Shown here: in pieces, positions 1 to 64,000 of the stretch
Numbering within the stretch: position 1 is the first letter of the stretch
Layout: each line of letters opens with the position of its first letter
Assembly (NCBI RefSeq): GCF_032854445.1
Contig: NC_088304.1
Span: 3,782,001 to 3,846,000, forward strand
DNA from: Liolophura sinensis
Taxonomy: Eukaryota; Mollusca; Polyplacophora; Chitonida; Chitonidae
Direction of reading: 5' to 3'
Length of the DNA: 64,000 bases
Notes under the pieces: model-generated
The model's database searches: none
Seen by the model: only the letters and a program-made list of their open reading frames with translations
What the model was told of the DNA's origin: nothing
Translations under genes and position numbers: made by a program

Positions 1-1700
1 AAATGGTAATCAACATCACTGCATATTTTTCACCTAATTCTGCTTCAGCCATGGTGCTATATAGGGAACGTTTGTGATACTATTTAAGCATTTACATGAA
101 CAGTTAGAACAAAACTTTATAACTGAGGAAAACTGAAAAGGGGCCGTATATCACCCAGTTAGGTAGGCCTACATGCGTCAATTTGCCAGCTATCACACTG
201 TCGTCGCTGCTCTGCTTTGACTGTAGCCTTTTATACTTAATATACAGTGTACCTGACTGATATGTTAAACACAGACGCATAGTTGGGTGAACTTCAAAGA
301 TATACATGGACATGCAACTAAAGTTTTTATCTCTTATAATCTGAGAAAAACGTGTGTAAAATGATACATTTTAAACTATTGCATAAGTAATTCAAAAATC
401 GCAAACATTCTGAGTGAAAAGACTACTACTTAGACTGAGCCCATAAAGAATAAATGCATTTTTGGACAAATGTAACCAGACAGAAACCGTTTACGAGTTG
501 TATTGCTCTTTTGCATGTGTGGGTAAGTGAAGGGTGGAATGCACACCTCTCCATTGTCAAGAGTGCCTTTCAGCACAACAATCATTGTACATATATGTAC
601 TGAGGCCACAAAGTCCAGTTTCAAATTTCAAATCCAATATTGCTAACCTGTATCAAATTATTGCATTTACTTACAAGATTGATAGTTAACGCCACACTGA
701 AGAATTTCTCACTTATATGACTATGGTCAAGGTTCCCGATAATCCAGAGTAAACCGATGACAATAGGGATAGTGTCTCTTAAATTGCACCTTGTTTCAGG
801 ATTGAGTCTAATTCCCCTTACCCCGGGGCTAGGGGAGGTATATTGATCGAGCTGAATTAGCTCGCCAATGGATATATGAACAGTTGCAATCAAAGTGCAA
901 CTGAGTTACATATTTTATTGCCGACTACTTCATATTCTAACATGGTACACGGTTAGAATACTGATTTCAGTCAGTCACACAGAACATCCCTTGCGTCTTT
1001 CCTACACCATTGAAAGCTGCTGACTGATTTTCTGTACGATTCCGACGTATTTCCATACTTCATATGCTTTCTTAGTTCTGTGGTACTTGTGTTATACTGT
1101 GTTATACTGTGTTATACGTCGTTTTGGAAATTGGTCTTGGAATTGGTCATCCGGAACGCCCATCTTGGTTGATGGCTGGTATATATTCGACGCATAAATT
1201 CGACTGGTATCGGAGAAAACTCAGGAGGCAGTCAAACCAATGGGAGAAGGATTCTACTGCGGGATGTTCTTACCCACTGGGCTTTTGGGGAATATTTCTT
1301 TAGGCTTTAGTTGTATACTTCTTTGAGCTGGCGAATATTTATTTGGGCTTTTGAGGAGAATATTTATTTATTTGATGGGGTTTTTATACTGAGGAATATT
1401 TCAATTATTCACTTAATCACACACACATAGGTCAGTTATACCACAAATATTTCCTCCCAAACACGTTTATACATGCAACAGAGTTTACCATGTTTGCTTA
1501 TCAATGGTATTTGCTTAACAAACAGTTTTGAAGGAAATTTACATTCACTTTCAGTTTAGATCTGATCTGATTTTGTTCTGTTGCTTAAATTTACATTCCA
1601 TCTTGCAGAAAGCACAAAAGATTGTGGACTACAAAAGTAGCCAAAAGCAACCACAGAACAACGAATAATCCAGAGAAAGCAAACAATTTCAAGGGAAGCC
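1..1700. other. intergenic, no gene recognised
   Basis: Only short ORFs without family resemblance are present. Nothing supports a gene here. A small match to the SINE core may exist near 699-725 (TCTCACTTATATGA) but is too short to call. Confidence 0.4.
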
Positions 1701-1729
1701 ACGAATAACAACGCTTGGAGTAATTCGCC

Positions 1730-2185
1730 GTGACTTCCACGACGTTCAAATTCCAGCCCCCAGTAGGCCTAGAGCCATCGATTTACGTGGGAAGAACATC
1801 GTTTCGAGAATTTCTGGGATTCACCATGAATTCAAACTTGAGGAAATTCGATGGCACAGGTGAGCCAACAGCTGTGTCCTGGCTCCAAATGCTCGAGAAC
1901 TCCGCTAAGTGTGCTAATTTAGACTCATCTTCTGCCAATCGCCTTTTTGTGATGCATTTAGATGGCGAAGCCAAGATTTGGTACAACAGGCTACCTTCCT
2001 ACATTAAAAAGGACCACCAGGCTTTGCGCTCTGCTTTCTTGGAACAGTTTAAGCTGCCAGACATTGAATTCAGCATCTCTGAGGTTTTAGGTGACACCAG
2101 TACACAAGGCTATTCTGTGCTGGATATAGAATCTGGTTGCACTCCAATGGATCCGGTAGCAGCGGTAACAAAATCTCCACATTGA
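1730..2185 (+). pseudogene. gag-like retroelement fragment
   Basis: An open frame runs to a stop at 2,185; its first ATG is at 1,826, and upstream in-frame codons back to 1,730 are open with only a GTG at the start. Residues after the ATG resemble the capsid-like retrotransposon gag domain: LRKFDGTGEP, then AVSWLQMLEN, NRLFVMHLDGEAKIWYNRLP and LRSAFLEQF. This order (substrate strip, W-x-L helix, L-x-G-x-A-x-x-W-Y, then F-x-x-x-F) is typical of Ty3-type gag. About 40 residues later the frame ends, with no zinc knuckle, protease or reverse transcriptase following. I see no flanking LTRs. It is most likely a truncated relic; a small gag-derived host gene is possible but unsupported. Confidence 0.55.
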
Positions 2186-2189
2186 ATTA

Positions 2190-3955
2190 GCGAAGATCTT
2201 TTCTGTGTATAAAGCAAATCATGTTATATAACGGTACCTTGTCGTTTATGATATTTCTAGCGTCTGCTATTACATATCATGTAATCATGTTTCCTTCCTA
2301 CACCTAACTTCTACAGATCAAATATTTTATAATTGAAATGGGAGATGAATATTTGCTTATAGTTGGTTTACACGGTGGAAGCGAATGAAAATGGCACAGC
2401 AGTATTTATTTCACATGGAAGTATGAATGACATGATTGATGAATTGATTGGTCGGTAGGTTGGTTGGTTGAAGAATATCTCACTTATATGATGGAATCAT
2501 CTTCATGAGTGTGGGGAACCGGAGTGTCCGGCATTTTTGCACGCCTGAAATGAACTTTTAGACATATGACGAACACACCCAGCTCAACGTGTGGTGGAAG
2601 ACAGATCCCCAACAAACTCCTTGCACTTACATTACCCCCACCAGAACAGTCAGACGAGCGCCGTTAATCTCTTGTACCCATGCACCAAAGCCCAGGAACA
2701 TTGGAGGGGTGGAGGTGGTGTGGGAGATCTCGAAGATCCCCTGTCGGAGGTTCGGACTAAACTTTGGTTATACCGCAAGAATAACAACGCCAAGGAAGAA
2801 AGACAAGTTCTATTGTAGAAAAAGGCCATATGATCACATGTTATACATTTCACCTTCGCTGGTCACTAAACACTGTGTAGCTTGCCGGTCTTAAAGGAGA
2901 AGATCAATCAAATACCACTGAAAAGAGTACGTATTTCCTCGCAGGTGCATGCCATAAAAAATTCTATTATGTACCTCAAGATAAATTATAAATAAAGTCA
3001 GCGCCAACATCCGCTGTGGGCGATTCCACGTTGCCTAAGAACTAGTCCTGAAGTCTTCTATATTACGAGGAGAATTGCCGCCGGAAACCGCCGAAGTGCA
3101 GTTCGTACATTTCCGGTAGAACTCTTCTTCCCTGAAGGTAGCCCACAGTACAGTTCCTTTTCCGCTTGATCGGAAAACCTGAATGTTGGACGTAGGTTCC
3201 GAGTTTACACGAACAAGCCGGCAGTTTCAGTGACTCTCACTGGCTGAGAGGCAACACACCCCCTGCATAAATTAAAGGGTGTTATAGACAGAGGACGCGA
3301 TGGATTCAGCGATTTATGCCAGCTTTGCCGTTTTCAGGCTTTACGTGTATGGCGAGGAAAGATCGCAAAATTATGCAGCAGGCACCACCAGATAGAAAAA
3401 ACATGTGCTCTTTTCAGCCTATAGTGTCATGTTTTTAAGTTTTCTTCTCCTTGAACACCGATGTATTCATATAGTGCTCCCTTATCGGAGTGCCATGCCG
3501 AGGACACCAGACACGACACTCAACGAAGTCAAAGTATACCGACACCTGACCATCCAGGCGCCGACAGATTTAACTCGAGTTTCTCGTAGAAACGCTGCCA
3601 TGTCTCGGCAAGGGCAATGCGATGATGGCAATGGAAAACTGCAAGTTTTATGAAGATTTATCTTTCTGTAGAACCGGATAATACGGAAATGCGCTGATGG
3701 AGGTGTGACAATTGTAACTTAAGACGATTAAGATTTAGCGTAAGAAGTTAGGCCTTCACTCTAAGTTGCTTAAATTTGACAATTAGTATAATTCTCTTAC
3801 AAACAAAGATGGACAGGGTATAGAGCATTTCGGCACTGCGTCACAATTGTATCTAATTGCGCTTAACCCGGGCATTGGAGCAATATATTCGTCGTGTTGA
3901 ATTAGATCGCATTAGACTGGATATGAACTGTTGCAATCAAAGCGCAAGTGAGATT
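2190..3955. other. intergenic, no gene recognised
   Basis: There are short overlapping ORFs on both strands (2,589-2,894; 3,405-3,653) but no recognisable protein. A fragment resembling the SINE core (AAGAATATCTCACTTATATG) occurs near 2,470. Otherwise nothing can be named. Confidence 0.4.
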
Positions 3956-3960
3956 TATTC

Positions 3961-4186
3961 TGATTAGCGACATCTTGTAAACTGCATGTAGCACGGTAGG
4001 CCTACTGATTACCGACATCTTGTAAACTGCATGTAGCACGGTAGGCCTACTGATTACCGACATCTTGTAAACTGCATGTAGCACGGTAGGCCTACTGATT
4101 ACCGACATCTTGTAAACTGCATGTAGCACGGTAGGCCTACTGATTACCGACATCTTGTAAACTGCATGTAGCACGGTAGGCCTACA
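3961..4186. repeat. tandem array, 45 bp x 5
   Basis: Five nearly identical copies of a 45 bp unit containing GACATCTTGTAAACTGCATG and GCACGGTAGGCCTAC. Because 45 is divisible by three, the - strand stays open and gives a 15-residue periodic ORF. I treat that ORF as a by-product of the array. Confidence 0.95.
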
Positions 4187-4365
4187 CGATTTACACACTG
4201 ACGTCATTCATTCCCCACAAACAATCCTTATGTCTCGCCATCGTTAAATGTTTCTCTTTGCATGAATTCGTCCTAATTTTGTGTTAAGCCTTGTTTTGGG
4301 AATTGATCTTGCGATTATTGACCCGGGAATTTCATTATTTCATGGGTTTGTTATATGAATGTCTG

Positions 4366-4750
4366 ATTTGATGCCTAAATTTACATACTTGGATCCATTT
4401 ACCACAGAAGATCTCGAGTCAGTGCACTGATTTGATACCTAAATTTACATACTTGGATCCATTTACCACAGAAGATCTCAAGTCTGTGCACTGATTTGAT
4501 ACCTAAATTTACATACTTGGATCCATTTACCACAGAAGATCTCGAGTCTGTGCACTGATTTGATACCTAAATTTACATACTTGGATCCATTTACCACAGA
4601 AGATCTCGAGTCAGTGCACTGATTTGATACCTAAATTTACATACTTGGATCCATTTACCACAGAAGATCTCGAATCTGTGCACTGATTTGATACCTGAAT
4701 TTACATACTTGGATCCATTTACCACAGAAGATCTCGAGTCTGAGCACATC
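4366..4750. repeat. tandem array, 64 bp x 6
   Basis: Six copies of a 64 bp unit containing CCTAAATTTACATACTTGGA and ACCACAGAAGATCTCGAGTC, with few substitutions. There is no evident link to an exon. Confidence 0.95.
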
Positions 4751-4820
4751 TGTAAATGCCGGGAAATGACTTGTAGAAAGATGTGAACTATACCTGGATC
4801 ATAAGTGCCATTCTGCGGTT

Positions 4821-4978
4821 GGCACATGTACGTACGAATGGCACATGTACGTACGAATGGCACATGCATGTACGAATGGCATATGTATGTACGAATGGCA
4901 CATGTACGTACGAATGGCATATGTATGTACGAATGGCACATGTATGTACGAATGGCACATGTATGTACGAATGGCACG
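4821..4978. repeat. tandem array, 19 bp x 8, partly palindromic
   Basis: Eight copies of GGCACATGTACGTACGAAT with variants such as ATATGTATGTACG. The unit holds the self-complementary words ACATGT and GTACGTAC, so both strands and several frames are open. The ORFs seen here are artefacts of this. Confidence 0.95.
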
Positions 4979-5354
4979 TTTATTGCCTTTTCCTTCTTTT
5001 TCAGTAGGATTGTTGCGTGAATGGCAGTTGTTTTTACTGCAGTTTGTCTTTCAAGGGGCTTTGCAAATAAGCATGACTATTGCTCCAGTCGTGATTAAGA
5101 TGTGCATGCATGTAAACTGGGAGTATCTCTCCCCAATAATGGAGTGCATATTTTCATACGTCCCTAAATTCCTTTCACGCCGTGCTTAATTACCATAATG
5201 TCATCTTAAAGGGAGTTAAAATGGAGAGAGTGTTTCACGCTTTTCCGCACGGAGCCCATCAAGACTAAAGCTTGGTGACGATGGAAAAGCTAAATGTCCG
5301 AATAAATCAGTTCGCCTTGATGAGTACGCCTCATTAATATTCGTTTAGTCCGTG

Positions 5355-5927
5355 TCACTTAGAACCTAGTTTTTCGAAAGTGTCGGAGAGAAAAATCCCA
5401 GTATCACCAGAAACACGAGGGCTGGAATAGGAACTAAATTGAGAGCCGGTCCTCTGAGACGCATCACGGGCGTTAAAAAGTCCCTCCGCCTTCTTCACGA
5501 TACGCGGAGGTGTCGGGAAAAGGAGTGAGAAGGCTGCCCTAGCTCGGAAGTTGTCGGATGCCAAGCGCCGCGAAGCCGTCAAACTGTTTTCCATTATAAC
5601 TTCCACCCGGTAATTTGGCCGGCTGAATTTCGGGGTGTCTACCCAAAGAGGTGTCAACAGCGGGCCTACTCGGACTTTATATTCGTCACTGAGGCGTTGT
5701 TCCAAAACCTCTGGGGAGAATTCAGTTTTTGCCGCGTGCTGTAATGGCGCCGGTACTGCTGTGAAATCATATGGTATGTGGGCATGGTGGTGTTGGGCAG
5801 AAATCTGGCCAAACTTGCGAAAGGGTGGAGGCCATGCAAGGCCCTGAGGGTCCCGAATACAATCAGGGGCCGACACCTTACCATCAGTTATGAATATTAA
5901 TGAAGTGATCAACACCTCCGACGTGCA
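5355..5927 (-). CDS. uncharacterised protein, probable terminal exon
   Basis: An open - strand stretch of about 190 codons, ending in LGSK and TGA at 5,355-5,357. It has no ATG near its left boundary. It could begin after a splice acceptor (GGCGTATTAG) with first base 5,927, reading CTSEVLITSLIF, so I regard it as a last exon of a gene whose earlier exons lie at higher coordinates. Composition is protein-like: PDCIRDPQGLAWPPPFRKFG near the start, AAKTEFSPEVLEQRLSDEYK in the middle, SLLFPTPPRIVKKAEGLFNA near the end. I see no transmembrane segment or repeat and do not recognise the family. It is much longer than expected by chance and not made of repeats. The upstream exons were not found. Confidence 0.5.
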   Translation of the reverse strand, partial: CTSEVLITSLIFITDGKVSAPDCIRDPQGLAWPPPFRKFGQISAQHHHAHIPYDFTAVPAPLQHAAKTEFSPEVLEQRLSDEYKVRVGPLLTPLWVDTPKFSRPNYRVEVIMENSLTASRRLASDNFRARAAFSLLFPTPPRIVKKAEGLFNARDASQRTGSQFSSYSSPRVSGDTGIFLSDTFEKLGSK

Positions 5928-5929
5928 CT

Positions 5930-8400
5930 AATACGCCAACTGAGAGTTCCTAACGCCTGGGCTTCACAACGAATTGTCTTCCTGTCTCTTTAGCAAAGCA
6001 TTTCCGGCATACTTCCCTTCCTTGTTTGGAGACAAATTGGCTGCATGTGGAGAAATATAAAGCTGCCTATGTCATGCAGAGGATGTTTTAGGCGTAAACA
6101 AGACAGTACAGTGTTGTGATATCCAGATTTCTTTTTTGTTTTTTTGTCGCTGTTTCTTACTAAACCGTTTACGATAAACCATTATACGTCTTTAAATGTT
6201 CAAAGGCTGTTCATTTCTGTATGAAAGAGAAACAACAAACGAGAAGTACGTCGTAATTTATATCTGAATTGTTTTTCCACTCAATGGCCATAACCCAGAT
6301 AAATTCATAGACAAGAGCGTTTTCTACAATTATGGCGACTGCTTGGGAGGGGTTGGGATAGTCTGAAATGAATGTTGAAGTCTCAGAAGTTTCTGAATAT
6401 TGACGAAGTCAGATGCCAATGTGGCCAGGAATATCATGAATGAAAAGTCCAGACAACGGAACTTCAAAATGATTTACACAGGCTGTCGTTTACCTCATCA
6501 CAATAGAGAGAAATTCTGAGATTTCTTTTGTTTGTCAATTAGCCCCGGGTTCGCCACGCCTATAACGGTATTATTTCAGTCGTTTCACTAAAACGTGCAG
6601 GACGACGTCAATGCCATCACGTGATGCTGTCTGGATGAAATTACAGCCATCACAAAATACATCTCCAGTCCCGTGTGAGCGAGCCTGTAGTCATTTGAAA
6701 ATCTATGTGGCTTGATCTTAAGCCCTGGCAAACCGAGTCAAACACTGGTCTAAGTTTTCAAATCAATTTTCAGATCACCAATTAGCAAAATCCTTGTTCA
6801 AAGTCAAATTACCAAAGACCAACTTTAATAAACTAACTACTATCGCAAACTCTCAAAATATAGATAAATCATTTAATTAGGGGCTTGCTTAGCTGGCTTG
6901 AAAAAAAAGCAGTCGACAATTTTATGCCGTAACAGAAGAGGTCGAAGGAGATTAGGTATAGCTGACCACAGTGATGGCGGGCAAGCATAACTTAAATAGA
7001 ATAACGTTTAAACGTTTTAACGTTTTCAAACTAGTACAATTTAAGCTCGAATCTGATGATCGTGCCATTGGTCGTGACCCGGCGTACGTGTATACATTCG
7101 TTAACCAATGACAACTGTTAATAAGGTGCATATCCAACTGAATAAGTTGGCAATATGCACAAGCGATCAGTAGTCAGTTATCAACGAAGTCAATAACTTC
7201 AGAATTCCACATTAGAATTTGTTTTCAACTTATTTCACATACAATTACATTTATGTCGCAGAAAACACTAAAATATATCCTTAGCGCAAAATGTTGAAGA
7301 CTTACACGTCACTGAGCAAATGGCAAAGACTGGAAGAAATGGACATTGGAGAAAATGAATACAGTTTTCAGGCAATATAGAGCTGTAAGAACTCTTTACA
7401 AGTTCAAAGCAGTAATGAATGTGTATACGGAATAGGTACGTTTAGAGCGTTTTTCTTGAAACTGTTCTTACAGCACTCTACAGTTTTGAGATGAGACGCG
7501 TAATACTTTTAATCTATGCACATGTGTCAGCATGTGTTAGGGTAGAAGACTTAAGAAAGCCTCGAAGGTTCACGGAAAATGTTAAGAATGCGTGACTACC
7601 TGATTCCGCGACAGTTGGCTCTGATTGCAAAGGGTAAACAACTGGCGCCCTCTGGTGGGATAATGACACCTTTTAAATTCAAATAAAGGGACAGTAATCC
7701 TCAGAGATTATGCATTTTCACGACTCCGGGATGCTTTTACAGGCTTTTAGCCTTAATTGACTTAAGAGCATATTGACTTTCATTTCGTTTGGAGATCTAA
7801 CATTCGTTCGCTATGACACAGCTCGCTGAAAAGCGACAAATACAGCCCGAGAAGTGAAATATCATTTTCTTTAATTTTCATCCTAAGAGGCAAATCTAAG
7901 GTTGACACCATTTACTGCAGACGGATAAGTGATGTTTGGTCATAAAACCAGTGAAGTGCTCCAAAGTTAATATTACCACCGCCAACTTTTTTTTTTTTTG
8001 CTTCCAAACCCTTAAGATTCTCACTGTATGCACGTACTGATTAAAACCAACACTCTTATAATCAGAACAGCAATAAATATAGTCTTCTACCATGATGTAT
8101 TTGCCGAACGGACTCACCAAACTTCACCAAAAGTCTTACTTTTAGTAAAAGTGGCAAAGTTGATTCGACATGTACACCATTCCAGAAGGCTGGATTTATC
8201 ATTTGCTTTGCTTCATTTGTCACAAGAATGACTGTCAATATTCAATACAGCCCTCTCATATTTACAAGTTTATAATCAAAACTCCAGCGTAAATAAAAAA
8301 AAACATATACTTGTATGTTTTTATTCAAACAGCCCGTATATAGGCCTAGAGCTACTGATACAGTTTATGGGTAAAATGACCCTGAGAGCTTTAAATAGCT
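5930..8400. other. intergenic, nothing recognised
   Basis: AT-rich sequence with only short ORFs. If the exon at 5,355-5,927 is real, its upstream exons may be here, but none could be identified. Confidence 0.35.
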
Positions 8401-8410
8401 GGATGCATTC

Positions 8411-8570
8411 TGTTTATTTATTTATTTGGTCGGTGTTTTACGCCGTACTCAAGAATATTTCATTTATACGACGGCGGCCAGCATTATGGTGGGAAGAAAA
8501 CGGGCAGCGCCCGGGGGAACCATCGACCATCCGCAGGTTGCTGACAGACCTTCCCACTTACGGCCGGAGA
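8411..8570 (-). mobile_element. tRNA-headed SINE family, head-truncated copy
   Basis: The TTTA-repeat tail lies on the left, then GGTGTTTTACGCCGTACTCA, AGAATATTTCATTTATACGA, CGGCGGCCAGCATTATGGTG and a final CTTCCCACTTACGGCCGGAG. This is the reverse complement of the more complete element at 43,706-44,068. The tRNA-like head is missing, which fits 5' truncation during reverse transcription. Confidence 0.8.
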
Positions 8571-8699
8571 TAAAAACATTGAAATACAATAAAATGTTCT
8601 TGAAGTTTTCACTTGAATTCGTCTGTAAATTTGCACGCATTAACGAGTTATTGTGTGTCTCAACTTTATAAGGTAACATCAAGGTAATCCTATAGTGTG

Positions 8700-9600
8700 T
8701 GGAAGAGTTTTAAATCTTATATAAAATATAAAACAAATATATAAAAAGTCATTTCAAACGCTCCAGCTAAAATATTAAAATGACATGACAACCTCTGGGT
8801 CAACTTTGAAAACGTTTGATTAATCATCGGATTAGCCCTATATCAATTACTGATGTTACCAGCGATAACGAAAACTGGGTGATCAGTCAATCCGTCAGAA
8901 TTAGACAAACAGTGGTGGTATCAGTAGTTCTCCCGGGCGTCTGCCTGCATGTGAAAACCGGATAAGGTAAAAGATATGGATATTTGACAAACACAAGAGG
9001 CTCTGGACACAACACCTGTCGTGTGAATAAGACACTTGACCTCCAGACAGCCCTTCACTGACTTGCCCCTCACGTTACATGTCAGTTTCCTATGAATTCA
9101 AATTTGAATTTTAAAGTTGAACAAATATATCATTGAAAACATTAACGATGAAAGGACATCAAATAGATTGCAAAAATGTTAAGATCGCTTTAGATAGCCA
9201 TATTAAATATGAATTACTTTCTCTGTTTCTAAGTTAATCACACGCAATGTCAAGTTGCTATGAATTCAAATCTGAATTTCATTGCGGATCAAATATATCA
9301 CTGAGAACATTGACGATAAAATGGCATCAAAGAGACTGAATATCGCTTAACTTGGACCGGAATCCTTTTACAATTTATTTGATTTTCGTTTAACGATATA
9401 CTTCGGAAGTTCCATTGATAAGATGGCGGCGAGTGTATAAGTGGAAGAAACCGGGGTACCTAGAAAGAAGTAAAGACCGTTGACAAGTTACTAACGAACT
9501 TTTTCACATATGATGTACAAATTTTCGACTGTGCACACACGTGCATGCGTCGTCGATAGCTTATTGTCACCAAGGCAGTAAAACTGTCGCGGGGTGGGGT
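8700..9600. other. intergenic; one YY1-type motif
   Basis: No gene was recognised. At 9,420-9,430 there is AAGATGGCGGC, the consensus YY1 site often found just downstream of animal transcription starts. No coding exon was found beside it. Confidence 0.3.
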
Positions 9601-9607
9601 GGGTGGG

Positions 9608-9610
9608 TAT

Positions 9611-9641
<31 letters not shown>
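9608..9641. repeat. (GT)n followed by a G run
   Basis: About eight GT dinucleotides run directly into some 17 consecutive G, a low-complexity tract prone to slippage and to sequencing error. Confidence 0.9.
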
Positions 9642-10092
9642 TGTTAATCTATAATTCTCATATGCATACAAGTACAGTATTATGATACTATAATATTGTA
9701 TGATACTTTTCGGACTTTGACGGATGGGCCAGGTATATTGACCTTCTGAGGGTGCCTTTTGGGCTCAAACGGAACAAAAAAGACACAAAATGAAGTAGAC
9801 CTCAGTTCAAAGACTACTAAAATCTGTATTTGAAAATATTTCTACTTATTTTCTCTGGTGGAGTGGGGGATATATATGTATAAACACATATATATGTGGG
9901 GGGGGGGCAGATTTTTTTCTACCAACTAGATGCAGTAGCGTGTTTGGACTGCAAAGGGTCGCTTCAATGACCATGTTGATGATAAATGTCGATAGTAGAC
10001 TGTATTTCATTCAGTAAAAAAAAAGATACGGATTTTAATGGCCTTTCAACGGATACTTTTGTCATTTTTATCTTCCTTTAAATAGGCCTGCA

Positions 10093-10717
10093 TGTATATA
10101 TCGGGTGGGGGCATAAAAAATGGGCCGTACTTTGATGCCGCATTGCACCATTATCCTTTGTTCAAACCCTTTCACACGACAAATGACATGATTTTGTTAA
10201 CACACTGACCAATTTTCAAGGTCATAACTTGAGTAGTCTGTACACAGAGTTAAAATGAAAACATAGCCTCAAAAACGCACGTTCCGGTGACCGCCATAGC
10301 GTCACCTGTAAGATGTCATGAGTAGAGCGTGTGCTGAACATTTGTGAAACGCGTCAATCAAGTGTTGTCTGGAAAAAATGTCTGGCTCAAGGTGTCAGAG
10401 AAACCCTTCTGCCAGATAGGCAAAAGTTTGCTGAATAAAGATGGTTTTCTCTGCGGCGGACAAGGAATTGATCACCTTTTCAAGTAAAACAAAGGTAGAA
10501 CATCATTTTGCAATGTTCGGAACATGAGTATTTGACTCTACCTTTATTTAGGTCCCATGAACAGAAATCTTAAAGGATGAAATTGAAATTTGGCCTGTAT
10601 ACTGAGGAAATAATGGCTTTTGAGTGTGTAAATTTTTAGAAGCTGCCGTAAGAGGGTTTTGGAGATATTGAGTGTCAAAGTACGGCCCATTTTTTTATGC
10701 CCACCCGATATATAGCG
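10093..10717. mobile_element. MITE-like element with terminal inverted repeats
   Basis: The left end reads TATATATCGGGTGGG, GGCATAAAAAATGGGCCGTA and CTTTGA. The right end, at about 10,675-10,717, is the reverse complement (TCAAAGTACGGCCCAT, then TTTTTTATGCCCACCCGATA, TATA). The inverted repeats are about 40 bp with small indels and enclose roughly 540 bp without a coding frame. The ends start in TA-rich sequence, so a TA target is possible. No transposase is visible, so this would be non-autonomous. Confidence 0.6.
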
Positions 10718-10719
10718 TT

Positions 10720-11395
10720 GTCTGAAATCAGTTCTGCACAAAAGCCTATTTACATGTAGCTCCCTCTTCCTTAACTTAAGGAAGCCGAATGCGTCTGGAT
10801 CAATAGATTACTATAAGAGTGTTTCATGCAAAAACTAATCATCTGATCCAAAACGTGTTGTTTTAGAAGCCGTATATGTCATACAAAAGACGCCGTTCAC
10901 GCGGAAGCCGTGTTATGAAGGGAGTGTTAGATTTGACGTAATCCGAGCGCGAATCGATCGGCACTTCTCGGTTATTTCCGGGATGTGATGGACGTGGACA
11001 TGACTCTGAGCAACAAATCTCACTAAGGAATGTTTTTCTCGCCTGACTGTCTGTAGTCTTTATGCTTTTGATGTGAAGTTTTAAATTCTGTGTACAATTA
11101 ACACTGTAAAGTTCTTTGAGGTGGGCAAGTATAATACCACAAGGATGTTTAGGGCAGTGCATATATCCTTGTGAAATAGGCGTATAATCAGAAGAGACTA
11201 TAGCATGAAACGAAGCTTAAGCCGTAAACTTAGAATATCACGTCAAAATATTTTCATTAATCAACGTTTAAGACGAATTCGCAAAAATTGAAACTCTAGT
11301 CAACATTTCACTGTTATTATATGTTAAGACCATTCTTAATGGTTTTCTCTAATTTGTGATAGATTTTTTTTTATCTAGAATCTCCAATTTTAAGA
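10720..11395. other. intergenic, nothing recognised
   Basis: A 99-codon - strand ORF (10,863-11,162) has no recognisable motif or convincing splice context, and I do not call it. Confidence 0.35.
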
Positions 11396-11575
11396 ACATG
11401 AGTTTTATTTATTTATTTATTTATTTGATTGGTGTTTTACGCCGTACTCAAGAATATTTCACTTATACGACGGCGGCCAGCATTATGGTGGGTGGAAACC
11501 GGGCAGAGCCCGGGGTAAACCCACGACCATACGCAGGTTGCTGGCAGACTTTCCCACTTATGACATGAGTTTTAT
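11396..11575 (-). mobile_element. SINE copy with target-site duplication
   Basis: Same family as 8,411-8,570: TTTA-rich tail at left, then GATTGGTGTTTTACGCCGTA through TTTCCCACTTATG. It is flanked by a 13 bp direct repeat ACATGAGTTTTAT at 11,396-11,408 and 11,563-11,575, which is the expected target-site duplication. The tRNA-like head is absent, so the copy is 5'-truncated. Confidence 0.85.
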
Positions 11576-11679
11576 GTTTATTGTCTAAAGAAAAGCGCCG
11601 TTCATCATGATATGTTGGGTTTGTGTAATTCAACGGCAAACACTGGCATAAAGCATATGTCAGAGGAAAGGGCATTAAA

Positions 11680-11681
<2 letters not shown>

Positions 11682-11753
<72 letters not shown>
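11682..11753. repeat. (AT)n microsatellite
   Basis: About 36 AT dinucleotides. ORFs reading Tyr-Ile repeats here are artefacts. Confidence 0.97.
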
Positions 11754-11756
<3 letters not shown>

Positions 11757-12634
11757 GCTATATGTATTCATATCGAGCTATATTTATTTATTTATTTTTA
11801 GAATTGTTTCAAGAATGTAAAAATTTCGTTTTAAACTTTAGATTCTGACGTTCCTTTTTCTGGCCAGACTGGGAGCAGTGTCGGTATATCAGGTTTTACC
11901 ATGCACATAACACACAAAGACTGGCAAATTTCATCATTTAAAATGCTTATACATGTACATATAAAGTGGGAATGCATTCACCAGATGGAGCTTGAAACGT
12001 ACTGTTTCATGCAGAAAAAGATCGATGTGACGTCAATGACGTCCTCTGGATCCAAACAGGTTACACCCTGGATCCAAACAAGTTACACCCTCCGCAGTCT
12101 GCTATCATTTTAAGCATCCAATTATATATCCAATTGTGTCACGATTGCAAGGTTTTGTCAAAGTTTTTGACATAAGCGTTAGGAGTAGGTCGACTTGTCG
12201 AGTTGAACTCAGCTGCTTAAGGTCGCCAGATGACGTATACCCAGCTTAATGTTCGTTGAAGACCACATGTCTCCCACCAGTATGACGTGCAAGCATGCCC
12301 GTCACATGCAAGAGGGAATCAATAACAACAATATATAAAAACAAACAAAAAAATAAAAATAAAGGCAATGAGCTTCCTGAGGATTAACCAAGTATGTCTG
12401 TCGAAATCGCATGGCCACTTCTGTGAATATTTAAAGACATTAATTTACCAAAAATGTTTACCTTTACAAACGATAACAGTTTACAAAATTTTTATTAATA
12501 TAAAAATGTGTAAAAGAAACTTAGTGAGTTTATGGATTACCATAATTATACCCTCCACAAGATTAATCTGTGTTGGCCTGTTTATATATCGTCACACGTC
12601 CGTCAATGCATCCATGCGTGCTCCGTCCTGTTTT

Positions 12635-12695
12635 TCCACTCACTCATTAACATGACTGCTGCCGTATGTGTAGTGAAATATTCTTGAGTAAGGCG
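12635..12695 (+). mobile_element. SINE core remnant leading into an array
   Basis: ATTAACATGACTGCTGCCGT, TAGTGAAATATTCTTGAGTA and AGGCG match the family core in tail-rightward orientation. The last bases (AAGGCGCCACACAATAAA) merge into the array that follows, which may therefore have grown from the SINE end. Confidence 0.45.
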
Positions 12696-14195
12696 CCACA
12701 CAATAAACCCCAGCACACCAGGCAAGGCGTCACCCAATAAACCCCAGCACACCAGCCAAGGTGCCACACAATAAATCCCAACAAAACAGCCAAGGCGCCA
12801 CACAATAAACCCCAACAAAACAGCCAAGGCGCCACACAATAAACCCCAACAAAACAGCCAAGGCGCCACACAATAAACCCCAGCACACCAGCCAAGGCGC
12901 CACACAATAAACCCCAGAACACCAGCCAAGGCGCCACACAATAAACCCCAACAAGAAATTAAGCCCCATGCATTAAACACAACAAAACAGCCAAGGTCCC
13001 ATGCAATAAACCCCAACAAGAAAACTAAGCCATATGCAATAAGCCCCAACCAAACAACCAAGGCGCCACAAAATAAACCCCAACAAGAGAACTAAGCCCC
13101 ATGCATTAAACCCTACCAAAACAATCTAAGCGCCACACAGTAAACTCCAACAAGAAAACTATGCGATACGCAATAAACCCCAACAAAACAACCAAGTCTC
13201 CACCAATAAACCCCAACAAGAAAACTAAGCCATGTGCACTAAACCCCAACAAAACAACCAAGGCGCCACAAAATAAACCCCATTAAGGAAACTGAGCCCC
13301 ACGCATTAAACCCCAACAAAACAACCAAGGTTCCCCACAGTTAACTCCGCCTATGCCATGTGCCAAAAAAAACTCTACAAAAGCACCGCCCTATAAACCA
13401 CAACAAACCAAAACACCATCCTATAAACTCCAACAAACCAACGCACAGCCCAATAAACCCCAACAAACCAACCAACGCAACGTCCAAACAACCTCGACAA
13501 AACAACCAACGCATCGCCCAATAAACTCCAACAAACCAACCAACACATCGCCCAAAACTCAAGAAAAAAAACACAAACAACGTACCGCCCAACAAACCCC
13601 AACAAACTAAACCCCAACATACACGTAAATTAAAATATAGCTTACTAAGAAGACTAATCCCCAGGCAATGAATCCCAACAAACCAACCAACGCCCTGCCC
13701 AACAAATCCTAACAAACCAAACAACGCCCTGCCCAACAAATCCTAACAAACCAAACAACGCACCACCCAATAAACTCCAACAAACAAACCAAAGCACCGC
13801 CCTATAACTCCAAACAAATCAACCAATGCACCGCCCTATAAACCACAACAAACAAACCAAAGCACCGCCCTATAACTCCGAACAAACAAACCAAAGCACC
13901 GCCCTATAACTCCAAACAAACCAACCGAAGCACCGCCCTATAAACCACAGTAAACAAACCAAAGCACCGCCCTATAAACCCCAACAAACCAATGCATCGC
14001 TCTATAAACCCCAACAAACCAACGCACAGCCCAATAAACCGCACCAAACCAACAAACGCACCAACCAAACAACCTCAACAAAACAACCAAGGCATCGCCC
14101 AATAAACTGCAACAAACCAACCTACACATCGCCCAAGCTCAGGAGAAAAAAAAAAACACAATCGACGTACCGCCCAATAAACCCTAACAAACTAC
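12688..14195. repeat. 1.5 kb strand-asymmetric minisatellite, about 33-41 bp units
   Basis: The first part (to about 13,330) repeats GCGCCACACAATAAACCCCA plus ACAAAACAGCCAAG. The second part (to about 14,195) repeats a diverged form containing ACCGCCCTATAAACCACAAC and CAAACCAACC. The + strand is A- and C-rich and very poor in G and T. Its - strand ORFs (up to 152 codons, Gly/Val/Leu/Trp-rich with period 11-12) are composition artefacts. Confidence 0.93.
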
Positions 14196-14219
14196 ACCCC
14201 AGCATACATGTAAATTAAA

Positions 14220-15090
14220 ATTTAGCCGTCAACATAGACATTCGTATTACGGCAGTCAACCAAAATATACGTTCTATGTCTATGATCGCAAGGCCCATCT
14301 CAAGAACAAGGTTGAACATAAACCATCCAAGACCTACGAAAATATAAAAGAGAATTAAACAGTTTTCAATGCCGTTGGGAAGTCACCAGAATGTTCTGGG
14401 CGAATAAATGAAGAAATGTCGTTACCGAAGTTCAGATGATTGATTACAATGCCGGTACCGCCAAAGTTCCAACCTTGAACCTATGACCACTGGCACTAGA
14501 AATCAGAGCATGGTCAACATAATGGACATAATTTGAAACAAGGACGTCGATAGAATACTACCTTGCCCTACGCCTTTTGCAACGTGAAACACTTTAGAAT
14601 AATTAGCACTTATTTTATGGCAAAATATTTCCTACTGCACCAGATGTAAAAAAAATCACTACATTCAGAAACCTTTCGAATAATATTTTTAGTATAACGT
14701 TTATTGCTTAACCCTGTCAATTACTTTAATAGCATCCTGAAAACATACGAAAGTATACCGCTACAATGAGTACGGTACAATTTCCTTCCGTACCGGTACA
14801 AAACTACATCTGCTCTATTGTCCTCTATATGTTTTATATTTTTGTAGAATTAACATTTCAGTGATCTTAAACACAACAGTGCCTATAGCTATGAGCCAGT
14901 AGGTACCAGTGCTAATGTCCTCTGATTTAACAAACAAAGAATAAATAAACAATAAGATATTTAAATAAAATTATATAGTTTGCCACAAAAACATTCGTCT
15001 GACTTGATCAAAAGTCGGTAAAAGACTCAACAAAAAGAGATGGAGTATTGGCGGGATTAAAGGAGAGTGGAGGTGGAATAGATGAATCAG
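14220..15090. other. intergenic, nothing recognised
   Basis: AT-rich sequence with no long frame and no identifiable repeat. Confidence 0.35.
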
Positions 15091-15093
15091 ATA

Positions 15094-15195
15094 GTGAAAG
15101 GTCTGGCTCGTTGCCGCTGAGGCTAATTAATGAGGTCGAGAGTTCGAATCCAGCTCCCGCCAATATCAGCTGTGGTTTTAGGTCAGGATGTTTGT
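15094..15195 (+). mobile_element. tRNA-derived SINE head fragment
   Basis: GGTCTGGCTCGTTGCCGCTG is followed by GAGAGTTCGAATCCAGCTCC, which contains a good RNA polymerase III B box (GTTCGAATCC). A similar head, ending in CTCGAATCCAGCTC, occurs at 58,400. The SINE body is missing. Confidence 0.5.
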
Positions 15196-15324
15196 TAGGT
15201 TATTGAATCACTAAGATGGATCAGTTACAATTATGTAATTAAAAATACATGTGTAAATGTAACCTACATCTATAATGTACATATACATACGTATTATAGG
15301 TTTTTATATTATAGGATTTAGGTT

Positions 15325-16625
15325 ACCCGTAGCTTCTGTATGTCTCAGTGTGGCACCTCCACTGATGGGACTAGGACATGTAGTGTTTAGTTAAACTGGT
15401 AATGAATTCATCCTACAACCCTGTAGCTTCTGTATGTCTCAGTGTGGCACCTCCACTGATGGGACTAAAACATGCAATGTTTAGTTAAACTGGTAATGAA
15501 TCATCTCACATCCCTGTAGCTTCTGTATGTCTCAGTGTGGCACCTCCACTGATGGGACTAAGACATGCAATGTTTAGTTAAACTGGTAATGAATTCATCC
15601 TACAACCCTGAAGCTCCTGTATGTCTCAGTGTGGCACCTCCACTGATGGGACTAAGACATGCAATGTTTAGTTAAACTGGTAATGAATTCATCCCACAAC
15701 CCTGAAGCTCCTGTATGCCTCAGTGTGGCACCTCCACTGATGGAATTAAGACATGCAATGTTTAGTTAAACTGGTAATGAATTCATCCTACAACCCTGAA
15801 GCTCCTGTATGCCTCAGTGTGGCACCTCCACTGATGGGACTAAGACATGCAATGTTTAGTTAAACTGGTAATGAATTCATCCTACAACCCTGAAGCTCTT
15901 GTATGCCTCAGCGTGGCACCTCCACTGATGGAATTAAGACATGCAATGTTTAGTTAAACTGGTAATGAATTCATCCCACAACCCTGAAGCTCCTGTATGC
16001 CTCAGTGTGGCACCTCCACTGATGGGACTAAGACATGCAATGTTTAGTTAAACTGGTAATGAATTCATCCCACAACCCTGAAGCTCCTGTATGCCTCAGT
16101 GTGGCACCTCCACTGATGGGATTAAGACATGCAATGTTTAGTTAAACTGGTAATGAATTCAGCCCACAATCCTAAAGCTCCTGCATGTCTCAGTGTGGCA
16201 CCTCCACCGATGGAATTAAGACATGCAATGTTTAGTTACACTGGTAATGAATTCAGCCCGCATCCCTGTAGTTTCTGTATGTCTCAGTATGGCACCTCCA
16301 CTGATGGGACTAGGGCATGTAGTGTTTAGTTACACTGGTAATGATTTCATCCCATATACCTGTAGCTTCTGTATGTCTCAGTGAGGCACCTCCACTGATG
16401 GGACTAGGGCATGTAGTGTTTAGTTACACTGGTAATGATTTCATCCCATATACCTGTAGCTTCTGTATGTCTCAGTGAGGCACCTCCACTGATGGGACTA
16501 GGACATGTAGTATTTAGTTACACTGGTAATGAATTCAGCCCGCATCCCTGTCTCAGTGAGGCACCTCCACTGATGGGACTAGGACACGTAGTATTTAGTT
16601 ACACCTGTAATTAATTCAGAGCACA
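15325..16625. repeat. tandem array, about 94 bp x 14
   Basis: Each unit contains CTCCTGTATGCCTCAGTGTG, GCACCTCCACTGATGGGACT and TTTAGTTAAACTGGTAATGA. Copies fall into sub-variants (GCTTC against GCTCC, AGTTAAAC against AGTTACAC) grouped along the array. The last two units are shortened. Confidence 0.95.
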
Positions 16626-16639
16626 TCCCTGTAGCCCCC

Positions 16640-17209
<570 letters not shown>

Positions 17210-17559
17210 GAGAATATACATATATCAACAAGAAGAAAGTCAAAACAAAAAAGGTACTAAGAAGTTATAAATGGAATTAAACACTATTCAAATATGCTTA
17301 CCGACATTTATTTACTTTCACTTCTAAAGGCTTATCGTGCGCGTAGACCTAGGCCTATCTATTGCCTACATTTAATTGTTTTGTCTAATCCAGCATTACC
17401 CACGCTATTTAACCCTCTTTTATTTTGAAAAGTATTGCTTGATGGCCTTAAAATTTAAACCACGGCATCAGACTTAATTTTAAGGAATGTTCTTCGCGTC
17501 AAAGCATAAGACCGTTTGCATCATTACTATATTTATCAAACCCACAGCGGTTGCAAGGA

Positions 17560-17630
17560 TTTTAACCAATCACAGTCTTTCTGTGTCGTTTGCGCGCAGT
17601 CAAATGACGGAAGCCAAGAAATGGCGGTAA
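17560..17630 (+). promoter_or_regulatory. candidate helicase promoter
   Basis: AACCAATCACAG (a CCAAT box) at about 17,563 is followed 45-55 bp on by GACGGAAGCC and AAGAAATGGCGGT, an imperfect YY1-type motif. This lies 1.3 kb before the helicase start codon, whose exon has an acceptor just upstream (18,858), so a non-coding first exon somewhere near here is expected. The assignment rests on motif and position only. Confidence 0.3.
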
Positions 17631-18858
17631 ATCAAATTTTACAGAGAGGGTCAATGTAAAAGAAGGTGAACATGTAAAATAGCAGACAAAAGTTATTGAT
17701 TTCAAGAATATTCTTGCTCATAAGTTATAGAATGCATGTCTGACTTTACCAGGAGATCTGTCAATTGTACCACTTGGCTGACTGTCACAAAATAGCAGTA
17801 TGGGACTCACTTGTTTACTCGTAACAACAACAACAAAAGTCTAAACAGGATTTCTTTAATCCTTTTCGCTGATGTTCAGTTTGAACTAAATATACGTGGT
17901 CATTTCACGTGTTCACGTATGGCTGCTTCTGCAGATCGGCTCCTTAAGAAGGCAATCAAATATAGCTGCCGTGCATTACTATATTGGGCGGGCCGTTATT
18001 GTTATGTAGATGGCTTCCCTAGCCCCAGCTAGATGGTTATTTCAGCTCCTTTTAGTTCAATAAGTCCATTCTAAATGCTGTCTGCAGTCGAAGATAGGTG
18101 TCAACTGCTATTACCTCACAGCTCGCCCACACGTGCAACGCCCCAAAGTAAAGCAAGTAATTCTACTAAGTAATGCCCAAATCATCATAAATTCGGAACT
18201 GGGATAAGATCAGTTATCCAATACATAGATCCCTGTTTAGCCTTTTCTTTCATAATGATGATGCTCTGCTGTTTCAAGCTATTTTGAAATAGTCCAAACT
18301 ATAAAACACACTGTTACATTGTACAGGACTAGCTCTTACTGTAAGTACAGTAATTAAGAAGTCTAAACCATGTTGCATAATTGACACTATTCTGACATAA
18401 ACTTTTTGACGTCTACCCATAGTGCATCATTCCCACAACATTTGAGAAAGTTATATCATGTGCGACAGTTGGGCACAGCAACAAAAAGAAAAACTTTAAA
18501 ATGGCCATGATAAAAATGCTATGGCGAGCAATTTTGAGCAATGTCTACACTCCGGATTTATCATAAGGTAGAGTTCAGGGAGGATACTGACGGACTTGGC
18601 CTGCGGGCTCATGGTAATTTTCGAGGGAAGAGCCAGCATTTATAACAACCCCAGACCATTGTAGCAAGTCATTAGAGATGTACATTTTCTAAGCAGATAA
18701 ATAAATCAAATTGTCAATATTCCTGGCTTCCATAAACATACTTTTATCTGGGCAATGGCTTCTTTCACATTTGAAGAATATTTTGAGCAAACTTTTCTAT
18801 CTTAGCAAACTTGTTTAGAAGGTATTTTAAATTTGTATTAACCCTTCTTAATTTTTAG

Positions 18859-18985
18859 ATAAAATTCCAAATATACTAGCCATTACAGCAGGATGGAACC
18901 CACAGAAGATGTGAGGCGTATCAATGGGGTGGAAGTTCGCTTCCCATACAAGCCCTACCCCTCTCAGATTAGTATGATGGCTAAG
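18859..18985 (+). CDS. BRIP1: helicase exon 1 (ATG at 18,893)
   Basis: An acceptor (ATTTTTAG) precedes 18,859. The start codon at 18,893 opens [20 protein letters not shown] and continues [11 protein letters not shown] to donor [15 protein letters not shown] is the Q-motif region of FANCJ. It contributes 31 residues and ends in phase 0. Confidence 0.9.
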
Positions 18986-21900
18986 GTCAGTTATCAACAT
19001 TGTTAGTACAGATTTTTAAAGTTTAGTATGTCCTGATCAAGCTTTCATGAAGAAAATACTTTATGCTGTATATGTGAAAACTGGCCTCTGTCACATCATA
19101 TTTCGATAAAATACAAAAAAAATCAGTCTTAGACTTGCATGTATGTATTTTACTTTTATTTTTATTTTCTGATAATTCCACCTTTAAAACTAATGATAAA
19201 TATGATTACACTGTTTACCATGTATATGTTTGGTTTGATATTTTAGATTATAGCTGGTCTGAAAAACAGACAGAACTGTTTATTAGAGAGCCCCACAGGA
19301 AGTGGTAAAAGCCTGGCTCTGCTCTGCTCTGCTCTGGCGTGGCAAGCTGGACAACGAGGTGAGAACATCTGCCTGTGTTATACTTCTCTTATTGTATTTC
19401 ACCTAAAGGTTGCTGCCAGTATGTGAAAGTGCATTCTTAGAAGCAAATAATGGCCTTATAATGATACCTTTAGTACCAACATAGCCAAAGTTGTAATTAA
19501 AAACATGGCAAACCTTGGTTCAACTTGTTTGATGCAAAAGTTTGAACAAAAGTTTATAACTGTTCAAAGATGGGTTACCGATGCCTGCTGTGACACATCA
19601 GCCTACTCAGGGAATCGGTGCATGCCAGATGTAATGTAGCGACTGAATTTTGACACGGAGAAAGTTTTCTGATTGTACAGTATACCAAACAAGGCCATTT
19701 TGACTTTATCAGTAAATTTTCACACTTTGCTGATGGTATTTTATGTCCTACAATGTGACGTAGCCTTAAAGGTCACTGGTTAATTCAGTAGTCGTGGCAC
19801 TTAGCTTGTCGTGAGAATTATACTCCATGATAACAGACCTTATTATTCAGCTTTAACACAATACTGATGGTATATTATGTCATACGGTACAAGGCATTTA
19901 ACTTTATCACTCAGTAAATCAGTCAAATCAGTGATTTAACCCCACTGGTCATAGGAACATGTGTATTTTCTTTCAGAACTGGCAAGAATAGAAGATCAGG
20001 AGAGAAGCAATGTAGAAAATGGTCGGTTACAAGGTTTCATGCACATTAGAACTGAATGTAATTTTGTTTGTGAAGTTTGTTTATTTGGTGCTTAACAAAG
20101 AGGGCCAGAACTGACTGGTGGCATATTTTAATTGAATAGTGTCAAGTCTGGTGTCTTTGTCATGGTGGCACAGTGAGGCAGTAGTATAAATATATATACT
20201 CTTTTGGCATGTTTACATGATGTGTATTCAGGCATATTCTTAGGATGTTATTCTGTGTAGATTGATGAAATTATATGTTTTTTGAAGTCTTGAAATTAGT
20301 CACCAAAATTGTGATGTTTTGTTTCCAAAATCACTCCAAAAAGGTGTTATATCAAACCCATAGTTGCTCTTTCATATGCTGAAACGTTGAGGAATGAGGG
20401 TATGTGGATGAGGTCTGGTGTGATACAAGGAGGCACTATGGTAATATGGCAGAAACACTAATTTCAGAGATATTAAACCGTAAGCTCACACATTGGTTCA
20501 TTTATTAAAGTGGGCTTTATATACACTTTAGGAAGGGTAAATCTCTGGGGGGAATTTATTTGCTGATTTGTTTTCTGTTTGAAGGGATATGTACTTGTAA
20601 TAATGGGAAGACTCTCTCTCCTGGGGCGAATGGGTGCCCTATGCCCCAGGCTGCCCCTATCATGTCCCCTCATTTCCCCGCCACACCTGTGAGCCAACCA
20701 CTATCCCCTGGAGTTGATGGAACACCCACGCCCAATAGTAACAACCCACGCTCATTGCTAAACACCAGTAAACTAGGTAAGAATTTGGTTATTTTGCATT
20801 CAACAGTAAAGTGAAAGCTTTTGACAAACAAAATATTCAAAACTGTATACCTTGGGGTGTGAAATTCTGACTGCACACATGCATAAGTACAGGTGAATTT
20901 AAGAAGGTGCATGTAACCACTTTGTTGTAGGTACACTGCAGAGCAAGTAACAGGATCTGTCACAAGATACATTAATGTTATAAAATAAAGAATCTACATG
21001 AGAAATGTTATTTGACTTCATAAAAAGACAATCAAAACTCATCCATTACCATGATTGTTGACATTTGTTTAAGTTGTAATTTCGATCTAAATGCACCCTA
21101 TCCACAAATTAGCCAAGATACAGGTAAATAAAATTTAAGTTTCATCATATATCGTACCTGATGTCTCATATGTATGGAAGAACAGATTACATCAGGATAG
21201 GGTACAATTTGTCGGGGAATTTCACATATGACTGAATCAAGTGAAACATGGTGAAGCGCAACAAAGTTAAAAGACTTCTTTAACCGTGGCACTGACAGTA
21301 ATTGATCACGTGCCACAGACCATGTGACTGTTGTCGGTGTGAGTCAAGATGAAGACAAAACAACAACAATACGGTAATGACCTAAAGTTTTGCACGTGAG
21401 CTTCTATCGTTTACTTTCGCACGATCTGAGCTGGCAGCAAGATGACAGAATAGAGTGATGGGCCCCCACGCTCATTTCATTAACCTGCATGGCACTTGGC
21501 AACTCTGGCTGCTGTGCCTTGCCACATGGGGCCAAGTCACTGACAGTGACGTGTGCAGGTCTCCCAACTCCTAGGCCTACATGTACATCTCTAAATATAC
21601 CCATGAATGAAATTGAAGAAAGTATCAAGACAGGCAGTGATTATTACAAATACTGCTGTCTCAAAGCGTGACCATGCCAAACAAGTAATGTAAATGCACA
21701 ATGTATACTGCAGACGAATTGATTGTTTGGGTTAGGCCTACACGTGGAAGTCACCTAACACCGTTATCTGGTGAAAGGTTGTCTGCAGAGAGCCCTCATT
21801 ATGCAAGGAACATGTGTACAACTGTATTTCAGCTAAAAATGAATTTCTATGAGAAATATCTGTCATCAGCTTCTTTCCATGTAATTCCAATTCAGCCTGT

Positions 21901-24900
21901 CAGTTTGCATGCACGTTTTGCTTCTTTACAGTCGGAACTAATTGTCCTCCTGTTACAGAAGAGTTCCCTTTCCTACGGTTTTATATTGGAAACCTCCCAT
22001 TAAACACAGAAAACACATACTCCATCCAAGGTTCCCGAAAACTATCATGATTTACTTTTACCCCGTTTCTGTAGCACTGTGTGAGAGTCTGGCATATCGG
22101 GAGAGAGGAAATGTCGGTATCACATTAGGAGTTTGCACAACACTGACATGGGGCCTCTGGCTTTATATTCATAAAAAATTGATGTTTTATGATTTCTTCT
22201 ATGCAAATTTGCCCACACGTGATTTACGTGATGCAAACGGCAGGTAAAATCATTGTTTTGCCTTTTGATAGCAAAAATCATGTGATTCATGGGTAGACAC
22301 ATGGAAATCTCAAATCCTGTGATTGTGAGTGGCTTGTATCTACATGTAGATAAAAACCAATCTGTATGACCAAAAGTTCATCCGATGGGACTCGATTAAG
22401 TATTAAGTAAATTAAGTATTCATCTTCACGAAATACAGGTACAAGTTGACAGTCTCACAAATTATGCCAGAATGAATAAGAAATGTTTAGCTGCAGGTGC
22501 AAACATATGTGTGTAGGTGTTGCTTTAATCACAGTTTGACACCTTCATCTCCCCTGCTAGTAGGCCTAATATACACGTATTGATTTGCAGTATGCTAAAT
22601 TCTGCCACAGCTGTGAGTACGGAGAGACTTTCAGTTTGAAAACAGATATTTGATTTACCATATTGTTGTTGCCTTGATAAAGGTACTGGGTAGTCACGCT
22701 TTATCTCCAAAGAGTTTTCTCCCAAATTCCCATTTATCACAAAATAGCAATAATAAAACAATGAACCTGTGACGGGCATGTGCTAAAATCATTATAATTA
22801 AAACTGAAGAAAACATGAATTGTTGATGGTTGGAGCATAGACTAACTGCTCAGTGAAACATGAACTGTTGGTGGTAGGAGCATAGACTAACTGCTCAGTG
22901 AAGCATGAACTGTTGGTGGTAGGCGCATAGACTGACTGCTCAGTGAAGTGTGAACTGTTGGTGGTAGGAGCATAGACTAACTGCTCAGTCAAGCATGAAC
23001 TCTTGGTGGTAGGAGCATAGACTAACTGCTCAGTCAAGCATGAACTCTTGGTGGTAGGAGCACAGACTAACTGCTCAGTGAAGCAAGAGTTTGTTTATAA
23101 CATTCTTGAACTGTCAGTATGATCACCTGACCACCCCTGCTGCTCCCCCACAGCGCACAGCCAGTAACAACCACTATCAACACAATGAATACTGGATACA
23201 CTTTCCAAATCCTAGTGCAAAACTTTAGGCCATTTACAGTAATTGTCAATAGATCGCTGACAAAACCAGTTGGGAAGATCTGTCAATTCTAGGAAGATTA
23301 GATACAAAGACATGGTAAAAAAAAAAATGCAGTCACGATTTTCAGCCAGTTGAAGCTATTGAAACCTGCACTGAAGTATGGAAGTGTGACCGAAAATTAC
23401 AGTTGTAACTTGTTGAAATCTGCACTCTGAGGAGTGTGGGAGTGTGATCGAAAATTGCAGTTGCTGAAATCTGCACTCTGACGAGTATGGAAGTGTGATT
23501 GAAAAATACAGCTGTTTAAGCTTGAACAGGAAAACAAGGCGCAGGGAGAAGGTCGATACTTATTGATAGTCCTAAAGTTTTCCTGTCTTTATTTCAGGAA
23601 TCAGCACTCCAGCACAAACCCTAGCGCGGATGGCTGCTCTGGTCAAGGCTAATGACACTGATGATGATGATGATTTTAAACCCTCTACTAAGAAATTTCC
23701 CACACCTAGATCTGCACAGGTACACTATAACTGGTATAGTTAAATGTCCATAACTTTCACAAACTTTATTTTGTGTTCTACAGGCAATCCAACACTAAAC
23801 AAGCCAAACATTGAATGAAAATAAAAGTGAAAATCCACTTTCTTATTTTGTGTGATCTTAATTTTTTTTTCTTTAATTTGAGTTTCGTGTTTTTCAAGGT
23901 TTTCCCATCATGTAAATGTCTTTTAACAGGAACAGTTGCTGGAACAGTCTACATTTTTCACAAATTTAGATGATTTTTCAATTGTATTTCGATGCCTTCC
24001 TCCGACATCGAAAAACAAGATTCATTCAGCCTGTAAAACAAAAGTTTAACCTCGTGTGGCTTAAGAGAAAAAAGAAGTTGATGCTGATACAGATTCACCA
24101 GCTTCAGTATATGAGGGGTGTATGAAGTTGGGAGATCCTGTGTTTGTAATGGATTTATAGCCCTGTTCACTGTTTTTCAGTGTCATCTGCTATGGAATGA
24201 AATGCCTGATGGGAGAGAAATAAGGCTTAAGACTTTTACCTTTCTGTGTATGAGTTTTGTGTGATAGGCTTTAGACCTATAGGGCTCCACTACTTAAACC
24301 TGACAGCATCCATATAAAATACATCTCAATAAATGCTGTAAATCAGATCAGTTGACAAGAGAAATAATCACAGTAAATAAAACAGCTGTTTTTAGAGAAA
24401 TATAGTCCCTTTAAGAATTAATGCACAAAAATTGAAAATTCATGTAGATTGTTTATGGAAAATTAATTTGTTTTTGTTTCCAGACTGTGTCTAGACTTCC
24501 TCTACAGCTGGCCTACGAGGCAGGTCAAAAACACAGGAAAACCAGTTAAAATCAAATTCCTGTCTAAAGGACCTAATGGACAGTTAACTGAAGAGCAAAA
24601 AGTCATTGTGCTCCCAGCTCATGTACCTGCTCAGAATGTGTCCAATCAAAATGTGCCTGTTCAGATTGTGTCAGGTCAGATTGCATCCAATCAAACTGTG
24701 CCAGGTCAGGTTGTGTCCAATCAAGTTGCACCAGGTCATATTGAGTCCAATCAAATTGTGCCCGATCAGGTTTGTGTCCAATCAAGTTGCACCAGGTCAG
24801 ATTGTGTCCAATCAAATTGTGCCAGGTCAGACAGTAATGAAAACTGGAGTGATCGGTAGTCAAGCGTCCATGGTAATGAATGGTCAGTGCACATCCTCAA

Positions 24901-27900
24901 CACATATGCCTGGTCAAAATGAAACTCTGTCCGACTCTTTAGGCTGTACCTGTGACTGCCAGTCGAAGAAGGGCCCCTCCTCCTCCAAAACGCAAGTAAG
25001 TGACATGTTATCTTTCCATCGTCACAAAACGGAAACAAGGACATGACTAATTCAGGACAAATTATACTACAGGCTTGGAAACTGTGTTGAAGTGTTAAAG
25101 CTGTGCAAACAATAAACATTGATTTATTTATTTATTTGATTGGAGTTTTACGCAAAACTCTAGAATATTTCAGTGGCCAGCAATATTACGGGAAACAGAG
25201 CCTAGGGGAAACCAACGGCCATCTGCATGTTGCCAGCAGGCCTTCCCGTGTACGATTAGAGAGGAAGCCACCATGAGCACGATGGGACCTCACATTGATG
25301 GCATTGGCGAAAGGCACCTGGGTTTATCGTGCTTCGCTAACAAGCTAACTATTTGACCTGGGACTTTGAAGGAGGTACTCTGAAACTGAGGCCTGCGAAA
25401 ACACTATCCATAGCCTACCTATATCTGTCATCGGATATTCGTTAGAAAGTTAAAAACTTCATGCATACATCCTAAGTCCTCTGCTTTGTTGTATATGAAA
25501 GAGCAACGTTCAGTGCAGTTTATGCATGTTTTTAGTTTGATTTTGGAGACAGAACAACATTAGTTGGATGGGTCAGTTTTATGGCCTCACAAAAAGATTA
25601 ATTTTTGTCAGTTTACACAGAATTGGCTTGAATAAACGCCTCCCAAACATGCGAAAAGGTTGAAGAATTACAGTAGTCAATAATTAGGTTTGTGAAATGA
25701 TATTTGTCACCTGTCTACAACTGATAGGTAAGTATAAAAGAAATATGATTAAATGTACATGTATTTAGTTGCTTTGTAATAATGCTCATGAATCAGTTTT
25801 TAAGATTAAATTCAGTCTTTTGTTCTGAGTATATAAGAAATTGAAATTGTCAAAATTAAAGTTGGTCAGTAGTTACATGTGTATTGTTACTTGTGTATGT
25901 GTCGGACAGTAAGGCAATTTATGGAATTTTAGAGTTAGACTACTCTGATATTTAACTAAATGACCAGAAACTTTCGGAATAATGAAATACAAACAGAATA
26001 TTGCGAACCAGTTTGAGAAAAGAAAAAACACACCCACAAAGTGGTCACCTTAGATTACCATTATGTGCTGAAAGGTCAGTTGTGTTCTTGTGGTGAACAT
26101 GAGAGAAAAAACGTACAAACATGATATTGACTAATTTTAGGACTAGCTTCCAGGGGTGTTCCATTTGAGGTGTATGTTATTTGATACTTGGCCATCACTT
26201 GAGATTTTCTGTCTTACTAGGCCTCATTTAGTAATACACTTATTACTGTTGGATTTGAAATCATGTGCAAAAAGGCCGAGAGACGTTTTCCACGAATCAC
26301 TGACTGACTTTAGGGAGTAGTAAACACTCTTGTATCACGGTATTCTGGAGACAAAGACAAAAAATTGTGTAGTTCACAACCATGCCACATGACCCGTGCT
26401 TGACATTTCCTGGATGGGTCAACAAGCACACCCAATTGTGTTTTTTTTCTAAGACATCCTTTTTTTTTTTCTCGAGCCGTTTGAATGCGAAATTGCGCCC
26501 TTCGTGTTGACACTGTTCCGGGACAGTGAACACCGTTAGATTATATTGAGCCCTCTTATGGGTCATTAAGGAGCTGTTGAAATTAAGTTGCCCCTTAAAT
26601 ATCCGGCGGGGCGCGGCAGAGTGCCTGGTCGGCCTGAGGGCACCATGGCCTTAAAATTGACCGGAGTTGAAAGCTAGTTTTTGCATTGTTGTAGAGTCTG
26701 AGATTGGACATTACTGAATTGGGTATTGAATGAGCTGTCACTGGGCGGTGGAACTGTGTGTTACATGATTTGAACAACTAGAATCTATTATATATTGAAG
26801 AACTAAATCGTATATCTTAATTTTTAAGTTGGGCGAACTGGATGGTGTATCACTAAAGAGGCTATACCGAAGATTTTTTGGTCAAATAATTGATCAGCGC
26901 AAGTCAGTTTTCACAGTTTTATATACTGTTTCCACCTTTCGCAAAACCTCCTCATCTCTGCGTGTGTTAATAAAGTTTCTAAAATTTATAAAGCTTTTTT
27001 TAAAGTCTACAATCATTTTAACAGTGTAAATTGTACATCTTTGAGTCTGATGGGAAGTATTTTGACCTGTATTTAGTAAATACAGACAATTTCTGGATTT
27101 TTTGCCTAAAATCTCTGGTATAGCCTTGTTAAAGTGAACCCCCACTTACTAACAGTGTGACTGGACAGTTGTTTTTAAAGAGTTGTTCAATGTGCGTGTA
27201 ATATACAGTGTAAATTTGTAATATATTAACGACTATACTACATCTAAACGTCTTTAGATTCAAACAAAGTCCTTGAATGTTGCCTACACGTACTATTATG
27301 GTACTGAAGGTTCAAAAAGGACAACTAGAACAGATTCATGTATCGGAAATTGCTGTTTTGAATAACATTCATTTGTGTCAGAGGCATTAAACAGCCAAAA
27401 AATAATTAAAAAATAAAATGATTACAGACAATTCAGATTTTCCTTTCATCAATAATACCCTTGTACAGTTCACCTGTAGCATAAGATTATTGTATTTTAA
27501 AAGTCTACTTGGTTGATAGTTTGAGTTCATTTTGTTTTAATTAAATTCAGTTTTAATGAAACTCAGTATTGTTAAAGGTTATAAAAATCAAACTTCATTG
27601 TTTCCAAATTCAATGGTTCAAGATTATCACAGGTCAGTGTCTCTACCGCGGTGTCTGTTCTATTTCAGATTTCTCACACATTTTGCAATGTTCAGGAGTA
27701 TTTACCCATTTTTTAACTGGCAATATTTATAGTTAAGCTTAAGGTTCTCCAAGTTTATCTTTGGGATAATGGATCTAAAAATATTGATTTGAGGATAGTG
27801 GAAATATTTGTAAGCTAATTAATTTATAACACTCGTATAAAGCTAATTTACAGGTTAATTTACAGTATTGATGAGCTAATTGACAGTAAGTTAATTTGCA

Positions 27901-30900
27901 GTACTGGTAATGCTAATTGTCAGTATTGAATGATGGGCTGATTTGAAGGACATAGCTAACTGACAGTGATGATGCACAAAATTAGAAACAATTGATGTCA
28001 AAGAGTAAACTGTGTTTGTGCTGGCAGGATTCCCATCATATTGTCCCAGCCATTGTATGACGCTTGTCAGATATGGTTAATGTGGAAATCTTTACAATCC
28101 TTAACATTTGGACAAACCAGTTGATCAGGTAAAGATCCTCGAGACTGGTGGAATTTCCACGTTTGTTCTGAAGCGCTTAGCAGACCAGCTGTTCGGAGAA
28201 CTGGGGTGAATAATGCCACACTGTTGTCGCAAATCATCTTCAGTTGAGAGCCTCAAATTGGCTCTGAAGCTCACCCTGACTTTGCTTTGCCCCTGTTGTT
28301 ATAAACGAGGAATTAGCCCAGTTTAAATGGCCCTTTTGTGTTTAAAGATTTGACTTGTTCGAGTAATTACACCCTTGACCAGCTGCCATCCAACAGTCGC
28401 TAACAGCTTGTCATTTTGGTGAGCAGTGTCCACGTCAAGGGGGATTACTCTGGTGCCGGAGATGGTTACGCATAGATTTTCTCTGCAAATTTGCCGTAAA
28501 AGTGTTAAATTGATGATGCATTATTCATCTATCCATTTAAATAATTGACTTCATCACATCTACGGTGTTTGAGACAGAGATAAGACCATCATTAAAATTT
28601 TTTGTTGCTGGTAACCCAACCTATCAAAAAGAAACAAGGTAGGCCCGCAGGAAATTTCTTTTTCCTTTGGTTAAAAGGGGTTTTATGGAAATTTAACATG
28701 TAGAAAAAAAGAACAGAAATTCCATAAAAAGCTGCCCTATGAAAACTTCAAGAGTAAGACCATTTGTTTGGAAGGTCAGTCTGGTTATCCCCAATGAACA
28801 GATTTGTAATAATGGCCCCAAATTCACAGATTTACTCTTCTAAAACTCGAAATTTCACAAACCAAAAATAATATTGAAAAACATAGTGAATCTTGCCTGA
28901 ATCTGCAGGGAAGTGGATAAGAATATTTTTTTATTTTTTGATTTTAATATGTGGTGAAATTTATTTAAGTTAAATATCTGTATGCAATTTTAGTATCTTC
29001 CTTGTGGGAAAACAGCTCATGTGTAGCAATACTTGTTTTGACATTGCTGTCTGTATAAAATCCAACAAAGTGAAATTTGAAATAAATTATAAATGATATA
29101 AGCTAGCAGTGTTCATTGCAAACTGTCATTGTGTCCTGAAAAAAAAGATATGTGAAAAAATAAAACAGGCTGAAAGCAATTTATTTATTATTATTATCAT
29201 TATTGTAGTTAAATTTTGATGGTTTTGCTTTCTGAAATTGTTTCTGTAAAAGAAAAGACCTCTAAAAATCGAAGTAGGCATCGCTAAATACACTGTAGAC
29301 CACTTAAAACTATGCACAAATATACTTTGATTTATTTCTTTAGATGTTTGTAAAATGAGTTAAATTTGCTCAAACATTTGACTTTTATGGTGGGCTGTAT
29401 GGACCACATTATCACAGGTTAGAAACTCTGATGTCACAGGAAGTTTAATGTAATCACCACACTTTTTACCCATGAGTGAAAGATTACTGAAATACTGTTC
29501 CTAAAAATTCCGTCCTTATGATGAATTTTAGCAAAATGAGGTGATGTGACATCAAAGTTCCTGCCATGTTTCTTGCTAGTAACTTCAGCTCTTCTGGAGA
29601 AGAAGATTTTTTAAGCTTGTCAATAAAATTCAAAATGTATGCTAAATCATATGACTAGCCAAACAGCACAAAACGTCAAAAGTTGCTTCAAATGTTTGTT
29701 ATTAAAAGTGCAAAGTTTGGTTTTGTTACCTTTACCTGATTTTTTCGAGATGTTGCAATTTTTCGAGCTAAGGACAATAATAATCTCAACGATTTCAATA
29801 GATGTCCCAATAGGATAACAGGACCCCTAATAAATAAATATTGCTGTTTGTATTAAAATGAAACTGATTTCGTAATATACAGGTGACACATTTAAGTAGT
29901 GTTACATATATATAATTCTGAATGTTTTCTCATACAAAGCCGGTCTTATATATGGATAGCAGGCTGTCACTTTAGTGGTTTGGTACACGGCACCCCACCT
30001 CTTGTACAGAGATGTTGGTTCAATCCTGGCATTCAACAGGGAAAATTTAAGTCTTGCCGCACTCTTTAACTCAGTGGCACTCAGCAGTCAACAATGCCCT
30101 TTACCACAGCCTTGCGTTCGTAGACCACCAAGTAAATGTTAGGTGTGTGGGTGTGTGTTTTATTTTTTCAGCCCTTTTTCTTTACCATATGTTTTTACTT
30201 TCACTTTCATATCATCTGAGTTTTCTGTTGTTAAGATTAGTCTTAGTTAAGAGGACTCATGTCAAGGATGGATTATGTTTCGTCAGTTTTCAGATATTTC
30301 AAGGCATTGGTCTAGACATTTTTGTTCCCAACTCTGTACATGTCCACAATTGTTATCACTTCTCTTTGTTTGCCGTTTTGTGCAGGATTCCAAAGATTTA
30401 TTTCGGAACACGAACACACAAGCAGATTGCACAGATTGTACGAGAACTCCGTAAAACATTCTACAGAGATGTCAAGTAAGTTTGGCACATCTACTTGTAA
30501 TGACAGATGAGCAAGCTTCCTGGCGATGTGTTCCTGTTGGGTAACTCATCAAAAAATTTCTACTCACTCAAGTGAAAAATTCCAGTGCACTTGAGGGTAA
30601 CTTTTCTAAGCATTCCAGTTTTTTTGCCAAAGCATAAAAAAAAAAGAGTGATGTATTTTACAATATGGGTTTTTGTTCTATATTTTGGTTTTGTTAGCTA
30701 TTTTTATCCCGCTTTCTCTTCCCTCTCATTATAACATGCTTCAGAACAATTTATTGATTTATTTGATTGGTGTTTTACGCCGTACTCAAGAATATTTCAC
30801 TTGTACGATGCCAGCCAGCATTATGGTGGGAGGAAACCAGGAATAGCCCAGGGGAAATCCACGTCCATCTGCAGGTTGCTGGCAGACCTTCCCACATAAG

Positions 30901-33900
30901 GCCCACTTCAGTACAACACGCGCTACAATATAACATGGTTGTCACAGAATTGTTTTTGCACACATACTGTACAAAAGTTTTCAGTGAAGAAAACCTTAAC
31001 ATTTGGTAAATATTACTTGCGATCTTTTTTTTTTATTCAGTAAAAACCAAAATATTATGTTGATGTTGCTTACAGTTAACATCGAGTATTGTTTCTTTCT
31101 ATATTGTACATGTCATAGGCTAACATGAACTTCTCTATGCTTCACTTATAACATGGTCGGCTGATTTTTCCCCCAACAACAGCGTTGCTTTATGGTTTAA
31201 TCTTTCTTTTAAGAAGCTTAGGCTTTGTAGTGCTTTTTCAGAACTTGAGGACAAGCAGCCTAGGGTAAACAACTTCCCTTTGCTAGGTACATTCTATCTG
31301 ACAAATCACTCAACTTTAAAAAGCTACAGCCAGAATAGCAAGAGTTGGGTTTGAATTTGTGACTGCACTGTTAACGTCTGATTGTCTGCATAATAAACCC
31401 CAATGCTTGATCACTCGCATTGATTTGTGAAGACTGTGCCATAAAACAGATGAGTGGTAAAATAGAAGAAATAGTGCAGTCTCTGATGTAATATTGTGTA
31501 ACAAATTAAATCTCAATTTGTCCATGTTTCAATGTGTAAATAAATAAATTCTATTCTTATTTAATTTGTTTAGTCACAAACCTTCATTGCTGACTGCATC
31601 CCTTTCTCAAGGGTACTAGGTAAAGGGAGGTAATATGTGTGATGACTGACAGGAGTTCTTCCCCTTGTTCCACAGGATGACCATCCTGGCCAGTCGGGAA
31701 CATACGTGTATTCATCCTGCAGTGTCAAAATCTTCCAGTAAGAACGATGGATGCCGGGACTTACTAGATGTGAGTGTTTTAATACACATTAGCGCTGTCT
31801 AATAAGTGAAAAATCCCTGTGTACAACATAAATGAATCAAATAAACAAGGCAATAAATTGTAATCAGTTTACAAAAAAGCAGTCTTCATTAAACCTGATA
31901 ACTCAGATAGGTGTTATATTAGCATAATTTTATTTTGCCTCTTAAAGGTGTTTATATGCAATATTCAGTTAGGATTAATGTTTAGGTTTGAGCCTAAAAG
32001 AGCTAAGAAATAGCAACATTGTTTTGGGGGGGGGGATTTATATATATTATCAAGGCAATTGCCCAATAGGGACCTCAACAGGTGGAAATCAGGGGCATGA
32101 ACCAGCGACAACTTACAGCCTTAGAGCTGTCAGCAAAGCAGCGGTGACATCCTGCCACTGCAGGTAACCTGTGTGGGAAATAGTGGTTGTTTGCCACTCA
32201 TACCAAAAGCCATATAGTCTTCAGTGAGCGAAAAGTATAAGCACAAACAGAAGAGCAATTATTTGCCGGGTGTGTGCTTCGCGAAAAAAATTATTACTGC
32301 CAAATCCATTAAAGCAAACATACTGCAAACTAAAGTGGATTGTAATACAGTGGTTAAATCTTTTTCATCTCACCTTCTTTAGGGCCCAGGCTGTTTGTTC
32401 AACAATAATGTGAGAAAGATCAGTTCCCAGAATGTACTTCAAAATTTCTACGGTCAGGGCACGGCCTGGGACATAGAAGACTTGGTTACCCTTTGCAGCG
32501 AGAGGCGTGTTAAAGTGAGTGATCTGAGCGAGAAATGTCATCATCCTGAGAGGTTCTGTGTTATGATAGGTATCGATATATTGGTTGTTCTAATGTGTAA
32601 TGTGAGGCAGTGACACAAAATAATTACAAACATATTTTAGCTGCCACAATTTAGCTCGGGAAATTGCTTGCTGTGTCTCTGCATGTCAAATTTTTGACTT
32701 CCTATCTTTCAACACGGTTTATTCATTTAAAGAGCTACATCAGTGTCAAAACAATTGCGCCTTAAATGATATAGTGTTAAATGATAGTATGTGATCCTTT
32801 CCCAAATTATCCAAAACAAAAACACATTTGCTTTAATTGATTAAAACCGCAAATGTAAGTCTTGGGGGATCATTCTGTCATTTCCATGCATAAGTCAGAT
32901 GATTTTGAGAACAAAGTTAACCACTAATTAAATATTAAATGAATCGGTGCATGGTGTTCACTCAGAGGTATGGAAGACTTACTGTTATTTTCACCTCAGG
33001 CTTGTCCTTATTATGTGAGTCGAGGTCTCAGAGGAGAGTCAGACATCGTCTTCTGTCCCTACAACTATCTGGTTGATCCCATCATCAGGAAAACTGTGAG
33101 TTATCTGCAGTTTTTGGCTCATTATGTTAACATTTAATTATCCCATCAAGTAAAGTAAAATTTTGAACTAATATTTCATCCATTTCAGACGTTACTCATT
33201 TTGCCTGAAGTAAATTTACTTAATTTATTATGAAAAACACAGCCAAATAAAGAAATCCACACCAAATGAGTGTCTAAAAATACATTCACTTATTTTTTTT
33301 TTTTGGATGGAACTAGAATTAAATTAAATGCATTTAAATATTTGAATCTTAAGGTTGGGATTTATGAAGCATATTCATATTGTTCAATGTCCCAACATTT
33401 TGCACTAAAACATATCCATAACATTCTGATTGTAGGCACATTTTGTGAAGAACAAACAAAAATGTTTGTAAATTTAACAATTCCCAATACAATCAATGTG
33501 GCACATTGTGTTCTAACATTTTAATGCATTTAATTTTCGTCAAGAAGAAGATAAAAAGAAGTTTTCAGTGGTTTGTCTGATGATAATACTGACATAATTG
33601 AATAATCCTCTGCTCTTGTTGTCATGACAACAGATGGAGATTAACATAAAGGAGGAGATAATTATCCTTGATGAAGCTCACAACATTGAGGATTCAGCGC
33701 GGGAAGCCGTCAGCAAGTGTATCGAACACGACAGCCTAACTAAGATTATCAAAGAGCTGGACGACTTAGGTAAGACATTCATACTTGTACCAGGTCAGGT
33801 CATGCCAAAGACAGATTGCTTAATGGCCTAATGGTTAGAGCACCCATCTCAAAGTCGGGAGACCTAGGATCAAACCCGGGTCAGATCATACCAAAGGCTT

Positions 33901-36900
33901 TAAAAATGATGTTGCTACCTAGCTAGGAGCTCAGCACTGAGAGGTTAGAGTGAGGAAACGGGACTGGTTTGCCTGGTGTCAGTATAATGTGACTAGGTGG
34001 GATGTCATGTCTGGTGGCTTCAGCATGATACTTTGGCGACATGGACTTGCCCTGCCACATGAAGACAAAATATATCTACACACACCTGATGACTCCTAGT
34101 CTTCATATGACTGAAAAATTGTTACCTATTTACGAGAACGGTATCTAGAATGTGATCAGTGAGAACTGGGATTTCACATTACGTGAACTGTATCCGGAAT
34201 GTGATCAGTGAGAAGTGGGATTTCACGTTACACGAACTGTATCCGGCATGTGATCAGTGAGAAGTGGGATTTCACATTATGTGAACTGTATCCGGAATGT
34301 GATCAGTGAGAAGTGGGATTTCACGTTACACGAACTGTATCCGGCATGTGATCAGTGAGAAGTGGGATTTCACATTACATGAACTGTGTCCGGAATGTGA
34401 TCAGTGAGAACTGGGATTTCACCTTACACGAACTGTATCCAGCATGTGAGAAGTGAGAACTGGGATTTCACGTTACACGAACTGTATCCGGCATGTGATC
34501 AGTGAGAAGTGGGATTTCACATTAAGTGAACTGTATCCAGAATGTGATCAGTGAGAACTGGGATTTCACGTTACACGAACTGTATCCGGCATGTGGGAAG
34601 TGGGATTTCACATTACATGAACTGTATCCAGAATGTGATCAGTGAGAAGTGGGATTTCACCTTACACGAACTGTATCCAGAATGTGATCAGTGAGAAGTG
34701 GGATTTCACGTTACACGAACTGTATCCGGCATGTGAGAAGTGGGATTTCACATTACACGAACTGTATCCGGCATGTGATCAGTGAGAAGTGGGATTTCAC
34801 ATTACATGAACTGTATCCGGAATGTGATCAGTGAGAAGTGGGATTTCACATTACACGAACTGTATCCGGAATGTGATCAGTGAGAAGTGGGATTTCACAT
34901 TACGTGAACTGTATCCGGAATGTGATCAGTGAGAAGTGGGATTTCACGTTACACGATCTGTATCCGGCATGTGATCAGTGAGAAGTGGGATTTCACGTTA
35001 CACGAGCTGTATCCGGCATGTGATCAGTGAGAAGTGGGATTTCACATTACACGAGCTGTATCCGGCATGTGATCAGTGAGAAGTGGGATTTCACATTACG
35101 TGTCCCTAATGTGATCAGTGAGAAGTGGGATTTCACATTACATGAACTGTATCCGGAATGTGATCAGTGAGAAGTGGGATTTCACATTACGTGAACTGTG
35201 TCCGGAATATGATCAGTATAGTGACCATAACAAATAAAAGCCTAAAAAAATAACTATAAAAAATAAAAGAAATAGACAAACTGTTGAATTATCTCCCTGA
35301 AGTAGCCACATGTGATTGAATAGTTTGTATTTTACATTGGTACTTAACTCTGTGATAATGCACATTTTATCTTACAGTTAAGAGAGAAGTTAAGGAATTT
35401 GAGCACCAAGAGCTTCTTCAAATGGTAAGAATGATTTTACTGTTTTAGGATTAGGACAAATGTTGTTTGTGTGTGAAGGTTTGTCTTCACTGTTTTGTGG
35501 AGTGCAAATAATATCATACTCCATTGTTATACCAGTCAAATTTCACCACCCAAAAACTGGGAACACCACAAGTTAACAATTCGTTATCAGTGCTGTGAGT
35601 GTATACAAACAGGGGCCATACCTCCAAATTATCTGTAGCCCACCAGAAAGTGCAATAAAAAATATCTTAGCCGAGTCTGCCATTTTGCCTGTCAACACAT
35701 CCTGCGAAATCCTGTGCATTCAATGTGACATATCGAGTATTTTGATTGGCCACACTTGGAATCCAATCTGTTTTATTGGATAAACTCAGATGGTATTTGA
35801 TTGGTCAACCTGATGTTGTAAATCTGGATTGGTGGATGTCATTGAGAAGGTGGTTTTAGACCATATATCTTACAGCACATGTACCCCTCTCTACGCTGGC
35901 TTTACACCACTGCCACCTTTGGACAAGATTGACCTTTCTTACCACAGATATGCACATAGGCTTGCTTTGACTTAGCCTTGCCTCTTTTGTCTTCACATGG
36001 AACTATTTGTTCAGCATTCAGCAATAAAATTGTTTCGGGCGTTTGGTTAGATTCATGTTGTGCATATTAAAGATAGAGATAAAGAAAATACATGTGTAAA
36101 AGTATTATTAGAAACAAAGGTTGAGATACATGCAGATTGTTTGTGTTTTCTGGCATCATGTGACCTTGTTGGTGTTGAAAATTCCTGTACAAGATTTTCT
36201 GCTTGTGGCATTGATGTAAGCCATGACCATAGAGAGTGGCGTATACGCTTGTAAGGAGTAAGGTTCAAGACCGGGTTTACACGGTCGACATTATATAATT
36301 TAATTCACCTAAATGCTTTCATTTTAGCATTTTTCAGTTGACAAATTGTACTTGATTCTGATTGATTCATCCACTTTACCAAACCACTGAAGATGGGGGT
36401 TTTTTTTGTTTTTTTTTTTTTGATTTTTTGATTAAGAAATAAGCACTGGCATCATAAGTATCATTCTGAGGCTTTTATGTGCTTCATAAAGTGCATTTTT
36501 AAAGCCATACTTCAGGTGAAATAGAAAGGTGCCTAACTCTGAAGTCAGTGATTCAAAACCTAGTGGTTTCTGCCAGCTGAGTGCACTACATGTAGAACCT
36601 GTGAGTGTGCCCAGAAAGCGTGACTCCCAAATAGCGACTGTTTTGTTACAGTGCTCACGATTGGATGATTTTATCCGGCGGAGTGGCTCTCAGTTGGAGC
36701 AGAAGAGTTTCGACCAGGCCAGCACCGTGTGGGCAGGAATGGACATAGTGGCCAGGCTTGTCCAGGTGGGCCTGGGGCCTAAGGAGTTCCCTGCTCTGCA
36801 GGTACAGTGCATAGAATGCAAGCCCTTCCTATCAAGATTTAACACTGAGAAGCACTGTTTATCTCCCTAGGAAAACTTATAAATGTGCTTTCTGCTTTTA

Positions 36901-39900
36901 AGAAAGCAGGCCAAAAAAAAACATAAACCTGTGCACAGTTATACAGTTGAAATATTGCACAATGGTAAACACAAATGAATAATAAATAAATAGATTCTGC
37001 ACAGGATGTGTGGTCACTCATTTCTTGCTGTACAGCGTGTGTTAGCAGCAGTGTGTGAAGAGGACGAGGCAGAGAAGCGTCGGGAAGGCGGACTCTTGCC
37101 ACCCCGCCTCAGCATGGGAGCTGCTAATGTCCTGGATGCATTGTTCACGATGCTGGACTTCCTCTACAGAGAGGACCTCCGATTTGTCGAAGATTATAGG
37201 TCTGTTCACAATTCATTCAGATTTTATTTTTTCCATCACTTTTACCCTTTTCTGCCCTTTTCCATTTTCTGCACTGTTCAAATAGAGCTAATCAATTTGG
37301 CTACCCTTTTGGTTCAACTTATTTTAGGCTATAAAAGTAAAATCAAGACGGTGTTGTAATATATGAACCTTAAATATGCACCTCATGAACCAGTAGTTGT
37401 AATATATGAACCTTAAATATGCGCCTCATGAACCAGCAGTTGTAATATATGAACCTTAAATATGCACCTCATGAAGCAGCAGTTGTAATACTTGATCACA
37501 CATTTTCAACATCAAATTAGAGTAAGTCCAATTTCAAAATTTTAGTATCATCGTAATTTCAGGCTCTTTTGACCTTTGGTTGAACTGAGGAACGTACAAA
37601 GGGTATAAAAAAGTAATCTCCATGCTAACGCTATAAATACTTCATAGGGGTGTGCTGATACTCCCCTGTTCATGTGTGTGAAGTTGAAATTAAACTGCTA
37701 TGATTGACTTTTTATTTTCCATCAGTTTTCTAGGTAACATTATGCACTTTTCTACTAAACATCCGTTTTCCTCCCACCGTAGTGCTGGCCATTGTCGTAT
37801 AAGTCAAGTATTCTTGAGTCTGGCGTAAAACACTAATCAAATAAATAAATCCACAAAACAAGCCCTATGTTTATGTATGCGTGTACTTTGCCATATCGTT
37901 ACCTATGCTATGGATGAAGGGTATCATTTCCCAGAATTCCATTATTGTGTGGTATCTGCGGAACATACTGGTCATACAAGTTTCTGCGATCCCAGAATGC
38001 TATTTAGTCCTTCAAAAAAGTTGTGGTGTTCAGTTATGTGTAATGAGGTGTTTTGTCTTTCAGGGTGGCCATTGTGAGGTCTACATCTTACAGCCAGACC
38101 ATGGACACGGTAAGCGTGATCTGTAGTCTTCGTTTAAGAGGTCAGGAGGATCTGTGTTTTTATTGTAAATGCCTTACACACATCCTTTGGGAATTTCTAG
38201 CATTACAAAGTTGTATTGCCCTAATTCCTCAACATTTCACATGTGCAAGAGCAACATTCTGTACAATGTATGCATAATTGAATTTGACTTTGGACATAAA
38301 CCTACATTGGTTGAGTGGGCCCATTTCAGCGTTTCACAAAAACTATAATTTTATCAGTCTGCACAGAATAACGCCTTCAGAATATTACCCCAGTAAACAC
38401 CTTGAAAGAAGCGAACAGGTTGAAGAATTACAGTACATTGTTTTCTTGGTTGTAGTCTGGCCAGTGGCTGACCAGCAGAAAAAACAAAGGTAAGTGAGCA
38501 TAAGCTGGGCATAAATAGACATTCTATAAGTTGATCATCCAATTAGTTGCTCAGTCAAGTTTTGACGTCCTATTTTCTAACAGGGACATGCTATCTGTGT
38601 AGCTTGGGTCATGCTATCTGTGTAGCTTGGGTCATGCTATCTGTGTAGCTTGGGTCATGCTATCTGTGTAGCTTGGGACATGCTATCTGTGTAACATGGG
38701 TCATGCTATCTGTGTAGCTTGGGTCATGCTATCTGTGTAACATGAGTCATGCTATCTGTGTAGCTTGGGTCATGCTATCTGTGTAACATGGGTCATGCTA
38801 TCTGTGTAGCTTGGGTCATGCTATCTGTGTAACACGAGTCATGCTATCTGTGTAGCTTGGGTCATGCTATCTGTGTAGCATGGGTCATGCTATATGTGTA
38901 GCTTGGGTCATGCTATCTGTGTAACATGGGTCATGCTATCTGTAAAACATGGGTCATGCTATCTGTGTTTGAGTGAACACACAACCCTACACCAGGAAAT
39001 GTCACAGCTATCTGTGTAGCATGGGTCATGCTATCTGTGTAGCATGGGTCATGCTATATGTGTAGCTTGGGTCATGCTATCTGTGTAACATGGGTCATGC
39101 TATCTGTAAAACATGGGTCATGCTATCTGTGTTTAAGTGAACATACAACCCTACACCAGGAAATGTCACAGCTATCTGTGTAGCTCGGGTCATGCTATCT
39201 GTGTAGCATGGGTCATGCTATCTGTGTAGCATGGGTCATGCTATCTGTGTAACATGGGTCATGCTATCTGTGTAGCATGGGTCAAGGTATCTGTGTAGCT
39301 TGGGTCATGCTATCTGTGTAACATGAGTCATGCTATCTGTGTAACATGAGTCAAGCTATCTGTGTAACATGGGTCATGCTATCTGTGTAGCATGGGTCAT
39401 ACACTTAATGAAGGTTTGAGTGAACACACAACCCTACACCTGTCACAGCTGTCACAGCTATGTGTATAGAAAATTTGTTTCTTGAAGACGTAATTACCGT
39501 AAATACAAAGTGAACATATGATAGTCTTGTCTTGAATATTTCTTCTTTAAAAGTCATTGAGACATTTTAGGAAATTGTAACCAAACTGTTGAAAATGTTC
39601 TTAAACTGTGCATTTACAAATTTTATTACAGCTGTATGAGTTGATTTTGGGTTAAAATTTTTGACATCGTTTTAGCAAGAGCCATTTACTTAATTTGAGG
39701 GGGTGGGGACGGCAGTGTGCAAGACCAAATTGTCTTGCGAATTTTGCTTGTTGTAAATGTGATTCATCGTTCTAACAATGACTGTGATTTTGGGATAAAG
39801 TTTTATAGAAATGGATTTACTAATTTTGTGAAAGGGAAAGGCATCATAAATTTCAGTTTGCTAACCTACATTTTTATTGATATGTCAACAAACAAGAAAC

Positions 39901-42900
39901 TATATAGATTTCATCTCTTTGTAGGCAGACGAGAAATGCGCCAAGTTTTCACTCTCAACTTCTGGTGTTTGAACCCTGCAGTGGTATGTTATATTGTCTT
40001 TTATTACTTTGCAAAAGATTAAGAAAAATTCTGATTCATTTTGAATAGTGTGACTAAAATGCTGACTGTCATGGAACGCTTCATTGCTCTGGAAGAATCT
40101 TGTCCTGTGTTGTTACAAATGTTTATAGCTCCATTGCCACACAAAACCACATTTTATTTTTAGGTTTTCTCTATACCATAAATTTTAAGAGTAGATCAAG
40201 ACAGATCACTGTTGTCAAACCTTGGATGTTGGTTTCTTTTTTAAAAAATGGAAAACTCACGTTTGTGGAGGTTGAGGAAGCTTCACTGCACATTTCGGGC
40301 ACATGGCAAATACTATTTATAACTCTCCTATAAAATGCAAACCATTGCCCATCATCTTTTTCTCTTGCAACTGCAGGCATTTTCGGACTTTGCTCTGGTG
40401 CGTAACATTGTGTTAACCAGCGGTACTCTGTCTCCGATGAGCTCATTTAGCTCCGAGTTAGGAATGTCGTTTCCAATCCAGTTAGAGGCCAATCATGTCA
40501 TCAAGGACTCGCAGGTATTTTTCCCTATAATATATATATATGTATCTTTATAGAGTTATTTTGTGTCTCCAGTCCAAAAGGATTGATGTCTCCCTTTCAG
40601 AATGATGTAAGATTTCATGTTAGTATCAGTCCTTCAGTTTGTCTTTTAATCCATCAATAAAACTTGGCACATTTCTTGTCTGCCTACAAAGAGAAGGAAC
40701 CGGTGAAATTTAAGCACTGTCTTGTTGGTGATATATTAATAAATATGTAGGTTAGCAAACTACAATTTATGATGCCTTTCTCTTTCACAAAATTAGTAAA
40801 TCCATTGCCTTGAAACTTTATGCAGGTGTGGGTTGGCAGCATCGGTGAGGGTCCATCAGGAGGTAAACTCCAGGCAACCTACAGGAACACAGAGACGTTT
40901 GGCTTCCAAGATGAGCTGGGCAAGCTAGTGCTGGAGGTGTGCAGGGTGAGTAACTGGGACATCAAACAGGATGGATGAGCTGGGCAAACTAGTGCTGAAG
41001 GTGTGCAGGGTGAGTAACTGGGACATCAAACAGGATGCATGAGCTGGGCAAACTAGTGCTGAAGGTGTGCAGAGTTGGTAACTCTGATGTCAAACAGAAT
41101 GGATGAGCTGGGCAGACTAGTGCTGAAGGTGTGCAGAGTGAGTAACTGGGATGCCAAACAGGATGGATGAGCTGGGCAGACTAGTGCCGAAAGTGTGCAG
41201 AGTGAGTAACTGGGATGCTAAACAGGATGGATGAGCTGGGTAGACTAGTGCTGAAGGTGTGCAGGGTGAGTAACTGGGACGGCAAACAGAATGGATGAGC
41301 TGGGCAGACTAGTGCTGAAAGTGTGCAGGGTGAGTAACTGGGACGTCAAACAGGATGGATGATGTGGGCAAACTAGTATTGAAAGTGTTCAGGGTGAGTA
41401 GGACATCAAACAGGGTGGATGAGCTGGGCAGACTAGTGCTGAAAGTGTGCAGGGTGAGTAACTGGATGGTCAAAAAGCTTGATTTGAACAGAAATGTTGT
41501 AAAACTGTTTTGTGAACACTAACCTGTACCTTTGATAACAATGTTTTAGTCATGAATAACATTTAATTTTTTTCACAGATATGGTGTGGTTTTGGCTCTT
41601 TGATCACCGCATGCCCTCAAATATTTGACACCAGTTTTGATCACTCAAAAAAGTTGGAAGTTCATTATGAAATGGAACCTGGAAGTTTACACAGCCTTGG
41701 TTTCTGAGATATTTTGGCTTTTCTAAATGCTAAGGCTCACATGTTTCCTGAAACCTATCATTGGAAGAAGAAACATTCATGTCATAATTCTAACAATATT
41801 TTCCGGCTATTCCTCATGGAGTTCTGTGTTTCGGGCTATTCCTCATGGAGTTCTGTGTTTCGGGCTATTCCTCATGGAGTTCTGTGTTTCGGGCTATTCC
41901 TCATGGTGTTCTGTGTTTCAGGCTATTCCTCATGGAGTTGTGTGTTTCAGGCTATTCCTCATGGTGTTCTGTGTTTCAGGCTATTCCTCATGGAGTTCTG
42001 TGTTTCAGGCTATTCCTCATGGAGTTCTGTGTTTCAGGCTATTCCTCATGGAGTTTTGTGTTTCAGGCTCTTCCTCATGGAGTTTTGTGTTTCAGGCTAT
42101 TCCTCATGGAGTTGTGTGTTTCAGGCTATTCATCATGGAGTTTTGTGTTTCGGGCTATTCCTCATGGTGTTCTGTGTTTCAGGCTATTTCTCATGGAGTT
42201 CTGTGTTTCAGGCTATTCCTCATGGAGTTGTGTGTTTCAGGGTATTCCTCATGGTGTTCTGTGTTTCAGGCTATTCCTCATGGAGTTCTGTGTTTCAGGC
42301 TATTCCTCATGGAGTTCTGTGTTTCAGGCTCTTCCTCATGGAGTTTTGTGTTTCAGTCTCTTCCTCATGGAGTTGTGTGTTTCAGGCTATTCCTCATGGA
42401 GTTGTGTGTTTCAGGCTCTTCTTCATGGAGTTCTGTGTTTCAGGCTATTCTTCATGGAATTGTGTGTTTCAGGCTATTCTTCACAGATTTGTGTGTTTCA
42501 GGCAATTCCTCATGGAATTCTGTGTTTCAGGCTATTCTTCACAGAGTTGTGTGTTTCAGGCTATTCTTCATGGAGTTGTGTGTTCCAGGCTCTTCTTCAT
42601 GGAGTTGTGTGTTTCAGGCTCTTCTTCATGGAGTTGTGTGCTTCAGGCTCTTCCTCATGGAGTTGTGTGTTTCAGGCTCTTCCTCATGGAATTTTGTGTT
42701 TCAGGCTATTCCTCATGGAGTTCTATGTTTCAGGCTATCCCTCATGGAGTTCTATGTTTCAGGCTATTCCTCATGGAGTTCTGTGTTTCCTACCCTCATA
42801 CAAAATGCTGGACAAACTGTCAGAGCGGTGGCAGGTGAGTGGTTTCTGTTAGAGAGTGACTGGAATGAGAATCGGAATCAGAGGTTCAGTGGCTATAGAA

Positions 42901-45900
42901 AAGTTATAGGAAAGTGATAGAATACAGAGACCAGAAAAAGTGGTTACACTTGGAGAGTAATCTGTATCCTTGCTACTTTGTCAGCGTAGTAGATTTGGAG
43001 ATCATACCTGTTTACATTGCTGCAAAAAAAACAATTACATTTCTGATTATTTAATAGACATTCCATCAATTATGTAGTAAAACTATAAAAAATACATGTG
43101 TGTAAAAAATAAATAATGTTTAATGTTCTAGAAATTCTAATGTGAGGAAATTTTACTTTATTTAATTTTTTGTTTATTTAAAGAGGACTGGCATTTATTA
43201 CAAAGGTTGTCTGTCCTTTTCCTTAGTATTGTTTTCTTGTTTAGGCCAAAACACAGTAAATGCTGCATTAGATTTGGAAAAATGCTGCTAAAATTATGAT
43301 TGTAAAACCTTCTTGTTTCCCCTCAATGTGCTCCTTGGTGTTTTAGCTCACAGGACTGTGGGGTGAGATCATCAAGAAGAAAAAGATAATCGCTGAGCCG
43401 CGACGAGGAGACAAGGCAGACTTTGATGACCTTCTCAAATACTTTTATGGTGTGATCGAGGGGGGAGCTGAGGATGACGATTATGGTGGGTCAGAAATTT
43501 TGTTGTTTCACTTTGATGACACAACTTGTTGTTTGCTACTTGAATTCCAATGAAGCATTCAACTAAAACTCAAATGGAATTTCACAAACTTTTGTAATTT
43601 TGCAGATACATGTAGGTGGGAAGAAAGAGGCTATACGACAAGCCCCAGGTTAACTTTGGAACATGTACTTCGCCTGTGTAGAGGTTATACATGTACTAGT
43701 TAGTCCATGGCCAAGAGGGTAAGCACCCCAGCACGGCGCATTGACCCAGGTTCCTCTCACCAATGTGGTCGGTGTGAGTTCAAGTCCTGCTTATGCTGGC
43801 TTCCTGTCCGGCCGAACGTGGGAAGGATTATCAAGTCCAGCTTATGCTGGCTTCCTGTCCGGCCGAACGTGGGAAGGTTTATCAAGTCCAGCTTATGCTG
43901 GCTTCCTGTCCAGCCAAACATGGGAAGGTTTATTACAGCCTGCAGATGGTCATGGGTTTCCCCCTGGGTTCTGCCAGGTTTTCTCCCACCATATAAATCC
44001 TGGTCGCCATGGTATAAGTGAAATATATATTCTTGAGTGCAGCGTAAAACACCAATCAAATAAATGCTTGCTAGTCAAATAAAATTTTCTTTATTTTTGC
44101 AAGAATTGCTTATATTATTGCCTTCCATTAAAAGATTCTAAAGTTTGGAAATGTTTTAATTTGAGTCAGTTTTAAGAACTTTATAACAGATTTTGAATGA
44201 AAACACATGCAAATACGACACTGACGATAAAAACGATATTTTGTGAAAGGTAAATATTCTAATAAACTAAAAAAATTCTGTTGGATTTGTGATGATTGAT
44301 CTTTTGCCAGTAATGTGCAGCATATCCATTTTAATGTTTAAACATTTAGAAGATTTACAGTATTATTCATTGATCCCCATTCGCGGGTACTCTACAAACC
44401 AAGAAAAAACCCACCCCCAAAACCACCACCCTCCAACCTCCACCCAACCCTCCCACTCAACACCCAGCACCATACCTCACCCAAAATGTTATTCGTGTTC
44501 GTTTAGACTAACATGCTTTGTCTTTGACGATGCCCACATTTATGTTGATAAACCCGTATATCATTTCTCCGTGTGATGACCCCTTCTACGAACAGACTAT
44601 GACGAGACGGATGGAGCTGATTCAGAAGTTGACGGGGCACTCTTCCTGGCCGTTTGTCGAGGTAAAGTCAGTGAAGGACTGGACTTTGCAGATAACAACG
44701 CCAGGGCTGGTCATCACAGTAAGAGATGAAGTACAATATTGGCTGAGATGCATATTAAAATATATAAATAAAATAAATCTTTTAACCTGGTTGCTACAAT
44801 CTTATCCTTGCTAGTTCAACAGCAATGATTATATCTGGAACGGATGGATCCACCACATCCAATGTCCTACAACCCCTTCTGGTGAAAATGTTACTTTTCA
44901 TTCCATTCCATGGGAAAGCAATTGTGAGGTTATGACATCACAAAAAATTTGAACATTTGTAACCAATGTGTGGGACATCCAGTTGGCCTACATTGAACAA
45001 TGTTGATTATGATTGGCTAAATATGTGTTCTTGATTGACATTTTGGAAAGGTCTATCTATCATCTACTTGGTAAAGGGCGATGGTTTTCACCAGCCATAA
45101 ATTGACATGGGTCATGTGAGAAAAAATATGTAGTACCAGAAAAGAGCATTCAGAAATGATCAACCAGTAATGATTAACCAGTAATGATCAACCAGTAGTG
45201 ATCGATGGGGGTCATTAATCTGTTTGGCTAGTGCAGAATGAATGAATGATTATGGCTTAATGCCTCATCGGCAATATTTCAGCCATATCGTGGCGACACT
45301 AGTGCAGAACTAATGGGTCGAATTTAATTCAGTTTTATTTAAAGCTGAATTACATTGGACTTTTGAATTACGTTGGAGCTGTAACTGACTTTTGCGGCGT
45401 GAGGCATGAATAGCTGGCAAACTTTGGAATGCTACATGTACGTGGATATGTTTTGGTTTCCAAGCCCTTTATTAATACAATGTGTATAATGAATTGTTTT
45501 CTCCATGGATTATGTACAATTTGTGTTTTACTCTAATTTCAGGTAGGAATTCCATTTCCGAATTTCAAGGATATTCAGGTAAGTGTTGTCAGAATAAAGG
45601 AATTAAATTGAAGAATTCTGTTAATGCTCCACACTGTGGTTCGTGAATATCGTATGATAACGTCATCTGAGCGTAACAATGTGAGACATTTTTGCTGAAA
45701 TACTTTATATGTGTCACGATATTTTATTCAAATAATGAATCCTAAGTGTTCTACTCTAAATAGTAAAATTACTAAGAAGGCTGTCAATATAATTGTTGAT
45801 ATTCCATTGACCATGTTTTATCGTAATATCCATAGTTGCTCACATGAGTAGCATTTAACACATGTGTAAGCCATGTTTAAAGCTTTGTTGAAGGTAGTGC

Positions 45901-48900
45901 AGAAAAAAAATGTTTTGTCAACTGGGCACTGAGCATCAAACACACAGTTTTTATATATATAGCAGTGAAAGGTACTGATGTTTGTACCGTTGTTTGCCAT
46001 TCAGGTATGTTTGACTCTTCACAGGTAGAGTTAAAGAGAAAGTATAACGACAGGTACAACAAACGAGCGTGGACTGTTGTCAGGCAGTGAGTGGTACGAG
46101 ATACAGGCGTACAGAGCTCTTAACCAGGCCCTGGGCAGGTGTATAAGACATAGGTCAGTTGTTNNNNNNNNNNNNNNNNNNNNNNNNNNNNNNNNNNNNN
46201 NNNNNNNNNNNNNNNNNNNNNNNNNNNNNNNNNNNNNNNNNNNNNNNNNNNNNNNNNNNNNNNNNNNNNNNNNNNNNNNNNNNNNNNNNNNNNNNNNNNN
46301 NNNNNNNNNNNNNNNNNNNNNNNNNNNNNNNNNNNNNNNNNNNNNNNNNNNNNNNNNNNNNNNAGTCCAGAAGAAAACTCAGAATTCCAATAAAAGGCCA
46401 AAAGGGGTGGATTTCCTTGATGACGGGGATGATGACAGACCAGCTGGTAACAAGGTTCAGAATCTCACTATAACATTTATATATGTATGTATTTATCTGT
46501 TTGGGAGGTTCTATCTGGCTCAGATAATTATCAAATTGATTGCTCACCATGACAACCAGGCCCTTGACCAATGAGTTTGTATGTTTGAATCCAGCTTTCA
46601 ATGGGTAAACCAACGTCCTTATGCCATGTTCAGCCAACCAAAACGTTTCAAATAAAAAAAGACACCCACAGAGGAATTTGTGCAGTGAACAGTATTGCTC
46701 AGATGTGCTCCTTAGATTCTTACTAATTTTATATACGTCCTTGTTTTGTGGAGGTGGGGGGGGGGGGGGGGGTTGTGTTTTTTTTTTTAAACTGCTGCAA
46801 CTTATGCTTTTACTGTTTTAGGAAGAGAAAACTTCAAAAGGAAATGTACGCTGTGTCAGATGTGGATCTGTCCTTGTACAAAATGCTGAAGGGTAATGTG
46901 TATATGTAAATTCATCAGGAACACAAGCCTGAAATAACTCATATTTCTGAGGTACAAGTGTATTTGGTGAGAGTTGCCTTTCTGGTGATCACCAGATTTC
47001 CTCCTTCCATAAGACTTTATTACCACTGTGAAGTTTAGTGGTAAGCTGTAAATTGCATGAGAGAGATAAGCTGTGACTTCATAGTAGTATACTTTTGACT
47101 TCATAGTAGTATACTTTTGACTTCATAGTAGTATACTTTTGACTTCATAGTAGTATACTTTTGACTTCATAGTAGTATACTTTTGACTTCATAGTAGTAT
47201 ACTTTTGACTTCATAGTAGTATACTTTTGACATCATAGTAGTATACTTTTGACTTCATAGTAGTATACTTTGGTAGTAAAGGAAACAGTTTTCAGTTGTA
47301 CTATGGAATCATCTCCAGAAATATAAAGTTTGATGGTAGTAAGCTATGCTAACTTCTATCAGGTACAGCAAAGTTTGTTTTTTTTTCAGTACACCTGATA
47401 GCCATTGCTTGTTAAAAACTATTTTGAAGTCTTTAAAATTTTTCCATTTTTTAAATTCATTTTATTGGGGCTTTTCACTGTACATGTACTCAAGAATTTA
47501 TGGCTTTAACAACTGTGGTCAGGATTGTCGATTGATGAGGTCATAAAACCACTCCCCTTTGACGGGTTTCTGATAAATCTGATTTATCTCTAGCTGAGCC
47601 AGTGAGTGTGACAGTGAGTGTGACAGGGAGTGTGACATTGATGTTCAGATATTCAGCGTCACTGTTTAAGCAGCAGTTGGTTGTGTCAAGACCGAAGCTT
47701 TAATAGTTAAATAGAGGTCTTTTGCATATACTCTTATAGCAACTCCCCATCACAATCAGCAGATTTATTTATTCATTTATTTATTTGATCAGTGTTCACT
47801 GACACGACAGCGGCCGGCATTATGATGGGAGGAAACCGGACAGAGCTCAGGGGAAACCCAGACCATTTGCAGGTTGCTGAGAGACCTCCCCATTTACGGC
47901 CGGAGAGGATACCAAATTTAAAACTCCTGTTATATTTTTCAGAAATGATTGACTGGTTATGGCTTTACACCAGCTCCGTTGCAGTATTTTTATAGTCGTA
48001 TAATTATGATGTACACTCAGGAGACGACGAAGGAACAATGAACACCTTTTACCACTGACTGCCAAACTGACCGCATCTGTACATTACAGGTACTGAGAAG
48101 AGGAAGAGACTGCCATCATTTCTCACATCCGTGTGGAATCAGCATATTTGCGAAAACGTGTTCATAAATCAGGGGCAGATAACCCAACAGCTCATTCCTG
48201 TCGCCTGCTCTTCAGATTGTTGTGGTAAGTTTTGGATCTCCAGGTACTGAAAGTTCTGCATATTTATTAGATTCATTACATTATTGTCTCAAGTGTTGCA
48301 CCTCATTGTGCCTGTATTTCTGATGGGAACTTTGCTGAACTGTGGAATGAAAGGAGATAATTCACTGTTAAGTGTATTATTTCGCGTTATGTGTATCTTC
48401 CCACTTCAGACTCCACAGTATTTCATGTTGAGTTTGGCTTAAAAGAAAAAGTCACTTTTGTCTTAAAGTCTCATGTCTCTGTGTGTTTCAGATGGAGTTC
48501 AGCTCAACAGTCAGTGGGACGTGACCAGTCAGTGTTGCATACAGTATCTCAGGTGTAAATCTTGTTCTCATGGAGACACAAATGTTATCCTAGGAGCACG
48601 CATTGCTCTAGCATCTGAAAACAGTGACTTTAAGCCCGGACAGGTAAGTCAATACAAATGTTATCCTAGGAGCACGCATTGCTCTAGCATCTGAAAACAG
48701 TGACTTTAAGCCCGGACAGGTAAGTCAATTCAAATGTTATCCTAGGAGCACGCATTGCTCTAGCATCTGAAAACAGTGACTTTAAGCCCGGACAGGTAAG
48801 TCAATACAAATGTTATCCTAGGAGCACGCATTGCTCTAGCATCTGAAAACAGTGACTTTAAGCCCGGACAGGTAAGTCAACACAAATGTTATCCTAGGAG

Positions 48901-51505
48901 CACGCATTGCTCTAGCATCTGAAAACAGTGACTTTAAGCCCGGACAGGTAAGTCAATACAAATGTTATCCTAGGAGCACGCATTGCTCTAGCATCTGAAA
49001 ACAGTGACTTTAAGCCCGGACAGGTAAGTCAATTCAAATGTTATCCTAGGAGCACGCATTGCTCTAGCATCTGAAAACAGTGACTTTAAGCCCAGACAGG
49101 TAAGTCAATACAAATGTTATCCTAGGAGCACGCATTGCTCTAGCATCTGAAAACAGTGACTTTAAGCCCGGACAGGTAAGTCAACACAAATGTTATCCTA
49201 GGAGCACGCATTGCTCTAGCATCTGAAAACAGTGACTTTAAGCCCGGACAGGTAAGTCAACACAAATGTTATCCTAGGAGCACTCTTTGCTCTAGCATAT
49301 GAAAACAGTGACTTTTAGAGCTGACAGGTAAATCAAACCTTACCAACATTTAAATTTTTAAAGTATTTAATTGTAACTATAGCGAAGATTTTTGACCAAA
49401 AAAAAAATGCTAATCAAACCAAATTTTCTGTATTTTAAAGTAATATCAGACTCATACATATGCTATCTGTAGTCTTTAAATGATTGACTAAGTTATAATG
49501 TGACCTTAAATTATGAATAATGTGAATTTAAATTTTGTGATCTTCCTGGCCAATTTTTTAATAGTACCATGAGCACAAGCGAAGTTTATTTTTTGTTATC
49601 GGTAGTTATCTGGGATATTCTAAAATAATAGCAGAAATTCAATTAGATTTGTGCTCATTGATTTTTGGCCAAAAATTTCTGGGATGGCCACTGTAATCAT
49701 TAAGTTTTTCTGTGTCTTTTTTTTGGGGGGCCCCAAAAGTATTTTTAGACCTACAGTCACGGAAAAAATTATTAGACCACTCATATTTTCTTTGGTTTCT
49801 TGTTCATTTTAATGCCTGGCAACCCTAAAGGTGTATTAACCGAAGATTACAATGAATACGACAAAAATCCAGCTGATTCCATAATACTTTGTCGTATTTG
49901 ATATGCTTTAAGGTCAGTTGTATTCCTAGGGTGTATGCGAGGCAATTTCATGCTTTCCATTTACATACAGACTTACATAAAGAGTGGTTTCCTGTTTACA
50001 TGTAGGCTTACATAAATAGGGGTCTCTTGTTTATATATTAAGACGCAGCACAACTCGGTAGTTGTCAGCTCTCATAATGCCTAAAGCGAAAGAATTATGT
50101 GGAACCAGAAAGGCAGCCATCTTGGCACAGCTGGATACTGGATTGAGCGAGCGACAAGTGGCCAAAAAACTGAAGATCTCTAAGACAGCAGTTCATTACA
50201 CCAAGAAAAAGCAAGCCGAACGTGGTACTACAAAACTGCTAGCTGGTCGAGCCAGGAAACGTCTTTCTACCCCACGAGATGACCGAGCACTCATCCGGTC
50301 CTGTATCAAGAATGGTCGTCAGACCTCCAGAGACCTTAGAAATGAGTGGGCATTGTCAACAAATGTGACTTGTTCAGCAAGAACAGTTCGAAACCGACTT
50401 CTTGAAGCTGGTCTAAAGTCGCACAGGGCACGGAAGAAGCCCTTCATCAACGAGAGGCAGCGGAAGGCCCGCTTGCGTTTTGCGAGGGATCACAAGAGTT
50501 GGACTGTTGATGATTGGGCTAAAGTTCTCTTCAGTGATGAATCCAATTTTGAGTTGATGCCTACTCCAGCCAACTCACTGGTTAGGAGGAAGCCTGGGGA
50601 AGCCTACAAACCAGACTGCCTTGCTCCTACTGTAAAGCATGGGGGTGGATCAGTGATGATCTGGGGTTGTTTCAGTATGGGTGGAACAGGACAGATGCAG
50701 TTGTGAGTTGGCTCGAATGACTGGATTTTCCAACAAGACAATGTCCCTTGCCACACGGCAAGGTCAGTTAAAACCTGGATAGAGAACCGGAACATTCGAA
50801 CCATGAATTGGCCTGCTCAGTCACCTGATCTGAATCCAATTGAAAACCTGTGGAATATTATCAAGTTCAAAATTTAGAACCACTAGCCGAAAAACAAAGC
50901 AAATTTGTTCGAATTTTTGCAACAGGAATGGGCTGCTGTGACCGCAGGGCAATGTAACAAACTGGTGGAGAGCATGCCAAGGCGCATGGCTGCAGTCATC
51001 AAAAACAATGGGCATGCAATCAAGTACTAACTCCCGTGTGAGACTGAGAGTCATGTGACTACGTGACTAGGAGACAGGAGAAAAAATGAAATGCCAAAAT
51101 GTTTTTGAGAATACAGTTGCTACATCTACAGATGTATGAACTTAAGTGATTTTGGTCATTGTCAAGAAAGTCATAGAGAACTGATAGATATCACCTCTTA
51201 AATAAAACCCTTATGAACTATTTCTGTTTTCATCACTTTCTTTGTCCAAACAAATGTTCCTTCAGTTGTGCAAGGTTTTAAAATGAACAAGAAATGGGAG
51301 AAAGCAAGGGTGGTCTAATAATTTTTTCCATGACTGTATATGTGATTCTGAGAGTGTATTTTTACAAACTTTTGAAAATATAGTAATCTGAGTGAAAGAA
51401 AAAGGTTAATGCCTAATTTGGTTACATTTATTATGCAGAACACCAATATTTGACTTCTTCCTTTATATTTTGCAGATTTGGCTTCAGGCGACTACTGTGA
51501 CGTGA
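18893..51505 (+). CDS. BRIP1: BRIP1/FANCJ-type Fe-S DNA helicase, whole gene
   Basis: This is the span of the reconstructed gene; exons are listed separately. FANCJ/BRIP1 is a nuclear superfamily 2, 5'-to-3' DNA helicase of the XPD group that acts in interstrand crosslink repair, G-quadruplex unwinding and replication-fork maintenance. Evidence in order: SPTGSGKS with lysine 52, the same number as in human [14 protein letters not shown] (motif Ia); four Fe-S cysteines in EHTCIHP, GCRDL, GPGCLF and [15 protein letters not shown] (motif II); [65 protein letters not shown] (motif VI). Exons 1-5 and 7-21 keep phase. Problems: exon 6 boundaries are uncertain, exons 22 and 24 each contain one apparent extra base, an exon is lost in the N gap, and phases at the 3' end (exons 26-29) are not fully reconciled. 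The 3' end is provisional. Identity is near certain; the C-terminus is not. Confidence 0.9.
19247..19358 (+). CDS. BRIP1: helicase exon 2 (Walker A)
   Basis: Acceptor TATTTTAG, donor GTGAGA. It encodes [20 protein letters not shown] then [13 protein letters not shown]. The ATP-binding lysine is residue 52. It ends in phase 1. Confidence 0.95.
19977..20033 (+). CDS. BRIP1: helicase exon 3
   Basis: Acceptor TTCTTTCAG, donor GTTTCA (weak). It encodes [19 protein letters not shown], in phase 1 at both ends. It begins the variable linker between Walker A and motif Ia. Confidence 0.75.
20585..20776 (+). CDS. BRIP1: helicase exon 4 (Pro/Ser/Asn-rich linker)
   Basis: Acceptor CTGTTTGAAG, donor GTAAGA, phase 1 throughout. 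It encodes [17 protein letters not shown] and a Pro-rich run ending SLLNTSKL, a low-complexity insert between motifs I and Ia. Its length and phase fit the neighbours. Confidence 0.75.
22835..23090. repeat. tandem array, 45 bp x about 6 (intron 4)
   Basis: Units contain CATGAACTGTTGGTGGTAGG and AGCATAGACTAACTGCTCAG. The period divides by three, which creates a spurious - strand ORF. Confidence 0.93.
23348..23520. repeat. degenerate tandem repeat, 3 copies (intron 4)
   Basis: Three diverged copies of a unit with TTGAAATCTGCACTCTGA, GTATGGAAGTGTGA and GAAAATTACAGTTG, about 55-65 bp each. Confidence 0.7.
23598..23719 (+). CDS. BRIP1: helicase exon 5 (acidic linker)
   Basis: Acceptor TTATTTCAG, donor GTACAC; enters in phase 1 and leaves in phase 0. 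It encodes [20 protein letters not shown], a five-Asp run, then [15 protein letters not shown]. It is a linker with acidic and basic patches and no motif I can name. Confidence 0.8.
24484..24769 (+). CDS. BRIP1: helicase exon 6a (boundaries uncertain)
   Basis: Two models exist. In the first, an acceptor after GAGGCAG starts the exon at 24,524 in phase 0 ([19 protein letters not shown]) and a donor CAG/GTTTGT at 24,769 ends it in phase 0; no indel is needed. In the second, the exon runs from 24,484 ([14 protein letters not shown]) to 24,995 without a break, but three single-base insertions (near 24,530, 24,771 and 24,942) would be required. From 24,606 the sequence is a degenerate 15/30 bp repeat coding Val-Ser-Asn-Gln / Val-Pro-Gly-Gln blocks. 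I prefer the first model only because it needs no sequence change. Confidence 0.5.
24606..24840. repeat. degenerate 15/30 bp repeat in helicase exon 6
   Basis: Repeats of TCAGATTGTGTCCAATCAA and GTGCCAGG. On the + strand they code Gln/Val/Pro/Asn blocks, on the - strand a FDWTQxDLxQL-like periodic frame. The array appears to extend over the proposed donor at 24,769. Confidence 0.85.
24943..24995 (+). CDS. BRIP1: helicase exon 6b (basic microexon)
   Basis: Acceptor GTCCGACTCTTTAG, donor GTAAGT. It encodes [18 protein letters not shown] in phase 0, and the final two bases (AA) join the next exon to read [12 protein letters not shown]. The basic PPPPKRK patch may act as a nuclear localisation signal (inference). 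Confidence 0.7.
25121..25350 (-). mobile_element. SINE copy with degenerate head (intron 6)
   Basis: Tail ATTTATTTATTTGATTGGAG at left, core TTTTACGCAAAACTCTAGAA, then CTTCCCGTGTACGATTAGAG. It continues past the point where most copies stop into GAAGCCACCATGAGCAC and CATTGATGGCATTGGCGAAA, probably the antisense of the tRNA-like head. Diverged. Confidence 0.7.
25351..30385. other. large helicase intron, no exon seen
   Basis: Five kilobases of AT-rich intron. A possible tRNA-like B box (TGTTGGTTCAATCCTGGC) at about 30,012-30,030 may be an old SINE head. A 141-codon frame at 30,054-30,479 only partly overlaps exon 7 and is otherwise intronic. Confidence 0.5.
30386..30475 (+). CDS. BRIP1: helicase exon 7 (motif Ia)
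   Basis: Acceptor GTTTTGTGCAG, donor GTAAGT. It encodes [20 protein letters not shown] then [18 protein letters not shown] is characteristic of FANCJ/XPD-group helicases. Enters and leaves in phase 2. Confidence 0.95.
30751..30903 (-). mobile_element. SINE copy (intron 7), head-truncated
   Basis: TTTATTTGATTGGTGTTTTA at left, then GCCAGCCAGCATTATGGTGG and a last block CTTCCCACATAAGG. Same family as 8,411-8,570. Confidence 0.8.
31676..31769 (+). CDS. BRIP1: helicase exon 8 (Fe-S cysteines 1 and 2)
   Basis: Acceptor TTGTTCCACAG, donor GTGAGT. It encodes [18 protein letters not shown] and then NDGCRDLLD. The cysteines of TCIHP and GCRDL match the first two Fe-S ligands of FANCJ. Enters in phase 2, leaves in phase 0. 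Confidence 0.95.
32383..32514 (+). CDS. BRIP1: helicase exon 9 (Fe-S cysteine 3)
   Basis: Acceptor ACCTTCTTTAG, donor GTGAGT. It encodes [20 protein letters not shown] followed by [25 protein letters not shown] supplies the third ligand; AWDIEDLV is conserved in FANCJ. Phase 0 at both ends. Confidence 0.95.
33000..33095 (+). CDS. BRIP1: helicase exon 10 (Fe-S cysteine 4)
   Basis: Acceptor TTTTCACCTCAG, donor GTGAGT. It encodes [20 protein letters not shown] and [16 protein letters not shown] carries the fourth ligand and [10 protein letters not shown] is a family hallmark. Phase 0. Confidence 0.95.
33634..33769 (+). CDS. BRIP1: helicase exon 11 (DEAH box)
   Basis: Acceptor TCATGACAACAG, donor GTAAGA. 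It encodes [20 protein letters not shown] followed by [29 protein letters not shown] is motif II, which binds Mg-ATP. Ends in phase 1. Confidence 0.95.
33812..34090 (+). mobile_element. second tRNA-derived SINE type (intron 11)
   Basis: GGCCTAATGGTTAGAGCACC (A-box region) and GGATCAAACCCGGGTCAG (B box) form a tRNA-like head. The body is GGTTTGCCTGGTGTCAGTAT, AATGTGACTAGGTGGGATGT and CATGATACTTTGGCGACATG. This body differs from the other SINE family and resembles a TATAATGTGACTGGGTGGGGT-like core I recall from molluscan genomes (not checked). Confidence 0.65.
34130..35217. repeat. tandem array, 49 bp x about 21 (intron 11)
   Basis: Units contain GAACTGTATCCGGAATGTGA and TCAGTGAGAAGTGGGATTTC. 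Two unit types, GTGAACTG...GGAATG and CACGAACTG...GGCATG, alternate over part of the array, suggesting dimer-level expansion. Some units are shortened (near 34,590 and 34,730). Confidence 0.95.
35378..35424 (+). CDS. BRIP1: helicase exon 12
   Basis: Acceptor TTATCTTACAG, donor GTAAGA. It encodes [16 protein letters not shown]; phase 1 in, phase 0 out. It is short but phase-consistent with both neighbours. Confidence 0.8.
36652..36801 (+). CDS. BRIP1: helicase exon 13
   Basis: Acceptor TTTTGTTACAG, donor GTACAG, phase 0. It encodes [20 protein letters not shown], then [20 protein letters not shown] and FPALQ. It belongs to the arch/HD1 insertion region of FANCJ. Confidence 0.85.
37036..37199 (+). 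CDS. BRIP1: helicase exon 14
   Basis: Acceptor CTTGCTGTACAG; donor GTCTGT. It encodes [20 protein letters not shown], then [20 protein letters not shown] and FVEDYR. FVEDYRVAI, formed with the next exon, matches the FANCJ segment before NFWCLNPAV. Ends in phase 2. Confidence 0.9.
37355..37495. repeat. tandem repeat, 44 bp x 3 (intron 14)
   Basis: Three copies of TTGTAATATATGAACCTTAA plus ATATGCACCTCATGAACCAG. Confidence 0.9.
37765..37852 (+). mobile_element. SINE 3' half (intron 14)
   Basis: TTTTCCTCCCACCGTAGTGC, TGGCCATTGTCGTATAAGTC, ATTCTTGAGTCTGGCGTAAA, then ACACTAATCAAATAAATAAA. Core and tail only. Confidence 0.8.
38064..38109 (+). CDS. BRIP1: helicase exon 15
   Basis: Acceptor TTTGTCTTTCAG, donor GTAAGC. 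It encodes [15 protein letters not shown]; phase 2 in, phase 0 out. Confidence 0.85.
38456..38489 (+). CDS. BRIP1: helicase exon 16 (microexon)
   Basis: A 34-base exon between acceptor TTGGTTGTAG and donor GTAAGT. It encodes [11 protein letters not shown] and corrects the phase from 0 to 1, as exon 17 requires. The basic RKNK-GRRE stretch it creates corresponds to the basic segment before the NFWCLNPAV motif in FANCJ. Confidence 0.75.
38580..39420. repeat. tandem array, 23 bp, with higher-order structure (intron 16)
   Basis: Units are GTCATGCTATCTGTGTAGCT plus TGG, or AACATGG variants. A non-array block (GAGTGAACACACAACCCTAC, then ACCAGGAAATGTCACAGC) recurs at about 38,970, 39,135 and 39,416, so a longer block has itself been duplicated. 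Confidence 0.93.
39925..39983 (+). CDS. BRIP1: helicase exon 17
   Basis: Acceptor ATCTCTTTGTAG, donor GTATGT. It encodes [19 protein letters not shown]; phase 1 in, phase 0 out. NFWCLNPAV is highly characteristic of FANCJ. Confidence 0.95.
40377..40514 (+). CDS. BRIP1: helicase exon 18
   Basis: Acceptor CTTGCAACTGCAG, donor GTATTT, phase 0. It encodes [20 protein letters not shown] and then [30 protein letters not shown] is motif III. Confidence 0.95.
40826..40945 (+). CDS. BRIP1: helicase exon 19
   Basis: Acceptor CTTTATGCAG, donor GTGAGT, phase 0. It encodes [20 protein letters not shown] and [20 protein letters not shown]. Its last 36 bases and the donor are the first copy of the 64 bp array that fills the start of the intron. 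Confidence 0.93.
40910..41470. repeat. 64 bp x 9 array duplicating exon 19 end and donor
   Basis: The unit runs GATGAGCTGGGCAAGCTAGT, GCTGGAGGTGTGCAGGGTGA, GTAACTGGGACATCAAACAG, GATG. Its first copy is the 3' end of exon 19 plus the intron start. Eight further copies lie in the intron; most keep a GTGAGT donor, while copy 3 has lost it (GAGTTGGT). Reading through the first donor reaches TGA after about ten codons. Confidence 0.95.
41805..42790. repeat. 29 bp x 34 array duplicating exon 20 acceptor
   Basis: The unit is GCTATTCCTCATGGAGTTCT GTGTTTCAG, i.e. the first 20 coding bases of exon 20 plus a pyrimidine-rich tract and AG. First and last copies are 957 bp apart, exactly 33 periods. Most copies keep TTTCAG; the first four and one near 42,150 have TTTCGG or CCGG. 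Because 29 is not divisible by three, all three frames are open, giving spurious ORFs of 335-396 codons. Confidence 0.96.
42763..42834 (+). CDS. BRIP1: helicase exon 20
   Basis: It uses the last acceptor of the 29 bp array (TCTATGTTTCAG) and donor GTGAGT, phase 0. It encodes [20 protein letters not shown] followed by [14 protein letters not shown] matches the start of the FANCJ helicase C-terminal domain. Confidence 0.93.
43347..43485 (+). CDS. BRIP1: helicase exon 21
   Basis: Acceptor TTGGTGTTTTAG, donor GTGGGT. It encodes [20 protein letters not shown] and then [20 protein letters not shown] with an acidic end. Ends in phase 1. Confidence 0.92.
43706..44068 (+). mobile_element. most complete SINE copy, internally triplicated (intron 21)
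   Basis: tRNA-like head CATGGCCAAGAGGGTAAGCA (A-box region) and GGTGTGAGTTCAAGTCCTGC (B box). Then the segment TCAAGTCCAGCTTATGCTGG, CTTCCTGTCCGGCCGAACGT, GGGAAGG occurs three times. The body follows (TTTCTCCCACCATATAAATC, TATTCTTGAGTGCAGCGTAA) and the tail AACACCAATCAAATAAATG. It sets the orientation of all the other copies. Confidence 0.85.
44400..44475. repeat. A/C-only tract (intron 21)
   Basis: About 75 bases almost entirely A and C (AAACCCACCCCCAAAACCAC, CACCCTCCAACC and similar), a strongly strand-biased low-complexity tract. Confidence 0.7.
44596..44718 (+). CDS. BRIP1: helicase exon 22 (motif V), one extra base
   Basis: Acceptor TTCTACGAACAG, donor GTAAGA. It encodes [20 protein letters not shown] then [18 protein letters not shown]. 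After ARA the family reads V-I-T, but here GCTGGTCATCACA has one G more than GCT-GTC-ATC-ACA. Without that G the exon ends in phase 0 as exon 23 requires; with it the frame breaks. It may be an assembly error, a polymorphism or a genuine lesion. Confidence 0.88.
45543..45578 (+). CDS. BRIP1: helicase exon 23 (microexon)
   Basis: A 36-base exon, acceptor TCTAATTTCAG, donor GTAAGT, phase 0. It encodes [12 protein letters not shown], matching the FANCJ segment after ARAVIT. Confidence 0.93.
46025..46153 (+). CDS. BRIP1: helicase exon 24 (motif VI), one extra base
   Basis: Acceptor CTCTTCACAG, donor GTCAGT. It begins [14 protein letters not shown] in phase 0. Then, one base out of frame, it continues [20 protein letters not shown] and ALGRCIRHR. 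The extra base lies between 46,064 and 46,068; left as is, the frame hits TGA soon after. [10 protein letters not shown] is motif VI with its arginine finger. The corrected exon ends in phase 2, ten bases before the N gap. Confidence 0.9.
46164..46363. other. assembly gap, 200 N
   Basis: Exactly 200 N, probably a placeholder length. It begins ten bases into intron 24. The coding segment expected just after motif VI in FANCJ (the NDWGALILVDDRF region) is absent from the flanks, so at least one exon is probably hidden here. Confidence 0.97.
46365..46454 (+). CDS. BRIP1: helicase exon 25 (partial, at gap edge)
   Basis: The frame after the gap reads [20 protein letters not shown] then [10 protein letters not shown], a charged linker. 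Two donors are possible: 46,446 (GTAACA, phase 1) or 46,454 (GTTCAG, phase 0). The second agrees with exon 26. The 5' boundary is lost in the gap. Confidence 0.55.
46756..46772. repeat. poly-G run
   Basis: Seventeen G followed by a T-rich tract, just before exon 26; a likely sequencing or assembly weak point. Confidence 0.9.
46822..46892 (+). CDS. BRIP1: helicase exon 26 (first CxxC)
   Basis: Acceptor TTTACTGTTTTAG; donor GTAATG. In phase 0 it encodes [24 protein letters not shown] in two blocks. RCVRCGSVL looks like half of a zinc ribbon. The end phase (2) does not match exon 27 (phase 1), so one base or one boundary here is unresolved. Confidence 0.55.
47085..47275. repeat. tandem array, 23 bp x 8 (intron 26)
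   Basis: Copies of TGACTTCATAGTAGTATACT TTT, nearly identical. Confidence 0.95.
47762..47908 (-). mobile_element. SINE copy (intron 26)
   Basis: Tail TTTATTTATTCATTTATTTA at left, shortened core (ACACGACAGCGGCCGGCATT), GGGAGGAAACCGGACAGAGC and final CATTTACGGCCGGAGAGG. Confidence 0.8.
48090..48224 (+). CDS. BRIP1: helicase exon 27
   Basis: Acceptor TCTGTACATTACAG, donor GTAAGT, phase 1 at both ends. It encodes [20 protein letters not shown], then [20 protein letters not shown] and SDCC. It joins the next exon cleanly. I cannot match it to the vertebrate FANCJ tail. Confidence 0.65.
48492..48643 (+). CDS. BRIP1: helicase exon 28 (second CxxC)
   Basis: Acceptor GTGTGTTTCAG, donor GTAAGT; phase 1 in, phase 0 out. 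It encodes [20 protein letters not shown], then [20 protein letters not shown] and [16 protein letters not shown] with the following G-A-R-I resembles the second half of a two-CxxC zinc fold. Its last 63 bases and donor are repeated nine times downstream. Confidence 0.65.
48581..49330. repeat. 76 bp x 10 array duplicating exon 28 end and donor
   Basis: The unit is AATGTTATCCTAGGAGCACG, CATTGCTCTAGCATCTGAAA, ACAGTGACTTTAAGCCCGGA, CAGGTAAGTCAATACA. First and last starts are 684 bp apart, exactly 9 periods. Every copy keeps a GTAAGT or GTAAAT donor. Read-through of the first donor meets TGA within the second copy because 76 leaves remainder 1 on division by three. Confidence 0.96.
49754..51336 (+). 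mobile_element. Tc1/mariner-type transposon in intron 28
   Basis: A 1,583 bp element between TA dinucleotides (49,752-49,753 and 51,337-51,338), the usual Tc1 target duplication. The ends are inverted: CAGTCACGGAAAAAATTATT on the left against the complement of AATAATTTTTTCCATGACTG on the right. Similarity continues for about 57 bp to TTTCTTGTTCATTTTAA. It contains one transposase reading frame. Confidence 0.93.
50077..51030 (+). pseudogene. Tc1-like DD34E transposase with three in-frame stops
   Basis: The frame from [16 protein letters not shown] to IKY-TAA is 317 codons, close to full length for Tc1 transposases. The N-terminal part carries helix-turn-helix DNA-binding features ([20 protein letters not shown]). 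The catalytic triad sites are present: [15 protein letters not shown] and NPIENLW, with 34 residues between the second D and the E. Three stops break the frame without any shift: TGA at 50,704 and TAG at 50,875 and 50,884. It is therefore inactive as read, but only mildly decayed. Confidence 0.93.
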
Positions 51506-51528
51506 TAAAAGGAAAGGGAAGTGTGGAG
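51476..51528 (+). CDS. BRIP1: possible helicase exon 29 (terminal?)
   Basis: Acceptor TATATTTTGCAG, donor GTATGA. In the phase inherited from exon 28 it reads IWLQATTVT and stops (TGA at 51,503). In another phase it stays open as [17 protein letters not shown] to the donor, which looks more like protein. One missing or extra base upstream would decide. I cannot tell whether the gene ends here. Confidence 0.4.
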
Positions 51529-51870
51529 GTATGAATGGAAATGCATCTTGGAGGGATGAATGGAAATGCATCTTGGAGGGATGAATGGAAATGCAGTGTG
51601 GAGGGATGAATGGAAATGCATCTTGGAGGGATGAATGGAAATGCAGTGTGGAGGGATGAATGGAAATGCAGCTTGGAGGGATGAATGGAAATGCAGTGTG
51701 GAGGGATGAATGGAAATGCAGTGTGGAGGGATGAATGGAAATGCAGTGTGGAGGGATGAATGGAAGTCCAGTGTGGAGGGATGAATGGAAATGCAGCTTG
51801 GAGGGATGAATGGAAATCCAGTGTGGAGGGATGAATGGAAATGCAGTGTGGAGGGATGAATGGAAAGGCA
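51521..51870. repeat. 25 bp x about 13 array duplicating exon 29 end
   Basis: The unit is GTGTGGAGGTATGAATGGAA ATGCA. The first copy covers the exon 29 end and its GT donor; all later copies read GGAGGGATG, so the donor GT is GG. A 166-codon - strand ORF here is an artefact. Confidence 0.92.
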
Positions 51871-51944
51871 TTCTGAAATGGCGGAATAAGTGTAAAAAAT
51901 TCAGTGGATAAATGGAGTGAAATACATGCATGGACAGTCGCTCA

Positions 51945-52450
51945 TGATGCAGCGCAGTCGATCATGATGCCGTGCAGTCGCTCATGATGCAGTGCAGTCG
52001 CTCATGATGCCGTGCAGTCGCTCATGATGCAGCGCAGTCGCTCATGATGCCATGCAGTCGCTCATGATGCAGTGCAGTCGCTCATGATGCCGTGCAGTCG
52101 CTCATGATGCAGTGCAGTCGCTCATGAAGCTGTGCAGTCGCTCATGATGCAGTGCAGTCGCTCATGATGCAGTGCAGTCGCTCATGATGCAGTGCAGTCG
52201 CTCATGATGCCGTGCAGTCGCTCATGATGCCGCGCAGTCGATCATGATGCTGTGCAGTCGCTCATGATGCAGTGCAGTCGCTCATGATGCCGTGCAGTCG
52301 CTCATGATGCAGTACAGTCGCTCATGATGCCGTGCAGTCGCTCATGATGCCGTGCAGTCGCTCATGAAGCTGTGCAGTCGCTTATGATGCAGTACAGTCG
52401 CTCATGATGCCGTGCAGTCGCTCATGATGTAGTGTAGTCGTTCATGATGC
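51945..52450. repeat. tandem array, 20 bp x 25
   Basis: Units GCAGTCGCTCATGATGCCGT and GCAGTCGCTCATGATGCAGT are interspersed in very regular 20 bp register. Confidence 0.96.
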
Positions 52451-52920
52451 CGTGCAGTATGGAGAGTTTGCACAGATGCAGTGCAGTGTGGAGATTTGCA
52501 CGGATGCGATGCGGTGAGGAGATTTGCACAAGATATAGATGCACAAAGTACATTGCAGTACAGAAGTTACATGATGGCTGCAGTTTGTATGGCGACACAA
52601 GATACAGTGCAGTATGGACAGTTGCAGAAGTGACAATACTTTATGGGCAGATACAGTACAGTACAGTACAGATATTCACACATGATGCAGAGCAATTTGA
52701 ATATTTCAGTGTAAGAGTGCAGAATTGAAAAATCACACACAGTGCAGTGCATTGTAGACAGTTGAGGGACATCTAGTGCAGTATGAACAGTTTCTCAAAG
52801 TGCTGTTCAGTGTTGCACGTAGTGCAATAAGGATAGTTTCAAGCAAAACAGTATAGAAAGTTGCACATTATGCAATTTGAACAGTTGCATAAAGTGACGT
52901 GTGGACAGTTGCAGACATAA
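52450..52920. repeat. degenerate continuation, GTGCAGTATGGACAGTTGCA-like
   Basis: Irregular repeats of short words such as GTGCAGTATGGAC and AGTTGCACA spaced 30-50 bp apart. This is probably a decayed older array. Confidence 0.5.
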
Positions 52921-54450
52921 TCGGACAAGATATCATGTATTAGATCTGAGAAGGAATATGCTAAATTGCTTGTTGCTGATAGATAGATATGATAAGATGT
53001 GACAAGAAAGTATAAGAACGTGGTTATCCACGCCGCTGGTGGACAAGCCTACAAAATGTCCAAATCATTCTAGAAGTGGAAGACAGATCATTTAATTCCT
53101 TATGGCCGAAATGATAGAAGCTCATAGAAGCTTCACTTGCTTCAGTCATGTAAACCGTCACATGTATTGTTTTTCTTTTTGCAAACAATAATCTGTTTGA
53201 ATAAAAAATATCATGCATCTCTGGCAATGAATTAACCAGGGGCATCATAACTAGCCCTTTAAAAGAAGAATTTTTTTCAAAATGTTTTACCTTGGGCAGT
53301 TTTGTGTTTAACATTGGGCAAGTATGTATTAAATTTGCACACGTCATCGGTTTCATTTTCCATGATAAACTTTCTTTATTTCTCTCTCGTCTTGATCATG
53401 TTATCATCTTGTAAACAAGCAACGGCCTTTTAGTGTGTGTAATATACATACCTGCGTCCTGTCCATATTTTTTTTCATTTTGTTATATGTGCCGGGAAAT
53501 TCATTTATCTTAAACTTTTTTTTATTATTATGCATCATTTCAACGTCAACGGTATTTATACAGTGATCAAATATATTTATCATGTACCAAAAATCAATGC
53601 ATTTTTTGGTTTTTACTGTCATGTTCCTGTAAATTGTGCATTTATTTGAATGCTGCTTATTGTCGTCCATGTGTATTCTATAATATTATACTAAAATATT
53701 AATGCTAGCACGGTCAGAAAATATGAAATATTCTAAAGTAAAACACCAATCAAATAAATAAATAAATATGACCTGCCTAAATGTGACTTACAGGTCTGCA
53801 CCCTATTGACATGTATTGTATTTAACCTGGATGTCATCGGTGTGTAAAAATGCTCTTTCAGACACACAGTAAGAAATTACATTTTTGGTTTCCGTGTTTG
53901 TGGAAACAGTTTTCACCATTGACCTATGGGTCAGCGTGACGGGTGGAAGTTCACGTGATACCAGACTCCTCGTCTGGTTTGAAATAGTTCAAAATCTGCT
54001 CTTAATCAACCAACAACATGTGGTAAAATTGCCCTTTTCCGCCATTCCAGTCAATGGCATCGGGAATGAGAACGAGGCTTGTTTTATGGTGTGCCTTCAC
54101 TGAGGTGGAAACGAATGAAAAGTTACAACACTTTAAAAAATTAAAACGTCATATGTGGTCTACCGTAGAATCAACAAGCTGTTACCAATTCAGTAGGCAG
54201 AAAATTTAATGTAAACTGCATTGGTCAATGCTTATCGTGGTTCGATTTGAGGCAGTCTTGATCATTCAACCAGTGGCAGCCAGGAGATTGTTAGTTCTAG
54301 AACTAGACAGCCTTGTGTGAGGTCAATGGGCGTCTTCTTCCAGTCCCAGCATTGGGTGTTTTTTTTTAGAGTATGCTATATGTTTGTTGTCGAGCACACG
54401 GACGTCAGCCACACAGAAGAACATAGGCACGCTTCAGAAGAGGCAGATTC
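52921..54450. other. intergenic, nothing recognised
   Basis: AT-rich. A SINE tail only (GTAAAACACCAATCAAATAA) sits at about 53,735-53,767. No exon was recognised. Confidence 0.4.
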
Positions 54451-54454
54451 GCAA

Positions 54455-54525
54455 CATGTAACCAGCTGCCGTCGTATGAGTAAACTGTTCTTCAGTACGG
54501 CGTAAAACACCAATCAAAATCAATA
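54455..54525 (+). mobile_element. SINE 3' fragment
   Basis: AACCAGCTGCCGTCGTATGA, TTCTTCAGTACGGCGTAAAA, CACCAATCAAAATCAAT: the diverged core and tail of the common family. Confidence 0.7.
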
Positions 54526-54918
54526 TGCAGCCACATATTCCTGGTTACTTCAGAACGCTTTATGTCCAATAAAATGGAAGCTAACGGCACTTTTGGTAGT
54601 TTCCGTCTCCCATAACACTGACCGCCATCTTATAGGTGAAATCATAAAACAGGTCTTCTTCAAACGACATTTTTATGAAGCTTAGAAGACTTCAGAAGTC
54701 CCATTTCAGATTCTAACAAATAGGTTCACTGAATGGCGATATAACAGCTGTGATAAACGCAAACGATATGTTTTATGGGCTCGTTGTACAAAGCAGTCGC
54801 AAACCGCCGGGTATAATTCCCATGTCAGCATACAGCGATTAGATACATCATGGTAAATGCGCCTGTTGAAGTAGCTTTGTAGAATGGGTCCATGAAACAA
54901 ACCAGTAGATGAACAACA

Positions 54919-55062
54919 TTTATTTGTTTATTTGATTGGTGTTTTACCTACTACTCAGGAATGTTTCACGTATAGGAGAGCAGCCAGCTTTATGGTGGGT
55001 GGAAACTTGATAGAGCCCGGGGAAACACGATCAGCCGCAGGCTGCTGCCAGACCTTCCCAAG
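54919..55062 (-). mobile_element. SINE copy, head-truncated
   Basis: TTTATTTGTTTATTTGATTG at left, core TTTTACCTACTACTCAGGAA, then CAGCCAGCTTTATGGTGGGT and GACCTTCCCAAG. Diverged but collinear with the family. Confidence 0.8.
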
Positions 55063-56400
55063 TGCTGGAACCAGCTCCATAGGTCAGACCTTCATCTGAA
55101 CCAATATTCCTACATGACAATTAGGGTTAAAAGTTTATAAATCGTAATAAGTATGGAATAAGTGATAAAGTAATGTATTATTGTTGCCAGATGGCAGCAT
55201 AAACCAGTTGTATTTGACACAGCTGCTGTACACTGAAGCAATTGAACAGGCGTTTCCCTTTTTTGTGAATCACCAGTGATAATAAACCTTGACTCTATAA
55301 CCTATGGAACCTCAAATAGGCCTAACATTCAGATGCGGCTTGATGGTTTACTGGAGCAATTCTACGACAGAAAGAATCGTGTTTCTTCATAATATTAGAC
55401 GTAGATGCAGTTAACATTTTCGGCACAGTGCCCCTTTGTGTATGTTGAGAGGCCTATCTTATTCCCCATGGGAAAGAAGTTTTGTTTAGTTTTTCACGTT
55501 GGAACATGCTTTGGCCTATACCTCATCTGGTTGCCGATAGGGAAGTGATCACGTGATTACCTTAATACGCTGCTCTCAAACTGCAAGCCTCAGTTGTGGT
55601 TGCAAATATGGAAATGGCCTTCTGTCTAGCCATTGTTTTTCCGATATAAAAATGATCAGCTCTTTGCCGAAGTGGAAACAGACAACTATTCACCGATATG
55701 GAAATGACCTTCTGTTTGCCGATATGGATTTCATACCATGCAACGTAGGTATAAGTTCCGTTCTAGGTACCTCCTTCGATGTAACGCTTTTTACGATAAA
55801 TAGAGTATTGTCTCATGATGAAGTCAGCCGTTATTTCCCACTATCATGTAATCTTCGATAAATATTTACAGCTAGGAATAAATGTTTGTCCACAGTCCTA
55901 GCTCCCGCTGGGTGTAGCGTTTGTGTTGCCGTGCTCTGGTAAATGATACCAGACCCGTCAAAACCATGTGGATCATCATGTATAGAAAATATCATGCAGT
56001 CGTAGCGACTCCAAAAATACCATCGCAACTTGCCATCTTGTTCTAGGTGAAACGAAAAGATAACCTGTCTTATGGAACAAAAGTGGCTAAGCGTTGGTCT
56101 TCCATACAAATTCAATAACAACACTGGATTTATCTAGGCATTGCTGAACATCAACTCTGTCTGTCAATGACCTGAGGACGGCAGAAAGTGGCAACCGTGT
56201 GTTTCACATGAATACCATCTTGCTTAACAACAAAAGGTTTACCTTGTATCTGGAGTTGTAAAGTATAGTTTCAGGATGCCCTGTTTCGGTAAAACTTGAT
56301 CAAACACTATCCCTTCCTTAAGATCAATTTCTCTCCCATGCTGACCGAAGACTGTAAATTTTGCTTTAAGCAAAAGTACTGACACAATTAATTCATCCAG
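55063..56400. other. intergenic / downstream of CARD gene
   Basis: No coding exon was recognised. Repeated words such as GATATGGAAATG near 55,600-55,720 are a short irregular repeat. The 3' untranslated region of the - strand CARD gene must extend leftward into this stretch. Confidence 0.4.
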
Positions 56401-56420
56401 TCGACGTGACTTCACAAAAA

Positions 56421-57518
56421 CTACGCCCTATTTGAAATCGGTTTTGTCGGTTCCATCGTTTCTGGATCTAAAGAGGGGAAAACAATACTGTTCGTGGGTT
56501 TTCCGTGGGGTGTTTCTTCTATGGGACTCAAAACCCTTTGCTTCCGTCTGCCGGATAAAGTTTCAGCGGGTTTCCTGGGCGTGCCTGTGAGGTATCTGTT
56601 TTTGGCTGGGCTCGTTTTGTGTTTCAGTGGAGACGTGGCCGTGGCAGAGTAATTTTTTGGAAGAGCTTCCGGTTTCTCTTCGGTGCCTAATCGTCTGCCG
56701 CGGAACAAAACACCTGACTTAAGTTCCGCATTTTCTTCTTCAAGTGCCTTCATTTGCGCCTCCTTCCACTGAAGACGTTTGGAAATATGCTGTATCTCTT
56801 CACGAAGCATTCCCAGCGTCGAGCGCAGTGACCGGAAGTCAAAAGTTACATTTCCGGCTGATAGTGGCGATGTTGCTACGCCTTCAAAAGTAACTCCTCC
56901 AGGTTTGAACTCGTTTTGGGATTTTGTACCCTTGTCTTCTTTCAGGGCCGCGCTTATTGTCTGAATATCCCGCAGCAGATGTTGCTTCTCTTTGTTCTCT
57001 TTGTTAATAAACATCCTCAGAGCGTCTGTTGTTGAAAGGTCTTTTTCTCGAGGATTTGTTCCCAGCAACGCCAGAATGGTGTCTTTCTCTTTGGTCCTGG
57101 TGGTCTCGACCTCCTTGATGTCGTGGCTGAAGTTTTGCGCAACTCGAAGAAGAAGGCTGATCACCGAATCCAGCTCCGCCATTTTCCGTCGATCTTCGGG
57201 TTTACCCTTGTTTCCGTCCCCGAGAATGCCGGACCCGTAGGTGTACGTCACTTCCACATCATGGTCTTTCAAAATCTCGCCCATTGACTGTTGCAGTTTT
57301 GTAGTCAATTCGGTCACGTGACGTGCGTACTGGGCCAATCGTTCGCTTAGTTTGGTGATCGTTGAGTTGTTGGCGGTGTTGAAGCGCATTTGCTTTGACA
57401 AGTTCTCCTTGTGATCTAATTCACTTTGGGATATCGTGGTCTTCAGTTCTTTGATTTTTTGATCTTTGTCCTCGGTGTCCTTGAAGGCCTGTTCCAAACG
57501 GGATTCTAGCTCCGATAC
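56421..57518 (-). CDS. CARD gene exon 5 (coiled coil and tail)
   Basis: Acceptor TCGTTGTTCTAG, phase 0 in; the stop TAG lies at 56,421-56,423. It encodes 365 residues opening VSELESRLEQAFKDTEDKDQ. Coiled-coil-like segments include IKELKTTISQSELDHKENLS and, near residue 230 of the exon, LRSTLGMLREEIQHISKRLQ. The last 100 residues are basic and Ser/Pro/Thr-rich (SPLKHKTSPAKNRYLTGTPR). The longest clean coding exon in the window. Confidence 0.88.
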   Translation of the reverse strand, partial: VSELESRLEQAFKDTEDKDQKIKELKTTISQSELDHKENLSKQMRFNTANNSTITKLSERLAQYARHVTELTTKLQQSMGEILKDHDVEVTYTYGSGILGDGNKGKPEDRRKMAELDSVISLLLRVAQNFSHDIKEVETTRTKEKDTILALLGTNPREKDLSTTDALRMFINKENKEKQHLLRDIQTISAALKEDKGTKSQNEFKPGGVTFEGVATSPLSAGNVTFDFRSLRSTLGMLREEIQHISKRLQWKEAQMKALEEENAELKSGVLFRGRRLGTEEKPEALPKNYSATATSPLKHKTSPAKNRYLTGTPRKPAETLSGRRKQRVLSPIEETPHGKPTNSIVFPSLDPETMEPTKPISNRA

Positions 57519-60276
57519 CTAGAACAACGAAGACTGAATGGTTGATTATTGTGGACTTAAATCTATTAATACAACACTTGCTTTGATTAACTTAATTATT
57601 TGACTGGAGTTTACTGCCGTATTCAAGAATATTTGACTTATACGACGGCGGTCAGCATTGTGATGCGAGAAAACCTGACAGGGCCCGAGGGAAACTCATG
57701 AACATATGTAGGAGAGAAGCCAGAAATCCAACTTGCATTGATCGTATTGGTGAGAGATTCATAGGTAACACTTGTTTTGTGTTCCCAATAAGTGCAAAAT
57801 TAAATATTTAAAATCATACATCATATTTTGGCACACGTCTTGCATATTCTTATCTTAATAAGATTGCACACGTTAAAATATTCTGTACCATATACTAAAG
57901 TCCAGTTACAGGCTCCAACTTAAATTATGGTGTGTGTCTGTCTCTCATCAGATAGAATTGCGACTACCGGTGTTACTGTACAATCTTATACCGGCGAAAA
58001 GTAATAAATACTTGCTCATTTCCACTGTGACATACTCACCTTTTGTTGGCACCTTTCCAAAGAACGCTGTTTTTCCTCCTCCTGGTGATAATGTTCCTTA
58101 CGAATCTCTTCAATCCGATCCTTCTCGCGTTCCGAGGCGTTCCAAGTCTTCTTGGCTATCGCTCCTTTTATCTGTTATGGAATGTAAGAAGGTAATGTTA
58201 GTGGCGGTTGATTTGTTCCCTTTTGTGGCCTTCACTTAGCTTTCAACATTATTTTGATCATATAACGATAGTCCCAAGGCCGCTATATTTATAACGCTGT
58301 TTCACTAGAAAATAAGCCCCTTGCGCCGTCAGAGTATATTCTACTGACACTAGTATGGTCTGCTTGGCCTATCCCCTGGTGCTAGGTGTCAAGCCAGCGA
58401 GAGGCCTCACTGGCTCAAAAGGTAAAGGCGACAATTAGGGTTTTGGCAACTGTGGTCGCATGCTCGAATCCAGCTCTCTTTCTCTCTTACGACTGTGGAT
58501 TAAGTCAGGACGGGTGTCTGGTATCTGGTGAAGATCGGTGCTATACTCTCTGCACTCCTGTTTCCTTCACTTTTACAAACCTCACCACCGTTACATACGA
58601 GAAAAATTCGTGTGCACCGTGCAAACTGTCACTGAAGAACAGTCCAAAGGGACCAATCAGTCAAATCAAGTCAGCAAAGCTGGGGAAGTACCCAAAATCA
58701 GACCCAGTGTCCGACCCCTCTCCTTCCCCCCTCCCATCCCACCCAACAAGAGCAACAAGAGTAACTCCTGCATTTAGTCCGTCAGATGACGCGTGATAAT
58801 TAACTTTTCATTGGCATCGGCGAGCATCATTCCTCGGAATTTTTGTTTGTATATATGTATGATTTTCATTTCATGTTTTGTGGTAAGTATTTCTTAAATG
58901 GCCATTCAATCAAACATTCCATTAGATTATTCTAAAGCTACTCTGTGATGGAGAAGAGTGTAGAACGTATGGTTGATAATTTGTAGCTGTTATGTAATGA
59001 ATGATTCGTACCTTACTTTCGACGTAATGGCACAGTCTCTTCATATCGTCCAGACCCAGGCAGCTGGCTACTGATGGTATACGTCGTTCTATTTCACCCG
59101 CATTCACGTACTGGGTTCCAGGTTTGTCTGGGGAATAAGAAAATACCGCTTAATATCTCGTGTAACTTGACATGAAATTTTGAAGTTTAAGCTAAGTACA
59201 AACGTTCCACCGTCGCTTAAATCGTTCGGTGTTAGAGTTGTAAGTTATCTTGCCAAAAATGTCAAAATGCCAGATTATTTTTCCATTCTAAATTCATGTT
59301 TGAATTGTGTCAGTGGTTTTGTACTTCAGTACTTACTTTGTCTTACCTTCGTCATGTAGAAAGTCCGCTAACAATGAGTGTCCCGTGAATAGCAATATGT
59401 AAGTAAATTTCCTGAATGCGTTCTTGTTCCGTAGTTTGAGTACATTGATAAGCCGTTCATTTTGCTCCTGTTGAGTCTTTCCTTCCTGGTGAAAAAAATA
59501 CAAATAAAAGACATCCATTAAAAGCATTTTAAATAAACTCAGCATGTTTTCCTACTCGTTGTACAAGACAGTGTGAAACTCTCGTGTCTGCATCACACTC
59601 TTCGCACTCACTCACTCAATCAATCACTGATTAGGACATTATCTGTATGTTCCTCAGCATGGTTTCTGTCACCACTTTATCAGACAACAGCCTGGCGTGT
59701 AACTCTGGCGTGTGGATTACATTCTTCACACTCACTCAATCAGTCACTGATTAGGACATTACCTGTATGTCCCTCAGCATGGTTTCTGTCACCACTTTAT
59801 CAGACAACAGCCTGGCGTGTAACTCTGGCGTGTGGATTACATTCTTCACACTCACTCAATCAGTCACTGATTAGGACATTACCTGTATGTCCCTCAGCAT
59901 GGTTTCTGTCACCACTTTATCAGACAACAGCCTGGCGTGTAACTCTGGCGTGTTGTATTACATTCTTCACACTCACTCAATCAGTCACTGATTGTGACAA
60001 TACCTGTCTGTCTCTCAGCATGGTCTCTGTCACAACTTTATCAGGCAGCAGCCTGGCGTGTAACTCTGGCGTGTGTATTACATTCTTCACACTCACTCAA
60101 TCAGTCACTGATTAGGACATTACCTGTATGTCCCTCAGCATGGTTTCTGTCACCACTTTATCAGACAACAGCCTGGCGTGTAACTCTGGCGTGTGGATTA
60201 CATTCTTCACCAGCAGGTACCGGTTGGCGTCCAGGATCTTCTTGTGCTGCTCGTCCAGCCGGTATCTCTTAGACAT
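56421..60276 (-). CDS. CARD-coiled-coil protein, whole gene (5 exons)
   Basis: The five exons (60,276-60,124; 59,485-59,347; 59,127-59,012; 58,171-58,040; 57,518-56,421) join with GT-AG introns and agreeing phases into about 545 residues. Residues 1-100 form a CARD (death-fold) adaptor domain, spread over exons 1-2. The middle and C-terminal parts are Glu/Lys/Gln-rich heptad-like coiled coil, then a Ser/Pro/Lys-rich tail. CARDs mediate homotypic binding in apoptosis and innate immune signalling; the coiled coil suggests oligomerisation. The CARD plus coiled-coil layout recalls CARD9/CARD11, but the sequence is not obviously orthologous. An in-frame upstream ATG at 60,318 would add 14 residues; I chose 60,276 because MSKRYRLDEQHKKIL begins just before CARD helix 1. 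Confidence 0.8.
57593..57775 (-). mobile_element. SINE copy (CARD intron 4)
   Basis: ATTTGACTGGAGTTTACTGC, CGTATTCAAGAATATTTGAC, TTATACGACGGCGGTCAGCA, then GAGAGAAGCCAGAAATCC and TCGTATTGGTGAGAGATTCA, which continues into head sequence. Same transcriptional orientation as the host gene. Confidence 0.75.
58040..58171 (-). CDS. CARD gene exon 4
   Basis: Acceptor TTCCATAACAG, donor GTGAGT, phase 0. It encodes IKGAIAKKTWNASEREKDRI, then EEIRKEHYHQEEEKQRSLER and CQQK, a strongly charged helix that begins the coiled coil. Confidence 0.8.
58400..58645 (+). mobile_element. degenerate SINE with tRNA-like head (CARD intron 3)
   Basis: Head GGCCTCACTGGCTCAAAAGG and GCATGCTCGAATCCAGCTCT (B box), then a core resembling the main family: CCTCACCACCGTTACATACG, AGAAAAATTCGTGTGCACCG. 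It lies antisense to the host gene. Confidence 0.6.
59012..59127 (-). CDS. CARD gene exon 3
   Basis: Acceptor CTTATTCCCCAG, donor GTACGA. It encodes DKPGTQYVNAGEIERRIPSV then ASCLGLDDMKRLCHYVESK. A linker after the CARD; phase 1 in, phase 0 out. Confidence 0.8.
59347..59485 (-). CDS. CARD gene exon 2
   Basis: Acceptor TTTTTTTCACCAG, donor GTAAGA. It encodes EGKTQQEQNERLINVLKLRN and then KNAFRKFTYILLFTGHSLLA DFLHDE in two blocks. Pattern L-I-x-x-L-x-x-R-x-x-x-A-F-x-x-F...L-x-x-x-L is typical of CARD helices 4-6. Phase 0 in, phase 1 out. Confidence 0.85.
59571..60210. repeat. 120 bp array duplicating CARD exon 1 end and donor
   Basis: Five copies plus one partial. On the - strand each unit holds the codons from VKNVIHTPELHARLLSDK to MLRDIQ, the GTAATG donor and about 33 bp of intron. 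Donor positions are about 60,123, 60,003, 59,882, 59,762 and 59,642. The farthest copy has ATAATG in place of GTAATG. Reading through the first donor gives VMS and a stop. Confidence 0.95.
60124..60276 (-). CDS. CARD gene exon 1
   Basis: It encodes MSKRYRLDEQHKKILDANRY, then LLVKNVIHTPELHARLLSDK and VVTETMLRDIQ, ending in phase 0 at donor GTAATG. HKKILDANRYLLVKNV is a typical CARD helix 1 and VVTETMLRDI a helix 3-4 region. The last 87 bases and the donor are repeated downstream. Confidence 0.85.
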
Positions 60277-60319
60277 TCTGATGGACAGGATCAACGGAGG
60301 TCTGAATCGACAAAGCAAA

Positions 60320-63300
60320 CAAACTGGAATAAGGAATAATTCCTAGCAGCGCCATCGTGTGTCTAGTCTGCATACTTTATTGTTTATTTTGGAGATAGTC
60401 TCACAATTGACTGTTTCAAAAACATTGATTTAAAACAACGGCGCTTCGCGAAGACGGAAGAAAATGCTAACTGGGGTAGATGGTTTGCCTATTTTGCTTT
60501 ACGCCAGTACCAAATTTATGACGGTTTGGGTGATATCCTGCATGTTGTGGGCGCAAGTTCATGTGCGCCCAAAACTAAAGGCCCTGGAGATGGGACTCTG
60601 GGTCAAGTTAAAAGTATAAACATGTGCAATATATAGAGGACTATTCTAGAGACAGTTTCATCGTTGTTCTGGGACTCTCGCTGAGGGCGTGTTTACGACC
60701 AATCAAATCACATGTTGGAGTGTTCCGACATGAATATCTAGTACCCGGTGACCGGTGTTTGTGATCATTGCCAGGTTGAGTAAACAATTGAGCATATGTT
60801 GTTCTGATGCCCACAATATACTCTCCACAGACATGGCTATTATGCGGAACTACTCTGTGCTGGCATTACAGACCCCCACCCAGACAATGTTTTAAGGCCT
60901 GGGAAGAACTATGGTCGAGTCTTCGAAGCAACAGTAAGGTTCCTGCTTCCATGTGCTAGGAGAAAATTTAGAGTATGGTTCATTCTCATCTCTATGTTAT
61001 AATGCATTAATGTGAACACTACTTGGTTTGAGCACTGATCATGGCGTGCATCATTCATTTGAATGGAAATTAAACAAACTACCACCACCACCGATTTCTC
61101 CCACTTATTATCCTTCGCCAGAGTCAAATTATTGACATATGGCTCTAGAAACAAGCTATTCATTTTCTATAAGCGACAGTGTTAATGTTAGTGCTATAAT
61201 TCAGTCCCAAACATTTCATGGCTAATAAGCACTGATGTCTAACCTGACCCAGGTTTACCATCCAAATTCTGGGGTTTCCTGTGTCAACAGCTGGGAGAGG
61301 TTCCTACGAACGCCAAAAGGACGTCACTTACAGCCTCATCACTATATGACACCTTGTTTTTTCTCTCGTCAAAAAATATCGTACTTCCAGCAATAAAAAT
61401 TAAACCTGCCTAAAGTTTAGACAATTTCCATTATTTTCATACAAAGCATGCACCTGTACACCAAAGATGGCAGCCCAAAAAGACGAAATTGCATGGTAAT
61501 AGGACACCGATCCCATATTCTTATTGACGCCAAACCAAAAACTGTTCTATATAGTTTGATTGGTTACGTGTAGCACATGTAATGTAAGAGGAAATGCAGA
61601 AAGTTAAAACTGACGGGAAGTCAAAAGATTACATTGGACTTTGGAATTTCAAGTATCACTTGAACTTCATTGGATTAAGTGCAGACGAGAACCTTGAGGT
61701 TGATAACCTTGAGGTTTCTCAGAATTCACCCGCCTGGCCCTTTGGCCTCGGTGGCATTAAATGTTAGTTATAAACTTGCTAATGTTGTATCACACGGAAT
61801 TCCTTTATTTTTATATAAATAAATATAAAAGACTTACAGCACGAGGAATAAAACGTGGGCAGTGACAACAGTGTGATAGTTGACAAATGGTCACATGTAT
61901 TCCCAATGAAATCCGGCCTCTGGCCAATTTACCTGGGTAAGGGATTTATTCAGACTGTGCATGTATATATGCTTGAAAAGTAGCATCGTTTACGCCCCCT
62001 AGCACCATGACACTTACCCAGCCTTTATATACTGCATGTAGACCAAGTCTCAGCACTGACGTCAGTTACAGTTGGTCTATGTCTGACGTCATCAGGTACA
62101 CAGCCGCGAAGGTAACTAGCCTACATGTGACTGTACAATTATACATGCAAGGTGACAACAACAACGGTACCACAAAGGCTTCTCTGGTATGCGGTTGTAT
62201 GTAACGGTCAAACTGCAATTAGATAATTTCTCAACTAACCCCACAAGCAAAGTTCTGAATAAGGCGGTATGAGCTTGACAGGCTCATACACGTAATACAA
62301 TAAACAAGAGTATAAGATCGGTATTTTTTCACGTGACATGTACAGGACAAAAAAATAAGCAATTTTTCAACACTCCTACGCCAAGCGCATGCGAATCCAG
62401 CGATTGCATATTGACCCGATGTAACCATCACAGTCGGCAAAAACGAATATGAGAGTCAAGTCCGATATTCATATACAACTTGTAAACCATAAAGGGGTCT
62501 CGCAAGTCCCGTTCACAAAACAACCTAAACAGCAGTTCCCAAAAGAATATGCAAGAGATAATACAGTAAATAAAAATGGTAACAAGTAAGATAGAAGCTG
62601 TCAACCATTTTTTGTGATGCACGGCTGATACTGATAAGATGTTTTATCTAAGCATGATATCCAACGGAATCTCCAACTCATAGTCTGTAAATATTTCCTA
62701 GGTCCAATACAAATATAGACATCCAAGCTGAGATGTGACCACAACTGCTACCAAAAGCATCATGTTGATGTAGTAAACACAAACGCCTATACAACCCCTA
62801 GTCCCGGGTTAAAACTAATTATATGTAAATCAAAACTATGAAACAGATCAACAGTCCATATTTGCCAACCACAGTTTTATACTCATTATGGTAATGAGTA
62901 TAAATCCAAATAAAGATAATTTACAAATTAAAAATTGAAATTATCCCTCTCGCATAAAAGCGGTCATAAAAGCTAAGCCATCCTTGCACAGATAGATGTG
63001 CAAATATGATGTACCACCAGGACTGCCTGTTGTCTCCTTTAAATGCAACAAATTGGAGCGGATAGGTTTCTTGCACACGTTCGGCGTTATGTGGATCGTG
63101 TAAACCCTCAAAATACCACCGGGTATAGGCATCAAGCTTTAAAAGATTATTCTAAAAAGTCATTTCTGCACATATAGTTATATTCTGCAGTCTTTTATAT
63201 CACAGACAAAGAGGTATATGTGTGCCGACTGAGGAGTGCAACTGGTATTCATTGGAATACCTATATGCACATTTACATTTATTAGAACTAAGAAGACCTC

Positions 63301-64000
63301 AATGCAATGGTCACTCATTTTAATGAATATAAAAGGCTATATAGCAAAGCAGTGACATAGGACAGTGATAGTTGGAAAATGGTCATGCAATCGGTAAAAC
63401 ACCGTGACAATTCATGTCTGCAAATTAAATCTTTGTGAACAGCTGGACAGAGTGTGAAGAAATCCCAAGAGGATACGTCTTACTATGGTAATCTTACTTG
63501 GGCTTCAAGTTCTTCCATGAGACATACGGTTCACTCCTGAACTGTTTGCAAAGACACAGCAATACCATACTTGCTCCAAAATTACTTCATTTCTTGTAGC
63601 GCTCTCGCCGATATGGTCGAGAAAAGTTCTTGGCCCAATTTGTGTGGCGATTTAGGAATCCAGTAAACCTGTGGCACATCAGGATGACGGGACGGCATAT
63701 TTATATTCAATCTTTACTAAAGCCTTTGTGTTTTGTAAAATAGATCACTGGTGAATGTTTCTGCGATCAAAATATCTAGCATGTGTTCTCAAATATCAAG
63801 GACAAGTGTCCATGATATAGTTAAAATATTGCAGTCTCGCCGTTAAGCAATAATAATTCCTGAGAGAATAAAAGGAGAAAGTTAGGCCAAGCTTAAAGCT
63901 TTTCTTTGAAAACAAAAAATACAGGAAACTTAATGTCTCTTCAGAATCAAAAAAAATCTCATGTGAACGGAGCTAGTGGCAACTGGATCATGTCATTGAC
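60320..64000. other. upstream of CARD gene, nothing recognised
   Basis: No exon, SINE or long array was recognised. AAGATGGCAGC at about 61,464-61,474 is an imperfect YY1-type word. The 64-codon - strand frame at 62,941-63,135 has no recognisable motif. The CARD gene promoter should lie within the first kilobase or so. Confidence 0.4.

Follow-up and report, generated by a model that had tools for sequence, protein, structure and literature searches.

Gene Structure and the Boundaries of Intron 19

The window, that is, the whole 64-kb stretch of chiton DNA analysed here, contains a gene that had been described as BRIP1-like in an earlier note made from the sequence alone. This assignment is borne out by a comparison with human FANCJ (PDB 9ej9), to which 655 residues of the joined exon translations are aligned with an E-value of 4e-193, and the gene is referred to below as BRIP1/FANCJ-like. 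Seventeen exons were placed with their splice signals, 14 of them upstream of exon 20. The exon numbers are labels kept from the earlier reading, and the region of the 5' insert as well as the 3' end are only partly modelled. One of the exons, at 35,378-35,424, is 47 nt long and was placed on the basis of reading frame and splice signals.

Exon 19 (40,826-40,945, + strand) is in phase 0-0, aligns to human FANCJ 9ej9 without any gap and is delimited by CAG/GTGTGG at its start and TGCAGG/GTGAGT at its end. Exon 20 (42,763-42,834, + strand, 72 nt), identified from the FANCJ alignment, forms the start of the Helicase_C_2 domain (Pfam PF13307, E 1.1e-15). At the junction of the two exons, the spliced protein is aligned gap-free to human FANCJ, CHL1 and XPD. 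Because the junction aligns gap-free to FANCJ, the outermost sites, 40,945/40,946 and 42,762/42,763, are regarded as the authentic donor and acceptor, and the ends of intron 19 given previously (40,946 and 42,762) are correct. The gene model requires only these outermost splice sites.

Some other features of the gene should be mentioned here. A 30-bp tandem repeat occupies 24,652-24,831 within a probable coding exon of the insert region, and the reading frame shifts there at a unit that appears to hold an extra base. Inverted repeats of 97 nt (89% match) and 41 nt (90%) lie around exon 18, at 39,795-39,949 and 40,659-40,821. One of these arm pairs includes a reversed copy of the acceptor together with the first bases of the exon at 39,925, so junction sequence has been copied in the inverted orientation too. 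Around 46,070, conserved helicase sequence runs on in two reading frames, which is an apparent frame break of the assembly or of an allele (46,000-46,363), and a 200-base gap is located close to it at 46,164-46,363.

Two Arrays at the Two Ends of the Intron

Intron 19 was said to be made up of copies of the splice junctions at its two ends, and the unit tables together with Tandem Repeats Finder (TRF) show that this is right. Two arrays, one at each end, make up 1,483 of the 1,817 intron bases, as expected from the previous estimate of about 1.5 of 1.8 kb.

The donor-side array (40,910-41,465, + strand) consists of 8.8 copies of a 64-bp unit with a TRF score of 818, and each unit joins 36 nt from the end of exon 19 to the first 28 nt of the intron. 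Donor-like sites are found at 40,946, 41,010, 41,074, 41,138, 41,202, 41,266, 41,330, 41,394, and 41,454. The nine units counted earlier therefore stand as nine positions, but the first of them is exon 19 itself, and the site at 41,074 is broken, reading GTTGGT where the other eight have GTGAGT. The unit at the exon 19 boundary differs from the intronic copies, unlike the corresponding unit of exon 20, which equals the consensus of its array. Between the two arrays lies a single-copy spacer (41,466-41,799, + strand), which holds an acceptor-like sequence, TTTTTTTCACAG, ending at 41,578.

The acceptor-side array (41,800-42,789, + strand) comprises 34.1 copies with a TRF score of 1567, that is, 33 intronic units and the copy in the exon, in strict 29-bp register according to TRF and the unit table. 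The unit was thought to hold the first 20 bases of exon 20; in fact it is composed of the first 27 nt (GCTATTCCTCATGGAGTTCTGTGTTTC, codons AIPHGVLCF) followed by AG (27 + 2 = 29), and the exon 20 copy is identical to the consensus across all 27 bases. There are indeed 34 acceptor positions, including the true site, but AG is present at only 29 of them. The five AG-less positions (41,806; 41,835; 41,864; 41,893; 42,154) have CG or GG instead; the four most upstream positions are among them. The VLCF codons provide the pyrimidine tract of the unit, and a branch-point-like CTCAT, with its A at -19, lies within the PHG codons; the motif YTNAY occurs in 32 of the 33 intronic units. By position, the last intronic unit (42,734-42,762, + strand) serves as the 3' splice site, with the same CTCAT, pyrimidine tract and AG. 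Apart from its AG, then, the unit comes from exon 20, and the present acceptor owes both its branch-like motif and its pyrimidine tract to copied coding sequence.

Immediately to the left of the first unit, at 41,777-41,805 (+ strand), a branch-like CTAAC and a TTTTC precede a CG, at the place that AG takes in the units. This is presumably the original 3' splice site, about 1 kb upstream of the present one, whose AG would have been lost. Higher-order repeats within the 29-bp array are not supported (94 of 1000 shuffles were as good), and the pairing between donor unit and acceptor unit is not exceptional, its energy of -20.7 kcal/mol being matched by 46 of 300 shuffles.

Strength of the Sites and Consequences of Their Use

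How, then, do the copies compare with the authentic sites? The true donor and five of the copies pair with U1 at -11.7 kcal/mol, two others at -8.1 and the broken site at 41,074 at -4.4; among 14 other donors of the gene, the values lie between -5.3 and -13.3 kcal/mol. The acceptors were scored with a small position matrix, which does not measure use, derived from 15 other acceptors of the gene (leave-one-out scores from -6.3 to 10.4). By this matrix the true acceptor ranks 25th of the 34 positions (score 4.0; best copies 7.9), and among the 29 AG-bearing positions 24 score above it, one ties with it and three score below it. Two AGs inside the units, at 42,486 and 42,544, score still higher (9.0 and 9.2). 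Local sequence thus does not favour the authentic sites over the copies on either the acceptor or the donor side. Consequently, if the true site is used, it must be singled out by its position and the rest of the exon.

An acceptor is generally found by scanning from the branch point to the next AG. If this holds here, the last unit must contain the branch point for 42,763, since 28 further acceptor positions with AG come after the presumed ancestral branch motif and before that site, and the copied codons would then constitute the present 3' splice site. The copies may see some use, most of all the third and sixth acceptors upstream, which are in frame, and the caution of the earlier note about splicing is warranted.

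The donor side was considered frame-protected, with a stop after about ten codons, and a TGA is indeed the 11th codon past the true donor for all seven intact downstream donors tested (7/7). Every intact downstream donor includes this TGA, and therefore its use would truncate the protein. On the acceptor side, it was expected that every third upstream site stays in frame, and among the acceptors one to six units upstream, the third and sixth keep the frame of the gene and would add 29 and 58 residues, respectively, while the first, second, fourth and fifth reach a stop; for the first two of these (+29 and +58 nt), the stop falls within exon 21, before the next modelled exon.

The acceptor array was also described as open in all three frames, and all three sense frames of the 957 bp are indeed free of stops (0, 0, 0), compared with 31, 30, and 26 stops in the antisense frames, but 25% of shuffled 29-mers are equally open in a composite frame. 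This absence is somewhat surprising, as the chance of zero stops is about 0.06 for 19 independent variants and 0.0002 if all 58 differing cells are independent, the number of events not being fixed. Among the distinct variants of the copies in exon columns, 7 of 18 are synonymous vs. an expected 29-34%; therefore the copies show no sign of coding constraint.

Relation to Mirages and Similar Systems

A minisatellite that spans an exon-intron boundary has been termed a mirage. In amphioxus, mirages are reported in Adh3, the globin genes BflGb6 and BflGb9, troponin C, and PGBD5. They occur on either side of the boundary, have units from 10-72 bp (Adh3) to 150-160 bp (globins), and keep splice signals in a large number of their copies, though not in every one. 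The same description includes length differences between haplotypes, somatic instability and regular splicing (PMC3087553; PMC3902484). According to the work on the Adh and globin genes, the copies could act as cryptic sites (PMC3087553), and in another account, partial exons with splice sites are described in the introns of amphioxus VCBP3 (PMC2632668).

The arrays of intron 19 fit this class, which the earlier note does not name, for the boundary is crossed at both ends, by 36 nt into exon 19 and 27 nt into exon 20, and GT and AG are kept in many, not all, copies, as known here from one assembled haplotype. The likeness to amphioxus concerns both the position of the tandem repeats and the partial retention of splice signals. 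Unlike the amphioxus cases, however, the arrays are found in a mollusc and at both ends of one intron, with 33 intronic acceptor units, and the acceptor unit takes only the AG from the intron, whereas its branch-like motif and pyrimidine tract come from codons. Within the parts of the literature searched (including PMC3087553, PMC3902484, PMC2632668, PMC3618361, PMC11121367, and PMC11068029), named mirages came up for amphioxus alone, from which no claim of absence in print for chitons or molluscs is made.

Two further systems are worth comparing. In the model of Rogers, as cited in the amphioxus work, introns are gained via duplication around AG/GT proto-splice sites (PMC3087553). Here too, duplication across AG/GT sequences makes splice sites from exon sequence; but no new intron has arisen in the chiton, where an existing intron has been lengthened and its splice signals would have been replaced. 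The donor-side array also resembles the human interferon-induced minisatellite in lying at an exon end and supplying several donor sites. That minisatellite, attributed to Turri in 1995, is said to contain multiple splice donor sites, several of which are reportedly used in transcripts, while the chiton donor copies are candidate sites, predicted from sequence.

Junction-Crossing Arrays in the Window and the Genome

Could similar arrays occur at other junctions? In a second gene of the window, encoding a CARD domain (spliced exons, Pfam CARD, E 4.2e-8), a donor mirage of five 120-bp units (87 nt of exon and 33 nt of intron) is located at 59,609-60,210 on the - strand, with the true donor after base 60,124. 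A probable donor mirage of ten 76-bp units, which contain ACAG/GTAAGT, lies at 48,578-49,336 (+ strand); its exon (48,492-48,643) was placed from an ORF and splice signals only and had no match in homology searches, and this array was left out of the window count. In total, 3 of the 24 arrays in the window cross one of the 33 supported junctions; intron 19 accounts for two of these and the CARD exon, at its donor, for the third. This is no significant excess over random placement, either for the window (3 vs. 1.2, P 0.12) or for the BRIP1 body alone (2 vs. 1.2, P 0.34). When 35 supported junctions were compared with the whole window, tandem copies were found at none beyond the three known ones, together with two inverted matches. 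A 49-bp array at 34,136-35,217 was considered as a further mirage and rejected, as it lies clear of the closest exon located (35,378-35,424).

In twenty 10-kb stretches taken at fixed coordinates (200 kb), 58 minisatellite arrays of 60 bp or more account for 19.3% of the sequence, and their share per stretch varies from 0 to 74%. In search of junction-crossing arrays elsewhere in the genome, 49 exon matches were sampled, comprising the 20 AAA matches listed (19 of 135 candidates scored) and 29 of 76 Helicase_C matches. The latter are ranks 3-35, leaving aside seven matches within or above this range that lie in open frames longer than 300 residues, plus one lower match located in a stretch already taken, with the other 47 outside the sample. 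Crossing arrays were found at none of the 20 AAA and 3 of the 29 Helicase_C matches, all three at donors. The first (L051, 543-1001) has 39-bp units and 11 donor sites seen, the second (L054, 541-1001, reverse strand) has 69-bp units and six donor sites seen, and the third (L050, 530-960) has about 19 units of 22 bp by TRF and 12 donor sites seen. The exons of L050 and L051 are presumably DEAD-box-like and that of L054 SNF2-like. The donor of L050, GTCAGT, repeats the exon's own GTCAGTTATATCCATAGAATAG, that is, the donor is a copy of a 22-bp exon stretch. Two small arrays, one of 35 bp near L031 and one near L036 that starts beyond the donor, were left out of the count.

Overall, 3 of the 49 sampled matches are crossed by an array, vs. 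7.5% of random 160-nt stretches, and none of the 49 is swallowed by one, vs. 15.1%; these rates are estimates because HMM matches stand in for exons. The probability of finding none swallowed, 0.849^49, is about 3e-4, a rough figure since the comparison stretches include DNA outside genes. As crossing occurs at about the random rate, junction-crossing copies seem to be tolerated, not selected. The donor side accounts for five of the six crossing arrays with supported exons, which is a small sample.

Origin of the Arrays and Alternative Explanations

Most probably, intron 19 carries two independent mirage minisatellites, one per junction, which are passive, were seeded by duplication, expanded into the intron and have been tolerated. 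The anatomy, the gene, the junctions and the copy numbers are observed directly; from the sequence we infer how the duplication took place, that the ancestral site was lost and that mainly the outermost sites are used. The probable seed of each array was a tandem duplication that bridged exon and intron, with its ends in short matching sequences. For the acceptor side, TTTC is found at both breakpoints, i.e., at the presumed old intron end and in the VLCF codons of exon 20, and it closes the exon-derived part of the 29-bp unit, ahead of CTACCC; a duplication between the two TTTC copies would therefore yield the 29-bp unit. Once placed upstream of an AG, the coding CTCAT and pyrimidine tract could have become a splice signal, and growth of the arrays into the intron through slippage or unequal exchange would have left the presumed original 3' splice site, now without AG, about 1 kb away. 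Such expansion would be tolerated because the outermost copy, the sole one joined to a complete exon, stays a working splice site.

Three other explanations deserve consideration. The earlier note had suggested that upstream acceptors are used to make a family of length variants, or that the array acts as an AG decoy. Regulated use of upstream acceptors would lengthen FANCJ by 29 residues for every three units, where the helicase C-terminal domain begins, and the AG at 29 of 34 positions, the branch-like motif before the pyrimidine tract in 32 of 33 units, the three open sense frames and the low rank of the true acceptor in a small matrix (25th of 34) would be in line with it. However, nothing was found to support either function. 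The variants lack signs of coding constraint (7 of 18 synonymous), four of the six upstream acceptors tested lead to a stop, the arrays are placed at about a random rate, and any insert would break a stretch that aligns gap-free; the amphioxus mirages are also said to leave splicing undisturbed (PMC3087553; PMC3902484). We regard regulated length variants as improbable.

Slightly less improbable, though still unlikely, is a damper of expression, in which competing sites divert transcripts to frameshifted, degraded products and array length tunes the output, with no selection for variants of the protein. Five donor copies equal the true donor in U1 pairing, the TGA at the 11th codon awaits 7/7 intact downstream donors, and the +29- and +58-nt acceptors stop within exon 21, all as such a damper would have it, and it is compatible with a passive origin of the arrays. 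It requires appreciable use of the copies, however, and nothing points to selection for damping. Finally, the arrays might have been collapsed or expanded by the assembler, as tandem copy numbers are error-prone and the gap at 46,164-46,363 has a frame break nearby. But the units are diverged rather than identical copies, the same kind of array occurs at other loci, and the assembly report (PMC11068029, as Liolophura japonica) gives PacBio HiFi reads with a mean of 8,347 bp at 14X, which can span the 1.8-kb intron. An assembly artefact is therefore highly improbable, and two passive mirages remain the preferred explanation.

A broader proposal is more tentative, and we would put it at a little less than an even chance. 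In chitons, minisatellites that cross junctions may convert coding sequence into working splice signals throughout the genome. The branch point and pyrimidine tract of BRIP1 intron 19 would now consist entirely of codons copied from exon 20, the ancestral 3' site some 1 kb upstream being dead, and the donor GTCAGT of the DEAD-box gene L050 would likewise be an exon copy. Splice sites would thus pass from the original intron to exon copies, and natural ladders with as many as about 30 sites of nearly equal strength would be resolved by position or exon context, not by local strength.

The choice of the spliceosome among near-identical sites is usually studied with built minigenes. The nine donor positions and 29 AG-bearing acceptors of intron 19 are natural ladders in which the true site is not marked by local strength, and further ladders occur in a few genes; they would allow position, exon context and decay to be separated using ordinary cDNA. 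The arrays also extend mirages to a mollusc with about 19% minisatellite in the sampled DNA, and would offer a direct way for exon codons to replace the splice signals of an intron. Judging from the few conserved exons sampled, crossing arrays seem to be tolerated about as random placement predicts, and exon-swallowing arrays were not seen in the 49.

Other Repeats in the Window and the Sample

Scans of the 64-kb window for tRNA genes and Rfam families gave no match. A SINE-like interspersed repeat of about 150 bp, which resembles molluscan repeats, is present in many diverged copies (8413, 11411, 25118, 30749, 37763, 43936, 47795, 54918, 57583, and others), one of which is adjoined by a tandem array of three 51-bp units (43,780-43,933). 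Among the sampled AAA matches, the same part of the profile is matched twice 261 bp apart, at L029 and L031 (C1:39401644 and 39401905), which is perhaps a duplicated exon. Also in the window, a remnant of a Tc1-like transposase (PF01498) lies at 50,062-51,027, in several open frames.
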